Shown in pieces: positions 1-64,000 of a stretch of 64,000 bases of DNA. Numbering within the stretch: position 1 is the first letter of the stretch; the number at the start of each line of letters is the position of its first letter. This DNA comes from Conchocele bisecta (taxonomy: Eukaryota > Mollusca > Bivalvia > Lucinida > Thyasiridae): contig CM055266.1 in NCBI GenBank assembly GCA_029237695.1, positions 110,005,370 through 110,069,369 of the forward strand, written 5' to 3'. Made by a program: the position numbers and the translations under genes. The notes beneath the pieces are model-generated. The model was not told the DNA's origin, made no database searches, and worked only from the letters and a program-made list of their open reading frames with translations.

Positions 1-70
1 ATTTAGGGAACGAATTGTTATTTGGTGGGTACGAATTAAAAAAAAGCGATGTCCCCTGCGGGGCTCCGTA
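1..70. repeat. 3' end of a 21-bp-unit MITE
   Basis: This is the right-hand end of the same element that is complete at 51062-51358. It carries the GGGAACGAATTGTTATTT unit, an A-rich stretch, and the terminal GCGGGGCTCCGTA. The left part lies outside the window. Confidence 0.7.
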
Positions 71-540
71 CATTATAACTTAGATACCGTTGTTGATTAC
101 GGTACGCCAATGTTAGTTTGTGATGTAAGAGGTAAGATGGCGAATTACGTCAGTAATATAATCAATTTACCACCAGTCTGAACAAAAAGAACAGGTCCGC
201 GTTCATTCATAGAAAACATAGGAGACTTAGTAGAACAGTTTGTAACATAAAATAGGCTTGTGCACTAATGGTGCCCGCCCTAATGGTGTACACATTCATC
301 AAATGCAGTGTGATAGGGTATCAACACATTTTTATATACCGCAACTATGTAACCAGTTTTGATTTTCATCATCAGACAGACAATGAAAATAGCCAATAAA
401 ATGGCCGTCAAACGGACCCCGAGTGAAAATATATGACGTAATGAACAAACCACTTATTCACTAGACACCTACATGCATATTCATGGGTTGCACGGATATC
501 CCATTTTCCTTGTCGACAAATATTATATATGGGGGCATAC

Positions 541-830
541 GTGTGTTACAAATGCTCACAATTATCTAGTGTCCAATTTATTGAAGCAATGCATGAAGTA
601 ATATTAAAATTATATGATGGTGAAGAAACATGTACAAACTTTTTGACACAAAAATTGTCTTAGTGTTTCCGCAAAAATGTGAAGGTAAAAAAGGTCAAGG
701 TCATGTTAGTGGCGGTATAAGTGTGTCCCAAATGCTCACATGTATCAAGTGTACAAATATTGAAACAATCCGTAAAGGAACATTAATGTTGTATTATGAT
801 GAAGAAACTTGTACAATTTGTTTTACATTG
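541..830. repeat. Direct duplication with 180-bp offset
   Basis: Two diverged copies (about 541-650 and 721-830) share GTGTGTYMCAAATGCTCACA near their start and GATGRTGAAGAAACWTGTACAA near their end, offset by exactly 180 bases. An open frame of 90 codons runs through the second copy, but it has no recognisable domain and begins inside the repeat, so I do not call it a gene. Confidence 0.55.
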
Positions 831-889
831 TTGACGCGGACGACGACGATGGAAAAAGCGGCGACTATAGTCACGCCTTCTGCTAAAGC

Positions 890-962
890 ATCGATGGTCT
901 AGTAATATAAGGTCGTAAGTGCTATGCTAAAGCATACGACCTTATGTTACTAGACCATCGAT
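890..962. repeat. Foldback element, ~30-bp arms
   Basis: An inverted repeat begins ATCGATGGTCTAGTAA and ends TTACTAGACCATCGAT. The arms pair over about 30 bases with one or two mismatches around a short centre. No coding content. Confidence 0.8.
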
Positions 963-1749
963 ACAGGCGCGACAAAATTCACATGGCGTATCTCATATGC
1001 TGCCAGTAGTAAACATCCACAGCATACAGCCGCGAATTAATTATACAGCAACAAGTAAACTCCAAACGGCTATATAACTGAGACTAGCATACCTCATCGT
1101 TTCCCAGAACAGATGACACTATCACAAACACTCCACACGTGGCGAAAAGTGCACACCCCACCTCCATTTTAGATGGTTGAAATGTAGCTACCTGAAATGT
1201 AGCTACCAGAATGTGAACGAATAGCACTGCACATCGACACTGCTTAGCTCTCAAGTTGTTGTTTACGGCAACGTACGAGAAAACTTACATGTAGCCTATA
1301 GCGACCAACTTAATAGCAGAGAATTGCAGAAAATTAGGACACACATTGATGGCTCTTGTTAACACTGATATCGGTTGGTTGCCATGTCTATATTTAATGT
1401 GGACATACGTGTCCATGTGTTTGACAACCTGGTTGGCACTGGTCTTCATGGTACTAGCGTGCACTAGTTGTTAACCACAGGGTTTGTTTTTCTATGGATT
1501 ACTCCGCCACGGACAGCTAGAATACAGCCAATCGATAACGCCGTTTGTGAAACTGGAGAGATGGAGATTGCGGCTCCCAGAATAAATAATCGTTGTCGTG
1601 GAATGAATAATTCCAATCAAGGGGGCACAACTAGAACGTGTACATTTCTAGAGGTAGGATACAGAAAATAGCGTAGACACATCCGCCTCCGTTAATCTTG
1701 CCAAGATGTCAACTTTTCTGAAAATCTACTGGCAATCTCTACTCGCAAT
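963..1749. other. No gene recognised
   Basis: AT-rich sequence with only short open frames. A 16-base unit (GAAATGTAGCTACC) is repeated twice near 1180-1210. Nothing else could be supported. Confidence 0.5.
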
Positions 1750-1814
1750 CAAGCAGTTTGATTGGCTCAGCCTGAGCTGTAGCACAGCTCAGGCTGAGCC
1801 AATCAAGCTGCTTG
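1750..1814. repeat. Near-perfect palindrome, 31-bp arms
   Basis: The left arm at 1750-1780 and the right arm at 1784-1814 are reverse complements with a single mismatch, separated by 3 bases. The centre reads CCTGAGCTGT-AGC-ACAGCTCAGG. It would extrude as a long hairpin. Confidence 0.9.
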
Positions 1815-1839
1815 AATTCAAGCAATATATTCAAGCAGT

Positions 1840-2171
1840 TATAATTCCAGCACAAAAATATTTACACAATTCCCTAACATTTGATTGGCCCGTAGCAAGT
1901 CTCTGTCCAAAATTTATATCCCAGTAAACTCCCATATGCCGAACTACTTTCCGTAACTGTGAGGCGCAGTTAGCATAATTCTTAAGAAAACGGAAAATAA
2001 ACACATTTTCTTGATGGATTTATTTCAAATGCTGGAATTATAAGGAATGAATGGTATTTTTGTTGAATTTATCGGGGATATAACGAGGCCTTCCGGCCTT
2101 CGTCCAGTATTCCGTGACTTTTCCAAGTTTATACCCCGATAAATTCCACAAAAAGACCATTCATTCCTATA
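1840..2171 (+). repeat. Composite MITE plus hairpin, copy 1
   Basis: A ~200-bp MITE bounded by ATAATTCCAGCA and TGCTGGAATTAT is followed immediately by a hairpin that starts GGAATGAATGG and ends CCATTCATTCC. In this copy the left hairpin arm has lost part of its sequence. The same two-part unit recurs at 51457-51810 (inverted order) and 57188-57541. Confidence 0.8.
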
Positions 2172-2222
2172 TTAAATATAAATATATGTTCAAATAATGG
2201 CAGGTTTAGCGCAGGCGGTGGT

Positions 2223-2325
2223 GTATCAGGCTAGTGCCTTTTGATATCAGTTTTATCAGGCACGGCTAGGAAATGCTTGGAAATTCCGAGACTGCCGCGT
2301 AATTCCTACGATTTCCGCGCCGAAC
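2223..2325. repeat. Degenerate member of a foldback family
   Basis: It shares GGCTAGTG, TTTTGATATCA, TTTATCAGGC and AATTCCTACG with the long palindrome at 61221-61369, but the arms no longer pair well. Confidence 0.5.
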
Positions 2326-2571
2326 CTTTCAATGGTGGTTATATTTAGGGACGTAATCTGATAATTGAAGCGATACGAACTTGTATGTTTAATTTATGGT
2401 GGTGTTCAATGTCACGATTACAAGGTTAAGTTACCACTTTCAAACTGCTATCATACAGAGATATAAACTAGAGCTGTACATACGTTTCCAAATATATTTC
2501 CCGTTTTGTTCTATTTTGGCCCTTTGAGTGGTACCGATTGGTCAACATTCTGGTTGTACACTATATACTAT

Positions 2572-3231
2572 AGGTCCACCACCACCATTGATTGTTCCTA
2601 TATAAAATAACCAATGATCACACGTTTTGCTATTCTCTGCTACTTTCATTTTTCGTATGGATGTTGTGGGACCTGTTTTCCATAACCTGCACCCATTCTG
2701 CTCTGGATATTCACTAATTAAAAACTAGGTTTAATTATTGTTAAGAAAGATAAATTCAATCTCCTTTGATAACCCTGGTGGTGGCGCAAAAGTCTGCGGG
2801 TGGAATTGGAACCGTCTCACATGAAAAACATGCTAATCCCAAAGCATATGCTTAAAACGGATGTAAATGATACATTTACATGCTTATGAAGTAGATTAGT
2901 GCATCAATTGAATTGGTTTCTGCAAGCAAAGAGTGTCTATGGCCAAACAAGTCTGGCTTATTTTTTTTTAACATACTACTATGGACTACACCGCACATGA
3001 ATATCTGATCATTTAGTTATCATAAAACATGTGTTAAGCATATAGGACCATCACCACCATTGACTTTTCCAATATAAACTAACCAATGATCACACATATT
3101 TCGCTATTCTCTGCTACATTTATTTTTCGTATATATGTTGGTGGAATTATTTTTCCATAACCTGTACCCATTCTGCTCTGGATATTCACTAATTAAAATA
3201 CATGTATATGTATAGGTTTAATTATTGTTAA
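2572..3231. repeat. Pair of ~180-bp direct repeats
   Basis: About 2572-2744 and 3044-3231 are diverged copies sharing AACCAATGATCACAC, GCTATTCTCTGCTAC, CCCATTCTGCTCTGGATATT and TTTAATTATTGTTAA. The second copy ends about 20 bases before the truncated LINE begins. Family unknown. Confidence 0.65.
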
Positions 3232-3244
3232 CCTCGCCAACCAA

Positions 3245-4470
3245 TAAGTTTGCTAAATATTCACTACAAAATAGCAACAAAGGCTATCGAAAATAGAATA
3301 AAAAAGGTATTAAATAATTTAATAGATTGTTCACAAACAGGATTTATTAAAGGTAGATATATTGGAAAAAATATAAGGCTCTTCTCCGAAATAATTGAAC
3401 GCGCAAATTATAAAAATATACCAGGACTCCTATTTTTCGCCGATTGATAGTATAAGCCATGAGTATATAATTAAGGTATTAAAAGTTCTAATCTTCGGAC
3501 CCAGCTTAATCAAATGGATTGAAATATTTTATCATAATATATCTAGTTGTGTAACAAATAATGTCTATCTTTCGGATCTTTTTTTGCGTTGGAGGAGTAA
3601 GACAAGGATGCCCATTATCTCCTTATTTATTCTTAATCGCAATAGAAATACTCTCGCACAGTCTCCGAAAAAATCAATTAATAAAATAAATAACTATAAA
3701 TAATGAAGAAATAAAAAATAGTATGTTTGCGGATGATACTACATTTTGCCTGGATGGGTCTAGACAATCACTCGAAATAGTAATTAGTACAATAGATAAT
3801 TTTGGAAACATTTCAGGTTTACTACGTTTAAACAATTCTAAGTTTATCCTGTTTAGAACAGGTTCGACTAAGAACTCTACAACTACGTACTGTGATGATA
3901 AACCATGTTAATGGACTGCACATGTGGCCAAAACATTAGGGATATAGTTTTGTAATGATAAAAATAAAGTGCATAGTTTAAACATAGATCCTAAAATAAA
4001 GGAATTTCAGCAATGTTTGGACCAATGGACAAAAAGAAAGCTCGCCATACTAGGTAAAATAACTGTCATTAAAAGTTTTGCATTTCCGAAATTAATATTC
4101 CTTTTAACAGTACTAGACCAGCCTGAGCAGGAGACGATTAAGCAAATCATACACATTATGTTTGATTTTCTCTGGGATGCAAAGCCTGATAAAATTAGCA
4201 TAAACAAATATTGTTAAAACGTTCGAAGAAGGCGGACTAAAAATGATAGAATTATAATCGTTTACGGATAACCTAAAGGCTACATGGGTCAAACGACATG
4301 CGCAAACTGAAAATCACGGGAAATGGAAAGTACTATATTTAAACTATTTGAAGCCTTTTAGAGGTGTACATATATTTGAAGAAAATGTAAATAAGGGAAG
4401 TAAATATAACAAATATACTGTTCTAGAACTACATCAATCTTTAATTAAACAGAAATAAAATAATGATTTA
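3245..4470 (+). pseudogene. Tx1/L1-type LINE ORF2 fragment (reverse transcriptase)
   Basis: This is a remnant of the reverse transcriptase of a non-LTR retrotransposon, which copies its RNA into DNA at the target. Visible motifs in order are YKIATKAIENRIKKVL, QTGFIKGRYIGKNIRL, IKWIEIFYHNISSCV, a shifted VRQGCPLSPYLFLIAIEIL, then FADDTTFCLDGSRQSLE (the catalytic FADD box, 3724-3735) and the downstream thumb-like region with LAILGKITVIKSFAFPKL and FDFLWDAKPDKI. Motif order and wording fit the Tx1/L1 group of molluscan LINEs. It is 5'-truncated inside the RT domain (no endonuclease) and broken by several frameshifts and stops; the FEKAFDS box is deleted. Matching sequence fades out near 4470. 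Certainly non-functional. Confidence 0.85.
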
Positions 4471-4634
4471 ATATAAGTAATAACGATTACATAAAATACT
4501 TCAGACTGATTACGTGCATTCTTCAAGACTGGAGAACACAAATTAAAAATGAAAGAATAAACACGGTAAATGCAAAGATACTATTAATAGAACAAATATG
4601 AAAAATGCATAACGTCTATACACGCTGAATTGAA

Positions 4635-5338
4635 ATGACGACACAATCGGAAATGTTCAAAAATATGTTTGGAAAGTCTATAGAAAGCATGGCGTCACCA
4701 ATAAAAGAAGAGGTTTACAAGTCAGTGTCGCACTGGATAGATATAGTGGAGGGTGAAATTCACACATTAAGTACTGAAAAAGATGAACTATTAGAAGAAG
4801 CCAAAGTGATGAAGAACAATTTGGAAGACAAAGACCGACAGATAAAAGTGTTACACGAAAAACACGACAAAGCCAGGAATCATTATATCAAGAAATCCAA
4901 CGAACTGGAACAATATGCCAGACAAAATAGCATACGATTTAACGGACCAGGTCTACCAATTGAAGATACCAAGGAAACTGATGCCCAGGCCACGACCACG
5001 GCTGTAGGTCTGATGAACAGTAAAATGGGCCTCAACATCACTGAAAAGAAAATAGACATCGCACATATAATTGGATTCATGAGCAGAGGTAGACCAAGAG
5101 GGATTATCGTAAAATTTGGTTTGTCTGAAATCGCGGCGTTGAAAGATAAGCGGACTAAACTACGCGGTACCGGCATTTTTGTACAGGAGGATCTAACTCA
5201 GTTGAACGCAAAAGTTCTCAAAGCGGTACGAGAAAGCCCAGAAACCGAAGCTGCGTGGACATTGGAGGCAAAATTCATGGCAAATACAAGGCAAACGGCA
5301 ATGTAGACAAAATCGACTACGAACATTGGCTTCAATAG
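4635..5338 (+). pseudogene. LINE ORF1 protein with a C-terminal frameshift
   Basis: This 223-codon frame starts MTTQSEMFKNMFGK. Residues about 45-90 are charged and heptad-like, fitting the coiled coil of a LINE ORF1 RNA chaperone. LEQYARQNSIRFNG follows, then a compact domain with RGRPRGIIVKF and LRGTGIFVQEDLTQLN, which resembles the RRM and C-terminal domains of L1-like ORF1 proteins. The frame ends early at 5306. From about 5264 another frame reads GGKIHGKYKANGNVDKID and ends at a TAG at 5336-5338, the kind of ending expected after the WT motif, so a single-base indel near 5261-5268 probably caused the change. It follows an ORF2 remnant rather than preceding an ORF2, so it belongs to a different insertion. 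No ORF2 follows it. Confidence 0.75.
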
Positions 5339-7277
5339 ACACCTATATACAGCAACATAATTTATTAAACCACATCATAGTTCAACCACCAATATATATG
5401 TCTTCACGAGTACATTGTACGTTTCGTATTTACAAACAGTATACATGCCAATAGTACAATAGAATACTGACTAACGGTTATGCTTGGGTGTGTGTCAATG
5501 CCTTGCATTGTCGAGCCTGCTCAATTGTGCATCACTGTAGACTTAGACCAGTCTGTATATCCGTACAGACTGGTCTGTGTCCACAATGCCAACGAACTTT
5601 ACATAGCAACATATCTGGCGAATACTTCTCAGCTAGTAACTACACTGGTCTACCGTGTAAAACAGACCCTTTTATCGGGTATTGAGCCACATACAAACGA
5701 ACCATACACATAACTAAATATATACATATATATGCATGTACGATAACTTTTACGAACGAAATATCTAAAAAAATAATCTAACAGCAGCATATTTGTCAAC
5801 ATTGTGAACACCAAAAAGCTACAGGCAACGATTACTATATACCGATATACATATCAAAACCGATATTAGTACAAGTATGGTTTTATCAAGACACGACCAC
5901 TGAACTGAAGTATGTGTGATAATTGATTGTTCATTGTGCTGCCACTGGGGACAATGGACTCATAACCAATATGTGACAGAATGTACATGGTTTATATCAT
6001 TTCAATCAAATGGTAGAGACTTGCATTCGGGACCGAGTCTACACTGCACAGTTTTGGATATGTGCCTTTATTGTCAGCTAGGACGCACACCTTTCGTCAG
6101 TGGTCCATCGGGATGACCCTAGGTGTGTTTGACTGTTATCACCATTCACTGAGTGGCAATAACATTCGTGCTGTTCTTCCTATTGCGTTATTATGAAGAT
6201 GGCATACAACATGTAATCACCCGACATTAGTGGCTGACCATTTTTGAATATACACTCGGTCATCTAAATGTTTCGCTTTTCGATTTAGATGGCTAATGGT
6301 AACACATGTTTGCACATGTGTAATAGTTACATATAATCGATACAGTCGACATGTGAATTATATATGAGCCCATGTATGTGAATAAATAAATTACGACATG
6401 TACGACCAGTGTAGTCCCCGATCAGGACAGTATTTTTGCGCAGTATAATCGGAAGCTGCACTTGTCGATATTCAGACACGTTAACGCAATGTGTAGTATA
6501 CCTCAGAAAACATGTGTATTTTTAACCGGTATAATAACTGTATTCTACTTGGGCTTTTTTCAACATTCGTGGCCACATATATAACCGCGGGCTTTTGATA
6601 CACTGGTGACGTAAAGCGTAAGATCGAATGGTCAGTCAGTTATATTTATATTTATTACTACACGTATAAATATATATCATTCAAATGAAATGTCATACTC
6701 TTTGCAGACATTAGTAAATGTAGTAATTTTGAAAATTCGACAGGATGCAGTTGTCATAAAAAATCAGCTCGTGTGTTCATGTCGTATATTTTTGGGCACT
6801 TGCCTGAGAACAGGAAAACTGGCGAACGAAGGGTGTTGACACAGATCAGAATGTACATCCGATGCGATCTGGCTCAGCGCTGTTCAGCTCGTCAGTCATG
6901 TGCTAATGACGTAGATCCTGATCAGACTGTGCATCCGCACACTCGGAACGGGGTCTGCGCTGCTCAGCGCGTCAGTCATGTGCGAATGGCGTAGACTCTG
7001 TCCAGAGCGTAAACCAGTCAATACAATATTATACAATATTGTTCCCAGTTCGTGGATATTGGCTTATGTCAAAATATATTATTACATACGATGGTATGAC
7101 TCTATACTGAACAATGTGCTAGGACCAATTTGTTAACAGACATCCAACTATGATTTTATATATGTCGATATATATATATGCATGTATGTATGAGTTAACA
7201 AACCGCTTATGTACACTCCATGTGATACTGAATTCTTGTGCTGTCATATGCCATCCTTTCACTATAAATCTAAACAA
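5339..7277. other. No gene; short repeats and one small palindrome
   Basis: AT-rich sequence. At 5545-5576 a 13-bp-arm inverted repeat (AGACCAGTCTGTA) surrounds a 6-base loop. At about 6860-7000 there are two copies of a motif with CAGCGC/CAGCTCGTCAGTCATGTGC, a piece of a common bivalve-type interspersed repeat. The remaining open frames are short and unrecognised. Confidence 0.5.
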
Positions 7278-7283
7278 GAACAA

Positions 7284-7309
7284 TTATAACATGAATGATC
7301 ATGTTATAA
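7284..7309. repeat. 5'-terminal stem-loop of unit A
   Basis: Perfect 11-bp arms (TTATAACATGA and its complement) surround ATGA, 6 bases from the inferred 5' end. The same stem-loop is present in copy B at 23682-23707. Confidence 0.85.
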
Positions 7310-7667
7310 AAGAACGCTTTGAGTGTACGTTATTACTATTGAGGCCAACTACATGTTTGCAAGTAGCATGTAAAGTTATAGATATCAGGGTATGGGATCA
7401 GTGGTTTTCCTGCTTTTCCGACGTGACGTATTCTGTGACGTCATTTTTACAGTAAATTTTCTTGAAACTTTTCCAAGCAAACGGACGGATTTCGATGATA
7501 TGTATCTCACCATAGAAGTGACATACCGGTTCGATGATATGTATCACACCATACATTCACGTTCTTTAGATTTTTATTCACATACATGGTAACCGATTCT
7601 TCGTCAAAACCAGAAAATTGTTAGATTAAAGCAAACTATACCATAATGCAAGAACTGACATCATTAA

Positions 7668-7730
7668 ACGAAGCTAATCCCCTCGCACTGGCATCATTAA
7701 ACGAAGCTAATCCCCTCGCTGGCAGCCTTG
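7668..7730. repeat. Two tandem copies of a ~31-bp unit
   Basis: CATCATTAAACGAAGCTAATCCCCTCG occurs twice in tandem. The same pair occurs in copy B near 24060-24125, so the duplication predates the split of the two copies. Confidence 0.8.
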
Positions 7731-9899
7731 ATAATACAAAAGTACTTCGTGACCTTGGGCGGTCGAAGGTGGGTCATATGAGTCTACTCATATGCTAAAC
7801 CATGCTCCATAGACACACATTATGGTCAAATAATATCAAAATCGTGGAAGCAATTCACAAGTTATTGAAAAATGAAAGGTGTTACTAGCGTACGTACATA
7901 TGTACGCAGTACATGGACTAACGATATACCAGCTCTTGCCTGTCGACGAGGGATACTAATTGGCAACCTGTTAAGCATTTAATGCGTTATGTTTCATTAA
8001 ACTCTGTCTTTCCATTATAAAGATATTACATTCAACATCCTGCACCACCTTTAATTGACATGGCGCAATTTTAAATATTGCGCGGGCCCAATTTTCCCAA
8101 TTTTAGTACTTTCCCCTAACAAAAAAAACCGGCATCTAGTCGCACGCTGACTGAGCCGCGATATATAAACTTACCCAGGGAGATTACATTACGCGTCCAC
8201 TGGCGGTTTGTTTCGGTGAGTCCGCACAGTACAACAGTCCGACTTGGCAACGCCACCTAGCGACTTATCATCGACACTGCAGTGCATGATATAAAAATCC
8301 TAAAACCATCAACTTCTAAAACTGGCGTTTTGAAGAAAGTCATGAAATAAAATTATGCAATATTAAATTCGATAAAATTGACGCAGTACAATTTGAACAA
8401 CGTTATAAGCCAAAGATATGAGTGCCAGAAATAATCCACATTCAAACACATGAAAATGTTTGCCATTTCTCCCATTTCATTGTCGAAACTCCAGACGGTT
8501 TTACAGAATGTGAAAGCCGTGGAAAATGTATACTGGATATCAAATACTCCTACAAGCACTAAAATATGAACTTGTGAGTGAAATTCACGACAGGTCATAC
8601 ATTACATCGAAACAGAAATCATTGCCTTGAAAAAGTCTGAGAAATATTACACACACACAAGTACACATTCAAACTGGCTGTATGTCAAACATTGTTCAGC
8701 GACTTTGCACTGCAGTGGAGTAGCCAGATTCATGCAGAGGGGTGTGAATTGTGAATGGAGTTTGGAAGGGGGTGCGAGAACATACATTCAATTACTTCCA
8801 TTGTAGTGATTTTCACATATATTATACAGGTAGTTATTTCCCCCAGAAAACGTAGGTTAAAGTAAAAAAATACCCACCTGACCAAATGTTACGGGATGCA
8901 ATTACACACCCACTGGTGAATCCATGTGACAAGTGTTTTGTATGATGTGGTGTTTGTGAATGAGCTGATAAGACACGTGTCGTGCCTTTGCACTTAATGA
9001 CTGGGTGCCAGACATCCTTCATCAAAGTTGCAAATCATGATTTGAATTGGGGTCCCATCTGTTTGGCACAAAGTGTTCTTTATAGGAATTAAATATTAAA
9101 TAAGTATAATTGTGTAACTATTCCAACAGTTTTAAAAAATACGAGTGCCCGCTACAAAGAAATATTCACTTAGTAATCTTAGGTTTACTGATAGGTTGTA
9201 TCATCGTGCCATTTTGATTGTAAATGAGGCAGGTCATTTTTAAATTATTTATATCAACTAAATGTGTCACCTGAAAAAATATTTGTATTGACTTGTTACA
9301 AAATATGATCATTGCACATCAAAAGATAAATAGAGAGAATAAATAGTTGTTTCCATTAACATTTTAAAGAGTCAATGTTATCGCCCTTGATATCAAAGTG
9401 GCAATTCAAGCTTCATGTAAAAATAATAATAATGTAAAATTAACATGGTTGATATGATTTTTTTAAGAATTTTACCAAATTTTCTACGACGGCCATCTTG
9501 GATTATGCGACAACCTCCATTTGAACAAATATGAAAATGCTTCACCCACGCACCACAACTGTGAAGTCTGACCAGCGTCGGTCAAACGGTACATGAGAAG
9601 AAGACGAAATCTATAATTAAAGGATGACCTGTCGGCGGCCATCTTGTATGATGTATCATCCGATTTTGACAATACCCACGATACCTTCGCCATGTGCCAG
9701 ATACAAAATCAATGCGTGAAAAAACAAAGGGAGAACACTGGAATATTAGTGAGGCAAGAGTTGTGATAAATATACAAAAAGGAATTCCAGTTATGCTTGG
9801 GACACAAAATCAGTACATGTATCCGAAAAAAACAAAAGAAATCAGTATGGTAAGATATGTTATTCTTGCTTTTAAGGACTAGAGCAAGTGAGCGGTGAG

Positions 9900-11060
9900 C
9901 GGGGTCTCATACATACCCTCGGCCGCAGCAAAGTCATTTGGCCTTGACCTTTGGCATGAAAGCCGCTTAGGTGAGATATAGAATGAAAATATGTTGACAA
10001 AGAAGTATGTGACATTTCCAGTCGATCTAACATACGGTTGCAGATAAATTGTGTACTTAAAACATTAATGCAAATATTTCAAAACATTTAACACAATTTG
10101 ACCTTGACCTTGGGCATGAAAGTCACATGCGTGGGCTATAAAATGAAAATATGGATGTTGATTGTTGATAGACAAATATATGTTTACTTAAAACTTTAAC
10201 GCATATATTTCAAAACATTTAACGCAAGTTTCAAAGAAAGTAATTTCACCTTCACCGTGTGCATGAAAGCCGTATAGAATGTTTGTTTAATGGTGTTTAA
10301 CGGCCTATCAACAGCTATGGTCTAATACTCACATAAAGAATATAACTGTCGGATACCAAATGCCAAAGTTGTTTGTTTGTTTATTGGTGTTTAACGGCCT
10401 ATCAACAGCTCAGGTCATATAAGGCTGGGCAAACGGGTTCGATCCTGTATTAACCTGCTGCATTGGGGGGAAAATCCCAAAATCAGAACGGAATAATTTC
10501 ATTGAGAAAAATATAGTCAGCCCTGAAATTAGAATAACCTGACCTGATGCCAGGTCCATACCACACCAATGTCACTTGGCCCCTTTCCCTCTTTCCCTAA
10601 AAAAGGATTACGAATAATCGTAATACTCACACAAGAGATATAACCAGATTCAACTGTCACATACAAAATGCCAAAGACGTATGGAGGGCCAAACCAGGTC
10701 TCCAGTCGGATTTCCGGTAAGGATGAATCGCGATTGTTAAATTACCCATCACATGCACCCACCAGGGCGATAGAAAGAAAATATTGATCTTCTAACTTAA
10801 TAAAGAAGTATATGAAGTTTCAAGTCAACTCGACTTGCGGTTGCAGAGACATTGTGTACTTAAAAACCTTGACATGTTTGATGCAAATATTTCAAAACTT
10901 TAAGTAATTTGACCTTGTGCAGGAAAGCCACATCGGTGTGCTACAGTATAAAAAATATGGATGACGATAAAGAAGTATATAAAGATTCTACTCAATGCGA
11001 TTTACGGTTGCAGATATAATGGGTACCCAAAAACCTTTAACGCAAATCTTACGGATGGAC
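9900..11060. repeat. Diverged internal repeats including the GGCCTATCAACAG element
   Basis: This holds repeated motifs such as TTTGACCTTGACCTT(T/G)GGCATGAAAG and ACTTACGGTTGCAGA, and two copies of a short interspersed repeat that starts TGGTGTTTAACGGCCTATCAACAGC (about 10285 and 10385). The second copy extends to about 10730 with a GGGTTCGATCC box. The corresponding block is at about 26380-27560 in copy B. Confidence 0.6.
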
Positions 11061-11564
11061 GAAAATACAAAAACTATATACACCTCGACATACTTTGTAT
11101 GCCTGGGTATGAATCATGATTGAAGGCACTGTGTTACAGATGATGCCTCAATATGTTGTTTGCCACATCATGCACTGCAAATGACCAATATCAACCAATT
11201 GCACCATTTCATTCGAAGTCAAATTTCGAAGTCGAAATTTATTGTACATATGTAATTTGTTACAAGTTTGACCATTGGGCATTGATTTCAATTATAATCA
11301 TGATAATAGCACAAAAATAAATCATTAATTCGTAAATTTTCGTTTCCCTTCGAAAGTCTACAAAGTTTGTCTTTGGTCTATTCTGGATGTTTCAAGTAAA
11401 ATCCTTTATTGCGAAGATATCTGAAACAATGTGAAACCAACCAAATATAGACTTTATAGACTGTGGACGTTAAACAAAAATTTATGAATCAAAGATTGAA
11501 TGCAATACCTTAAATGCTAATCACTCTAGGTTGGCGGTAGGATTTTTAAATTTGCTCAAATATG

Positions 11565-11775
11565 TGTCTGTGACTGGAGAAATGGGGCTTATGGGATTTG
11601 CGAAAAAGTGTAGATACACATATCCGCACAGGATCTGCACTGTTCACCATTGCATCAATGAAATCTCCATCATGCTTCTAACAAGCCACATCATTATCAG
11701 GCTACAGGAGTGTACTATTTGATCAGGAGCTACACTGGTCACAAATCCCATAAACCACATTCTCCAGTCACAGCC
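11565..11775. repeat. Inverted-repeat element (CTGTGACTGGAGAA ends)
   Basis: It is bounded by GTGTCTGTGACTGGAGAAATGG and its diverged complement ending CATTCTCCAGTCACAGCCAC. The copy B counterpart is at about 28083-28296. A related piece lies at 49380-49490. Confidence 0.65.
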
Positions 11776-11776
11776 A

Positions 11777-11986
11777 CCGGTTAAAGTAACGGACCAATAC
11801 CTATAAATACATTAAATATACCTAAAAGCATCAATAAGTAAAATAAAATAGGCCAAACAAATTATTTACTCCCATATATCACACATGGAGTAAATACATT
11901 TTGTTTAGCTTATGTTTCTCTCACTTATTGATGCTCTTAGGTGTATTTAATGTATTTATAGGCCATGGTCCGTTACTTCAAACTGA
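11777..11986. repeat. Foldback MITE with GTAACGGACC ends, long form
   Basis: It starts GGTTAAAGTAACGGACC and ends GGTCCGTTACTTCAAACTG. The arms pair over roughly 75 bases, including ATAAATACATTAAATATACCTA and GCATCAATAAGT. The copy B counterpart is at about 28295-28503. Confidence 0.85.
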
Positions 11987-12439
11987 GGTCACAGCCACAT
12001 ATGTGTAAAAGCATAGTAAATATATTTCTGACCATTTCAATATCTAGTCCTTCGAGTGTCACATAATCGGAAATGTACAAATGCCATTCTGTCCACCACA
12101 AGAATAAGTCACCGATTCAAAAAATATTGACAAATCTTAAAACTGCACAAGTCAGATTTGTGTGAATAAGATTCATTCTCATTTCCATCAACACAAGAAG
12201 TAACATGTCTTCACGACACATCCTTTCAACAGGTTGATTAGATGATTAGAGCAGAAATCAGAGTTAAGAACCACACAAACACTGCCACTGGCATGGATGG
12301 TACTCTGGTTAAATGGTTAATTTTTTGTAACTGAACTTGTCTTTCTCAAGCTCTTCCTCGAGCGTTATATTTTCAGATGTCGCTGATCTTAAGATGATGA
12401 CAGTCTGTCATGGCGACACTATATTTTGCTTCGTGTAGG

Positions 12440-12709
12440 TGAGGAACTGGATCAGTTCCCATTTCGCGAGTGTTTGTCAACTTGTTGCCCAGGTGGTGTA
12501 GTGTTTCCAGGCAGCGATTCTTCTGGTGGCCTTTGTCCTTCAACAGCAGAATGAAAAGAAGAAAAACAATTTTTCCGCCTTATCTGCTTCTTCTGAAACC
12601 GCCCATATATTATCTCAATAGCCCTGCTGGTGTCTGCCTCGACTGCAGGGTGAAGTTGAAGAGGCTCGACGAATAATCCAGATGGCTGAGATCTGTAGAC
12701 GGCTTCCCT
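12440..12709 (-). pseudogene. Exon-like captured fragment within unit A, product unknown
   Basis: On the minus strand a textbook splice acceptor (TTGTTTGTTTCAG) is followed by an open stretch reading EAVYRSQPSGLFVEP, LQLHPAVEADTSRAIEI and GRFQKKQIRRK. After that the frame changes by an indel in an A/T run; a shifted frame reads REMGTDPVP and HEAKYSVAMTDC, ending KISDI-stop near 12375. The copy B equivalent (to 29212) has a stop early in the first part. I do not recognise the protein. The acceptor plus biased peptide suggests a piece of a cellular or transposon gene carried along in the unit, now decayed. It could also be chance. Confidence 0.3.
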
Positions 12710-13050
12710 GAAACAAACAATCAAACACTATTATGTACATGGTTAGCCTTTTATTGAATTTCTTACCAGTATTAACCATTACTCAGCAAATGACTCCCCC
12801 GCAACTTTCCAACATGAAACAGTGCTTAGAGAACTACATCCCACCCGGGCATCAAACTCACAACACTTGGATAAATGTGGTAAGCGAGTAAGCCACATTG
12901 TTCATAGTTGTGAACAGTAACTCTTGAAATCTACAACCGTACTGTCCGTAGCAGAGTTACGTTTCCATTCATAGTCTTCCTCTGCAGAATAGTGAATAAG
13001 AGATCTGGTTCGCAAATTAAATGTAGCAGCTAAAGTTGGGGTCCCATCCA

Positions 13051-13197
13051 CAGGTTGAAGTAACGGACCGAGGTATATATGTGTGTTATAGAGGGAGTAA
13101 CAAAAAAAAATAGCTTTTTTTTTTCGTTTATGGACGCTTTTAGGCATATTTAATGTATTTATAGACCTCGGTCCGTTACAATGTAATTCAACCTGTG
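13051..13197. repeat. Foldback MITE with GTAACGGACC ends, short form
   Basis: It starts CAGGTTGAAGTAACGGACCG and ends CGGTCCGTTAC...TTCAACCTG. It is a shorter relative of the element at 11777-11986. The copy B counterpart lies at 29555-29703. Confidence 0.8.
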
Positions 13198-13539
13198 GTC
13201 CCATCTAGTAGGCATAACAGTTTGCCTATAAGAATTAAATAAGTGTATAATTGTGTAACTACGGTACATGTATTCCGCCAGTTTTAAAAATTACGAGTGC
13301 AGGCCCACTATACACATATAATCATTTAGTAATCTTGATTTTACTGATAGTGACTCGCGGTGGTATCAGGCTATTTTGATATGCAAATGAGACATGACAT
13401 TTTTAAATTATTTATACCAATTAAATGTGTCACCAGAACAAATATTTTTATTGACACATTATAAAGTACGATCATAGTGCACATAACAAAACTAAGCAGA
13501 CAGAATATAGTTTCCATTAACCTTTAATGGAAACACAGT

Positions 13540-15065
13540 TATCGCCCCTGTTATCAGTGACGAAATTCAGTTTCATATAAAAAGAAAAAGTACATGTATA
13601 TTTTCACGTACATGTACAAATGGGGGGAAAATCCCAAAATCAGAACTGAATATTTACAATAACAAAATTCAGCGCTGAAATCAGAATAATCCTGGTCTGA
13701 TACCAGGTCCTCGCTACACCAGAATCACTTGGCCCCTCCCAAAAGCAGTAGGATAAGTAATAATCTTAATACTTTTATAATGGGCAATAACCCAATTCAA
13801 CTCCCAGGTAACAAAAGAGCCAAAGATAAAAATGTACTGAAGGGTCAAACCAGGCAAATAGTGATTCCTATATAGAGGAACTACTACCGTTAATTTACGT
13901 CGTCTCGTTCTCTCGACCACCACCCACGTAAAGTTTTGTATTACTTTTATAATAGTTTTATTTTCAGATGGAAAATATACAAATTAGGTCACAATTAACA
14001 ACTAAAGTGTAAATCAGATCTGATTAGCTATTCTGTAGAGGAAGCATACGTATATCATTTATTTGTTTGTTGGGGTCTAACGGCCTATCAACAGATGCGG
14101 TCATTTAAGGCCGGGTCAATGGGTTTAGTAATAAATCCCATATATTACCTGTACAAGTACATGTTCAAGTACATGTACAAATGACGGGAAATCCATCAAA
14201 ATGACGGGAAAAATCCTAAAATCAGAAATGAATATTTACAATAAAAGAACTATATACTCAGCCCTGAAATCAGGATGATCCTGATCTGAGGCCAGGTCCT
14301 CGCCACACCAGAATCACATGGCCCCTCCCAAAAGCAGTAGGATCAGTAATAATCTTACTACTTCTATAATGGGCAATAACCCAATTCAACTGCCAAGTAA
14401 CAGAAAGAGCGAAAGATGAAAAACGTACCTGAGGGCCAAACCAGGCAAATCGTGATCCATACGTATTACTTTTATAAAAAAAAAATTCAAATGGAAAATA
14501 TACAAATTGTGTCACAATTAACAACTAAAGTGTAAATCAGATGATTAGCTATTATGTAGAGGAAGCATACGTATATCATTTATTTGTTTGTTGGGGTCTA
14601 ACGGCCTATCAACAGATGCGGTCATTTAAGGCCGGGTCAATGGGTTTAGTAATAAATCCATATATTACCTGTACAAGTACATGTTCAAGTACATGTACAA
14701 ATGGGGGGAAAATCCTAAAATCAGAAATGAATATTTACAATAAAAGAACTATATAGTCAGCCCTGAAATCAGGATGATCCTGATCGATGCCAGGTCCTCG
14801 CCACACCAGAATCACATGGCCCTCCCAAAAGCAGTAGGATCAGTAATAATCTTACTACTTCTATAATGGGCAATAACCCAATTCAACTGCCAGGTAACAG
14901 AAAGAGCGAAAGATGAAAACGTACCTGAGGGCCAAACCAGGCAAATCGTGATCCATACGTATTACTTTTATAATATTTTTTTTCAGATGGAAAATATACA
15001 AATTGTGTCACAATTAACAACTAAAGTGTAAATCCGATCTGATTAGCTATTATGTAGAGGAAGCC
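13540..15065. repeat. Three tandem ~521-bp units
   Basis: Each unit contains TTGGGGTCTAACGGCC, CTGTACAAGTACATG, GGGGGGAAAATCC, CCAGGTCCTCGCCACACC and GGGCAATAACCCAATTCAAC. Unit starts (TATCATTTATTTGTTTG) at about 14054 and 14575 give the 521-base period; the first unit lacks its start. Copy B has one unit fewer (about 30050-31070). Confidence 0.8.
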
Positions 15066-15567
15066 TACATGTATGAATGGAATAGTAACTCTGCTACAGA
15101 TGGTACAGGAGTAGATTGCAAGAGTTATTGTTCGCAACTACAATAACATGGTTCAATAATAATGAGACATCAGTGATTCTATATTTTATGTACATTGGTG
15201 TCGTTTTTCTAGTTTCGATGTAGAACCAATAATTCATTAAACTGTGTTAATTCCATTGGGTGACAGTCCAGTTGTTACATTTATAATAGTATAGCCAATT
15301 GTTCTCGTCATTTTTTAAATTTTATTTCCACTTCAAGGGACCAGGGGTCTCAGAAATGTAATTTCCATTACGTACATTTACATGACGTAAATATAGCTTT
15401 ACATTTACATTGTTTTCTTTTCAACGGCATAAAACATCAACTGAAGGGGCATCTGTTTAGAAAAGTGTCAAGAATATGATAAGCTAATTGTATTAGTGCG
15501 AAACAGAGAAATTTAGTAGCAAGTCGTGGAATTTCTCATTTATGGTAACCCAACAACATGTATTTAA

Positions 15568-16880
15568 TATGAATCAGTAAAGTTAAGCAAAACAAAATAG
15601 CTTGGCAACTAATAGAATGCCGTGTTTTACCACATGTACCAAACATCGTTATAAAGCTACAGCCTCCAAAAATATGGGCGTAACGGCAATGATTATGTAA
15701 CGGTAATGACAAAACGTAACGGTAATGACTTTCCATTTATTTAAAATACTAATACAGCATATATAACAAACATATTTATACTTTGAATATGCTGTACAAT
15801 ATAACTTCAAGTTAGTGTTTACTTTTAATGTGATTGCCAATAGAAACCCACACTCCTTGCAAGCTGTGTCTGTTTTTTGTTGTTTCAGAGCTTTTACTAA
15901 TTAAATCCTGATATATAAATGTTGTAGGTCTGAATAAATGTGCCATTACTGACCGACAACTGATGGGACCTGGTTTATATCTAATTGACGCATCAACTGA
16001 CTGGTTAGTATGGTAATTTATCATTGCCGTTACACGATCGTCATTACCGTTACACAATTTTGTAACGGAAATGACCGTAACGGTAATGATTTTTCTTCAA
16101 AAACTCCCATTTGTCACCCCTCTGTATACAACGCATCATGAAGGTAGAATATGCAAAGACAACGTTGTAAGTGTGTCTATCTACCAATTTTGGTTTCAGT
16201 CGACCTACATACATATGGACGTGTATAAACCGTGAACGGTAATGATGCATGTAATGTGTAACCTTAAAATTCCGAATACAGACCGGTCTAGTTCTCGGCA
16301 ATGACTTAAGTTGTGTTACCACCGTGTTTATTTATAAATCGGGCGCCCATAAACAGTGTTCATTGCATTAGTAGCTGAGAGTAGGAAAGGGAGGTTACTC
16401 TGATTTTACTTTTTTTTTCAGCGTAATGGTAATGATTCGATTTCGCGGGACAGATACATTAACGTCAGTATTTTTGACAACAAAAGGCAAATTATTGCAG
16501 AATAAGCTTAATGTCAGTGTTAAACTATTTTAATTCAGATGCAATGTATAGTAAAGTACAAATTGACAAGATTTGAGAATTACGGGCTTGTGAACTGTGC
16601 TGATTGATGATCGGGACATGCCCATTTGGTGCACCATACATATGCCAACAACAGAAAATAATAACTAAACACACATAACAAGAATTGTAAATACTGTTTT
16701 CTTAATGGATTGGTATTATACATAGTTTCTTTACTGAAAAAAAAAATTTCCTTTCCTTATAAATTGTGTGATTTGTCAGTAAATTACACCGGGACACCAT
16801 GTACATAAAATATAGAATCACTGACATACATATCTGTACATGTATCAAACCAATGAAAACTGACATTCTGATCTGCATAT
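15568..16880. mobile_element. 1.3-kb block present only in unit A
   Basis: Copy B reads straight across this point near 31580. The block begins TATGAATCAGTAAAG and ends GATCTGCATA. If TAA at both edges is a target duplication, removing one copy recreates the copy B sequence. The ends show only weak inverted similarity (TATG-ATCAG). It contains about nine copies of a GTAACGGTAATGA-like motif in both orientations. Minus-strand open frames of 60-90 codons arise partly from this motif (HYRY, SLPL) and have no recognised domain. A 3-bp TAA duplication would fit a PIF/Harbinger-like non-autonomous element, but this is inference. Confidence 0.5.
15680..16436. repeat. Cluster of GTAACGGTAATGA motifs
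   Basis: Forward copies lie at 15680-15692, 15697-15709, 15716-15728, 16062-16074 and 16077-16089. Inverted copies lie at 16021-16033 and 16041-16053. Degenerate copies lie near 16232 and 16422. Several differ from the 13-mer at one position. Confidence 0.8.
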
Positions 16881-18978
16881 AAAAAATGTCATTTCGGCTA
16901 ATTCTGCGCACGGCTAATGCACAATTCACGTAATGTTTTGCCCAGCTTACGTCAGAATAAATTATGTTGATTTTGGAATAAATCAGCTGATTAACGGTAT
17001 ACTAAGTCACAATTTTATCCCATTCCGATAGTTTGGTAAAAAGTTATTCAGAACATGGTCAAAATGATTAGTGGTCCTGCTTACTAAATGAATAGATCAA
17101 CAACAGATCTGTTAAAAAAAGCTTCATAAACCAATAATACACATGCAAATATACATTGGTTATCATTTTATTCCCGTATTATTCGCAAAACTCAAGACAA
17201 AATGGACTGATATTTTGATCAAATTTGGCTGGGTCTCCGCTAGGCGGATACAGATAATGACGACTGATGAAATAGTAAAAGCCATCTGTTTAGCCGTGAT
17301 TATCTCGACTAAGAACTGCCTTGAATGTTCAGGGAATTTAGACGGAATATGGACATTTTCACGAAAATTATTATTAGGTGCGCAGAATTAACAGACACGA
17401 TTGTAATCCCAACAAACATAGTCTCCACCCCCGCCCATATTTTGTGAGGTCACCCCCAATGAAGCAAAGAAGTCCCTCATCACCACCCCAGACCAAACAT
17501 GGGTACCCTGTGTACAAATAAAATTTTAGGAAGCCCACCCACTGCAATACAAATACTTAATACAAATACTGCACTTCAATTTTTGTACTTGTTTGGTCAC
17601 TGTTGTTATAGTTTTCTAAATCGTGTAAACACGTGACTTTCTGAAAACACTTGTCTTAAGAAAACAACATGAATAATCAGACATGTAAAATATTGGTGTG
17701 TGCAAAGCCACATACACGGTGCGAAGCCGGGTACACTTACTTAATAGAAATACTGCACCGGCCTATATTCATGATATTTCGGGGAAAAGTCACCGCTGTG
17801 CAAATGCATGCAGTGTACCTGGATTCGCACACCTCAATTTTTTACTTATTTCATCACTGTTGTTACAGTTTTTTTAAACACATTTGACTCTCGAAAGGGG
17901 GGGGGGGTGTAATGAAAGTAGTGTCTTTTTTAAGTGGCTAAAAGCCTATATAGACAATAGTGAATAGATAACAGATAATAGCCTAAATATATAATGAATT
18001 GACTTGTTGGACTGAAAACATATATTCAAAGTGAATCTACAAGTATCGAGGTGCCACAAACACACAGAGTCCGAGATGCACCATAAATTAGAAAATTAGC
18101 TATTTAAACAACAATTGTGGAAACAACATTGGTCGCGAAAACCAATGACTCGGCACAAGCACAGGCAATGTTGAATATCCCCACCCACTTGAATTCATGT
18201 TAGATTAAATACAATGGAATTATTTTAGTAGCCCTGTGGTTAAAAGTGCTGTCGAAGTCAGCACGATTCAAATATTGGTCAACAGTAATAAAGAAATAAT
18301 TCTTACCTGAAATGAATGTTTCGTGTCTTGAAGCCAGTAGACTTATGTAAAATGTAGGTCAATTATTGATGCGTCTTGGGCCATGGCTGTCGCCGTATTG
18401 TCCTCTCAACTTTAGCAAATTTGCAGAAATGTACGTCTGTAGCATTCACAAATCGTCGAGTACACAATAGTATCTGTATTACCGTATGTAGAGCTTATCA
18501 ACAATGAAGACAGCAATAATTTCAAAATGTCTTGAACCAGTACGTGTAATGGCAGGACACGAAATATAGTATGACGTCACAATGAAAATAAAATCGCATT
18601 TAACAACAAATAGCTGACTTTTTAAACGTAAATTTGTTATTGGTTGGTATATTACATTAAAAAAAAGTGTCCTGTGTCCAATAAATTGGACACATGACAC
18701 TATGGCGTTTAGTAAAATGGTTCAAATATTGACTCTTTATGTACCGGACGTTCTAAATGAGGCTCCATACGGGATAATCTATTTAAACTAAATTTCATTG
18801 GGAAGCTATTTTTTTGCAAATTACATGCGTATTATTATTTTAATATAACCTATCAATGTTTACAGGTGTTAGCATGTTTCAATATTGAACTAACATATAG
18901 CTTGTTGGTATTGGCACACTTTCATGTTACGAAGTTTCCCGCAGCGAACCCCATTCGGCCCATCGACCGATTGTAATT

Positions 18979-19020
18979 ATAGAACGCCTGTAACTATTCA
19001 CGAGAATATAGGCGTTCTAT
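18979..19020. repeat. 3'-terminal stem-loop of unit A
   Basis: Perfect 11-bp arms (ATAGAACGCCT / AGGCGTTCTAT) surround a 20-base loop, ending 3 bases before the inferred 3' end. It is conserved in copy B at 33687-33728. Confidence 0.85.
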
Positions 19021-19023
19021 GAA

Positions 19024-19884
19024 AAAGAAGAAGATCAGACTTGTAAATATGGAGGGGCGGCCGAGGACAGTGTTAATAATTCAGATAGCCTAGGCTTTTA
19101 ATACAACGTCAACATCTGTTTCAGTATTTCTTTTGTAACCATGGAACAGAACAATGTACTCATCGTGTTTTGTATTTACTTGATTTAGGTAAAACCTCAG
19201 TAATTTTTTTTCTAATCGTATTTAGGCTTACGTAAAACACCATTTATAACTATTATGACATCTGCATATCCCCTCATGTAGTTCTGTTCTTCATGTTTAT
19301 TCTTGTGGTATTTATATAACATAGATTGTGGCTTCAACGTGACATACCCGATTGATAGTTTTATGTAGATGTTGTTTCTGTATGAAACACCTTTTGACAG
19401 TACGAGCTTGCACATATGCACCACACGATGAGGATCCACACAGTACGCATAACTATTATGAACTGTAATTACATTACATTGTATTAGAATAAAATTAATA
19501 TCAATCAACAGGAATGTAACTATAACAGGTAATCAGAGTTTAAACATGAATAAATGCTATCGAATACGCTCTGAATTCGGTATTATAATGGGATATGCCA
19601 GTTAATTATGCAAAGGGGCTATAGGTGGACAAAGTTACTTTCGAGCCAGATTACATTCGTTGCAATCTATACAGTGTTCTATTTTATAAAATGAATTAGT
19701 TGAGGAATGGCTATCGCCAGATAATCTGAACACTTGACTACGAATACTGTAAGGCACATGCTTTTTTCTCTTTTGTGGATATACATATTTGTATGGAGGT
19801 TGCAGCATACTTCACGTGATCATCATATATTAAAAGCAACATAACCTATACTAAGATAAGATAGATACTTTTAAATGGCATCTA
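19024..19884. other. No gene recognised
   Basis: AT-rich single-copy-looking sequence between unit A and the Tc1 transposon. No ORF above 100 codons and no repeat family recognised. Confidence 0.5.
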
Positions 19885-19886
19885 TA

Positions 19887-21190
19887 CTGAGTAAAAAAAG
19901 AAACGTCCCTCCCTATTTAAGTGACAATTGCCAGAAATATAAAAGAGTCACAGCGCCAGAACCAGTACATACATCAACTTCATTCATTCAGTTTTTGAAA
20001 TCTTCGAAGTTGGTAGGGGTTCAAATCTGACGAGCATTGATAATTTGGTGGTTTGCCCTAGCGTTCCGACCGAGCACCTCCCAGATGTGCTCGATAGGGT
20101 TGAACTCGGGGGAAACCGCATGCCATTGCATGGCGTCCACGTTGTAAATTGCCAATAACTGTATGGTGGCCGTGGCAGCGTGCGTGTGTGCATTACCTTG
20201 CTGCAGCGTCACGGCAGGACCATGATTACGAATGAATGGCAAGACAAGTGGCCTTAAAACGTAATCAATATAATGTTGGGCAGTGATGTTGCCCTGTATA
20301 ATTACCAGCTCTGTCTTGCGATTTCCCATAATCCCGCCCCAGACTATTACGCTTCCTCCTCAAAACCTATCCCTCTCCACCACACAGCAGTCCGCGAATC
20401 TTTCGTTCTTGCGTCTGTATACACGCAATCTGCCATCTGCGTGGCTGATGGTGAACCGAGATTCGTCTGTAAACAGAACTCTGTCCATCTCAGCTCGCCT
20501 CCAATTAAGATGGCGTCGACACCACAACAGCCTGGAGGCACGGTAACGCCTGGTCATCACCTGACCAGGGTACGGGCGTCGAGCTCTGATTGGTTGTGCG
20601 TTACGACGTAACCGATTACAGATGGTCTGCCCAGAGACCACGTAATGCCGAGCCGTGACGGTGGCTGGCAAAAGGCGTTGATGCAAGTGCGTCAACGTAA
20701 TGTAATGTTCCTTTCTTGCCGTCGTCACACGAGGTCTACCATATCGAGGACGGTCGCTAACGTCTCCAGTGTCCCTATATAGCGTGCCACAAGTCGCTCA
20801 ATCGTTTGCCTGCAGCACCCAAACCGACATGCAACGGCACGTGCCGTCACGCCAACCTCCAACATCCCAATTGACTGATTTCTGTCCTTTTCACAAAGCC
20901 GTGGCAAAATGAAAACAGAGAATCAAGGAGAAGCTTTTTTAATATTTCGATAAGATGATCTCAAACAAATCCTACGATGTGTACTCACCACATGTATTTA
21001 CATTGTGTTTACATTACACGTGGAAAAGGTGGTAAACAACGTTCCGCTTCGAGAGCGAAATATACACGGCGGACACGTGGTAAGCTGTACACGGTCGTAT
21101 TCTCAACATTGCCAGGATCTCACATATATATACATTGCCCACAGTACATGTATTCGCATTTAAAACAGTGACGTTTCTTGTTTTACTAAG
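19887..21190 (-). mobile_element. Tc1-type DNA transposon 1 with TIRs
   Basis: The left end CTGAGTAAAAAAAGAAACGTC and the complement of the right end, CTTAGTAAAACAAGAAACGTC, match at about 20 of the first 22 bases. TA dinucleotides at 19885-19886 and 21191-21192 are the expected target duplication. The total of about 1.3 kb and the minus-strand DD34E transposase between the ends are typical of Tc1/mariner elements. Confidence 0.9.
20018..20907 (-). pseudogene. Tc1-like transposase, inactivated
   Basis: The cut-and-paste transposase of the surrounding element. The N-terminal helix-turn-helix part (MPRLCEKDRNQSIGML, then VACRFGCCRQTIERL) is in one frame. The catalytic domain is in another from about 20770 on, with RVLFTDESRFTI (first Asp), VIVWGGIMGNRK and SPEFNPIEHIWEVLGR (Glu). 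The second catalytic Asp, normally in a QDNA box, is Gly here (LQQGNAHTHAA). Spacing between the second and third positions is 34 residues, the Tc1 pattern. Other damage: a frameshift near 20770, a TGA replacing a Gly codon just before GGSVIVWGG, and a missing C-terminal ~60 residues. No activity is expected. Confidence 0.9.
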
Positions 21191-21192
21191 TA

Positions 21193-21698
21193 TATATAAT
21201 CACCATGCTATAGTGCAATGGCCACATGATATGCGTGCCTATTTTTTAAACATGTTATTTTTTCATATTATAAACCAGTAACACCCGCAATAAGTATTTA
21301 GATTCTCAATGTAATTACAGAGAATATTAATATATACAAAGACGAATCTACATAATTATAAATGGCATTATTATTATAGACTATGTCTATATAAAATGTT
21401 CTTATGTTTTACATGCATATTGATATGTCAACTACCACGTTCGGGTAGGGTATGCTGCAACACCCCATATCCAATACATGCATAATGTGGTTACATGCGT
21501 TTTTGAGCGCAATTATACAAAAGTATGTTTATGATTACAAAGCCTCACACAACAAAATTAACAAATCCAGTACAACATGTTCAATTATCATCCAGTCTGT
21601 TCTATATATATGTACATATTTTACTATGTATGCTGTATTTTACATGGCATTAACCCTTGCTGCATATACCTGATTATAGACACACACTCTAATTTAAA
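21193..21698. other. No gene recognised
   Basis: AT-rich spacer between the Tc1 element and the start of the LINE endonuclease; only short open frames. Confidence 0.5.
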
Positions 21699-23675
21699 AT
21701 GGACATACAAATCGGAGCACTAAATGTAAAATGATTAGGGGCAGCAAATAAAAGAGCACAGGGTTTTCAGTGTGGCTTACCGACAAACACTAGTCAATAT
21801 GTTTATTACAAGAAACTCATTTCACGGCATCTAATAAAAGTCAATGGGAATGAGAATGGGGTCATACAGCCTTTTTAGGTGGCAATTATACTAACAAAGA
21901 GGGAGTGGGAATTTTAATAAATCCTAATTTGACGTATGAAATAAATGGTTACTCAGAAATATTACAGGACTGTTAGAAACTCTAACAATAAATAGGAAGA
22001 ACAATAAAAATATTATTATAGGTTGTGATTTTAATATACAATTCTTTATCCCGATATAGACAAAAATAATGGACAACAAGGAACACATAAACAAACACGA
22101 AACAAACTCAAAACTAGTATAGACACTTATACATGATGTGATATATGGTGAATACAAAATCCGAACTCATGAAAATATACTTGGCACTGGAATACTAGGC
22201 CAACAATATTCTTCCGTCTAGATTAGTTTCTTGTTTCAGAAAACATACTAATTTGAGGGTAGAATTGCAAAAATAAACGTTTGGATGTAGATCAGAGCGC
22301 TCTGTGGTCAGCTTGTTGCAAGTATCTAACGTCAGTAGGGGTCCTGGATATTTCAAGTTAAACACTAGTTTGCTTCTAGATAGTGAATACACACAATTAA
22401 CACGCCAATCTATAGATGAAATCGCACGTATAAATTCAGATGCAACCCAAATACTATATGAGAAATAATTAAAGGAACCATACGAAATGAAATTATCAGC
22501 TATGCGACAAGGAAAAAGAGAGATGAAAAGTGAAAACAATATCCAAAACGAAATAGACGCATTAAAAGCAGAATTAACAAATGACCCATGAAATAACGAC
22601 ATAACTGCGCAAATTTAAAATAACAGGATAGCAATTGAAAACATTTATGAGAAAATGGTGATTGGCATAAGGTTACGATCAAAAGCAGAATTGATCGAAG
22701 GTGGCAAAACAATGAAAAATTATATACAAACTTAGAAAAACATAATGCTGAATGTAAAACCATTTTAAGATTAAATGCAAATGGGCAAACGATCACTGAA
22801 CAATCCGATATATTAATAGAAGAAAGGAAATATTACGAAAAGCTATGTACAAAAAGAGACACATTAGAAACTAGACCACATTTTTTCTCAGATAATAGCA
22901 TCCATAAAATATCCTATCTTGACAAACAAAAATGTGAAGGTTCACTAACAGAGTATGAATGCAGCATTGCTGTAAAAGATATGACAATAATAAAATCCCT
23001 GGATCGGACTAATTAACAGTAGAGTTCTATAACATATTGTGGAAAGAAATTAAATCATACCTTTTGAACTCTCTAAGCTATTCGTTTGAAACTGGAAACC
23101 TCACGAATCTACAGAAACAATGTATTATTATGCTATTACCGAACAAAGATAAAGAACTGTCATTATTATCTAACTGGAGACCTATATCCTTCTTAGCGTA
23201 GATTATAAATTGCTACGAAATCAATTGTTAATATATTAATAAAGTAGTATCCACTATTATACACGGTTCACAGATTTTGAAAAGGCATTCGATAGCGTTG
23301 ATCATAATTATATGTTGAATACATTGAACTATTTCAATTTTGGAGATGATTTTATTAAATGGATTATTTTATTTCATTCAGATGCCGGAAGCTGTGTTAG
23401 CAATAATTATCAGCCTGTTTTACTATCGGCCGTGGAGGGCGCCAATGCCGTCCCATATTACCTTATTTATTTATAATAGCCATTGAAATACTATCAAAAG
23501 CGATGCAAAATGACAATGAAATAAAAGGAGTCAATATACATAACCAAACTATTAAAACTACAATGTTCACAGACGATGCATCATTGTTTACAGATGGCAC
23601 AGCACACTCTTTTAAAAGGTTAGTAGAGACAAGCTATTTTGGTAAAATTACGCGTCTGCTTTTAAATATTAACAA
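21699..23675 (+). pseudogene. Tx1/L1-type LINE ORF2, 5' part (endonuclease and RT start)
   Basis: Non-LTR retrotransposon endonuclease/reverse transcriptase, heavily decayed. It begins MDIQIGALNVK, followed by SICLLQETHF and NKEGVGILINPNLTYEING, the N-terminal half of an APE-type endonuclease. After a badly degenerate stretch (about 22160-22640) the RT part is readable in pieces: RRWQNNEKLYTNLEKHNAEC, IIMLLPNKDKELSLLSNWRP, FEKAFDSVDHNYML (motif A), DFIKWIILFHSDAGSCVSNN, a damaged RQG box, and TMFTDDASLFTDGT (motif C, FTDD). The frame runs to SRLLLNI-like sequence (RLLLNIN) and is then cut by unit B. It resumes at 33732. Many stops and frameshifts throughout. Confidence 0.85.
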
Positions 23676-26600
23676 GAACAATTATAACATGAATGATCAT
23701 GTTATAAAAGAACGCTTTGAGTGTATGCTATTATTATTGAGGCCAACTACATGTTTGCAAGTAGCATGTAAAGTTATAGATATCAGGGTATGGGATCAGT
23801 GGTTTCCGAACCTGCTTTTCCGACATGACGTATTCTGTGACGTCATTTTTACAGTAAATATTCTTGAAACTTTTCCAAGCAAACGGACGGATATCGATGA
23901 TATGTATCACACCATAGAAATGACATACCGGTTCGATGATATGTATCACACCATACATTCACGTTCTTTAGATTTATATTCACATCCATGGAAACCGATT
24001 CTTCGTCAAAACCAGAAAATTGTTAGATTAAAGCAAACTATACCATAATGCAAGAACTGGTATCATTAAACGAAGCTAATCCCCTCGCACTGGCATCATT
24101 AAACGAAGCTAATCCCCTCGCTGGCAGCCTTGATAATAAAAAGTACTCCGTGACCTTGGGCGGTCGAACGTGGGTCATACGAGTCTACTCATATGCTAAA
24201 CCATGCTCCATCCATAGACACACATTATGGTCAAATAATATCAAAATCGTGGAAGAAGTTCACAAGTTAATCGAAAAATGAAAGGTGTTACTGGCGTACG
24301 TACATACGTACAGTACATGGACTAACGATATACCAGCTCTTGCCTATCGCGAGGGGTTACTAATTGGCCACCTGTTTAAGCATTTACTGCGTTATGTTTC
24401 ATTAAACTCTGTCTTTCCATTATAAAGATATTACATTCAACATCCTGCACCACCTTTAATTGACATGGCGCAATTTTAAATATTGCGCGGGCCCAATTTT
24501 CCCAATTTTAGTACTTTCCACTAACATAAAAAACCGACATCTAGTCGCACGCTGACTGAGCCGCGATCTATAAAACTTACCCAGGGAGTTTACATTGCAA
24601 ACATAGTGTAACGCGTCCACTGGCGGTTTGTTTCGGTGAGTCCGCACAGTACAACAGTCCGACTTGGCAACGCCACCTAGCGACTTATCACCGGCACTGC
24701 AGTGCTTGATATCAAAATCCTAAAACCATCAACTTCTAAAACTGGCGTTTTGAAGAAAGTCATGAAATATGCAATCTTAAATTCGATAAAATTGACGCAG
24801 TACAATTTGAACGACGTTATAAGCCAAAGATATGAGTGCCAGAAATAATCACATTCAGGACACATGAAAATGTTTGCCATTTCTCCATTTCATTGTCGAA
24901 ACTCCAGACGGTTTTACAGAATGTGAAAGCCATAGAAAATGTATACTGGATATCAAATACTCCTACAAGCACCAATATGAACTTGTGAGTGAAATTCACG
25001 ACAGGTCATACATTACATCGAAACAGAAATCATTGCCTTGAAAAAGTCTGAGAAATATTACACACACACAAGTACACATTCAAACGGCTGTATGTCAAAA
25101 ATTGTTCTGCGACTTTGCACTGTAGTGGAGTATCCTGATTCATGCAGAGGGGGTGTGAATTGTGAATGGAGTTTGGAAGGGGTGCGAGAACATACATTTA
25201 ATTTCTTCCATTGAAGTGATTTTCACATATATTATACAGGTAGTTATTTCCCCCAGAAAACGTAGGTTAAAGTAAAAAAATACACACCTGACCAAATGTT
25301 ACAGGATGCAATTACACACCATGTCACTGGACTTTGTACTGTACACCCACTGGTGAATCCATGTGACAAGTGTTTTGTATGATGTGGTGTTTGTGAATGA
25401 GCTGATAAGACAAGCCTTTGCACTTAATGACTGGGTGCCAGACATCCTTCAGCAAAGTTGCAAATCATGATTTGAATTGGGGTCCCATCTGTTTGGCACA
25501 AAGTGTTCTTTATAGGAATTAAATATTAAATAAGTATAATTGTGTAACTATTCCAACAGTTTAAAAAAATACGAGTACTCACTACACAGAAATATTCACT
25601 TAGTAATCTTAGGTTTACTGATAGGTTGTATCATCGTGCTATTTTGATTGTAAATGAGGCAGGTCATTTTTAAAGTATTTATATCAACTAAATGTGTCAC
25701 CTGAATAAATATTTGTATTGACTTGTTACAAAATATGATCATTGCACATCAAAAAGATAAATAGAGAGAATAAATAGTTGTTTCCATTAACATTTTAAAG
25801 AGTCAATGTTATCGCCCTTGATATCAAAGTGGCAATTCAAGCTTGATGTAAAAATAATAATAATGTAAAATTAACATGGTTGATATGATTTTTTTTAAGA
25901 ATTTTAACAAATTTTCTACAACGGCCATCTTGGATTATGCGACAACCTCCATTTTAACAAATATGAAAATGCTTCACCCACGCACCACAATGTGAAGTCT
26001 GACCAGCGTCGGCCAAACGGTACATGAGAAGAAGACGAAATCTATAATTAAAGGATGACCTGTCGGCGGCCATCTTGTATGATGTATCATCCGATTTTGA
26101 CAATACCCACGATACCTTCGATTTGATATATATCAGGACCATATTAGGTCAAATTTGAAATATCGCTATGTGCCAGATACAAAATCAATGCGTGAACAAA
26201 CAAAGGGAGAACACTGGAATATTAGTGAGGCAAGAGTTGTGATAAAAATACAAAAAGGAATTCCAGTTATGCTCGGGACACAAAATCAGTACATGTATCC
26301 GAAAAAAACAAAAGAAATCAGTATGTTAAGATATGTTATTCTTGCTTTTAAGGACTAGAGCAAGTGAGCGGGGTCTCACACATACCCGCGGCCGTAGCAA
26401 AGTCATTTGGCCTTGACCTTTGGCATGAAAGCTGCTTAGGTGAGATATAGAATGAAAATATGGCTGTTGATAAAGAAGTGTGACATTTCCAGTCGATCCA
26501 ATATACGGTTGCAGATAAATTGTGTACTTAAAACTTTAATGCAAATATTTCAAAACATTTAACACAATTTGACCTTGACCTTGGGCATGAAAGTCACATG

Positions 26601-28294
26601 CGTAGGCTATAAAATGAAAATATGGATGTTGATTGTTGATAGACAAATATATGAAAGTTTCAATTCAATCTGACTTACGGTTGCAGAGAAATTGTTTACT
26701 TAAAACTTTAACGCATATATTTCAAAACATTTAACGCAAGTTTCAAAGTAATTTCACCTTCACTGTGTGCATGAAAGCCGTATGAGTGGGCTATATAATG
26801 TTTGTTTAATGGTGTTTAACGGCCTATCAACAGCTATGGTCTAATACTCACATAAAGGATATAACTGTCGGATACCAAATGCCAAAGTTGTTTGTTTGTT
26901 TATTGGTGTTTAACGGCCTATCAACAGCAGGTCATATAAAGCTGGGCAAACGGGTTTGATCCTGTATTAACCTGCTGCATTGGGGGGAAAATCCCAAAAT
27001 CAGAACGGAATAATTTCATCGAGAAAAATATAGTCAGCCCTGAAATTAGAATAACCTGACCTGATGCCAGGTCCATACCACATCAAAGTCACTTGGCCCC
27101 TTTCCCTAAAAAAGGATTACGAATAATCGTAATACTCACAAAAGAGATATAACCAGATTCAACTGTCACATACAAAATGCCAAAGACGTATGTGAGGGCC
27201 AAACCAGGTCTCCAGTCGGATTTCCGGTAAGGATGAATCGCGATTGTTAAATTACCCATCACATGCACCCACCAGGGCTATAGAAAGAAAATATTGATCT
27301 TCTAACTTCATAAAGAAGTATATATATGAAGTTTCAAGTCAACCCGACTTGCGGTTGCAGAGACATTGTGTACTTAAAAACTTTGACACGTTTGATACAA
27401 ATATTTCAAAACTTTAAGTAATTTGACCTTGTGCAGGAAAGCCACATCACATCGGTGTGCTACAGTATAAAAAATATGGATGACGATAAAGAAGTATATG
27501 AAAATTCAACTCAATGCGATTTACGGTTGCATATATAATGGGTACCCAAAAACCTTCAACGCAAATCTTACGGATGGACGAAAATACAAAAACTATATAC
27601 ACCTCGATATACTTTGTATGCCTGGGTATGAATCATGATTGAAGGCACTGTGTTACAGATGATGCCTCAATATGTTGTTTCTCACATCATGCACTGCAAA
27701 TGACCAATATCAACCAATTGCACCATTTCATTCGAAGTCAAATTTCGAAGTCGAAATTTATTGTACATGTAATTTGTTACAAGTTTGACCATTGGGCATT
27801 GATTTCAATTATAATCATGATAATAGCACAAAAATACATCATTAATTCGTAAATTTTTGTTTTCCCTTCGAAAGTCTACAAAGTTTGTCTTTGGTCTATT
27901 CTGGATGTTTCAAGTAAAATCCTTTATTGCGAAGATAACTGAAACCATGTGAAACCAACCAAATATAGACTTTATAGACTGTGGACGTTAAACAGAAATT
28001 TATGAATCAAAGATTGAATGCAATACCTTAAATGCTAATCACTCTAGGTTGGCGGTAGGATTTTTAAATTTGCTCAAATATGTGTCTGTGACTGGAGAAA
28101 TGGGGCTTATGGGATTTGCGATCAGTGTAGATACACATATCCGCACAGGATCTGAACTGTTCACCATTACATCAATGAAATCTCCATCATGCTTCTAACA
28201 AGCCACCATCATTATCAGGCTACATGAGTGTACTATTTGATCAGGAACTACACTGGTCACAAATCCCATAAACCACATTCTCCAGTCACAGCCA

Positions 28295-28503
28295 CCGGTT
28301 AAAGTAACGGACCAATACCTATAAATACATTAAATATACCTAAAGCATCAATAAGTGAAATAAAATAGGCTAAACAAATTATTTACTCCCATATATCACA
28401 CATGGAGTAAATACATTTTGTTTAGCTTATTTTTCTCTCACTTATTGATGCTCTTAGGTATATTTAATGTATTTATAGGCCATGGTCCGTTACTTCAACC
28501 TGA
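28295..28503. repeat. Foldback MITE in unit B, long form
   Basis: Counterpart of 11777-11986: GTAACGGACC at 28304 and GGTCCGTTAC ending at 28493, with long pairing arms. Confidence 0.8.
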
Positions 28504-29554
28504 GGTCACAGCCACATATGTTTAAAAGCATAGTAAATATATTTCTGACCATTTCAATATCTAGTCCTTCGAGTGTCACATAATCAGAAATGTACAAATG
28601 TCATTCTGTCCACCACAAGAATGAGTCACCGATTCAAAACATATTGACAAATCTTAAAACTGCACAACTCAGATTTGTGTGAATAAGATTCATTCTCAAT
28701 TCCATCAACACAAGAAGTAACATGTCTTCACGATACATCCTTTCAACAGGTTGATTAGATGATTAGAGCAGAAATCAGAGTTAAGAACACACAAACACTG
28801 CCGCTGGCATGGATGGTACTCCGGTTAAATGGTTAATTTTTTGTAACTGAACTTGTCTTTCTCAAGCTCTTCCTCGAGGGTTATATTTTCAGATGTCGCT
28901 GATCTTAAGATAATGACAGTCTGTCATGGCGACACTATATTTTGCTTCGTGTAGGTCAGGAACTGGATCAGTTCCCATTTCGCAAGTGTTTGGCAACTTG
29001 TTGCCCAGGTGGAGTAGTGTCTTCGGGCAGCGATTCTTCTGGTGGCCTTTGTCCTTCAACAGTAGAATGAGAAACAATTTCCGCCTTATCTGCTTCTTCT
29101 GAAACCGCCCATATACTATCTCAATAGCCCTGCTGGTGTCTGCCTCGACTGCAGGGTGAAGTTGAAGAGGCTCGACGAATAATCCAGATGGCTAAGATCT
29201 GTAGACGGCTTCCCTGAAACAAACAATCAAACACTATTATGTACATGGTTAGCCTTTTATTGAATTTCTTACCAGTATTAACCATTACTCAGCAAATGAC
29301 TCCGCAACTTTCCAACATGAAACAGTGCTTAGAGAACTACATCCCACCCGGGTATCAAACTCACAAAAACTTGGATAAATGTGGTAAGCGAGTAAGCCAC
29401 ATTGTTCATAGTTGTGAACAGTAACTCTTGAAATCTACAACCGTACTGTCCGTAGCAGAGTTACGTTTCCATTCATAGTCTTCCTCTGCAGAATAGTGAA
29501 TAAGAGATCTGGTTCGCAAATTACATGTACCAGCTAAAGTTGGGGTCCCATCCA

Positions 29555-29703
29555 CAGGTTGAAGTAACGGACCGAGGTATATATATGTGTGTGTTATAGA
29601 GGGAGTAACAAAACTTTTTATAGCTTTTTTTTTTCGTTTATGGACCGCTTTTAGGCGTATTTAATGTATTTATAGACCTCGGTCCGTTACAATGTACTTC
29701 TTA
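29555..29703. repeat. Foldback MITE in unit B, short form
   Basis: Counterpart of 13051-13197, with GTAACGGACCGAGG at 29564 and CCTCGGTCCGTTAC ending at 29690. Confidence 0.8.
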
Positions 29704-30049
29704 ACCTGTTTGCATAACAGCTTGCCTATAAGAATTAAATAAGTGTATAATTGTGTAACTACGGTACATGTATTCCGCCAGTTTTAAAAATTACGAGTGC
29801 AGGTCCACTATACATATATAATCATTTAGTAATATTGATTTTACTGATAGTGACTCGTGGTGGTATCAGGCTATTTTGATATGCAAATGAGACATGACAT
29901 TTTTAAATTATTTATACCAATTAAATGTGTCACCCGAACAAATATTTTTATTGACACATTATAAAGTACGATCATAGTGCACATAACAAAACTAAGCAGA
30001 CAGAATATAGTTTCCATTAACCTTTAACGGAAACACGGTTATCGCCCCT

Positions 30050-31070
30050 GATATCAGTGACGAAATTCACGTTTCATATAAAAAGAAAAAGTACACGTAT
30101 ATTTTCACGTACATGTACAAATGGGGGGAAAATCCCAAAATCAGAACTGAATATTTACAATAACACAACTATATATTCAGCGCTGAAATCAGAATATCCT
30201 GGTCCGATACCAGGTCCTCGCCACACCAGAATCACTTGGCCTCTCCCAAAAGCAGTAGGATAAGTAATAATCTTACTACAATGTACTTTTATAATGGGCA
30301 ATAACCCAATTCAACTCCCAGGTAACAAAAGAGCCAAAGATAAAAATGTACTGAAGGGTCAAACCAGGCAAATAGTGATTCCTATATGGAGGAACTACTA
30401 CCGTTTATTTACGTCGTCTCGTTCTCCCGACGTGACCACCCACGTAAAGTTTTGTATTACTTTTATAATAGTTTTTTTTTCCAATGGAAAATATACAAAT
30501 TAGGTCACAATTAACAACTAAAGCGTAAATCAGATCTGATAAGCTATTCTGTAGAGGAAGCCTACGTATATCATTTATTTGTTTGTTGGGGTCTAACGGC
30601 CTATCAAGTTATCAACAGATGCGGTCATTTAAGGCCGGGTCAATGGGTTTAGTAATAAATCCCATATATTACCTGTACAAGTACATGTTCAAGTACATGT
30701 ACAAATGGGGGGAAAAATCCTAAAATCAGAAATGAATATTTACAATAAAAGAACTATATACTCAACCCTTAAATCAGGATGATCCTGATCTGATGCGAGG
30801 TCCTCGCCACACCAGAATCACATGGCCCCTCCCAAAAGCAGTAGGATCAGTAATAATCTTACTACTTCTATAATGGGCAATAACCCAATTCAACTCCCAG
30901 GTAACAGAAAGAGCGAAAGATGAAAACGTACCTGAGGGCCAAACCAGGCAAATCGTGATCCATACGTATTACTTTTATAATATTTTTTTTTTGAGATGGA
31001 AAATATACAAATTGTGTCACAATTAACAACTAAAGTGTAAATCAGATCTGATTAGCTATTATGTCGAGGA
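30050..31070. repeat. Two tandem ~521-bp units in unit B
   Basis: Same unit as the three-copy array at 13540-15065. The first unit lacks its start; the second begins at TATCATTTATTTG near 30568. Confidence 0.75.
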
Positions 31071-32583
31071 GCCTACATGTATGAATGGAATAGTAACTCT
31101 GCTACAGACGGTACAGGAGTAGATTGCAAGAGTTATTGTTCGCAACTACAATAACATGGTTCAATAATAATGAGACATCAGTGATTCTATATTTTATGTA
31201 CATATTTGTGTCGTTTTTCTAGTTTCGATGTAGAACCAATAATTCATTAAACTGTGTTTATTCCATTGGGTGACAGTCCAGTTGTTACATTTATAATAGT
31301 ATAGCCAATTGTTCTCGTCATTTTTTTAATTTTATTTCCACTTCAAGGGTACCAGGGGTCTCAGAAATGTAATTTCCGTTACATACATTTACATGACGTA
31401 AATATAGCTTTACATTTACATTTTTTCCTTTTCAACGGCATAAAACATACAACTGAAGGGGCATCTATTTAGAAAAGTATCAAGAATATGGTAAGCTAAT
31501 TGTATTAGTGCGAAACAGAGAAATTTAGTAGCAAGTCGTGGAATTTCTCATTTATGGTAACCCAACAACATATATTTAAAAAATGTCATTTCGGCTAATT
31601 CTGCGCACCGGCTAATGCACAATTCACGTAATGTTTTGCCCAGCTTACGTCAGAATAAATTATGTTGATTTTGGAATAAATCAGCTGATTAACGGTATAC
31701 TAAGTCACAATTTTATCCCATTCCAATAGTTTGGTAAAAAGTTATTCAGAACATGGTCAAAATGATTAGTGGTCCTGCTTACTAAATGAATAGATCAACA
31801 ACAGATCTGCTTCATAAACCAATAATACACATGCAAATATACCGACATTGGTTATCATTTTATTCCCGTATTATTCGCAAAACTCAAGGACAAAATGGAC
31901 TGTTATTTTGATCAAATTTGGCTGGGTCTCCGCTAGGCGGATACAGATAATAGACGACAGATGAAATAGTAAAAGCCATCTGCTTAGCCGTGATTATCTT
32001 GGCTAAGAACTGCCTTGAATGTTCAGTGAATTTTGACTGAATATGGACATTTTCACGAAAATTATTATTAGGTGCGCAGAATTAACAGACATGATTGTAA
32101 TCCCAACAAACATACAGTCTCCACCCCCGCCTATATTTCGTGAGGTCACCCCAATGAAGCAAAAAAGTCCCTCATCACCACCCCAGACCAAACATGGGTA
32201 CCCTGTGTACAAATAAATTTTAGGAAGCCCACCCACCCACTGCAATACAAATACTTAATACAAATACTGCACTTCAATTTTTTTACTTGTTTGGTCACTG
32301 TTGTTATCGTTTTCTAAATCGTGTAAACACGTGACTTTCTGAAAACACTTGTCTTAAGAAAACAACATGAATAATCAGACATGTAAAATATTGGTGTGTG
32401 CAAAGCCACATACACGGTGCGAAGCCAGGTACACTTACTTAATAGAAATACTGCACCGGCCTATATTCATATTTCGGGGAAAATTCACCGCTGTGCAAAT
32501 GCAGTGTACCTGGATTCGCACACCTCAATTTTTTACTTTTTTCATCACTGTTGTTACAGTTTTTATAAACACATTTGACTGGC

Positions 32584-32601
32584 GGGGGGGGGGGGGGGGG
32601 G
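32584..32601. repeat. Poly-G run
   Basis: About 18 consecutive G. Copy A has 11 G at the matching place (17897-17907). Confidence 0.85.
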
Positions 32602-33731
32602 TGAAAGTAGTGTCTGTTTTAAGTGGCTAAAAGCCTATATAGACAATAGATAACAGATAATAGCCTAAATAGATAATGAATCGACTTGTTGGACTGAAAA
32701 CATATATTCAAAGTGAATCTACAAGTATCGAGGTGCCACAAACACACAGAGTCCGAGATGCACCATAAATTAGAAATTAGCTATTTAAACAACAATTGTA
32801 GAAACAACATTGGTCGCGAAAACCAATGACTCGGCACATGCACAGGCAATGTTGAATATCCCCCACCACATGAATTCATGTTAGATTGAATACAATGGAA
32901 TTATTTTAGTAGCCCTGTGGTTAAAAGTGCTGTCGAAGTCAGCACGATTCAAATATTGGTCAACAGTAATAAAGAAATAATTCCTACCTGAAACAAATGT
33001 TTCGTGTCTGGCAGCTAGTAGTAGTAGACTTATGTAAACTGTAGGTCAATTATTGATGTCTCTTGGCTGTCGCCGTATTGTCCTCTCAACTTTAGCAAAT
33101 TTGCAGAAATGTACGTCTGTAGCATTCACAAATCGTTGAGTACACAATGAGTATCTGTATTTCCGTATTTAGAGCTTATCAACAACGAAGACAGCAATCA
33201 CGATGGCAGTACGTGTAATGGCAATATGACCAATCATTGTATTATTACGCGTTTGGCAGGACACGAAATATAGTATGACGTCACAATGAAAATACAATTG
33301 CATTTAACAACAAATAGCTGACTTTTTAAACGTAAATTTGTTATTGGTTGGTATATTACATTAAAAAAAAGTGTCCTGTGTCCAATAAATTGGACACATG
33401 ACACTATGGCTTTTAGTTTATAAAACGGTTCAAATATTGACTCTAAATGTACCAGAGGTTCTAAATGAGGCTCCATACGGGATAATCTATTTAAACTAAA
33501 TTTCATTGGGAAGCTATTTTTTTGCAAATTACATGCGTATTATTATTTTAATATAACCTATCAATGTCTACAGGTGTTAGCATGTTTCAATATTGAACTA
33601 ACATATATCTTGTTGGTATTGGCACACTTTCATTTTACGAAGTTTCCCGCAGCGAACCCCATTCTGCCCATCGACCGATTGTAATTATAGAACGCCTGTA
33701 ACTATTTACGAGAATATAGGCGTTCTATGAA

Positions 33732-34775
33732 AAATCTACTGTTCTTAGAGTGGGATCATTATCACAATCATCAATACGCTACTTCTCAAACAAACAATTT
33801 ATATGGACATCAGACAAAGCCAGACGTTGGGTATGACATTTTCAAATTATGTAAACGTAATTTATCAACACAACATTGATCCAAAAATTAAAGAATTCGA
33901 AAATTGTTTAAACAAATGGAAATGCATGCACCTCACATTGATAGGAAAAGTAAACGTAATACAAACTTTCGCTATTCCAAAACTAATACATCCGTTAACG
34001 GTACTGTCATTCAAACGCATCAAGATAGCACTAATATTCATATCCGGAAAAGGATTCTAAGCCAGACAAAATTAAAAGAAATGTAATAACGCAAACTTAT
34101 GAGAACGGGGTGGGGATCAATTTGCTTGATATTGATTTGCTTATACGATCTTTAAAAGCCAGTTGGCTAAAAAGACTATGTGATGATAACAATACCGGCA
34201 TATCGAAACAAACATATAAAGAACAATTAAAACAGTCTGGCGGAATGTTTATTTTCCAATGTAATATAAGCTATGAAGATGCGACGAACATCCATAAACA
34301 TACATATATCAACAGTATACTTACAGCATGGTAGAACATTAACTTCTACAAACTGAAAACATTAACGTGATACAAAACAACCAAAAATGTATTAATTAAA
34401 TAAAAAAACAGTAAATCTATAAATAAAACATTGCATAATATTCAGAGGGAAAAATGTACCGGAACAGAAATGAGCGAGCATATTTTCGGATAAAACTCTT
34501 AACTAGAAAACGATATACTCCAAATTGGCTGTGATAATGTAATAAATTCAGTATAATAATATTACTGTACCGAGTACCATATATATAAGGCTCAGAAATT
34601 TCCAATACAAGTATCTAATGAGAATTATAGGTACCAATAAACTGATGGCAATGTGTAATATAGTAGAATCTAGTTTATGCGATTTTTGTAACATGCACAA
34701 AGAAACATTCGATCATCTATTCTGGGAATGCAATGTGATACAAAAGTTCTGGTCTTTAACATTCCAGTGGAAATA
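33732..34775 (+). pseudogene. Tx1/L1-type LINE ORF2, 3' part
   Basis: Continuation of the LINE broken at 23675. Readable pieces in order are STVLRVGSLSQSSIRYFSNK and QFIWTSDKAR; IDPKIKEFENCLNKW and LIGKVNVIQTFAIPKL; INLLDIDLLIRSLKASWLKR; KQSGGMFIFQCNISYEDATN; and, after a degenerate section, LRNFQYKYLMRIIGTNKL with a C-terminal zinc knuckle CDFCNM..HLFWEC (CX2CX8HX4C) at about 34680-34735. Frame ends at a TAA at 34773-34775. These are the RT thumb and C-terminal regions of the Tx1 group. Multiple frameshifts make it non-functional. Confidence 0.85.
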
Positions 34776-35470
34776 AATGTGTAGACAATTTAATTTGGAA
34801 TGATCGATGCAGGAATACACAGAAAATAATTGCAATATATTTTACTCTTAGCCAAGTACAATATATACATGTAATCACCAGAAAATCAACATGTGTTTCA
34901 ATAATTGTATACCATACTGGAAGCATAGTATAAGAGTTGAGGAAATGATAGCCCAATGCAAATTGGATAAACACATTACCAAATGGGGACACAGTGTCAT
35001 TTAATATTATACTACCAGACCAAAAATAACAGGTACATGTAACTACCTCATTTACCAACCACAAAAATTGGTTCTGTTTTACATATTAGTATCAAGGGAC
35101 AAGGACCATGTGTCATGTGTAATATGTGGCATACAAACAGCAAATATCGTGTATTGTAATTATGTATGTTAATATTTTATTTACATGTGCAATTGGAATG
35201 TTACATGCTGGAATTAACTATCCTATATGTCTGTTTCTAAGCTGACACACAGCTTATTATTTTTCCCATCTCAAACGTGCCTATATACACTACATCTCAA
35301 TCTATCCATCTTCTTGAATTCAATATATTTCCCTCGATAGAAAAAAACAACCTTGTTTCTCATGTCATGTATGTATCCATATACTTCTGTATCTGTATAA
35401 ATGTGAAATACTTTGAGAAATAAAAATCATTAATGACAAGAAAAGCAAAATGAATACAACAAATAAAGAC
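34776..35470. other. No gene; AT-rich LINE-flanking sequence
   Basis: AT-rich, probably 3' untranslated sequence of the preceding LINE and unrelated spacer. ATTAAAAATCATTAATG-like A-rich patches occur near 35410-35460. No domain found. Confidence 0.45.
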
Positions 35471-35474
35471 CACG

Positions 35475-36060
35475 AGCGAATCTAATAAAAAGCTATATAA
35501 CATGTTTCTTAATCAACAGAAACCGGTTGTGCATAAAGCCAAGCTAAAATGGGATGGCGAATTCGCGGATACAAATAAAAATAGGAAGGTAGTCTACACA
35601 AATCATTTTACAAACACTATGCGTTCTAAACTTAGGAATTTTCAGTACAAATTGTTAATGAGAATTGTCGCTACAAACGATTATTTACATAAGTGTAACA
35701 TTATTAGCTCCAATGTGTGTGATGTTTACGCCATGGCTCCAGAAACAAATAAGCACATTTTTTGGGAATGCACTATAAGCCAACAATTTTGGTCACAGCT
35801 GAATACCTTTTTTAACAATAATAATATTGTATGTAATTTTGATTGGCACACTGTTTGCTTCGGGAAATATGAGCAAGACAACACGTAGCTACAATAATTC
35901 GCCTCCGATATGTTAATTAGCTACGAATACAATTTGACCCATTCAAAAAATGTGAGCAACCGAAGTGCATACCAAACCTGTTACATGTAGGACAAAATTT
36001 AGTAAAATGTATACGTTATACCTTTAAACAAATAATCTTTGATTTAGAACTAGTAAATTG
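35475..36060 (+). pseudogene. Second Tx1-like LINE ORF2 C-terminal fragment
   Basis: A 128-codon frame (35502-35888) reads KPVVHKAKLKWDGEF, KLRNFQYKLLMRIVATN and HIFWECTISQQFWSQLN. This is the same C-terminal domain as at 34576-34775 but a distinct, diverged copy, and everything upstream of this domain is absent. The zinc knuckle has lost its second Cys (CDVYAM where CDFC is expected). Degenerate similarity (IRLRYVN, QFDPFKKCEQPKC) continues to about 36060. It is a 5'-truncated LINE copy inserted next to the first. Confidence 0.75.
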
Positions 36061-36631
36061 CCAAAAGATTAATAGAACAGGGAAATCATTTTTCCATGGA
36101 AGCTATCTGTTCTCTAGTTGTTGTTCAACATTCAACATAACGAAATTCAGCTTTAAAATTACATGATATACATGTAAATGTCAGATAAATACCTTGACAC
36201 GGTAAAATAACCAATTTCTGAATGTATATGTTCTTTTTTAATAATTTATTGATACAGGTTTGACAGTTTCATATCGCTAACATATCAAACACGCCGGATA
36301 ACCGATTGCAAAAATCACTCTTCCATGCCTTACATTAAAGATATGGGGTTAAATTGTTACCCTCGCGAGAGGTATGGAGCGGGGTAGCAATTTTGCTTCT
36401 AGACAACACGTTGTTCAACTTTTGTATGATTCTAGAAACATACTTTATATGTACATGTAAATTACGAAACACGGAAACTAAATTTCGAGAGTCTATGTCT
36501 TACCTAAAGGCAACACACAATGTTGAAAATAGACTGGCACATGTAAGCTTTGAAGCTCTCTCCGAAAACTATCTGTTTACCGTGGTATTGTCGAACTTTC
36601 TCTAGAAGTTCTGTGATATAGTGTTACAGGA
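36061..36631. other. No gene recognised
   Basis: AT-rich sequence between LINE remnants; possibly 5' untranslated sequence of the following LINE in its last part. Confidence 0.45.
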
Positions 36632-37485
36632 ATGTATTCTGAAGAAGAAGATAGTGATATTGGGTGTATGGACATTGTCAGGAAGTGTAAAATGGCTGTC
36701 AAAGATAATAACCAGGAGCAGGTCGCACATGCAAGTGAACAAAATGGAAGACTATGTAAACAAAAGGAAAAACGGAATCGGATTTCAACAGGTGCGGCAG
36801 GTACAACCATTGATCATTCTGAAATTAATGTATCAATTGAACAGTTCAAATATATGCAATCTGATGAAAAGCTGGACACTATGTTTGCGTTTATGTATGG
36901 ATATTTCCAATTCCCGTATCCGTAACGTAGAGAAGGTCACGGAACACATGTCTGAGGATCTGCGCTATGCTACACGTTGCATAAAATTGCTGGAATACAG
37001 ATCCATTGACCAGGAGGCAAGAAATCGCAGACATAATATAATCATACGGGGGTTGCCTGAATCGCTGGGGGAAGACTGTTTTTCAATCGTAAAGGAGTTT
37101 TTGTATGATAAACTCAATATCACTGACGACACAGGCTTGGTCGCCGCCCATTCTACAGGGGGCGTGGCTCCGTTGTACAACACAGACCCGTTATTGTCGC
37201 GTTTAGAGACTGTGCCGATGTGGAATGTATTTTTTTTCCAACGCGTATCGCCTGAAAGGGACACATTTTGGTGTACATCGCCACTACCCAGACGAAACCG
37301 GGCCTAATATCACCGCAGCACAGAGTGTACCAAACACACAGATAGCCTCGACATCAGCCAATCCGCTGACGAGCACAACAACTAGTGCGACTTTCAGCAG
37401 TGGTGACGCGGAGTCTGCTGAGCGGCCGAATGATAGCTGCGGGACGAGCACGACCGACAGGCGTGTAAACTCTAACCCGAACTAG
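36632..37485 (+). pseudogene. CR1/L2-jockey-like LINE ORF1, frameshifted
   Basis: The first protein of the LINE that continues to 42520. It starts MYSEEEDSDIGCMDIV and passes through three frames in turn. The middle frame has EYRSIDQEARNRRHNIIIRG (nucleic-acid-binding region typical of these ORF1s). The last has SNAYRLKGTHFGVHRHYPDE, a motif widespread in molluscan LINE ORF1 proteins, then a Ser/Thr-rich tail ending RRVNSNPN-stop at 37483-37485. Two frameshifts (about 36900 and 37230) inactivate it. ORF2 begins about 145 bases later. Confidence 0.75.
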
Positions 37486-37629
37486 GACATACAGGAGAGG
37501 TCGACTCATAATGTAAACATCCCGTTGTGCCCAAACATAGCGACTATAGGAAATAGTTCATCTAAAATTAGAACTGACAATACACACTTACTACGTAATA
37601 CATATACATGTAGCAATATAGCTACAAAC

Positions 37630-39258
37630 ATGACAATTGGCTCATTGAACGTGTGTGGGTTGAAGAGTAAACAATTTTGACATGTTCTGTGTACTTGAGA
37701 CAAAGACGGACAAGTTAGACGTTATTTCCATTCCGGGGTACGATTTCATTATGCAACAGCGTAAGAAAAAGTACATCCGTAAATCTGGTGGAATTGGCGT
37801 TTTTGTTAAACACGATTTAGCAACATACGTACACATTGTTAGTACAAAATCAGATTACGTGATGTGGTTATTGCTTGATAAAAGTATTTTCAACGGAAAA
37901 AGTGACGCCATATTTGGCTTTGTATATCAACCACCAGATAATTCCAGGTTTTATAATGCTGATGAGGCTGATACCCTTGAACTGGAAATAAACTCTATGT
38001 GCATTGAGCATGACTATGTCTATTTATTTGGCGACGTTAATGGAAGGTGCTCAGCCATGCAGGATTATATAGATATCGATGATTTCTTGTCCGATTACTT
38101 TGATATTGATGATCAGATAGTACATTTGTTTCAACAAAGCATCGACTATTAATACATTTGGTAGGTCTAAAAAGCGGTCATCAATGGATAATGTGTCGAA
38201 TAATATAGGTCAAAATTTGATCTCACTGTGCAGAAGCAATAATGTTTTCATGTTAAATGGACGGTGTGGCAATGACAACCGTCGAGGGGTCTATACTTTT
38301 CCTCAGCAATCGACAATAGATTATGTAATATTAAATTATGATGGGTTACAATATGTGAAATACTTTGAAATTCGTGATGTTCATGCTGTATACTCAGATG
38401 GTCATTCATTACTTGTTACTGAGCTACAGTTTATGAAGCCGCAAACCCAAGAATGTATTAATAGTACTAGGAAAATACCTAAATTGAATGAAATCAAGAC
38501 TCCATTATTTATTGACAGTATTGACAATAACAAAGTCGAGCAGAATAAGCGTGATCTGGAAACGCTTTTAGTAACGCCAGATGACGTCGACGTCAATGAC
38601 GTCAATACAATAGTAGACCAGATTGTAAATATTTTTTCAACAGCGGCAACTACGGCATCCAGCAAGAAACACGTATATAATAAAACTACAAATGACAAAC
38701 ACTGGTTTGGCAACCAATGTCGCAATGCAAGAGATAATTATCATCGTGCCAAAAAAATACATACTCGGTTAGTGAAGTTTGATACAAAACGAGATTTACA
38801 AAATAAAAGCAAGCTTTATAAGAAAATAATTACATAAACAATCGACTCAAATTAAACTAAGGCATATGCAAAGTAAAAATTCTAAGGAATATTGGAAACT
38901 TTTGATTAAATTAGAAATGACTAAAGATGACACGGATGTGTCAATCGAGAGGCTATACGATTTCTACAATGGACTTAACTCTGACACAAACACTGATGAT
39001 ATAAACTTTTATTCTCAAACAATAAATTTGGAGGACACGGACGATATTTTTAACTCGAAAATTACGGAGAGTGACATTATTCAATGTGTCAAGTCGCTCC
39101 GAAATAATAAATCTCCATCTAACGATTTCATTATAAATAAATATATACAATTTACTTTGGACACCTTTATGCCTATTTATATCTCGCTATTTAATATCGT
39201 TCAAGACACTGGCTAAATACCAAACCGTGGTTGGAAGGTCTTATACGACCGATATATA
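37630..39258 (+). pseudogene. CR1/L2-jockey-like LINE ORF2: endonuclease and pre-RT region
   Basis: APE-type endonuclease that nicks target DNA for retrotransposition. Motifs are MTIGSLNVCGLKSK, then FCVLETKTDKLD (the ETK catalytic box), GGIGVFVKHDL, YLFGDVNGRC (GD.N box), STIDYVIL and YSDGHSLL at the end of the domain. The pre-RT region follows (SKEYWKLLIKLEMTKDD; ITESDIIQCVKSLRNNKSPS; MPIYISLFNIVQDTG). Three segments (37682-38152, 38184-38837, 38866-39216) are in three different frames, so at least two frameshifts. The sequence is cut at 39258 by a Tc1 transposon in codons for GLIRPIY, and RT continues after it with KRMGDNCDPDKYRP. Confidence 0.85.
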
Positions 39259-40789
39259 CTGAAAGGATAAATAAACGCAGGGTAACAATATACGCAATAA
39301 TTATTTAAATGCTTGGCCTAAAATTATGAAAAACGGTCAGGCGACTATTTTGGTCACTGTGCACCCAAACCGGTGCCTAAAGTTACTCAACCGTGTAATG
39401 CACCGTACCACATAGAGAAAGTGATAACAAGCCAAAAACACGTGCAGCATGATGATGATCAGTTGGTCAAAACATTTTGTCATACCACTTGATACGCTTG
39501 AGGTATACACATCGTTTTCAGCTATTTACACTGAATTTATAGCGCTCACAATCATGGTACGTCTGACGGAAGTTCAGAGGGTTCAGGCTATTGCATTGCT
39601 AATGCAAGGTCAAACGCAACAGCAGGTTGCTATGCAGTTCCGTGTGGATGTTTCCACCATAGAACGTTTTGTCCGTCGTCTGAGAGAGACCGGAAGGGTT
39701 GCCGACCGACTGAGATCGGGACGTCCGCGCGTAACGTCGCGACGTCAAGACAGTGCTATTCGTCTCGCCCACCTACGTAATCGCCACGTTACTTCCACTG
39801 AAACCGCTATTAACACGGTAGGCAATCATAATCGCCACATTCACCCCAAAACTGTAATAAATCGATTGCGCGAGGTTGGTCTGCGAGCACGTCGTCCCTA
39901 CGTTGGTCTGCCTCTCACTCGTGAACGTCGCGCGCGTCGTATGGCTTGGTTGGCGGCACATGCTCCCAGACGATTTCCAATGAGGCAATGGAGACAAGTA
40001 TTTTTCACAGATGAGTCCCGGTTCACTCTTTTTCGTCCGTACGGTCGACGTCGTGTATACCGACGTCGTGGGGAATGCTTCGCTGACGCTTGCGTTCTTC
40101 AGAGGGATAGATTTGGGGGTAGCTCGGTTATGGTCTGAGGAGGGATATCTCTTGGGGTAAAGTCACCGTTGATTGTGGTAGCCGGGAATTTAACCGCCGT
40201 AAGATATAGGGATGAAATCCTCAGACCGGTTGTTGTTCCATTTGTGCAACAGCGTCAACTAATTTTACAGCATGATAATGCTCGGCCCCATGTAGCCAGA
40301 GTGTGTCAAGACTTTCTCGCTGACCATAACATTAACCCACTCGACTGGCCAGCGTACAGTCCCGATTTGTCCCCAATCGAACATCTGTGGGACAAACTTG
40401 ACAGGAGCATAAGGGGGTGTCGGAATACCCCTTCTAATCTCGACCAACTAAGGACTGCATTGTTGGAAGAGTGGAACAATATCCCAATAAGAAGGATAAA
40501 TGCACTAATGAATTTCATGCACAAGATAATCAGGGCTATGACAGATGCGCGAAGGGCGCATACGGGATACTGACAAAACAGTGCATTTCACTGTGCGATG
40601 ATATTGGGGGTTACTGTCAATTGTGATTCAATTACTAATGAATTATCGGTCAAAACCCAATGCAATTTTGGTAATGTGTTGTTGACTAAAGATGTTTTTT
40701 TAATACTCATTTAAAATATTGTATATAACAGCAAACACATCACTTCAAATCACCTCAAATGTTTACCCTGCGTTTCTTTATCCTTTCAG
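39259..40789 (+). mobile_element. Tc1-type DNA transposon 2 with TIRs, nested in a LINE
   Basis: The left end CTGAAAGGATAAATAAACGC and the complement of the right end, CTGAAAGGATAAAGAAACGC, differ at one base, and similarity continues through AGGGTAA. It is flanked by TA (or TATA) at 39257-39258 and 40790-40791. The 1531-bp element contains one transposase gene. It interrupts the RT coding sequence of the LINE at 36632-42520, so it is younger than that LINE. Confidence 0.93.
39554..40573 (+). pseudogene. Tc1-like transposase, 339 codons with one in-frame stop
   Basis: Full-length transposase binding the TIRs and catalysing cut-and-paste transposition. MVRLTEVQRVQAIALL begins the first helix-turn-helix (QQQVAMQFRVDVSTIERFVR); GRPRVTSRRQD is the AT-hook-like GRPR linker; the second HTH covers about residues 70-115. 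The catalytic residues are all present: Asp in FFTDESRFTLF, Asp in LQHDNARPHVA, and Glu in YSPDLSPIEHLW, with 34 residues between the last two (DD34E). The only lesion I see is TGA at 40136-40138, where relatives have Trp (MVWGGI). The ATG at 39554 is chosen because it starts the conserved HTH; an upstream in-frame ATG at 39449 lies in untranslated sequence. Confidence 0.93.
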
Positions 40790-40791
40790 TA

Positions 40792-42520
40792 TATAAGCGC
40801 ATGGGAGATAATTGTGATCCCGATAAGTATCGCCCTAGAAGTCTGGTTAGTTGCTTTGGGAAATTATTCACATCCATTTTAAACCGTCGTTTTACTCAAT
40901 TTTTAGAACAAAATGATATTCTCAAAGAAAATCAGGCTGGCTTCCGGAAAAACTGTTCCACTACAGATCACATATTTACCCTACAATCACTGATTGACAT
41001 TTTAAAAGTGCAAAAACAAAATATGTTTTGTACATTTATCGATTTCAGTAAGGCTTTCGACTCAGTATGGCGAGCAGGTGTGGCAAAAACTTTTGTTTAC
41101 TGAAATAAATGACTAATTATTCCGAGTTATTTGTAAAATGTACCAGAATATTAAATCATGTATTACATTCAATGGCGAACAATCACTATTTTTTGTTAGC
41201 AACGTTGGATTACGTCAGGGTGAAAACTTGTCTCCGCTACTTTTCTCTCTCTATCTAAACGATTTGGAACATTTTATGTCTGCAAATAACTGTGAAGATG
41301 AAGAAATAAGCGATTGTGAAACGGACGCAACATTTTTTGTATTAAAATATTAATACTGCTATATGCTGACGAAACAGCGGTTGTGGTGGAAAATGAAGAC
41401 GCCTTACAACACAGCCTTAATTACTTCTATGAGTACTGTAAAACTTGGAAACTAAATATAAACTATTCTAAAACTAAGACGGTTATATTTGGTACTAGAA
41501 ATAGTGCGAAAAACAATTTTACTATCGGCGGAAGTCAAATTGACACAGTGGATGAGCTTAAATACCTTTAAATATTTTTTTCTAAATCTCGTAGCTTCTA
41601 TAAAACACGACGACATATAGTAGAACAAGCTCGAAGGGCAATGTTTCTCCTTTATAAAAGGATAAGACATAAGCTGTTTGATCATACAATTATGCCAATA
41701 CTCTTATATGGTAGTGAGGTTTGGGGGTTTTAAAACACAGATATTTTTGAGAAGTTACATAATTAATTTTTAAGAAGAATAACAAAACTTAGGAAAAGTA
41801 CTCTTATGTACATGATACATGCTGAACTATGTCGTTTTCCTATTTCAATTAACATTAAGACAAGGATTATACATTTTTGGATTAAGCTAAAAAATGGAAA
41901 AGGTACTAAATTTTCCCATTTTGCTTTTAAAATGCTAAATCAGGATAGAGTTATTGGATTATATAATCATAAATGGCTAGACTTTGTCCATAAAATATTA
42001 CAAGACGTAGGAACAAATGATCTCTGGTACAGCGAAAATATTCCGAACCCTGAAAGCACAAAACACTACATAACCACAACATTAAAATATCAATACATAC
42101 AATCATGGCAAACATCACTAAATCAGTCATCTAAAGGGACCACTTATATATTCTTTAAATAATCGATTAACCTTGAATCATACATACTGAATCTACCTCG
42201 CACATAATACAGTACAATAATAAAATTCAGAACAAGTAACGATAAATTACCTATAGAAACTGGTCGTTGGAATGGTATAGACCGACCAGACCGAAAATGT
42301 AATAAGTGCAATCAGTCAAATATTGGTGACGAGTTTCACTATCTCCTGGAATGCGATTTCTTTAAGGAAGTAAGGAAGCCGTATTTAAAGGCAAAATTCT
42401 ATAGAAGACCGAATAGCCTGAAATTTCAAAAACTTATGGATACTTCAAATCTAAGTAAAAAATCCGCTATAAAATTTGCCAAATTTACACTGATAATAAT
42501 GAACACATTTAACGAATAAT
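40792..42520 (+). pseudogene. CR1/L2-jockey-like LINE ORF2: reverse transcriptase and C-terminus
   Basis: Continuation of the LINE after the Tc1 insertion. RT motifs are DPDKYRPRSLVSCFGKLFT, NQAGFRKNCSTTDHIF, FCTFIDFSKAFDSVW (motif A), VGLRQGENLSPLLFSLYLND (motif B) and LLYADETAVVVEN (motif C). Motif C reads YADE instead of YADD (41362-41373), so a catalytic Asp is replaced by Glu. Then WKLNINYSKTKTVIFG and IMPILLYGSEVWGF. The C-terminal region has MIHAELCRFPISINIKTR and a zinc knuckle CNKCNQSNIGDEFHYLLEC near 42300-42355, ending IIMNTFNE-stop. Frames change near 41100, 41340 and 41570. Confidence 0.88.
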
Positions 42521-43680
42521 CAAGCGATGCATAAACATATCCAATAATAAATAATCAACGTAGGTGAATTATGATAACATTATAACAAGTCTTACAAACA
42601 AAATATGCGTGATTAATGGTATAACTAATATACAAATACCTCCCCGCAAAACTAAGACCAATAATGCTATGCGACTATATTTACTATTTTATAACGTGAA
42701 CTTACTTTAATGATATACGAGTAACATACATTCATACAGCCTATACTTGTAATAGTGTTACGCGCCGGTAGTGGTGCGTAGATATGACCCCGTTCGGACC
42801 CTGCCTATGCTGTATGGGTTGTTAAAAGTCGCTGTACCAAACCAACTGTTTGCTGTACCATTGGCCGTTGGACTAAACCCTTGCTATGCGTGTACCACTG
42901 TATACCCCAGTATCATCAAACACGCGTTACGGGCTAGGGGTGACTGCTTGACTGACAAATGTGGTAGCGTTTGCCTCGAATAGTTGTCAATCAGTCTCCG
43001 TGTAGCATGTAGCCTGTGCCTGCCAGATCTGGTTTATCGGCTGCTCATCTGTAGGGACGGGAATACGGGTACTGATGTAGGCTGACAGTCCAGGGAACGT
43101 ATTCATAACAGATCGGATACACTTTAAACTATTTATTTAGCTTTTAATTACTAAAACGACAAATGTCCACAAGACGGTTCAAGTGAGTTGCACAAGTAAC
43201 GTACTTTTGGAAATACACTGTAGACTAACTATTATGTCCGCGGTTGTGCATACGACTGTTTCTTAAAACTCTCAATGAACGGTAAATAAATGTCCTAAAT
43301 GTCTAGCGTAATATATATACATCAGTTGGTCATCTAATACCAGTCGAAGTATTGCCGTGAAGACAGATGTGCATGAACAAATTAGTTATTCATCAGTGTG
43401 TATGACAGGAGGTCCCTGTGACTCGCAAAAGTGCAATTATTGCATAAAATGTTATATCTATTTAAATATAGAGTAATGTCCAAAAGTGACTCTGGCTAGA
43501 CATCACCATTAGTCTAAATATTAAACGGTTCTTGCTATGAGAACTAGAATTTAAAACAGCTTACTGCTATGTTTTTGTGCATTTTTCACGGAAATTAGCG
43601 TGGAGACGTTGTCTTGAGATTTAACTTTGCCAGAGTGAGGAATGGTGAAAAATCGAGTCCTTTTATACTAAAATGGGATG
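42521..43680. other. No gene recognised
   Basis: Spacer after the LINE. A 70-codon frame at 42771-42983 has no recognisable domain. No repeat family identified. Confidence 0.5.
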
Positions 43681-43686
43681 GGCAAG

Positions 43687-43875
43687 CCCGATAACTGGGT
43701 CTGAACCCGAAAATGGGGCTTACGTCCAGTTTTGGGGGATATTAGTCCCCATTCTAGGGGCAAATGTCCGAAAAGCGACATAATCCCATAAATGGGGCCT
43801 GATCCCGAAAACGGGGACAACCCGAACATGGGATGTGAGCCCGAGAATTGGGCCTGGACCCAATAATTGGTCACG
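43687..43875. repeat. Array of ten CCC-N7-GGG units, ~19-bp spacing
   Basis: Units start at about 43687, 43706, 43726, 43747, 43768, 43785, 43804, 43821, 43840 and 43859, 17-21 bases apart. The best units read CCCGAAAATGGGG and CCCGAAAACGGGG. Each is a small inverted repeat (CCC/GGG with an A/T-rich centre). One unit (43768) has lost the GGG. An open frame on the minus strand (68 codons) is a by-product. Confidence 0.8.
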
Positions 43876-44127
43876 CGCGTGCCGGAAGCTACGTCAGATT
43901 ATTACTGATGATGAATTTGCGCGTGCTACCTTAACAACGTCAAGGAGCACTGAAATTGGCAAAACAATGGCATATTCTCACTCTGATAAGTTGCATAATC
44001 AGTGTTAAACAATATTGTATGCAATATGTACCATAAGTCTGCCATTGTACATTCGTTTCATCTTTAGCGCTTGCTGAACTTCTTTTCGCTGTGTTGCTAA
44101 GGTTAGCTCCCAGAGTTCAAAGCAAAA

Positions 44128-44142
44128 ATGGCCGACAGCAGG
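44128..44142 (+). CDS. Possible first coding exon (MADSR) with splice donor, low support
   Basis: AAAATGGCCGACAGCAGG is followed immediately by GTAAAAGT. A good start context joined to a donor-like GT after five codons looks like a short first exon, and the upstream 200 bases contain more CG dinucleotides than the surroundings. A second ATGGCAGAC frame with a nearby GTAAGT lies at about 44490-44548. No downstream exon was found before the LTR element, so this is a weak call. Confidence 0.2.
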
Positions 44143-44879
44143 GTAAAAGTTTTAGGTTCATTGTGAAATAGTTACATTTTCGAAGATATGCTAGTATGCA
44201 GTTATTATTTAACCAAGACACAGCGAAAAGGAAGATAGCAACCGATACGAGCTTATAAAGTGAGCGTCCGTGTGTTCACACGTAAATATATTGGATTAAA
44301 AGTGCCGTATTGTTGGATTGTGGAACTGACAGGTGCGCGAATGAAAACGAACATTTAGAGCTGGAGATTCACAGACGGGTCGTGATTTCAAATATGCGTG
44401 TCTGGTCTGTCTATAAATCCAGATCATACCATATATGTTTGCATTTTCACGGTCTGTCAAAGCATCACGAATTTTCAAAGTACAGTCGTATGGCAGACTT
44501 AGAGTTAAAGGACAAATCCATGTCTTTTCCTAAATGAAAATGAAGGTAAGTGATCTTGCCTATGCCGGGGCATATCAATATTGTTGCTAAATACATTCTA
44601 GTTGTAACATGTAACTTACATTTCCAAGAGAGGTCATTTGTAATAATTCCATGTATTATATGACAGCTATTGCAGTCAGCAATTGCTAAGTGGAATATGC
44701 GTCAACCTCCCTGGTGAAAATGACAAGTACATATTCAATTGAATTAATTATGTAGATTATTTGAATAATTTGGCCTGCTATATGTTATGTAGTCTGGGAC
44801 GTTGACGGATGATCCACTCTGATACTATAAAACTAACAGTGACGTTATTGGGGCTCCGGTCAGGAAAGTGTACCTAGCG

Positions 44880-45090
44880 ACACTGAATGGCAACGGCGTG
44901 GGCCCTGAACAGACTGTGCCAATGCGCAGGCTGGTCTGGGGCTACGCTGGTCGCATATGCCGTGAGTTCCTTTTCGCAGCCGAGGTCCCACTTGTTTTGT
45001 CATACGTAAATCATTGTGTCTCGTATGCCACCTGTGAGTGGCCCGAGACTATTTGATTCTCAAAATAAAGTTCTGTTCTGTTCTACATCA
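44880..45090. repeat. Bivalve-type interspersed repeat fragment
   Basis: It contains CTGAACAGACTGTGCCAATG, GCGCAGGCTGGTCTGGGGC and CGCTGGTCGCATATGCCGTG, then an AATAAAGTTCTGTTCTG tail. Related pieces occur near 6910-6960 and 49385-49440. The tail resembles the 3' end of a short retroposon. Confidence 0.55.
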
Positions 45091-45171
45091 ATTTATAACT
45101 GATGTTCACGGTGGTCATTTTGGATTTAGTGCAGTTAGAATGGCTTGTTGTGACTGGAAATGTAAGATATT

Positions 45172-46178
45172 TGTAACCATGGCCCTCGATGGCGGCGCGG
45201 TAGTGTTATTATTTGGCTCTCTGGTTGTCAGGTTAATAACAACTCGTGAGCGTTTTAATACAATTTTTTTGTGACAAATAAGCCTCTTGTCAGGATGGCT
45301 CAAGTGAACTTAAATAATAATACTATGATAGTATAAGGGATTAGTCAGAGTGACTGGAACTAACTGAGTACCTGGGTCGACAATTGGGGAGTAGCGGTTA
45401 CTCATACTCTGTATGTGTCTGTCTGCTGACAAGTTAGTTATTGATTTGCGCAGCAGCAGCCGTACGAGACCCAATCAAATTTACCGCTGCAAATATGTCC
45501 AACCAATCACAGCACAGCAAATCAGAGACGCAAGGGAAAATGTCGGTCATATTGGATACGCAAATTAACATTTAGAAATCCAGCACACAAACTATCGTTT
45601 AGAATAATGACACGTTTTGTCTATGCTGACGCTTCATGAGCAGATAGCGACAGTGCAGATCTTTGCAATGACATATTATTCGGTGGTTTAAAAGATTTCA
45701 CGAAGGCTGCTCGCACGGCTAAAGGTAGGCAATTTTATGTGAATTTGGCGAATTGACATTACCGCGTTCGATAAACTTAGTTATATCGCTACGAATACCA
45801 CTATTCCTTTTGCGAGCGGGTACTTTCTAGGAACTATAATGAATACTGAAACATATTATGCCGATCCTGGTCAGACAAGAGAGTAGGATAGGTCTAGATA
45901 TGATAAGAAATATCAGTCACATGCAGTGCGAATCGAGGGGTCAGAACATTGGTACCAGTACCCGACAATGACCAATAGTCGGCAACTGTTAATGAACAGT
46001 CACTGGCTAAAGGTCCTGGAAAGTCTCCAGAGTGGTCTAATATGCACAGTAATCCATACACATGTATTTCAGGATTACAGGTGTATCTGACACTCTGGGG
46101 GCATTTTAACACAGAAACGGTGACACTCAGTCTGACCAGGATGACATAATCTTGTAGTGGAACCGGAGTTCCACTACA
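45172..46178 (-). repeat. 3' LTR (1007 bp)
   Basis: It matches the other LTR at both ends and through most of its length, but contains an extra ~190-200 bp block (roughly 45475-45690) and lacks the TATA box segment seen in the 5' LTR. The U3 end is a palindrome, TGTAGTGGAAC-TCCG-GTTCCACTACA on the minus strand. Confidence 0.85.
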
Positions 46179-46192
46179 CTCCCCCCCTTAAA
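46179..46192 (-). other. Polypurine tract
   Basis: On the minus strand TAAGGGGGGGAG abuts the 3' LTR, in the position and composition expected for the plus-strand primer of an LTR element. Confidence 0.8.
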
Positions 46193-46739
46193 ATCTGCAC
46201 AACATCCATGTTTTGCGCATATGTGTATGAATGAATGACGGTAGCCAATTCCATGAAAATCCACTAGTGCACCAGCCCAGCATAGGGCACATTGTGGGAG
46301 CAAATTTCCAGATCCACGTATTAGTAGTTATAAGCATTACTTTCACTAGGCAAACTTGCTCACATTTGGTCAGGCAAATGATTTATCAGACATCCACACC
46401 CATTAATGATGTTATGTCGAATGAGTGTAGGATGACCAAACCATCTACTTGACCAAATGAACAGATACATTTAATTTACGTTTGGAAAACTACTGCCCCA
46501 ATTCCCACACAGCTACCTTGGTGCACCACTGAATTTAAATAGAATGTGTTACACGTCTCGTGGATATACTAGCCAATTTCTTAATTCAGTCTCAGGGGGA
46601 TTTTCGCACCATCCATACTCCTGATAAATGGTTAGTGGAGGTGTCCCTAGTTTTTGAAGCCGCCATTAACATTTTTAGAAGGGAATCATTAGATTTTCGG
46701 AAGTGATGCGATGGTTGTTGGATATGGTCTTACCTCTCT

Positions 46740-47722
46740 GGGATCCCGGAAGAAGGAGGAAATTGTATTTAGCCAAAGGAACTTGCGTATCCGTCTCCGG
46801 AAATGAAGATGGACCCACGTCCAACAACATCGCAGAGAACTCGACAGCTTGACACCGCCTGACCGGAGTGAATCCCTTCTATCCCTTCGGAGGCCATGGC
46901 ACAGTGTTCACTTCGCCTACAAATATGACGGCTTCGTCCTCTGTCCAAGATCGCGGAGCTGGGGGCAGTAACGGCATCACCCCATTACCCAACATGGTTT
47001 GGGCACATCATTCGGTGGCTTTCTCGCGGTCAGAGGAAGAATCCGATAGTTAGACCAGGCTTCTTGAACACAGGCGTTGGGAATTTTCCAGCTGTATGAA
47101 GCACCGGTCGTCGACGGGGTAACTCTCTACATTGTTCGATGGCATCCACACACGTGTCAGACAGTCTTACTCTTTCTGCGACGATTTCCGCTATTTCCGC
47201 AAACACAGTTGGAGTAGCCGGTACGGTGGGTCCTGACAGACGCATGTCAAAATAGCGATTATATCTGGAGCGGTCTGAAATGTCACGGTTGCGTAAATTA
47301 CCCCTGGGTCGACGGTATTGTGGTGTGTCCCCATAATCGGTGCGGTCTTGTGGTTCGAGATGACGTCTGGGCCGTTGTACCAACAAGGAGGGTATGTCAT
47401 CATTGTCAGATGGTGCACTATAGTATCTGGTGCCACTGTCAGTCCGCAAGTTTCGAGCATATGTTTCTTCTTATTGACTAGTAGTTCCCTGGTATGGAGC
47501 TCTGGAATCTCGTGATGGTCGGTCTTCAGCTCCAAGTGCTGACTGTGCCCTTGATAAATGTCGTTTGTCGATACCCACTGTATATTCTACATGTACTTTA
47601 GATTCGGATGCCGTATCCACATCCACAAACTCTCCCCCACTAGATGCCTTAGCCTGCTCGTTACCATCACCCCGTCCATTGCCTCTCATATTAATCTCTA
47701 CTTCCGAGCCGGAATCAGACAT
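46740..47722 (-). pseudogene. Gag-like ORF of the LTR element
   Basis: It starts MSDSGSEVEINMRGNGRG at 47722, about 415 bases downstream of the primer-binding site, as expected for gag. The same frame runs to 47030 with a single TAG at 47471-47473. This part is polar and Arg/Asp-rich (QRPRRHLEPQDRTDYGD, then ATPTVFAEIAEIVAERVRL). After an indel near 47030 another frame continues with PPAPRSWTEDEAVIFVGEVN and GFTPVRRCQAVEFSAMLLDV to about 46740. I see no CCHC knuckle. I call it gag from its position and from the absence of other candidates; the sequence family is not one I recognise with certainty. Confidence 0.6.
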
Positions 47723-48120
47723 TGTGTTGTATATTTGCTTATTGTTGAGATTAAATGTTTAAATCTATTTTAATAAACGTATTTTTGACTGTTATTTTGT
47801 CTCTTTTATGTGTACTTATTATTGTATAATACATATATAATATATTGTTCTATCAGGCGTTCAGTTTTATTTTTGCACCGCACTTGCACCTAAGTTCTTG
47901 TTACATCATCAAATTTCCACCATAACATAACATCATGATTGCTAATTTCTTGTTTAAACTAGATTATATTATGTGCAACACAGTTGTTGCTAATTTCTTC
48001 TTACATGTACTTTCGGTTTCTTGTCGGTGGATTTTGATTTACCGCCACGCTGACTAATACTTGCAAAACTTATAAAAAATAACGGTAGGCGCGAGTTCTT
48101 TTATGTTCGTGTAATAAACA

Positions 48121-48138
48121 TCGCACTTGCTGACACCA
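48121..48138 (-). other. Primer-binding site, Leu-tRNA type
   Basis: On the minus strand TGGTGTCAGCAAGTGCGA begins 2 bases after the 5' LTR. It matches the complement of a Leu tRNA 3' end except for one inserted C and one substitution. Confidence 0.75.
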
Positions 48139-48140
48139 TT

Positions 48141-48956
48141 TGTAACCTACCCTGGTTGGCGGCGCGGTAGTGTTATTACTTGTCTCTCGGGATTTCAGGT
48201 CTACAACAACTCGTGAGCGTCTTAACACAATTCTTTAGTAACAAATAAGCCTCTTGTCAGGATGGCTGAAGTGAACTTAAATAATACTACTATAATACTA
48301 TAAGGGATTAGTCAGCGGGAACTAATTAAGTACCTGTGTCGACAATTGGGGAGTAGCTGTTACTGATACTCTGTGTATGTCTGTCGGCTGACAAGTTAGT
48401 TACTGATTTGCGTAGCTCGCCTCCTTTATATAGACGAGATGCGAGCAGCAGCCGTGCGGTGGTTGAAAAGATTTACTGAAGGCTGCTCGCACGGCTAAAG
48501 GTAGGCAATGTTATGTGAATTTTGCGAATTTACATTACCGCGCTCGATAAACTTAGTTATACCGCTACGAATACCACTATTCCTTGTGCGTGCGAGTACT
48601 TTCTAGGAACTATAATTAATGCTTAATAAGATTATGCCGATCCTGGTCAGACACGAGTGTATGATAGGTAGAAATGTGATAAGAAATAACAGACACCTGC
48701 AGTGCGAATCAAGGGGTCACACCATTAGTACCAGTACCCGACAATGACCAATAGTAGGCAACTGGTAATGAACAGTCACTGGCTAAGGGTCATGGAAAGT
48801 CTCCAGAGTGGCCTAATATACCCAGTAATCCATACAAATGTATTTCAGTATTACAGGTGTATCTGACACTCTGGGGGCTTTGTAACTCAGAAACAGGGAC
48901 ACTCAGTCTGTGACCAGGATGACATAATCTTGTAGTGGAACCGGAGTTCCACTACA
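48141..48956 (-). repeat. 5' LTR (816 bp)
   Basis: Direct repeat of 45172-46178, without the extra ~190-200 bp block. It carries TATATAAAG at 48424-48432 (minus strand), so it is the copy that could drive transcription. Confidence 0.85.
48424..48432 (-). promoter_or_regulatory. TATA box in the 5' LTR
   Basis: The minus strand reads CGTCTATATAAAGGAGGCGAG, a clear TATA box in the middle of the LTR and upstream of the gag-like frame. The matching place in the 3' LTR has lost it. Confidence 0.6.
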
Positions 48957-50167
48957 ATATGCTTCACCTGCTTCTGATATCATATGTACAGACATACAAA
49001 AGAAGACTATTGACAAATTGTGACGATTTTAAATAGCATATCCTCATAAATAGCGGCCATATTGGATGTGCCGTCATTGACTGGGATTACGCCACTAAGA
49101 TTATTAGATAGATTCCTTATCAAACACATGGGTGTAGACAACACATCGAAGTCTCCTGGTGACTTATTAAGGGAGCTATTCCTGATTTTGTGATTTGACC
49201 TAATTAATATGCTAATTAGGCCAATTAAGAAAAATTCTACACATATATAAATGTACATCCGGCAGTTTCTGAGTCCTTTGGACCTACATATTACATTTCC
49301 ACTTTAAAACCTTGCGGTACTCGACATTCCTAGGTTCACGATCAAACGCATGGTGTGTGTTTCTTTGATGGACTGGCGGACAGTACAGATACTGATCAGA
49401 CTGTGTGGATGCAAAGGCAGATCTGGATCTACACTGGTCGCGAAACCCATAAGCCCCATTTCTCCTGTCACAGCCACATTTAGTCCGTGAATCAATGCAT
49501 CGGCATGACTGTTTTAGTTGATCATAATATTTGTGCGTTCTTCCAGTGATGTTATTTAGGGTATGGGATCACGTGGTCTATTGTTTACACTGGATTAATT
49601 GCGGCGTCCATGAGGTCTCCGGTAAATCTCATTGTTCATCAATACGACTGCGGTTTCTTTCTTTTAATGATGACCATGTTCTGCAAAGAAATTTGAACGA
49701 ACGGAATCGAACGTTATTTAAACTTGGTCCGATTCAAATGTCTCTGCAGAATGTTTAGACTAACTACATAAGTAATGCTGCTAAATTTGGTAATGGTTGA
49801 CTTGTAGTGTTACGGGTATATGCCCACTCAGTAGGCACACAATGTTCTTTATATCGGATACATCATCGGAGACATTTTTTACCACAATAAACATTCATTC
49901 ACCATTAGCCCACGCATTGATTGGCAGTATTATACACTTTATATCAGACATAAAATGTAAACACTGATATCAGGGGCGATAACGGACATTACTATTTATT
50001 CTCTGTCATTATTTTTTGATGTACAATGGTCATACTTTATAACTGGCAAAGTCGCTGTTCCAGGAATTACGAAACAATTAAGTAAAACAAGATAAATCTA
50101 TTTTTCAACGCCGTAGTGGTTATTTACATTTGTTAAACTATCAGAAAATGCAGTGTAAACATAAATA
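48957..50167. other. No gene; one MITE fragment
   Basis: At about 49380-49490 lies CTGATCAGACTGTGTGGATG, GGATCTACACTGGTCGCGAA and CATTTCTCCTGTCACAGCCA, a fragment of the family at 11565-11775. Nothing else recognised. Confidence 0.5.
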
Positions 50168-50320
50168 CTAAAACCACGGGCTGTTGTGTTTACTGGGGTG
50201 CAAACTACGTTTGATCTGTTAAAGTCAGCGAAGAGTCCTTCCCGACTCCACGCACTTTAAACATACCAAATGTATTACACACCCCAGTAAACGCAACACT
50301 CTGTGGTTTTATTCCTTAAT
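50168..50320. repeat. Foldback element, ~33-bp arms
   Basis: The left arm AAAACCACGGGCTGTTGTG plus TTTACTGGGGTG pairs with CACCCCAGTAAACGCAACAC plus TCTGTGGTTTT, with a few mismatches. Confidence 0.8.
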
Positions 50321-51061
50321 AAATTGACTCACCCCTTTTATATTAAGTTTCGCTTAGGCCGGTGCTAGGAGGCGTGTGTGCCACAAACTGTGACAATACA
50401 AGCACAATCCGTGACACAAATGAACAAGTACAATACAGCCGCACTTGTAATGTATTGCTTGTTCTGGTAATCATGTTCGACGATGATCGTGGATTTCTTT
50501 ACTATGTCTAATTGAGTCTGATACTTCACCGTGAATATGTGCATCATCATTATCAGGGTCAGCAGGGCTCTATATAAGGAATTAGTAATTGAGTATTGTC
50601 ACTCAATGATTTCTTAAGCAATTGGGTATTTTAAAATGTTAATTGGGTAAATCAAAATCACTCTGCTGTTTACACATCAACAGACAGCAATTATTGAATA
50701 GTTAATACTTCGAAATGAAAACAAGTTTTGACATTTCATTATAATTGTCTCCTTGGAGACAATTCTAATGAAATACCAAGATGTGTTTTCTTAGAAAATA
50801 AGAAAAGTATGCTATATTTGTGGTCTGTGTGGTTCAGCGGGATGAAAAATGTACCATAAAATTTGTAATGCTTTTTGATACTCGCTATTGCTGATTTCAA
50901 TTAGGTTTTTGGCAAATTTAATTGGGTATTTAAGCAAATACGCAGCTTATCTGGAGCACTGAGGGTGTACACTGTTCTCTATTTGATCCGTGGATATATG
51001 CGTGTACGTGATTCGTTAACTCCCTGCACATACTTAACCGTTCAATATATATACTGACACG

Positions 51062-51358
51062 TACGAAACCCCGCAGCGGACGTATACTTTTTTTATTTTA
51101 TTAATTCGTTCCCACGAAATAACAATTCGTTCCCTCACTTTAGCAATTCGGTCCCACGGAATAACAATACGTTGCCACGTATCGTGGGAACGAATTATTA
51201 AATTGGGGGAACGAATTATTATTTCGAATGAACGAATTGTTAATTCGTGGGAATGAATTGTCAATTCGAGGGAACGAATTGTTAAATTGAGGGAACACAT
51301 TGTTATTTCGTGGGAACGAATTAATTAAAAAAATCCATTTCCTCCGCGGGGCTCCGTA
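51062..51358. mobile_element. MITE built from ~21-bp units
   Basis: The ends TACGAAACCCCGC and GCGGGGCTCCGTA are imperfect inverted repeats. Inside are about ten diverged copies of GGGAACGAATTGTTATTTCGT, inverted in the first ~110 bases and direct in the rest. A second copy is cut by the start of the window (1-70). No coding capacity. Confidence 0.75.
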
Positions 51359-51456
51359 AAAACGGTTTAAAAATGCAACAAGGAAGTAAACATGCTTTTC
51401 ATTCATCCATTACATCCTATGCCAGCACATTTTATTATGGGGACATAATGCATTAT

Positions 51457-51810
51457 AGGAATGAATGGCCTTTTTGTGGAATTTATCGGGGTGTAAACTT
51501 GGAAAAGTCGCGGGAATACTGGACGAAGGCCGGAAGGCCTCGTCCAGTATTCCCGCGACTTTTCCAAGTTTATATCCCCGATAAATTCCACAAAAAGGCC
51601 ATTCAATCCTTATAATTCCAGCATTTGAAATAAATTAATCAAGAAAATGTGTTTATTTTCCGTTTTCTTAAGAATTATTTTAACTGCGCCTCACGGTTAC
51701 GGAAAGTAGTTCGGCATGGGAGTTTACTGGGATATAAATTTTGGACAGAGACTTGCTACGGGCCAATCAAATGTTAGGGAATTGTGTAAATATTTTTGTG
51801 CTGGAATTAT
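51457..51810 (-). repeat. Composite MITE plus hairpin, copy 2 (inverted)
   Basis: A near-perfect hairpin (51457-51614; arms about 75 bp, centre GGCCGGAAGGCCTCG) is followed directly by the ATAATTCCAGCA-bounded MITE (51611-51810). Same two parts as at 1840-2171 and 57188-57541, in reverse order and orientation. Confidence 0.85.
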
Positions 51811-51907
51811 TGTATATCCAAATAAACCTGAATTGATACCTCAAAGTCACGTGGTGTCCAATAACATGTTTACATCCAAGTTGGATTTTAAATATTTTCT
51901 ATATATA

Positions 51908-52268
51908 CAGTGCAACCTCTCTAGAACAGCAACCCTTGGGAAGACGCAAATATGGCTGTTGTAGAGAGGTGGCTGTTGTAGAGAGGTTAATGCTGAATTA
52001 AATCTGTCGTCTGCTGTTTATTTATTTTCTTCGATACTTCTCATCAAATACATGCTTTGACAGCATTTGAGAATCATTTCCAATCATAATTCTGAAGTGC
52101 TGTCAAAACATGTTTTTATTGAGACAGAATGCAAAGCAACAGCAGATTTTCGTGCTCAGCCGTCTAATGGTGAAATACAGAGGAAATCATCTATTTGGGA
52201 TATAAAATAGCTGCTGTTACAGAGAGGATATTGCTGTAGAGAGGTGGCCGTTCGGGGAGGTTCGCCTG
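51908..52268. mobile_element. Tigger/pogo-like MITE
   Basis: It starts CAGTGCAACCTCTCTAGAAC and ends GGGGAGGTTCGCCTG, with TA on each side (51906-51907, 52269-52270). The CAGTG.AACCTCTCTA end is typical of pogo/Tigger non-autonomous elements. Several internal TGTAGAGAGGT motifs. No ORF. Confidence 0.7.
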
Positions 52269-52481
52269 TATATATATAGGTTATTCGGCGTACGTTGATG
52301 TATAAGGTCGGTTCTTTCATGTCCCTATCTATGGCGTATCACACTACACAATTGATTGCACGTAAAAACAAACACTAAAGTGAACTTCAGATAAGGAATT
52401 AGGGGTTGCACGTGTAAATAGCTTTAAATATGCTATGTCAATCCAAGGTACATGCAATACTTCTATGGTTACGTCGTGTAT

Positions 52482-52675
52482 TTTATCCCGTCAACACAGT
52501 GCGTATGTGCCGTGAAACACGGTGCCGTGAAACCTTTTTGATATCCTGTCAATACGACATAATCACTGCGTATGAATATGTGCGGTTGTCATACTAGTCA
52601 ATTCTGCGATTTTGACGATGCGGCTGGGGTTACTTTTTACATTTTAAAGCTATTTGTCGGTGTTGACGGGATAAA
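52482..52675. mobile_element. Small MITE with 16-bp perfect TIRs
   Basis: TTTATCCCGTCAACAC at 52482-52497 and its exact complement at 52660-52675. 194 bp, non-coding. Confidence 0.8.
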
Positions 52676-52676
52676 T

Positions 52677-52819
52677 GGAATAGTAGATTAGTGCCGTGAA
52701 TGGGAAAAACATACCTGGCGCGGCACGGAAACGGGATGTGCTCGGCAGAGCCTCGCCTATCCCGTTTCCTAAGCCTTGCCAGATATGTTTCCCATTCACG
52801 GCACTAACCTACTATTCTC
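52677..52819. repeat. Foldback of the AGAATA...TAGTG family
   Basis: GGAATAGTAGATTAGTGCCG and TGAATGGGAAAAACATACC pair with GGTTTCCCATTCACGG-type sequence on the right, ending CTACTATTCT. The centre has CGGAAACGGG and CCCGTTTCC, like the palindrome at 61221-61369. Confidence 0.8.
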
Positions 52820-53586
52820 TATATCTGATTAGCGACGCATATGAGTTGATTTTACTCAAATGTGTCCAGGAAAATGAAAACTACACTGTTCATTATATAG
52901 CCAATTGTATTTGATCAACGTATTTCTCCTATTCGTCAACAAAAATAATATGTGGAAAAATTAACTGGATGAGCTGCAGCAGCAGTGGAAAGATGAAAAC
53001 AAAGGAAACTGACTACAGCCAAACTTGAAAATGATCTAACTACGAAAACAAAAGCTAAATTTGAAAATTGGTCCATTATTTCTGAATTTAGCAAACTATG
53101 ATGTGACACACCCACTCCCATTCCCCTCCCCTGTTAAATCCCCATATTCATCCATGTGATGGTGTCTATGGGGATTTAACATGAAGCAATTGTTCTTTCG
53201 TAATACAATTAATAGTTTACCAAATTTCACGAAATGAAAAATAGTATCATTATTAAACTTTGCTAAAAAGTAATATAGTTGGCGCGAAACAGACAGCAGA
53301 CTGGCATCTCATTCTCAGTACGACGACATACAGTTTAGAACCCCTAATAACGGCGTCAGATTGGGCGAAATTGATCAACACTGGGCGAATATAAGAATTC
53401 GTCAGTTTATTGATCCAAATAATATAAAATAGACTACTATATAGTATTCATCTTCCCTTAATCCCTGTGAGTCATCTTCGGCGCTGCTATCATCTATGGA
53501 CAACAGCAAATTCGAATTATAAACACGAATGTCAATAAATGCACCGTAATTCATGGAGGGATTATTACATGTACATATTCCGAAAA

Positions 53587-53589
<3 letters not shown>

Positions 53590-53643
<54 letters not shown>
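53590..53643. repeat. (CT)n microsatellite
   Basis: About 27 uninterrupted CT repeats. A minus-strand open frame through it (ER repeats) is not a gene. Confidence 0.95.
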
Positions 53644-53645
<2 letters not shown>

Positions 53646-54136
53646 CATTCATCTTTAAAGGCACTGGATCTCGTGATAAAATAGAATATGACAAAAAAAT
53701 TGTAATTGTAGAGTTGTATCGTATTTCTGAACATGATTTTTAGTCGCCTGTAAAAAAATATGGGGGGGGGGGTGGGTTGAAAAAGTATGTTTCTAATACT
53801 CAAAGATAATGCTTTGCATTTTTCAGTATTATAAACATGTTTGTTAATCAATGCCTACTACATATTGTATTTACATTTATTACACCAGCGTGTATATAAT
53901 GGGAACTTCTTTCTAAAGTTGTAATAATTATTATCATTTCCCAAAACAAAATCATATTGTTTCCATACTGGTGCATGGATGGCGAATATATCAAATTAGG
54001 CCAAGCCAAATTATCTCCCCTGTGTATCACAGTTTCTGATAGCATGTACTTATATAACTCATATCTTGTAGAATCTGAAAACATTAAATGGGTGCGATTG
54101 AATTAAATATTTGATACGATATGCATGAAGCGGAAA

Positions 54137-54222
54137 ACACATATTAGATATATGAGACATCATCTGAGACACAGTCTCAGATGACACAGTCTCAGATGAT
54201 GTCTCATATATCTAATATGTGT
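54137..54222. repeat. Palindrome with perfect 34-bp arms
   Basis: Arms at 54137-54170 and 54189-54222 are exact complements (ACACATATTAGATATATGAG at the outside). The 18-base centre itself repeats part of the arm (AGTCTCAGATGA). Confidence 0.92.
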
Positions 54223-54317
54223 CGGAACAGGTCCGGCAGGTCCGGCCACTGCCGGATCAATACCGGAATGTTAATATCTTTGTGCGATTTTTCTCATTTC
54301 TCATCAAAAGTGTATGT

Positions 54318-54370
54318 TGTTACCACTCAGTCGAACCGTCTCGGCGAGACGGTTCGACTGAGTGGTAACA
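54318..54370. repeat. Perfect 26-bp-arm palindrome with 1-base centre
   Basis: TGTTACCACTCAGTCGAACC...CTCG, one G, then the exact complement to GGTAACA. It is essentially a perfect cruciform. Confidence 0.95.
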
Positions 54371-55091
54371 GCATGCACTTTGTGTGGTTAGCGAGGGCAC
54401 CCAGTCGATTCACCGGACCAATCTTATTTTGCTTCCGGCGCCCCTGCTTTAAAGGACATACGAGATTACATATCTCAATACGTTTGCCGGCCCGCATACA
54501 TACATATAACTTTTTAAAGGTTTTCAGAATACACTTGAATGCTAGAGATAACAATCTATTATAACAACAAGCACACCAACTAAGTATTATACAAATCTAC
54601 AAGTAACATGCACACAAAACGTATAGGAGACAGAAAAGAAAGCCGCATATACCAACATGAGAGGTTTCCTTGGTCTATTACATGGCTATGGAACGTGCTT
54701 GACCACTGGTGTTATTAATTATTCTGGCCACTTGCACGCAGCAAACTGTTCGTTGGACTTCTGAATATTCAATGTTTCATCAATATAATTTCAAACTATG
54801 CAATTCCTGATCTGACTGTGCGTTTTATACTTCTTTGAAAGTCTTGTAACATTAAGCGTTTGTGTATGCCGGGTTCACGATATGACAGCTCTATAAGATT
54901 GTGGTACAACTTAAGTATTGGGGAATCGGTGGCCGCGAATTTAGAAACTGTTTCGGTACAATCTCGAAAATCGTACTCCAAGTCAAGCCGTTTCATTTGA
55001 TCGAGAGTGATCACAGTTCAGTCTCGGCAAATCAAACTTCCTTGCCCGTCCGTGTTTATAAAAGGTTCGAATCACGTTCTCGAAATTCGTA

Positions 55092-55162
55092 CCCGAAATC
55101 ACGAAGTTTCATTTGCCGAGGCTGAAGATCAGCCTCGGCCAATCAAACTTCGTGATTTCGGG
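55092..55162. repeat. Foldback, ~34-bp arms
   Basis: CCCGAAATCACGAAGTTTCA through GCCGAGGCTGA pairs with TCAGCCTCGGC through GAAGTTTGATTGG-type complement to GATTTCGGG, with a few mismatches. Confidence 0.85.
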
Positions 55163-55539
55163 ATTAGCACTTTCAACACTACATACCTGTATAGTGGTAT
55201 TGGCAAACAGTCTAGATCCAGGTGAGCCGGCTTATGCATGACAAGCCGTCTGATCAGGATCTGATTTTTTGCAAGCAATTTTAATATCTTTCAAACAAAA
55301 ACAACCCCTTTTCATAAATTGACTAGTCTAAAGATAAATTTATGATGATTAGATTGGTTGGAAAAATAACAAATCACAGTCTTTTCCAGTTACTTAGGGT
55401 TGAATGGGTTAACATCAGAGTACACAGACAGTTTTAATATGACGGGCCTCGATTTCGGGAACATATGAACAGAGAATATGCTCAGACAGTTTTATAACAA
55501 CACGCCTGGATATCTGTTGTAATCATGCTGGTTTCCCGT

Positions 55540-55688
55540 CTAGAGTCCTAGCTGCATTTTCCGGTTATGGTAGACGACGAAGAGAACGGCGGTACCTATG
55601 GTCGCCACGATGATTGCCGTGATCAGGGAACCAATCGTTGCCATGGCGACGGAGTTCTCCACACATTGTGTAGAGTCCGATTCACCGT
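55540..55688 (-). CDS. Last exon of a membrane-anchored ZP-like protein
   Basis: The minus strand has a strong acceptor (GTTTGTTTTCAG) followed by a 149-base exon. It encodes a short acidic juxtamembrane piece (DGESDSTQCVENSVAM), a hydrophobic segment of about 22 residues (IGSLITAIIVATIGTAVLF) and a short basic tail (YHNRKMQLGL), then TAG at 55540-55542. This is a single-pass type I membrane anchor with a tiny cytoplasmic tail. Phase fits the preceding exon: that exon ends after the first base of a codon and this one begins with two. Together with the Arg-rich site upstream it looks like the end of a zona-pellucida (ZP) domain protein, an extracellular polymerising module. The start of the gene is not in the window. 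Confidence 0.65.
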
Positions 55689-56085
55689 CTGAAAACAAAC
55701 GCACATACAATTACGTACAGACTTAGTGTAACCTGTTCGGTTGATCTATGAGTTGAATATTCATGAGGATATAGGGTATATTTCTTTAACCCTTTCAACG
55801 CTACTCAAAATTCAGAGTTTTGTCATCTTTTGACTTTATTTATGAAAGATGTTGTAAATTTTGTAAACGTATTTAATAAAATTACGCGGATGTCCGAAGG
55901 TACAAAATCACATGGCGTGTCTCAATTATAACAATCATATGTATACACAGAGTGCATGGCAACCATACCCATATCAACAATTACATTACAAGTTGATAGA
56001 AGTATTGCATATTTGCCCTGTCAGGTTATCGGTAGCTTAATCTTTAATACAAAATCACATGGCGTATCTCCTATGTAGAACTTAC

Positions 56086-56185
56086 CGTCGGGATAGACAA
56101 TGCGGATGTGCGTCTGCACAACCTCTTCATCATCACCGAGCACGGCACTCCTTCTCCGGCGGTCCACGAGGGTATTGGTACAGGT
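56086..56185 (-). CDS. Penultimate exon of the ZP-like protein, with furin-type site
   Basis: A 100-base open exon on the minus strand between a pyrimidine-rich acceptor (TTTTTCTGTTGAAG) and a consensus donor (G|GTAAG at 56085-56081). It reads TCTNTLVDRRRRSAVLGDDE then EVVQTHIRIVYPD. Cysteines followed by RRRR and a hydrophobic/beta-like strand is the usual end of a ZP domain: the last Cys residues, the consensus furin cleavage site, then the external hydrophobic patch region before the membrane anchor. It splices in frame to the exon at 55540-55688. No earlier exon was recognised between 56186 and 64000, so introns must be long or the gene is a fragment. The family call rests on this short stretch only. 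Confidence 0.6.
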
Positions 56186-57187
56186 CTTCAACAGAAAAAT
56201 AGAAACAAACTATATATATGGAGAATAATGCGCTGGTGTGAGACAATGGTATTGCACCCGGGTGTCAGAATATGTAGTCTGACGACATGTTCTGATCACA
56301 CGGGTCGTATATCCTTGTCCCACACCAGTGCACATGATCATGATGATGGATACTTCTGCTCGTCCATATATAGAACATATTTAATAATTAGTGTTTTTTT
56401 TGCGAATTTCAAAATGTTTATGCGACCCAGAATAAGACTCCACGTTTTATTCACTGAATTTATGCGACATTTCATACGTTGAAAGTGTTCGCCATATCAA
56501 CATACGGGTTAAAACAGAGTTTTCACCCACGGTTTGGACGCTGCTGACGTCAGCACAATTAACACGACGTCATGATGCTGTGACGTGTTAGTAAAAACGC
56601 CAACACCCATTGGAAACATAAACAACAAGCTTATTCATTAGTTTATGTCAGTGGTAATTGTAAGACACATTAGCAGAAATATTTCCCAATTAGAACATGT
56701 CGTCGTTGCTAGATGTGAGACAAGCGCATGTAGGGCGAGACAAGGAAATCTGAAATAGGCGTGATAATACGGATATCTTTGCACGGTTGGCGAGAATAGT
56801 TCGATCATGTTATTACGCAAGGACACGCGTAGGAATTCTGAAGTACGCCGAGGAATTCCTGTTTCACTGCCGAGTTTGATGATTTGTTATCACAAAGTTG
56901 CGAACGGTAACTCTTGCAATTTACTGCCGTACCGTCTGGTACGGGCGTAGATTGCAAGAGTTACTGTTCGCAACAGTTATCACAATACACTTACAAGTCC
57001 GTTAGACATGTATACGTGTTGACGTCATAATCTAGCATGATATAAACTAAATTTAGTTACCAAAAGTGAAAATAAAATGGTATTTAAATTTTGCTGGCGC
57101 CGTCATTTATTGGCAACGCTACCATTCGCTAAGAAAACAATCCCAAAATAGAGTATGTGTATATGGTATACAAAACACAAATGCATC
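56186..57187. other. Intron-like sequence with one foldback
   Basis: At 56897-56974 is an inverted repeat (GTTGCGAACGGTAACTCTTG / CAAGAGTTACTGTTCGCAAC); related arms occur at about 12905-12955 and 15095-15145. No further exon recognised. Confidence 0.6.
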
Positions 57188-57541
57188 ATAATTCCAGCAC
57201 AACTATATTTACAGAATTCCCTAACATTTGATTGGTCCGTAGCAAGTCTCTGTCCAAAATTTATATCCCAGTAAACTCCCACGCCGAACTACTTTCCGTA
57301 ACCGTGAGGCGCAGTTAAAATAATTATTAAAAAAACGGAAAATAAACACATTTTCTTGATGAATTTATTTCAAATGCTGGAATTATAAGGAATGAATGGC
57401 CTTTTTGTGGAATTTATCGGGGATATAAACTTGGAAAAGTCGCGGGAATACTGGACGAGGCCTTTCGGCCTTCGTCCAGTATTCCCGCGACTTTTCCAAG
57501 TTTATACCCCGATAAATTCCACAAAAAGGCCATTCATTCCT
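57188..57541 (+). repeat. Composite MITE plus hairpin, copy 3
   Basis: The ATAATTCCAGCA...TGCTGGAATTAT MITE (57188-57386) is directly followed by a near-perfect hairpin (57388-57541) with centre GAGGCCTTTCGGCCTTC and arms containing AAACTTGGAAAAGTCGCGGG. Best-preserved copy of the composite. Confidence 0.88.
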
Positions 57542-58150
57542 ATAATAAATAATCAAAGATGAACAATTTGTTTGCATCATTAAATTTCGATTTTTCGATT
57601 TGAGAGTCTAAACCATGGTCACAACCCTAGTTTTATATATTATTGTGCATTTTGCCATTTGCGATCGTAATTCAATAAAAATCCTAAACCCTAGTTTGGA
57701 CTCTAAAACCATGGTTTAACAATAAAACTGTAAATTGTGATCCCAAATGGTAGTTTACTTAAACCACGTTTGGGCAATTATTGTGCACTTTGCGGAAAAA
57801 AACAGCTGTGGTTTCAGTCAAATTCACAACAATTCCCTAAACTATGGATTAGGCTTCACATGCTCAATGTGTGGTTATCATTGGATGACTATTTCACAAT
57901 GTGTTATTTTGATTGGCTGACAGATATTCCTTCTCGCTAGAAGCCGATTTATCATTGGTCGGATAATTTAGAAAGTCGGGTTTTCATTCGCCGACGCGTT
58001 TTCGTGCATCTGCAACAACAATTGAATGCAGAAATGGCGGTAAGAATTAACATAGGAGAGGCGCTACATGTAACCAGGGATTAAGTCTCTAATGTATCAT
58101 GAACTGACAAATGAGGAAAAGTATCACATATTGCATTTGCCTTCATGATT
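57542..58150. other. No gene recognised
   Basis: AT-rich. Short inverted pieces with AACCATGG near 57610 and 57708. Nothing coding could be supported. Confidence 0.45.
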
Positions 58151-58152
58151 AA

Positions 58153-58413
58153 TTACATTCGTAGATCATCATAGAGGTTAAAGTGAAATAAACAGTGGTA
58201 CTGGTCCTCAAATTCAGCTTTGCATAATGGACAGAGTCGGTCACTAATTGGCAAGTTTTCATAACGACCTGTTTCGAGCCTTATAGGAGTAACACAACAC
58301 CGGACTGTACAGAATGCAGATCTGTGTCTATGTGAAATAAGCATCAACTTGTATTTTCGCAATGTATTGCAACCAGCACCTCGTCTACTTATTATTTCAA
58401 TTTCGATACGCAT
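58153..58413 (-). pseudogene. LINE ORF2 C-terminal fragment
   Basis: The minus-strand frame reads SHRHRSAFCTVRCCVTPIRL, ETGRYENLPISDRLCPLC and FEDQYHCLFHFNLYDDLR. This is the extreme C-terminal region of a non-LTR retrotransposon ORF2, with the RLETGRY...CPLC...H zinc-knuckle arrangement; the final Cys is replaced by Phe. Everything upstream is missing, as in most 5'-truncated LINE copies. It lies between the ZP-like exons and unrelated repeats. Confidence 0.75.
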
Positions 58414-59028
58414 GTGTTATTTCAATTGGCTTGTTTACTTACCACGATTTATATAGAATATTCGTTTTAATTAGTTATTCGTAATGGTTAATGGTAATCG
58501 TTACTCTTTATCAATAGGATGACTAGTAAATTATATAGCCTTTTGAATCGCCGAGTGCGTCCTGACAACGAGGCTCGGCGCTTAAAGTAGTATTCTACAG
58601 AATCGCGACATGATTCAGGTGCGTTTCTACGAACACCTATTGGTCCTTTGTTCGGATTTCAATACATTTATATCAAATACGTTTTCAAAAGAAATGAATA
58701 CAATACATGAAAAGAAAGGATGACGTGATACGTTGCAAACATTCAATATATGTATATAGGACCTCATATCGATAGAATGAATACAAAGGGAGATTAAGAT
58801 TTCTAGAGAATCTAAATTCTATACGAGAAATTTTGAATAGGTGTGGGCGCTTAACGTAGTATTATATAGGCTCACCATATTCTTTTGAATCCATGTGCAA
58901 TGGGGTATCCCATTTTCAATAGAATGAATTTCTATAGACGTAGGTACGTCGTCATAACAAACGGCGCGTTGCTAACAACACGAACTTCAACCTATAGAAC
59001 TGTCTTCTATTGAATACATGGGCGGATT
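58414..59028. other. No gene; diverged short repeats
   Basis: GCGCTTAA(A/C)GTAGTATT occurs twice (about 58579 and 58849) and ATAGAATGAAT three times, suggesting old tandem or interspersed repeats. No coding sequence. Confidence 0.45.
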
Positions 59029-59059
<31 letters not shown>

Positions 59060-59480
59060 CGGACCCGGCGCACGCCCCCCCCCCCCCCTAAAATTCGCCG
59101 AGTAAAGATTTTTTTATTTTTTTACAAGTTACAAGGCACGTTTCATGCCAAGTGCCATGTTTTCCATGCATTTTTCGGTCGTTTTCTTATTGTTTCAAAA
59201 TTTAAACGTTTTCAATCAAAAATCATGTCTAAACATACTGTGACAGTGTCAATATTTTTACTCCAAAATGCGCCAGAACGCAGGAAATGCGATGTAGATT
59301 TGCAAAATTTTGTCCGGGTGGGAATGCCCCCGGACCCCCTTAGCACTATCTCGACTATTTTGCAATACTTGACTATATTATCGAACGAGCTTAGCTCGTT
59401 CGATAATATAGTCAAGTATTGCAAAATAGTTACGCCCGCCCCCCCCCTCCCCTAACCCGAAATCATGGATCCGCGCCTAG
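59022..59480. mobile_element. Putative non-autonomous element with G-run/C-run ends
   Basis: It begins GGGCGGATTCGGGG with a run of about 30 G and ends CCCCCCCTCCCCTAACCCGA...GGATCCGCGCC, so the ends are inverted-repeat-like. Internal GTCCGGGTGGGAATGCCCCC also folds back. It contains the perfect palindrome at 59355-59429. Class unknown. Confidence 0.45.
59355..59429. repeat. Perfect 37-bp-arm palindrome with 1-base centre
   Basis: CTATTTTGCAATACTTGACT...GAGCT, one T, then the exact complement. I checked both arms base by base and found no mismatch. Confidence 0.95.
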
Positions 59481-59784
59481 AATAGGTGCGTCGATACAAC
59501 AAACTGCGGTGCCTAACAACACACGTACACATGGAATTAACTGTTCAATAGATTGAATAGAAATGATTTTTATAGACTGGCCTACTTTAATATTATTTTG
59601 AATGAATTCCCTCATGTATATAGTAGCACTTGCACTTAGTAGCGTTGGCGTCTGATATATACTACTAGCTGATATATACTACTGATCAGCTTACATATTT
59701 ACCAAGGCTGATTAGACTACCGGCAATATGTACACCAGTGTAGTACCTAATGAGTCTGGATATCTACCCATAGTGAACATACTA

Positions 59785-59853
59785 CCATGAAACCTCTCTA
59801 AACCGGACACCCTGGAAGGTTCCCAGGATGTCCGGCTTTAAGAGGTTTCACTG
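59785..59853. mobile_element. Minimal Tigger-like palindromic MITE
   Basis: CATGAAACCTCTCTAAACCGGA...TCCGGCTTTAAGAGGTTTCACTG with TA on both sides. About 69 bp. Confidence 0.7.
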
Positions 59854-60123
59854 TAAATCAGGCATTTGATCATTCTGAGCCATATTTGTGACGTATACGA
59901 CCACGAACATACATTATCACCTGAGATAAATTACCAAGAAACTCATCAAACATAAGATCACAGGTGTTTTCTTGGTGTCCAGTATAGAGGGCATACACTG
60001 TACCGACAATCCGATGTCCCGTGTAGTTCCTGATCAGTAAAATTAGTTTCAGATAGTGCCACCGCCACATTCACCCACTCCCTTCCCCGGCGAAAATGCC
60101 CAATATTTCTCTATTACATGATA

Positions 60124-60192
60124 CAGTGGAACCTCTCTAAACCGAACACCCTGGGAGGTCCCCAGGGTGTCCGGTTTAGAGATGTTCCACTG
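60124..60192. mobile_element. Minimal Tigger-like palindromic MITE
   Basis: CAGTGGAACCTCTCTAAACC through its near-perfect complement ending GTTCCACTG, TA at 60122-60123 and 60193-60194. Same family as 59785-59853. Confidence 0.8.
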
Positions 60193-60397
60193 TAAATCAG
60201 ACATATGACTATGCCAAGGTATGCGGCTGTGCTTTGCGAACTTGAACAGGGAGCATCATCATAAATATACACCAATGAAACCCGTGAAATTAATACAGTC
60301 TGGTTTAGAGAACTTCCACTGTAAATCAGACCTATGACTATGCCAATGTATGCCGCTGTACGGGGCGCCAAGTGGGACATGGCTCAATTTTGTCAAC

Positions 60398-60645
60398 AAA
60401 ATTCATTTTTGTGCCACAAAATTCAATTCTGTGTCACAAAATTCAATTCTGTGCCACAAAATTCACTTTTGTGCCACAAAGTTCACTTTCGTGTAACAAA
60501 ATTCAATTCTGTGTCACACAATTCAATTCTGTGTAACAAAATTCAATTCTGAGTCACAAAATTCAATTCTGTGTCACAAAAGTCAATTCTGTCAATTCTG
60601 TGTAACAAAATTCAATTCTGTGTCACAAAATTCAATTCTGCACAC
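60398..60645 (+). repeat. Tandem array, 20-bp unit x ~12
   Basis: Unit AAAATTCAATTCTGTGTCAC with substitutions; one unit is enlarged by 9 bases (TCAATTCTG repeated). Confidence 0.93.
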
Positions 60646-61220
60646 GCATGTAAGAAGGACTACCATTGGTCAGAAACTGCACTGGAGAAATGGGTCACGG
60701 TCGCCGATCTACACATTCAATGTCGATGATTCATTTCTCATTCTGCCGATGATCATTTTCTCATTGCTGCCATTCTGCTCAACTATCTCCAAACAGTCAA
60801 ACGTTGACAAACCCATTCGTATTTAAACTCATTTGCGTTTATAATTGTACACATAATTCATGTACATGTAGATCTCCCGCGAGTACTGACGTCATTTATT
60901 GTATACTCGCAAGGTACATCTGCCCCAGTTAAATCAATAATACACGCGCTGTGGCCTGTGTTCTGACTGCTGTCTGTGTTTATAAACAGAATGTGTGTAT
61001 TGGGCCATTTGAGGAAACCATTTGTAGTTTGTGTAGATACTATGGATACTAAGATGGTGTATACTGTAAATAATGCATGTAGACACATAGTTGCGAACAC
61101 GTAACTTCGCAACTAGTAGACACAGATCCAATACCATTTGTTTCACAAGGTTAGATCTACTGTTAGAATACGACGTCACATCTAATGTCATTTTCGAGCA
61201 TAAAACGTTACCTGATAAAT

Positions 61221-61369
61221 AGAATACCAGGCTAGTGTATTTTAATATCAAGTTTATCAGGCTCGGCCTCGGAAACGGTAGGAAATTCCTCGGCAAGCCT
61301 CGGAATTCCTACGCGTTTCCTAGCCTTGCCTGATAAACTTGATATCAAAATACACTAGCCTGGTATTCT
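61221..61369. repeat. Long foldback (AGAATACC...GGTATTCT)
   Basis: Arms of about 50 bp (AGAATACCAGGCTAGTGTAT..TTTATCAGGC) pair almost perfectly. The centre has CGGAAACG and CGTTTCC. It is a relative of 52677-52819, 2223-2325 and the half-copy at 63313-63365. Confidence 0.88.
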
Positions 61370-61804
61370 CTATATATGGGCATGCTCTCAGGTCTAGCTA
61401 TGTCCCGGCTACTTTATGTTTGACCCTGTTTACATAATTGAGGGAAAATCTGAATATTTTCCTTATTTCTCCTTCAAAGTATATATGCCTATATGGTGTG
61501 ACCACTCATTTGTAATCATAATATAACCAAAATAACTGTCCATAAAGAAGTATAATATTGATATATTGGGTTATATTTTCGCATTGAAATATTTAAACCT
61601 GCAAGTGTACTCCACCATCTAGTAAAATGGACTAAGACCGATCTCAACCAATCAACGTAGAGATGACATAGACTATCCTACGCAAACTAATTTTTGTGGA
61701 CAAAAATGAATTCTGTCCCACAAAACTGAATTTTCTTCACAAAACTCAATTCTGTCTTACAAAATTGAATCCTTTATAACAAAAATGAATTTTGTATACG
61801 AAAC

Positions 61805-61918
61805 GTATGCAGAATTGAATTTTGTGACACAGAATTGAATTTTGTGACACAGAATTGACAGAATTTAATTTTGTGACACAGAATTGAATTTTGTGACACA
61901 GAATTGAATTTTGTGATT
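61805..61918 (-). repeat. Inverted tandem array of the same 20-bp unit
   Basis: About six units of GAATTGAATTTTGTGACACA, the complement of the array at 60398-60645. Confidence 0.9.
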
Positions 61919-62149
61919 TTTAGTGTTACAAAACTCAATTTTGTACACATAAATAACCTGTCCCGTACGCTGTGCTTTGCGAAATTTATCATCATAAATA
62001 CACACCAATGAAACGCGTGAAATTAATGATACACAGACTGCCTGTGTGTCTGGTTGAGAGAGGTTCTACTGTATTTCTAACTCTTGGTGATTAAGTAGAC
62101 AACTCTGAATTTTCGTTTTCAGCCATTGGGATAGACAATAGTTAATACC

Positions 62150-63235
62150 TTATTATACCCACTTTTTTGGGGAAAAATGGGTATATTATTTTCGTCACGA
62201 GTGTCCGTCCGTCCGTACGTCCGTACGTCCGTCACGTTTCTTGTAACTTAGAAAAACGTTTTTCACGGTTCACCTTCATACTCGCGCCTATATTTGGTAT
62301 GTTAGCTTCGTTATCATGTGCAGAGCCGCAAAGTGAATTCGATTTTTCATCCGACCCTCCATCATGGATTATCTCCCATTTTCTGACTCAGAATTTCCCA
62401 TTTTTTCCTTGTAACTCGAAAAACTTTTTCACCTTCATGCCTACGCGCCTGATATTTGGTATGTACCCCCTCCTTTTCGTTATCATGTGCGATGCGCAAA
62501 GTGAATTCGGATTTTTTGATCCAACCCTCCATCATCGATTATCTCCCCCTCCCCCTTTCGGACTAGAATTTCCCATTTTTTATTTTTTCCTTTAACTCGA
62601 AAAAAACGTTTTTTCACCTTCATACCTAACGCGCCTCATATTTGCTATGCAGCCTTCGTTATCATGTGCACATGCGGAAAGTGAATTCGATTTTTGATCC
62701 GACCCTCCATCATGGATTATCTCCCCATTTCGGACTCAGAATTTCCCACTTTTCCTTGTAACTCGAAAAAAAACTTTTTCTTCAGGTCACCTACGCGCCT
62801 ATATTTGGTATGTAGGCTTCGTTATCATGTGGCAGTATGCGCAAGTGAATTCGGATTTTTGATCCGACCCCCTCCATCATGATTATCTCCCCCTTTCCCC
62901 TTCGGACTCAGAATTTCCCTATTTTTCATTGTAAGTCGAAAAAAACGGTTCTCACCTTCATACTACATTTCTGAAATATTTGCTATGTAGCTTCGTTTAT
63001 CATGCGCAAAGTGAATTCGGATTTTTCATCCGACCTTCTATCATGGATTATCTCCCCCTTTCGGACTTAGAATTTCACTATTTTTCCTCGTAGGTCGAAA
63101 AACTTTTTCTCACCTTTTATACCTACGCCGTCCTGATATTTGCTTCGTAGCTTCGTTTTGATGTGCTGATGGCAAAGTGAACTTGGATTTTTTATCCGAC
63201 CCTCCATCATGGATTACCTCCCCCTTTCGGACTTT
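62150..63235. repeat. CCGT-rich leader and ~166-bp tandem satellite, 5-6 units
   Basis: It begins with GGGGAAAAATGGGTATATTA and CCGTCCGTCCGTACGTCCGT. Units then start (CCCTCCATCAT or variant) at about 62355, 62525, 62703, 62869, 63034 and 63200, giving a period of 165-178. Each contains GTGAATTCG, TTATCTCC, CAGAATTTCCC and TCGAAAAA. The open frames across it are by-products of the repeat. Confidence 0.85.
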
Positions 63236-63364
63236 TTTTCTAGTTTAATATATTTATATCGCGAATGTAGATTATGCACATGACACACTTATGCATGATC
63301 ACGAAGATATAGAGAATACCAAGATAGTGTCTTTTGATATCAAGTTTATCAGGCAAGGCAGTAG

Positions 63365-63720
63365 TATATAGGGATTCAAAATGATACCACCTAACGAGGG
63401 TATCATTTCTCCACCCTATATACTACTCCACCACTCCCCGAAAAATCAAAAATTGGTTAACGAGGAAATTGTCTCCCACTAAAAATGGACGTGAAAAAAA
63501 AAAAACATAATGTTTTTCAGACAGTAAATTTAAGTATAGAGGGATTCAAAATGATACCACCTAACGATGTAACATTTATAACCCTCTATACTATTCCCAC
63601 CTCCCACCCCCAAAAAACCCTCAAAAAAATTAGTTAACGAGGAAATTGTCCCACGAAATATATTCAAAATTGGTGTCATAAATACATCATGTTTTTTTTC
63701 ACGTCCAATTGACCAGATAA
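63365..63720. repeat. Two tandem ~170-bp units with foldback
   Basis: AGGGATTCAAAATGATACCA occurs at about 63370 and 63540. Both are followed by short complements (CCCTATATACT / CCCTCTATACT) and by TTAACGAGGAAATTGTC. The first unit interrupts a half-copy of the AGAATACC foldback (63313-63365). Confidence 0.75.
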
Positions 63721-64000
63721 AACAATAAGTCTTAAAAGGATTTATTTTTGACACCAATTTATGAATTTATTTCTAATAAGTTTTCTTTTCTGATTAAATG
63801 TGCCCACGAGTGATATTTTTATATTCCAACACCCCATTTTTTTCTCCTCCAATATAGAAATTTATTTCGCAGATCAGCAATTAATTTCTACCAGCTCTAG
63901 TCTAACCACGTTCACCTGTAGCCACCTGACAGTGTGTTGCTTATGTCTACAAAAGATTTGGGCACTAATGAATTTACAAGGGCATCTGGGGCATTGAAAA
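63721..64000. other. No gene recognised
   Basis: AT-rich end of window; a 65-codon frame at 63800-63997 has no recognisable domain. Confidence 0.4.

Follow-up and report, generated by a model that had tools for sequence, protein, structure and literature searches.

What are the two closely similar blocks, each about 10 kb long, that lie only 4.7 kb apart in a 64-kb window of the Conchocele bisecta genome (the whole stretch analysed here, 64,000 nucleotides of contig CM055266.1), and what kind of machinery could have placed one of them inside a LINE? A first-pass annotation had taken the blocks for two copies of a single non-coding unit with sharp ends, possibly representing a new class of large element. 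Self-BLAST aligned 7265-19026 with 23663-33734 as colinear copies in three blocks at 93-95% identity, bearing out the first part of that proposal. The ends are indeed sharp, but the exact positions first given were slightly off: comparison of many copies sets copy B at 23671-33729 (10,059 bp) and copy A at 7273-19021 (11,749 bp), with minus as the strand of interest in both. In Helitron-type orientation, the 5′ end of copy B is therefore 33729 and its 3′ end 23671. Copy A exceeds copy B by ~1.7 kb; in the self-BLAST alignment, part of its interior is duplicated and it has one additional segment. The two copies are 2.89% substitutions apart.

The proximity of the two blocks is what a segmental duplication or an assembly (haplotig) artefact would produce, and the latter had been raised at first pass as a possible flaw. 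A search of the 1.89-Gb assembly with 601 bp from one end of copy B returned 2,300 first-look candidates, and the best 40 of these, copy B included, were scored at 98-100% identity and are spread over 17 contigs. Where both ends could be read (17 copies), the flanking sequences at the junctions bear no relation to one another, yet the end points are the same. Together with uninterrupted LINE sites (below) and the substitutions that separate A from B, these observations contradict a duplication or haplotig origin, to which we assign a negligible probability. Blocks A and B are both copies of one dispersed element.

Ends were inspected in 26 sequences (24 fetched, plus A and B), 17 of which were readable at both ends. 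The remaining nine comprise four whose fetched stretch was too short (c10a, c2a, c4b and c17a), one interrupted by an inverted second unit (c5a), one with a large insert (L035), and three whose far window contained no unit sequence (L031, L037 and L045). Because no unit sequence occurs 9.5-15.5 kb from the start at these last three loci (pairs L031/L032, L037/L038 and L045/L046), shortened or rearranged copies of the element probably exist. If all 2,300 first-look candidates were full length, the family would make up about 1.2% of the assembly (~23 Mb), with the caveat that three of the 26 sequences seem not to be. All copies were found through the unit-left end, so that copies lacking this end could not appear; the identity of that end in 26/26 sequences likewise describes copies chosen by matching it and located by an exact inner motif.

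At both termini the junctions are uniform. The structure TTTT|CATAGAACGCC...CATGTTATAATTGTTCTTGTT|N was found in all 17 copies with two readable ends, and the ragged ends that would have spoken against a discrete unit were not seen in this set. The element begins with CA directly after TTTT in 17/17 copies, compared with a TTTT frequency of 148/9,010 tetramer positions (1.6%) in the flanks, and terminates in CTTGTT|N, likewise in 17/17, giving CA...GTT termini followed by A, T or C.

Copy B interrupts a plus-strand LINE, as annotated at first pass. The left part of the LINE occupies 22651-23670, with frames at 22651-23016 and 23407-23670, and the right part 33735-35888, with a zf-RVT domain in 35454-35888; directly 5′ of the element lies the host T-run that served as target (TTTTT, 33730-33734, minus strand). 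When the LINE flanks of copy B were joined into a 300-base query (101 candidates, 40 scored), 42 matches were obtained, two of them the halves of B itself; 32 cover at least query positions 4-298 of 300 without the unit. The same search showed 23520-23670 to be continuous with the right part. All 11 junctions fetched run on through the site via an A-rich stretch, as uninterrupted LINE paralogues. In the plus-strand reading, AACAAG...CTATG has been inserted into the A-run of the LINE; nothing was duplicated, and at most one A was lost. A second, exact empty site is provided by self-insertion: at locus pair L033/L034, a second unit sits at T6|T in that copy's counterpart of a T7 run of copy B (25274-25280, minus strand). 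From the uninterrupted LINE copies and this unit within a unit, we conclude that the element inserts into a T-run and, to within one base, neither duplicates nor deletes target sequence; since the junctions adjoin T-runs, the share of Ts belonging to element and host is uncertain by 1-2. The at most 2-bp duplication allowed at first pass reduces to none at either kind of site.

The same junctions bear on a LINE-mobilised origin, in which a giant SINE-like non-coding RNA would have been copied and the AAAA after CTATG would be its short poly(A) tail. In unit orientation, each of the 17 copies with both ends read does have at least GAAAA at its right junction, but these As are the target's, since the same run is present in the uninterrupted LINEs and at the site of self-insertion, and target duplication is absent. 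We regard this origin as extremely unlikely.

Close to each end of the element lies a foldable hairpin. The 5′-terminal hairpin (33687-33728, minus strand; arms ATAGAACGCCT / AGGCGTTCTAT) starts one base inside the 5′ end and, folded as DNA from the majority letters of the copies, from which B deviates at one loop-region base, reaches -11.2 kcal/mol (z -5.78), with 0/200 shuffles as good. The 3′-subterminal hairpin (23682-23707, minus strand; TTATAACATG-loop-CATGTTATAA) lies 11 nt from the 3′ end and folds at -8.1 kcal/mol (z -4.55, 0/200 shuffles as good). The two copies of a subterminal inverted repeat, AGAACGC, are placed at distances of 3 nt (5′ end; 33720-33726, minus strand) and 38 nt (3′ end; 23709-23715, plus strand). 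These positions fit the Helentron/HINE pattern, but the repeat is perfect over only 7 bp where published ones have 11-15 bp, and with 145/5000 shuffles scoring as high it is a weak feature. No long terminal inverted repeat was found by self-BLAST, as had been noted at first pass. Tandem head-to-tail copies, which have been reported for some Helitrons and are not required, gave 0 matches for this element with an exact junction pattern allowing 0-12 spacer bases.

Hairpins near both ends, a fixed 5′ tetranucleotide and the lack of duplication would also suit an IS200/IS605-like single-strand transposon, in which subterminal hairpins would mark the cutting sites of a Y1 transposase and the element would enter 3′ of TTTT. 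Two Y1_Tnp matches in the assembly do exceed the Pfam cut-off, but these two (of seven candidates) are short, have E values of ~3e-6, and both lie on contig C895, one with three stops; Helitron_like_N, in comparison, has 77 matches. We know of no eukaryotic precedent for transposons of this kind and consider the explanation very improbable.

No coding capacity was found in the body of the element. A six-frame Pfam scan of copy B, with stops read as X and 574 bases at one end outside each set of three frames, detected no family at E≤1, and an Rfam scan of the 64-kb window gave 0 matches at gathering scores. The longest stop-to-stop ORF in copy B has 124 aa, so the earlier limit of about 100 codons was nearly right. 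Polintons (Mavericks) have long TIRs, a 6-bp target duplication, and PolB and integrase genes; this identity is ruled out for an element without TIR, duplication or Pfam family. An LTR retroelement is ruled out as well, as neither long terminal direct repeats nor a target duplication was found. Canonical Helitrons (Helitron1) start with 5′ TC, end with 3′ CTRR and insert between A and T. The element resembles them in its 3′ hairpin ~11 nt from the end and the lack of target duplication, but its CA...GTT termini and TTTT|N target, with A, T or C after, exclude it from that group. The first-pass annotation had set aside the same three groups, correctly in each case; having compared only canonical Helitron ends, it went on to suggest a new class, and here the minus-strand ends point elsewhere, matching the published Helitron2/Helentron/HINE architecture.

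The following comparisons draw on published descriptions of that architecture. Helitron2 elements insert between TTTT and T or C and have hairpins at both termini (PMC5148889). In mites, HINEs carry a subterminal repeat 2-4 positions from the 5′ end and 38-60 from the 3′ end, with a hairpin 8-35 from the 3′ end, and their insertions have at least two Ts flanking each end and an unmodified target (PMC4067079). As in these HINE/DINE-1 elements, which are non-autonomous Helentrons, our element lacks coding capacity, targets T-runs that leave two or more Ts on either side, without modifying the site, shows a variable number of Ts, and places its 3′ hairpin and 3′ subterminal repeat within the described distances; it differs in its 7-bp perfect repeat, its 10-kb length and the putative status of its partner (PMC4067079). 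Cg_HINE of the Pacific oyster likewise has a 5′ repeat with a nearby complementary inverted repeat, a 3′ repeat followed by a palindrome, and a T-rich target without duplication, and its partner is likewise putative; it contains central satellite-like tandem repeat arrays and 11-12 bp repeats, whereas the element has a long interior with few repeated modules (PMC7492417). The Helitron2/FoHeli elements of Fusarium also have inverted repeats that are asymmetric, some carry a hairpin at each terminus, and Helitron2 inserts after TTTT, but FoHeli elements are mainly coding, about 5-11 kb long, with non-autonomous members that are deletion derivatives (PMC5148889). Non-autonomous Helitrons are typically far shorter than autonomous ones (PMC5148889). 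Large Helitrons, of up to 14 kb in fungi and 39 kb in maize, are also rolling-circle elements beyond the usual size; as described, their length comes from captured gene fragments, in contrast to a body without any Pfam family (PMC6431247).

Because ends, hairpins, spacing, target and empty sites match Helitron2/Helentron elements and their gene-less derivatives, we judge that the element very probably belongs to the non-canonical Helitrons (Helitron2/Helentron, HINE/DINE-1 type), as a gene-less variant of unusual length, and does not represent a new class. A new class, mobilised by some enzyme that likewise favours T-runs, would account for the failure to find a partner among three Rep loci, for the weak subterminal repeat and for the lack of tandem copies; it appears improbable given the target, the hairpin positions and the lack of duplication, which fit the published Helitron2/Helentron pattern, and the presence of Rep-helicase genes in the genome. 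The element likely moves as a 10-kb non-autonomous rolling-circle transposon of the Helentron/Helitron2 type (HINE-like), and the Rep-helicase of another element is predicted to drive it in trans. In the proposed cycle, a Rep protein would make a nick at the 5′ end, just after TTTT, and a helicase would then peel off one strand until halted by the 3′ hairpin, 11 nt short of the terminus; this strand would be ligated into another T-run, probably through a circular intermediate, and copied there.

Candidate partners were sought among the 77 Helitron_like_N matches. One fetched locus encodes Rep, PIF1 helicase, endonuclease and OTU domains, and another encodes Rep and PIF1. The coding relative with the same ends whose discovery had been anticipated at first pass did not emerge: at three of the 77 matches, resemblance to the element's ends was at chance level within 10-kb stretches, which may stop short of the ends of those elements. 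The proteins from C15 and C3 had no match in the fetched unit loci or the window. A link between the C15 Rep locus (L050) and the element through common internal repeats was rejected because relatives of these unit repeats also occur in 29,495 flank bases of nine unit copies. A unit copy on C13 (L035/L036) contains an insert of ~9 kb by coordinate arithmetic, which was examined as a possible Rep partner in three 1-kb samples and discarded: it holds a smaller HINE-like element with a head-to-tail junction. The samples also hold further coding sequence, which neither the C15 nor the C3 proteins match.

The divergence analysis covered 11 copies including A and B, with six end-only copies outside it. 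Ten B-like full copies form a star with 0.2-0.9% differences and 209 singleton versus 8 shared sites, a low divergence that is partly built in, since full copies were drawn from the 40 best matches to the 601-bp end of B. Copy A is older, at 2.7-2.9% substitutions from each of the ten. This star-like, near-identical set suggests that the spread of B-like copies was likely recent, and one master sequence would have produced most of them. A gene-less unit of autonomous-element length appears to have reached high copy number recently. It is conceivable, if doubtful, that a rolling-circle transposon shed all its genes and kept its full 10-kb body through a recent burst because its success requires the body itself and not only the ends, perhaps as a signal for replication, for expression or for escape from silencing. 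The low-divergence copies could serve to test the cis needs of a non-canonical Helitron and the length of DNA that it can copy.

They are equally suited to studying how nested cargo travels along. The smaller HINE-like element of the same genome, ~1.28 kb long, has an 11-bp subterminal repeat and forms head-to-tail dimers. At a T-run that is unoccupied in copy B (24528-24533, minus strand), four other unit copies hold this element. Since these four copies lie at different loci and carry it at one internal site, we infer that once a unit has been invaded by another element, the two may be copied onward as one piece.

Self-comparison of the window showed blocks A and B to be colinear and 93–95% identical in three blocks, bearing out the first-pass annotation's reading of them as copies of one unit. 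A search of the assembly (1,891,530,640 bases, 1,196 contigs) with 601 bp from one end of B (window 23676–24276) gave 2,300 first-look candidates; the best 40, B included, were scored, and all 40 matched at 98–100%, spread over 17 contigs. Ends were compared in 26 sequences (14 further copies fetched, ten fetched by two ends, and A and B), with start positions located via an exact inner motif. In unit orientation, AACAAGAACAATTATAAC formed the start in 26/26. The opposite end was also read in 17, and all 17, on the minus strand, run from TTTT directly into CATAGAACGCC and end in TTGTTCTTGTT followed by A, T or C. The flanks of these 17 copies are unrelated to one another, and TTTT occupies 148 of their 9,010 tetramer positions (1.6%). 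The common ends therefore place B at 23671–33729 and A at 7273–19021. With these identical ends, unrelated flanks and the empty LINE sites described below, the observation that the unit inserts is real and, as first proposed, precise.

The joined LINE flanks of B, used as a query, gave 42 matches (101 candidates, 40 scored), two of them B's own halves; 32 spanned at least query positions 4–298 of 300, at 77–91% identity. Junctions were read in 11 LINE paralogues, all uninterrupted across the insertion site. Five (L053, L054, L056, L058 and L059) carry ATT and A6, one (L060) has A5, the run length that B would have minus its element, three (L052, L055 and L057) have the run interrupted by a substitution, and the two 77% paralogues (L061 and L062) have A5 then GTGCACTG. 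Insertion was therefore into an A/T-run, with no target bases duplicated or lost except possibly one A. A sharper case than the LINE is a unit copy nested in another unit (L033/L034), which is flanked by T6 and T where the same run in B is T7. A further copy, c5a, has an inverted second unit within a different T7 run (one side read).

In published accounts, Helitron2 has a hairpin at each end and inserts with TTTT on one side and T or C on the other (PMC5148889). Non-autonomous Helentrons (HINEs) of mites are described with subterminal repeats at 2–4 nt (5′ end) and 38–60 bp (3′ end), a palindrome 8–35 bp inside the 3′ end, and a T-rich target that is unchanged on insertion and variable in T number (PMC4067079), and oyster HINEs with a complementary repeat close to the 5′ repeat (PMC7492417). 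When the unit's terminal sequences were folded and compared with shuffles, a hairpin one base inside the 5′ end scored z −5.78 and another, 11 nt short of the 3′ end, scored z −4.55. Both the terminal hairpins and the TTTT target are shared with Helitron2 as so described, and the 3′ hairpin and subterminal-repeat distances fall within the ranges given for mite HINEs. The repeat itself, AGAACGC, is found 3 nt inside the 5′ end and again 38 nt before the 3′ end; it is weak because only 7 bp are perfect and 145 of 5,000 shuffles equalled it. We therefore commit to an analogy: the unit appears to work like a non-autonomous Helentron/Helitron2, a claim about its way of working and not strict membership. 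By extension from that family, movement would involve nicking, subsequent strand displacement, termination by a hairpin and insertion via a circle.

In B, no stop-to-stop frame exceeds 124 aa; frames reach 150 aa in other copies and 167 aa where another element has inserted. No Pfam family was found in B at E ≤ 1 (six frames, X at stops, 574 bases at one end outside each set). At its left end the unit has a 124-aa frame that is found in 13/14 fetched copies and B and is absent from A; near-identity of the copies may account for its recurrence, and we do not take it for a gene. The unit, without detectable genes, is as long as autonomous Helitrons usually are, and its ends and target are of Helitron2/Helentron type; the suggestion of a possible new class of element is unsupported. 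Mid-unit, both B (28297–28500) and A (11781–11981) contain a ~200-bp imperfect palindrome, 82–85% self-complementary. Repeat modules of ~285–640 bp, 73–91% alike, occur at 13194–15567 and 29734–31082; they are further amplified in A, and relatives of some also occur in unrelated flanks.

Ten B-like full copies differ pairwise by 0.21–0.93% substitutions, and A differs from them by 2.67–2.92%; the true spread is wider than these values because copies came from best matches. Two-state sites among the ten comprise 209 singletons and 8 shared, a star pattern such as a recent burst from one master would leave, and the expansion appears recent. Eight of the ten are 10.04–10.13 kb long, and c4a (10.5 kb) and c12b (12.0 kb) are longer, with inserted sequence. 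Size, a gene-less body retained at full length and apparent copy number are what is unusual here; the literature searched, in the portions available, held no account of a 10-kb gene-less HINE burst, which may still exist in print.

A smaller HINE-like element of ~1.28 kb, whose subterminal inverted repeat measures 11 bp (ACATAGGGTAC/GTACCCTATGT), occupies one common internal T-run in copies c4b, c10a and c2a, and its start lies behind identical unit sequence in a fourth, L036. The four loci are L005/L012, L008/L015, L003/L010 and L036, and the site is at unit position ~856 (window equivalent 24528–24533). Because this one internal site recurs at different genomic places, unit and nested element were most likely copied together as a single composite piece. 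The smaller element is a head-to-tail dimer in c4b and c10a and single in c2a, and the L036 copy also has a head-to-tail junction (L065). Such dimers would be an expected leftover of rolling-circle copying; unequal recombination would produce them too. Part of the smaller element is 72–80% like modules within the big unit. One unit copy carries a ~9-kb insert (contig C13, ~45018304–45027372) containing the smaller element and coding sequence with frames of 320 and 161 aa; in three sampled stretches (L063–L065), this coding sequence matched neither the C15 nor the C3 proteins described next.

A profile search of the assembly for Helitron_like_N gave 77 matches from 93 candidates. Three of these Rep places (on contigs C3, C15 and C7) were fetched as 10-kb stretches, and domains were scanned in the first two. 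The Helentron-like C3 locus (L049, C3:111903300–111913299) has two long frames that overlap and carry domains for Rep, PIF1 helicase, endonuclease and OTU protease; the C15 locus carries Rep and PIF1 domains. Resemblance to the unit ends at the three places never rose above the best of 20 shuffles, in stretches that may stop short of the elements' ends, and an exact pattern search found zero head-to-tail junctions of the unit in the assembly. An IS200-like engine with a Y1 transposase is made less likely by the assembly's two Y1 matches (of seven candidates), which exceed the family cut-off yet are short and confined to a single contig. That contig, C895, is possibly, at a guess, bacterial contaminant or symbiont sequence.

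Elsewhere in the window, a ~360-bp dispersed repeat with a palindromic part occurs at 51452–51810, 57188–57546 and 1841–2178, two of these copies being 97% identical in inverted relative orientation. A tandem array (62270–63233) has a 166-bp period and 5.7 copies. Two Tc1/mariner-type transposase remnants or copies lie at 20021–20797 (−) and 39428–40573 (+), the latter flanked by two pieces of a reverse-transcriptase element.
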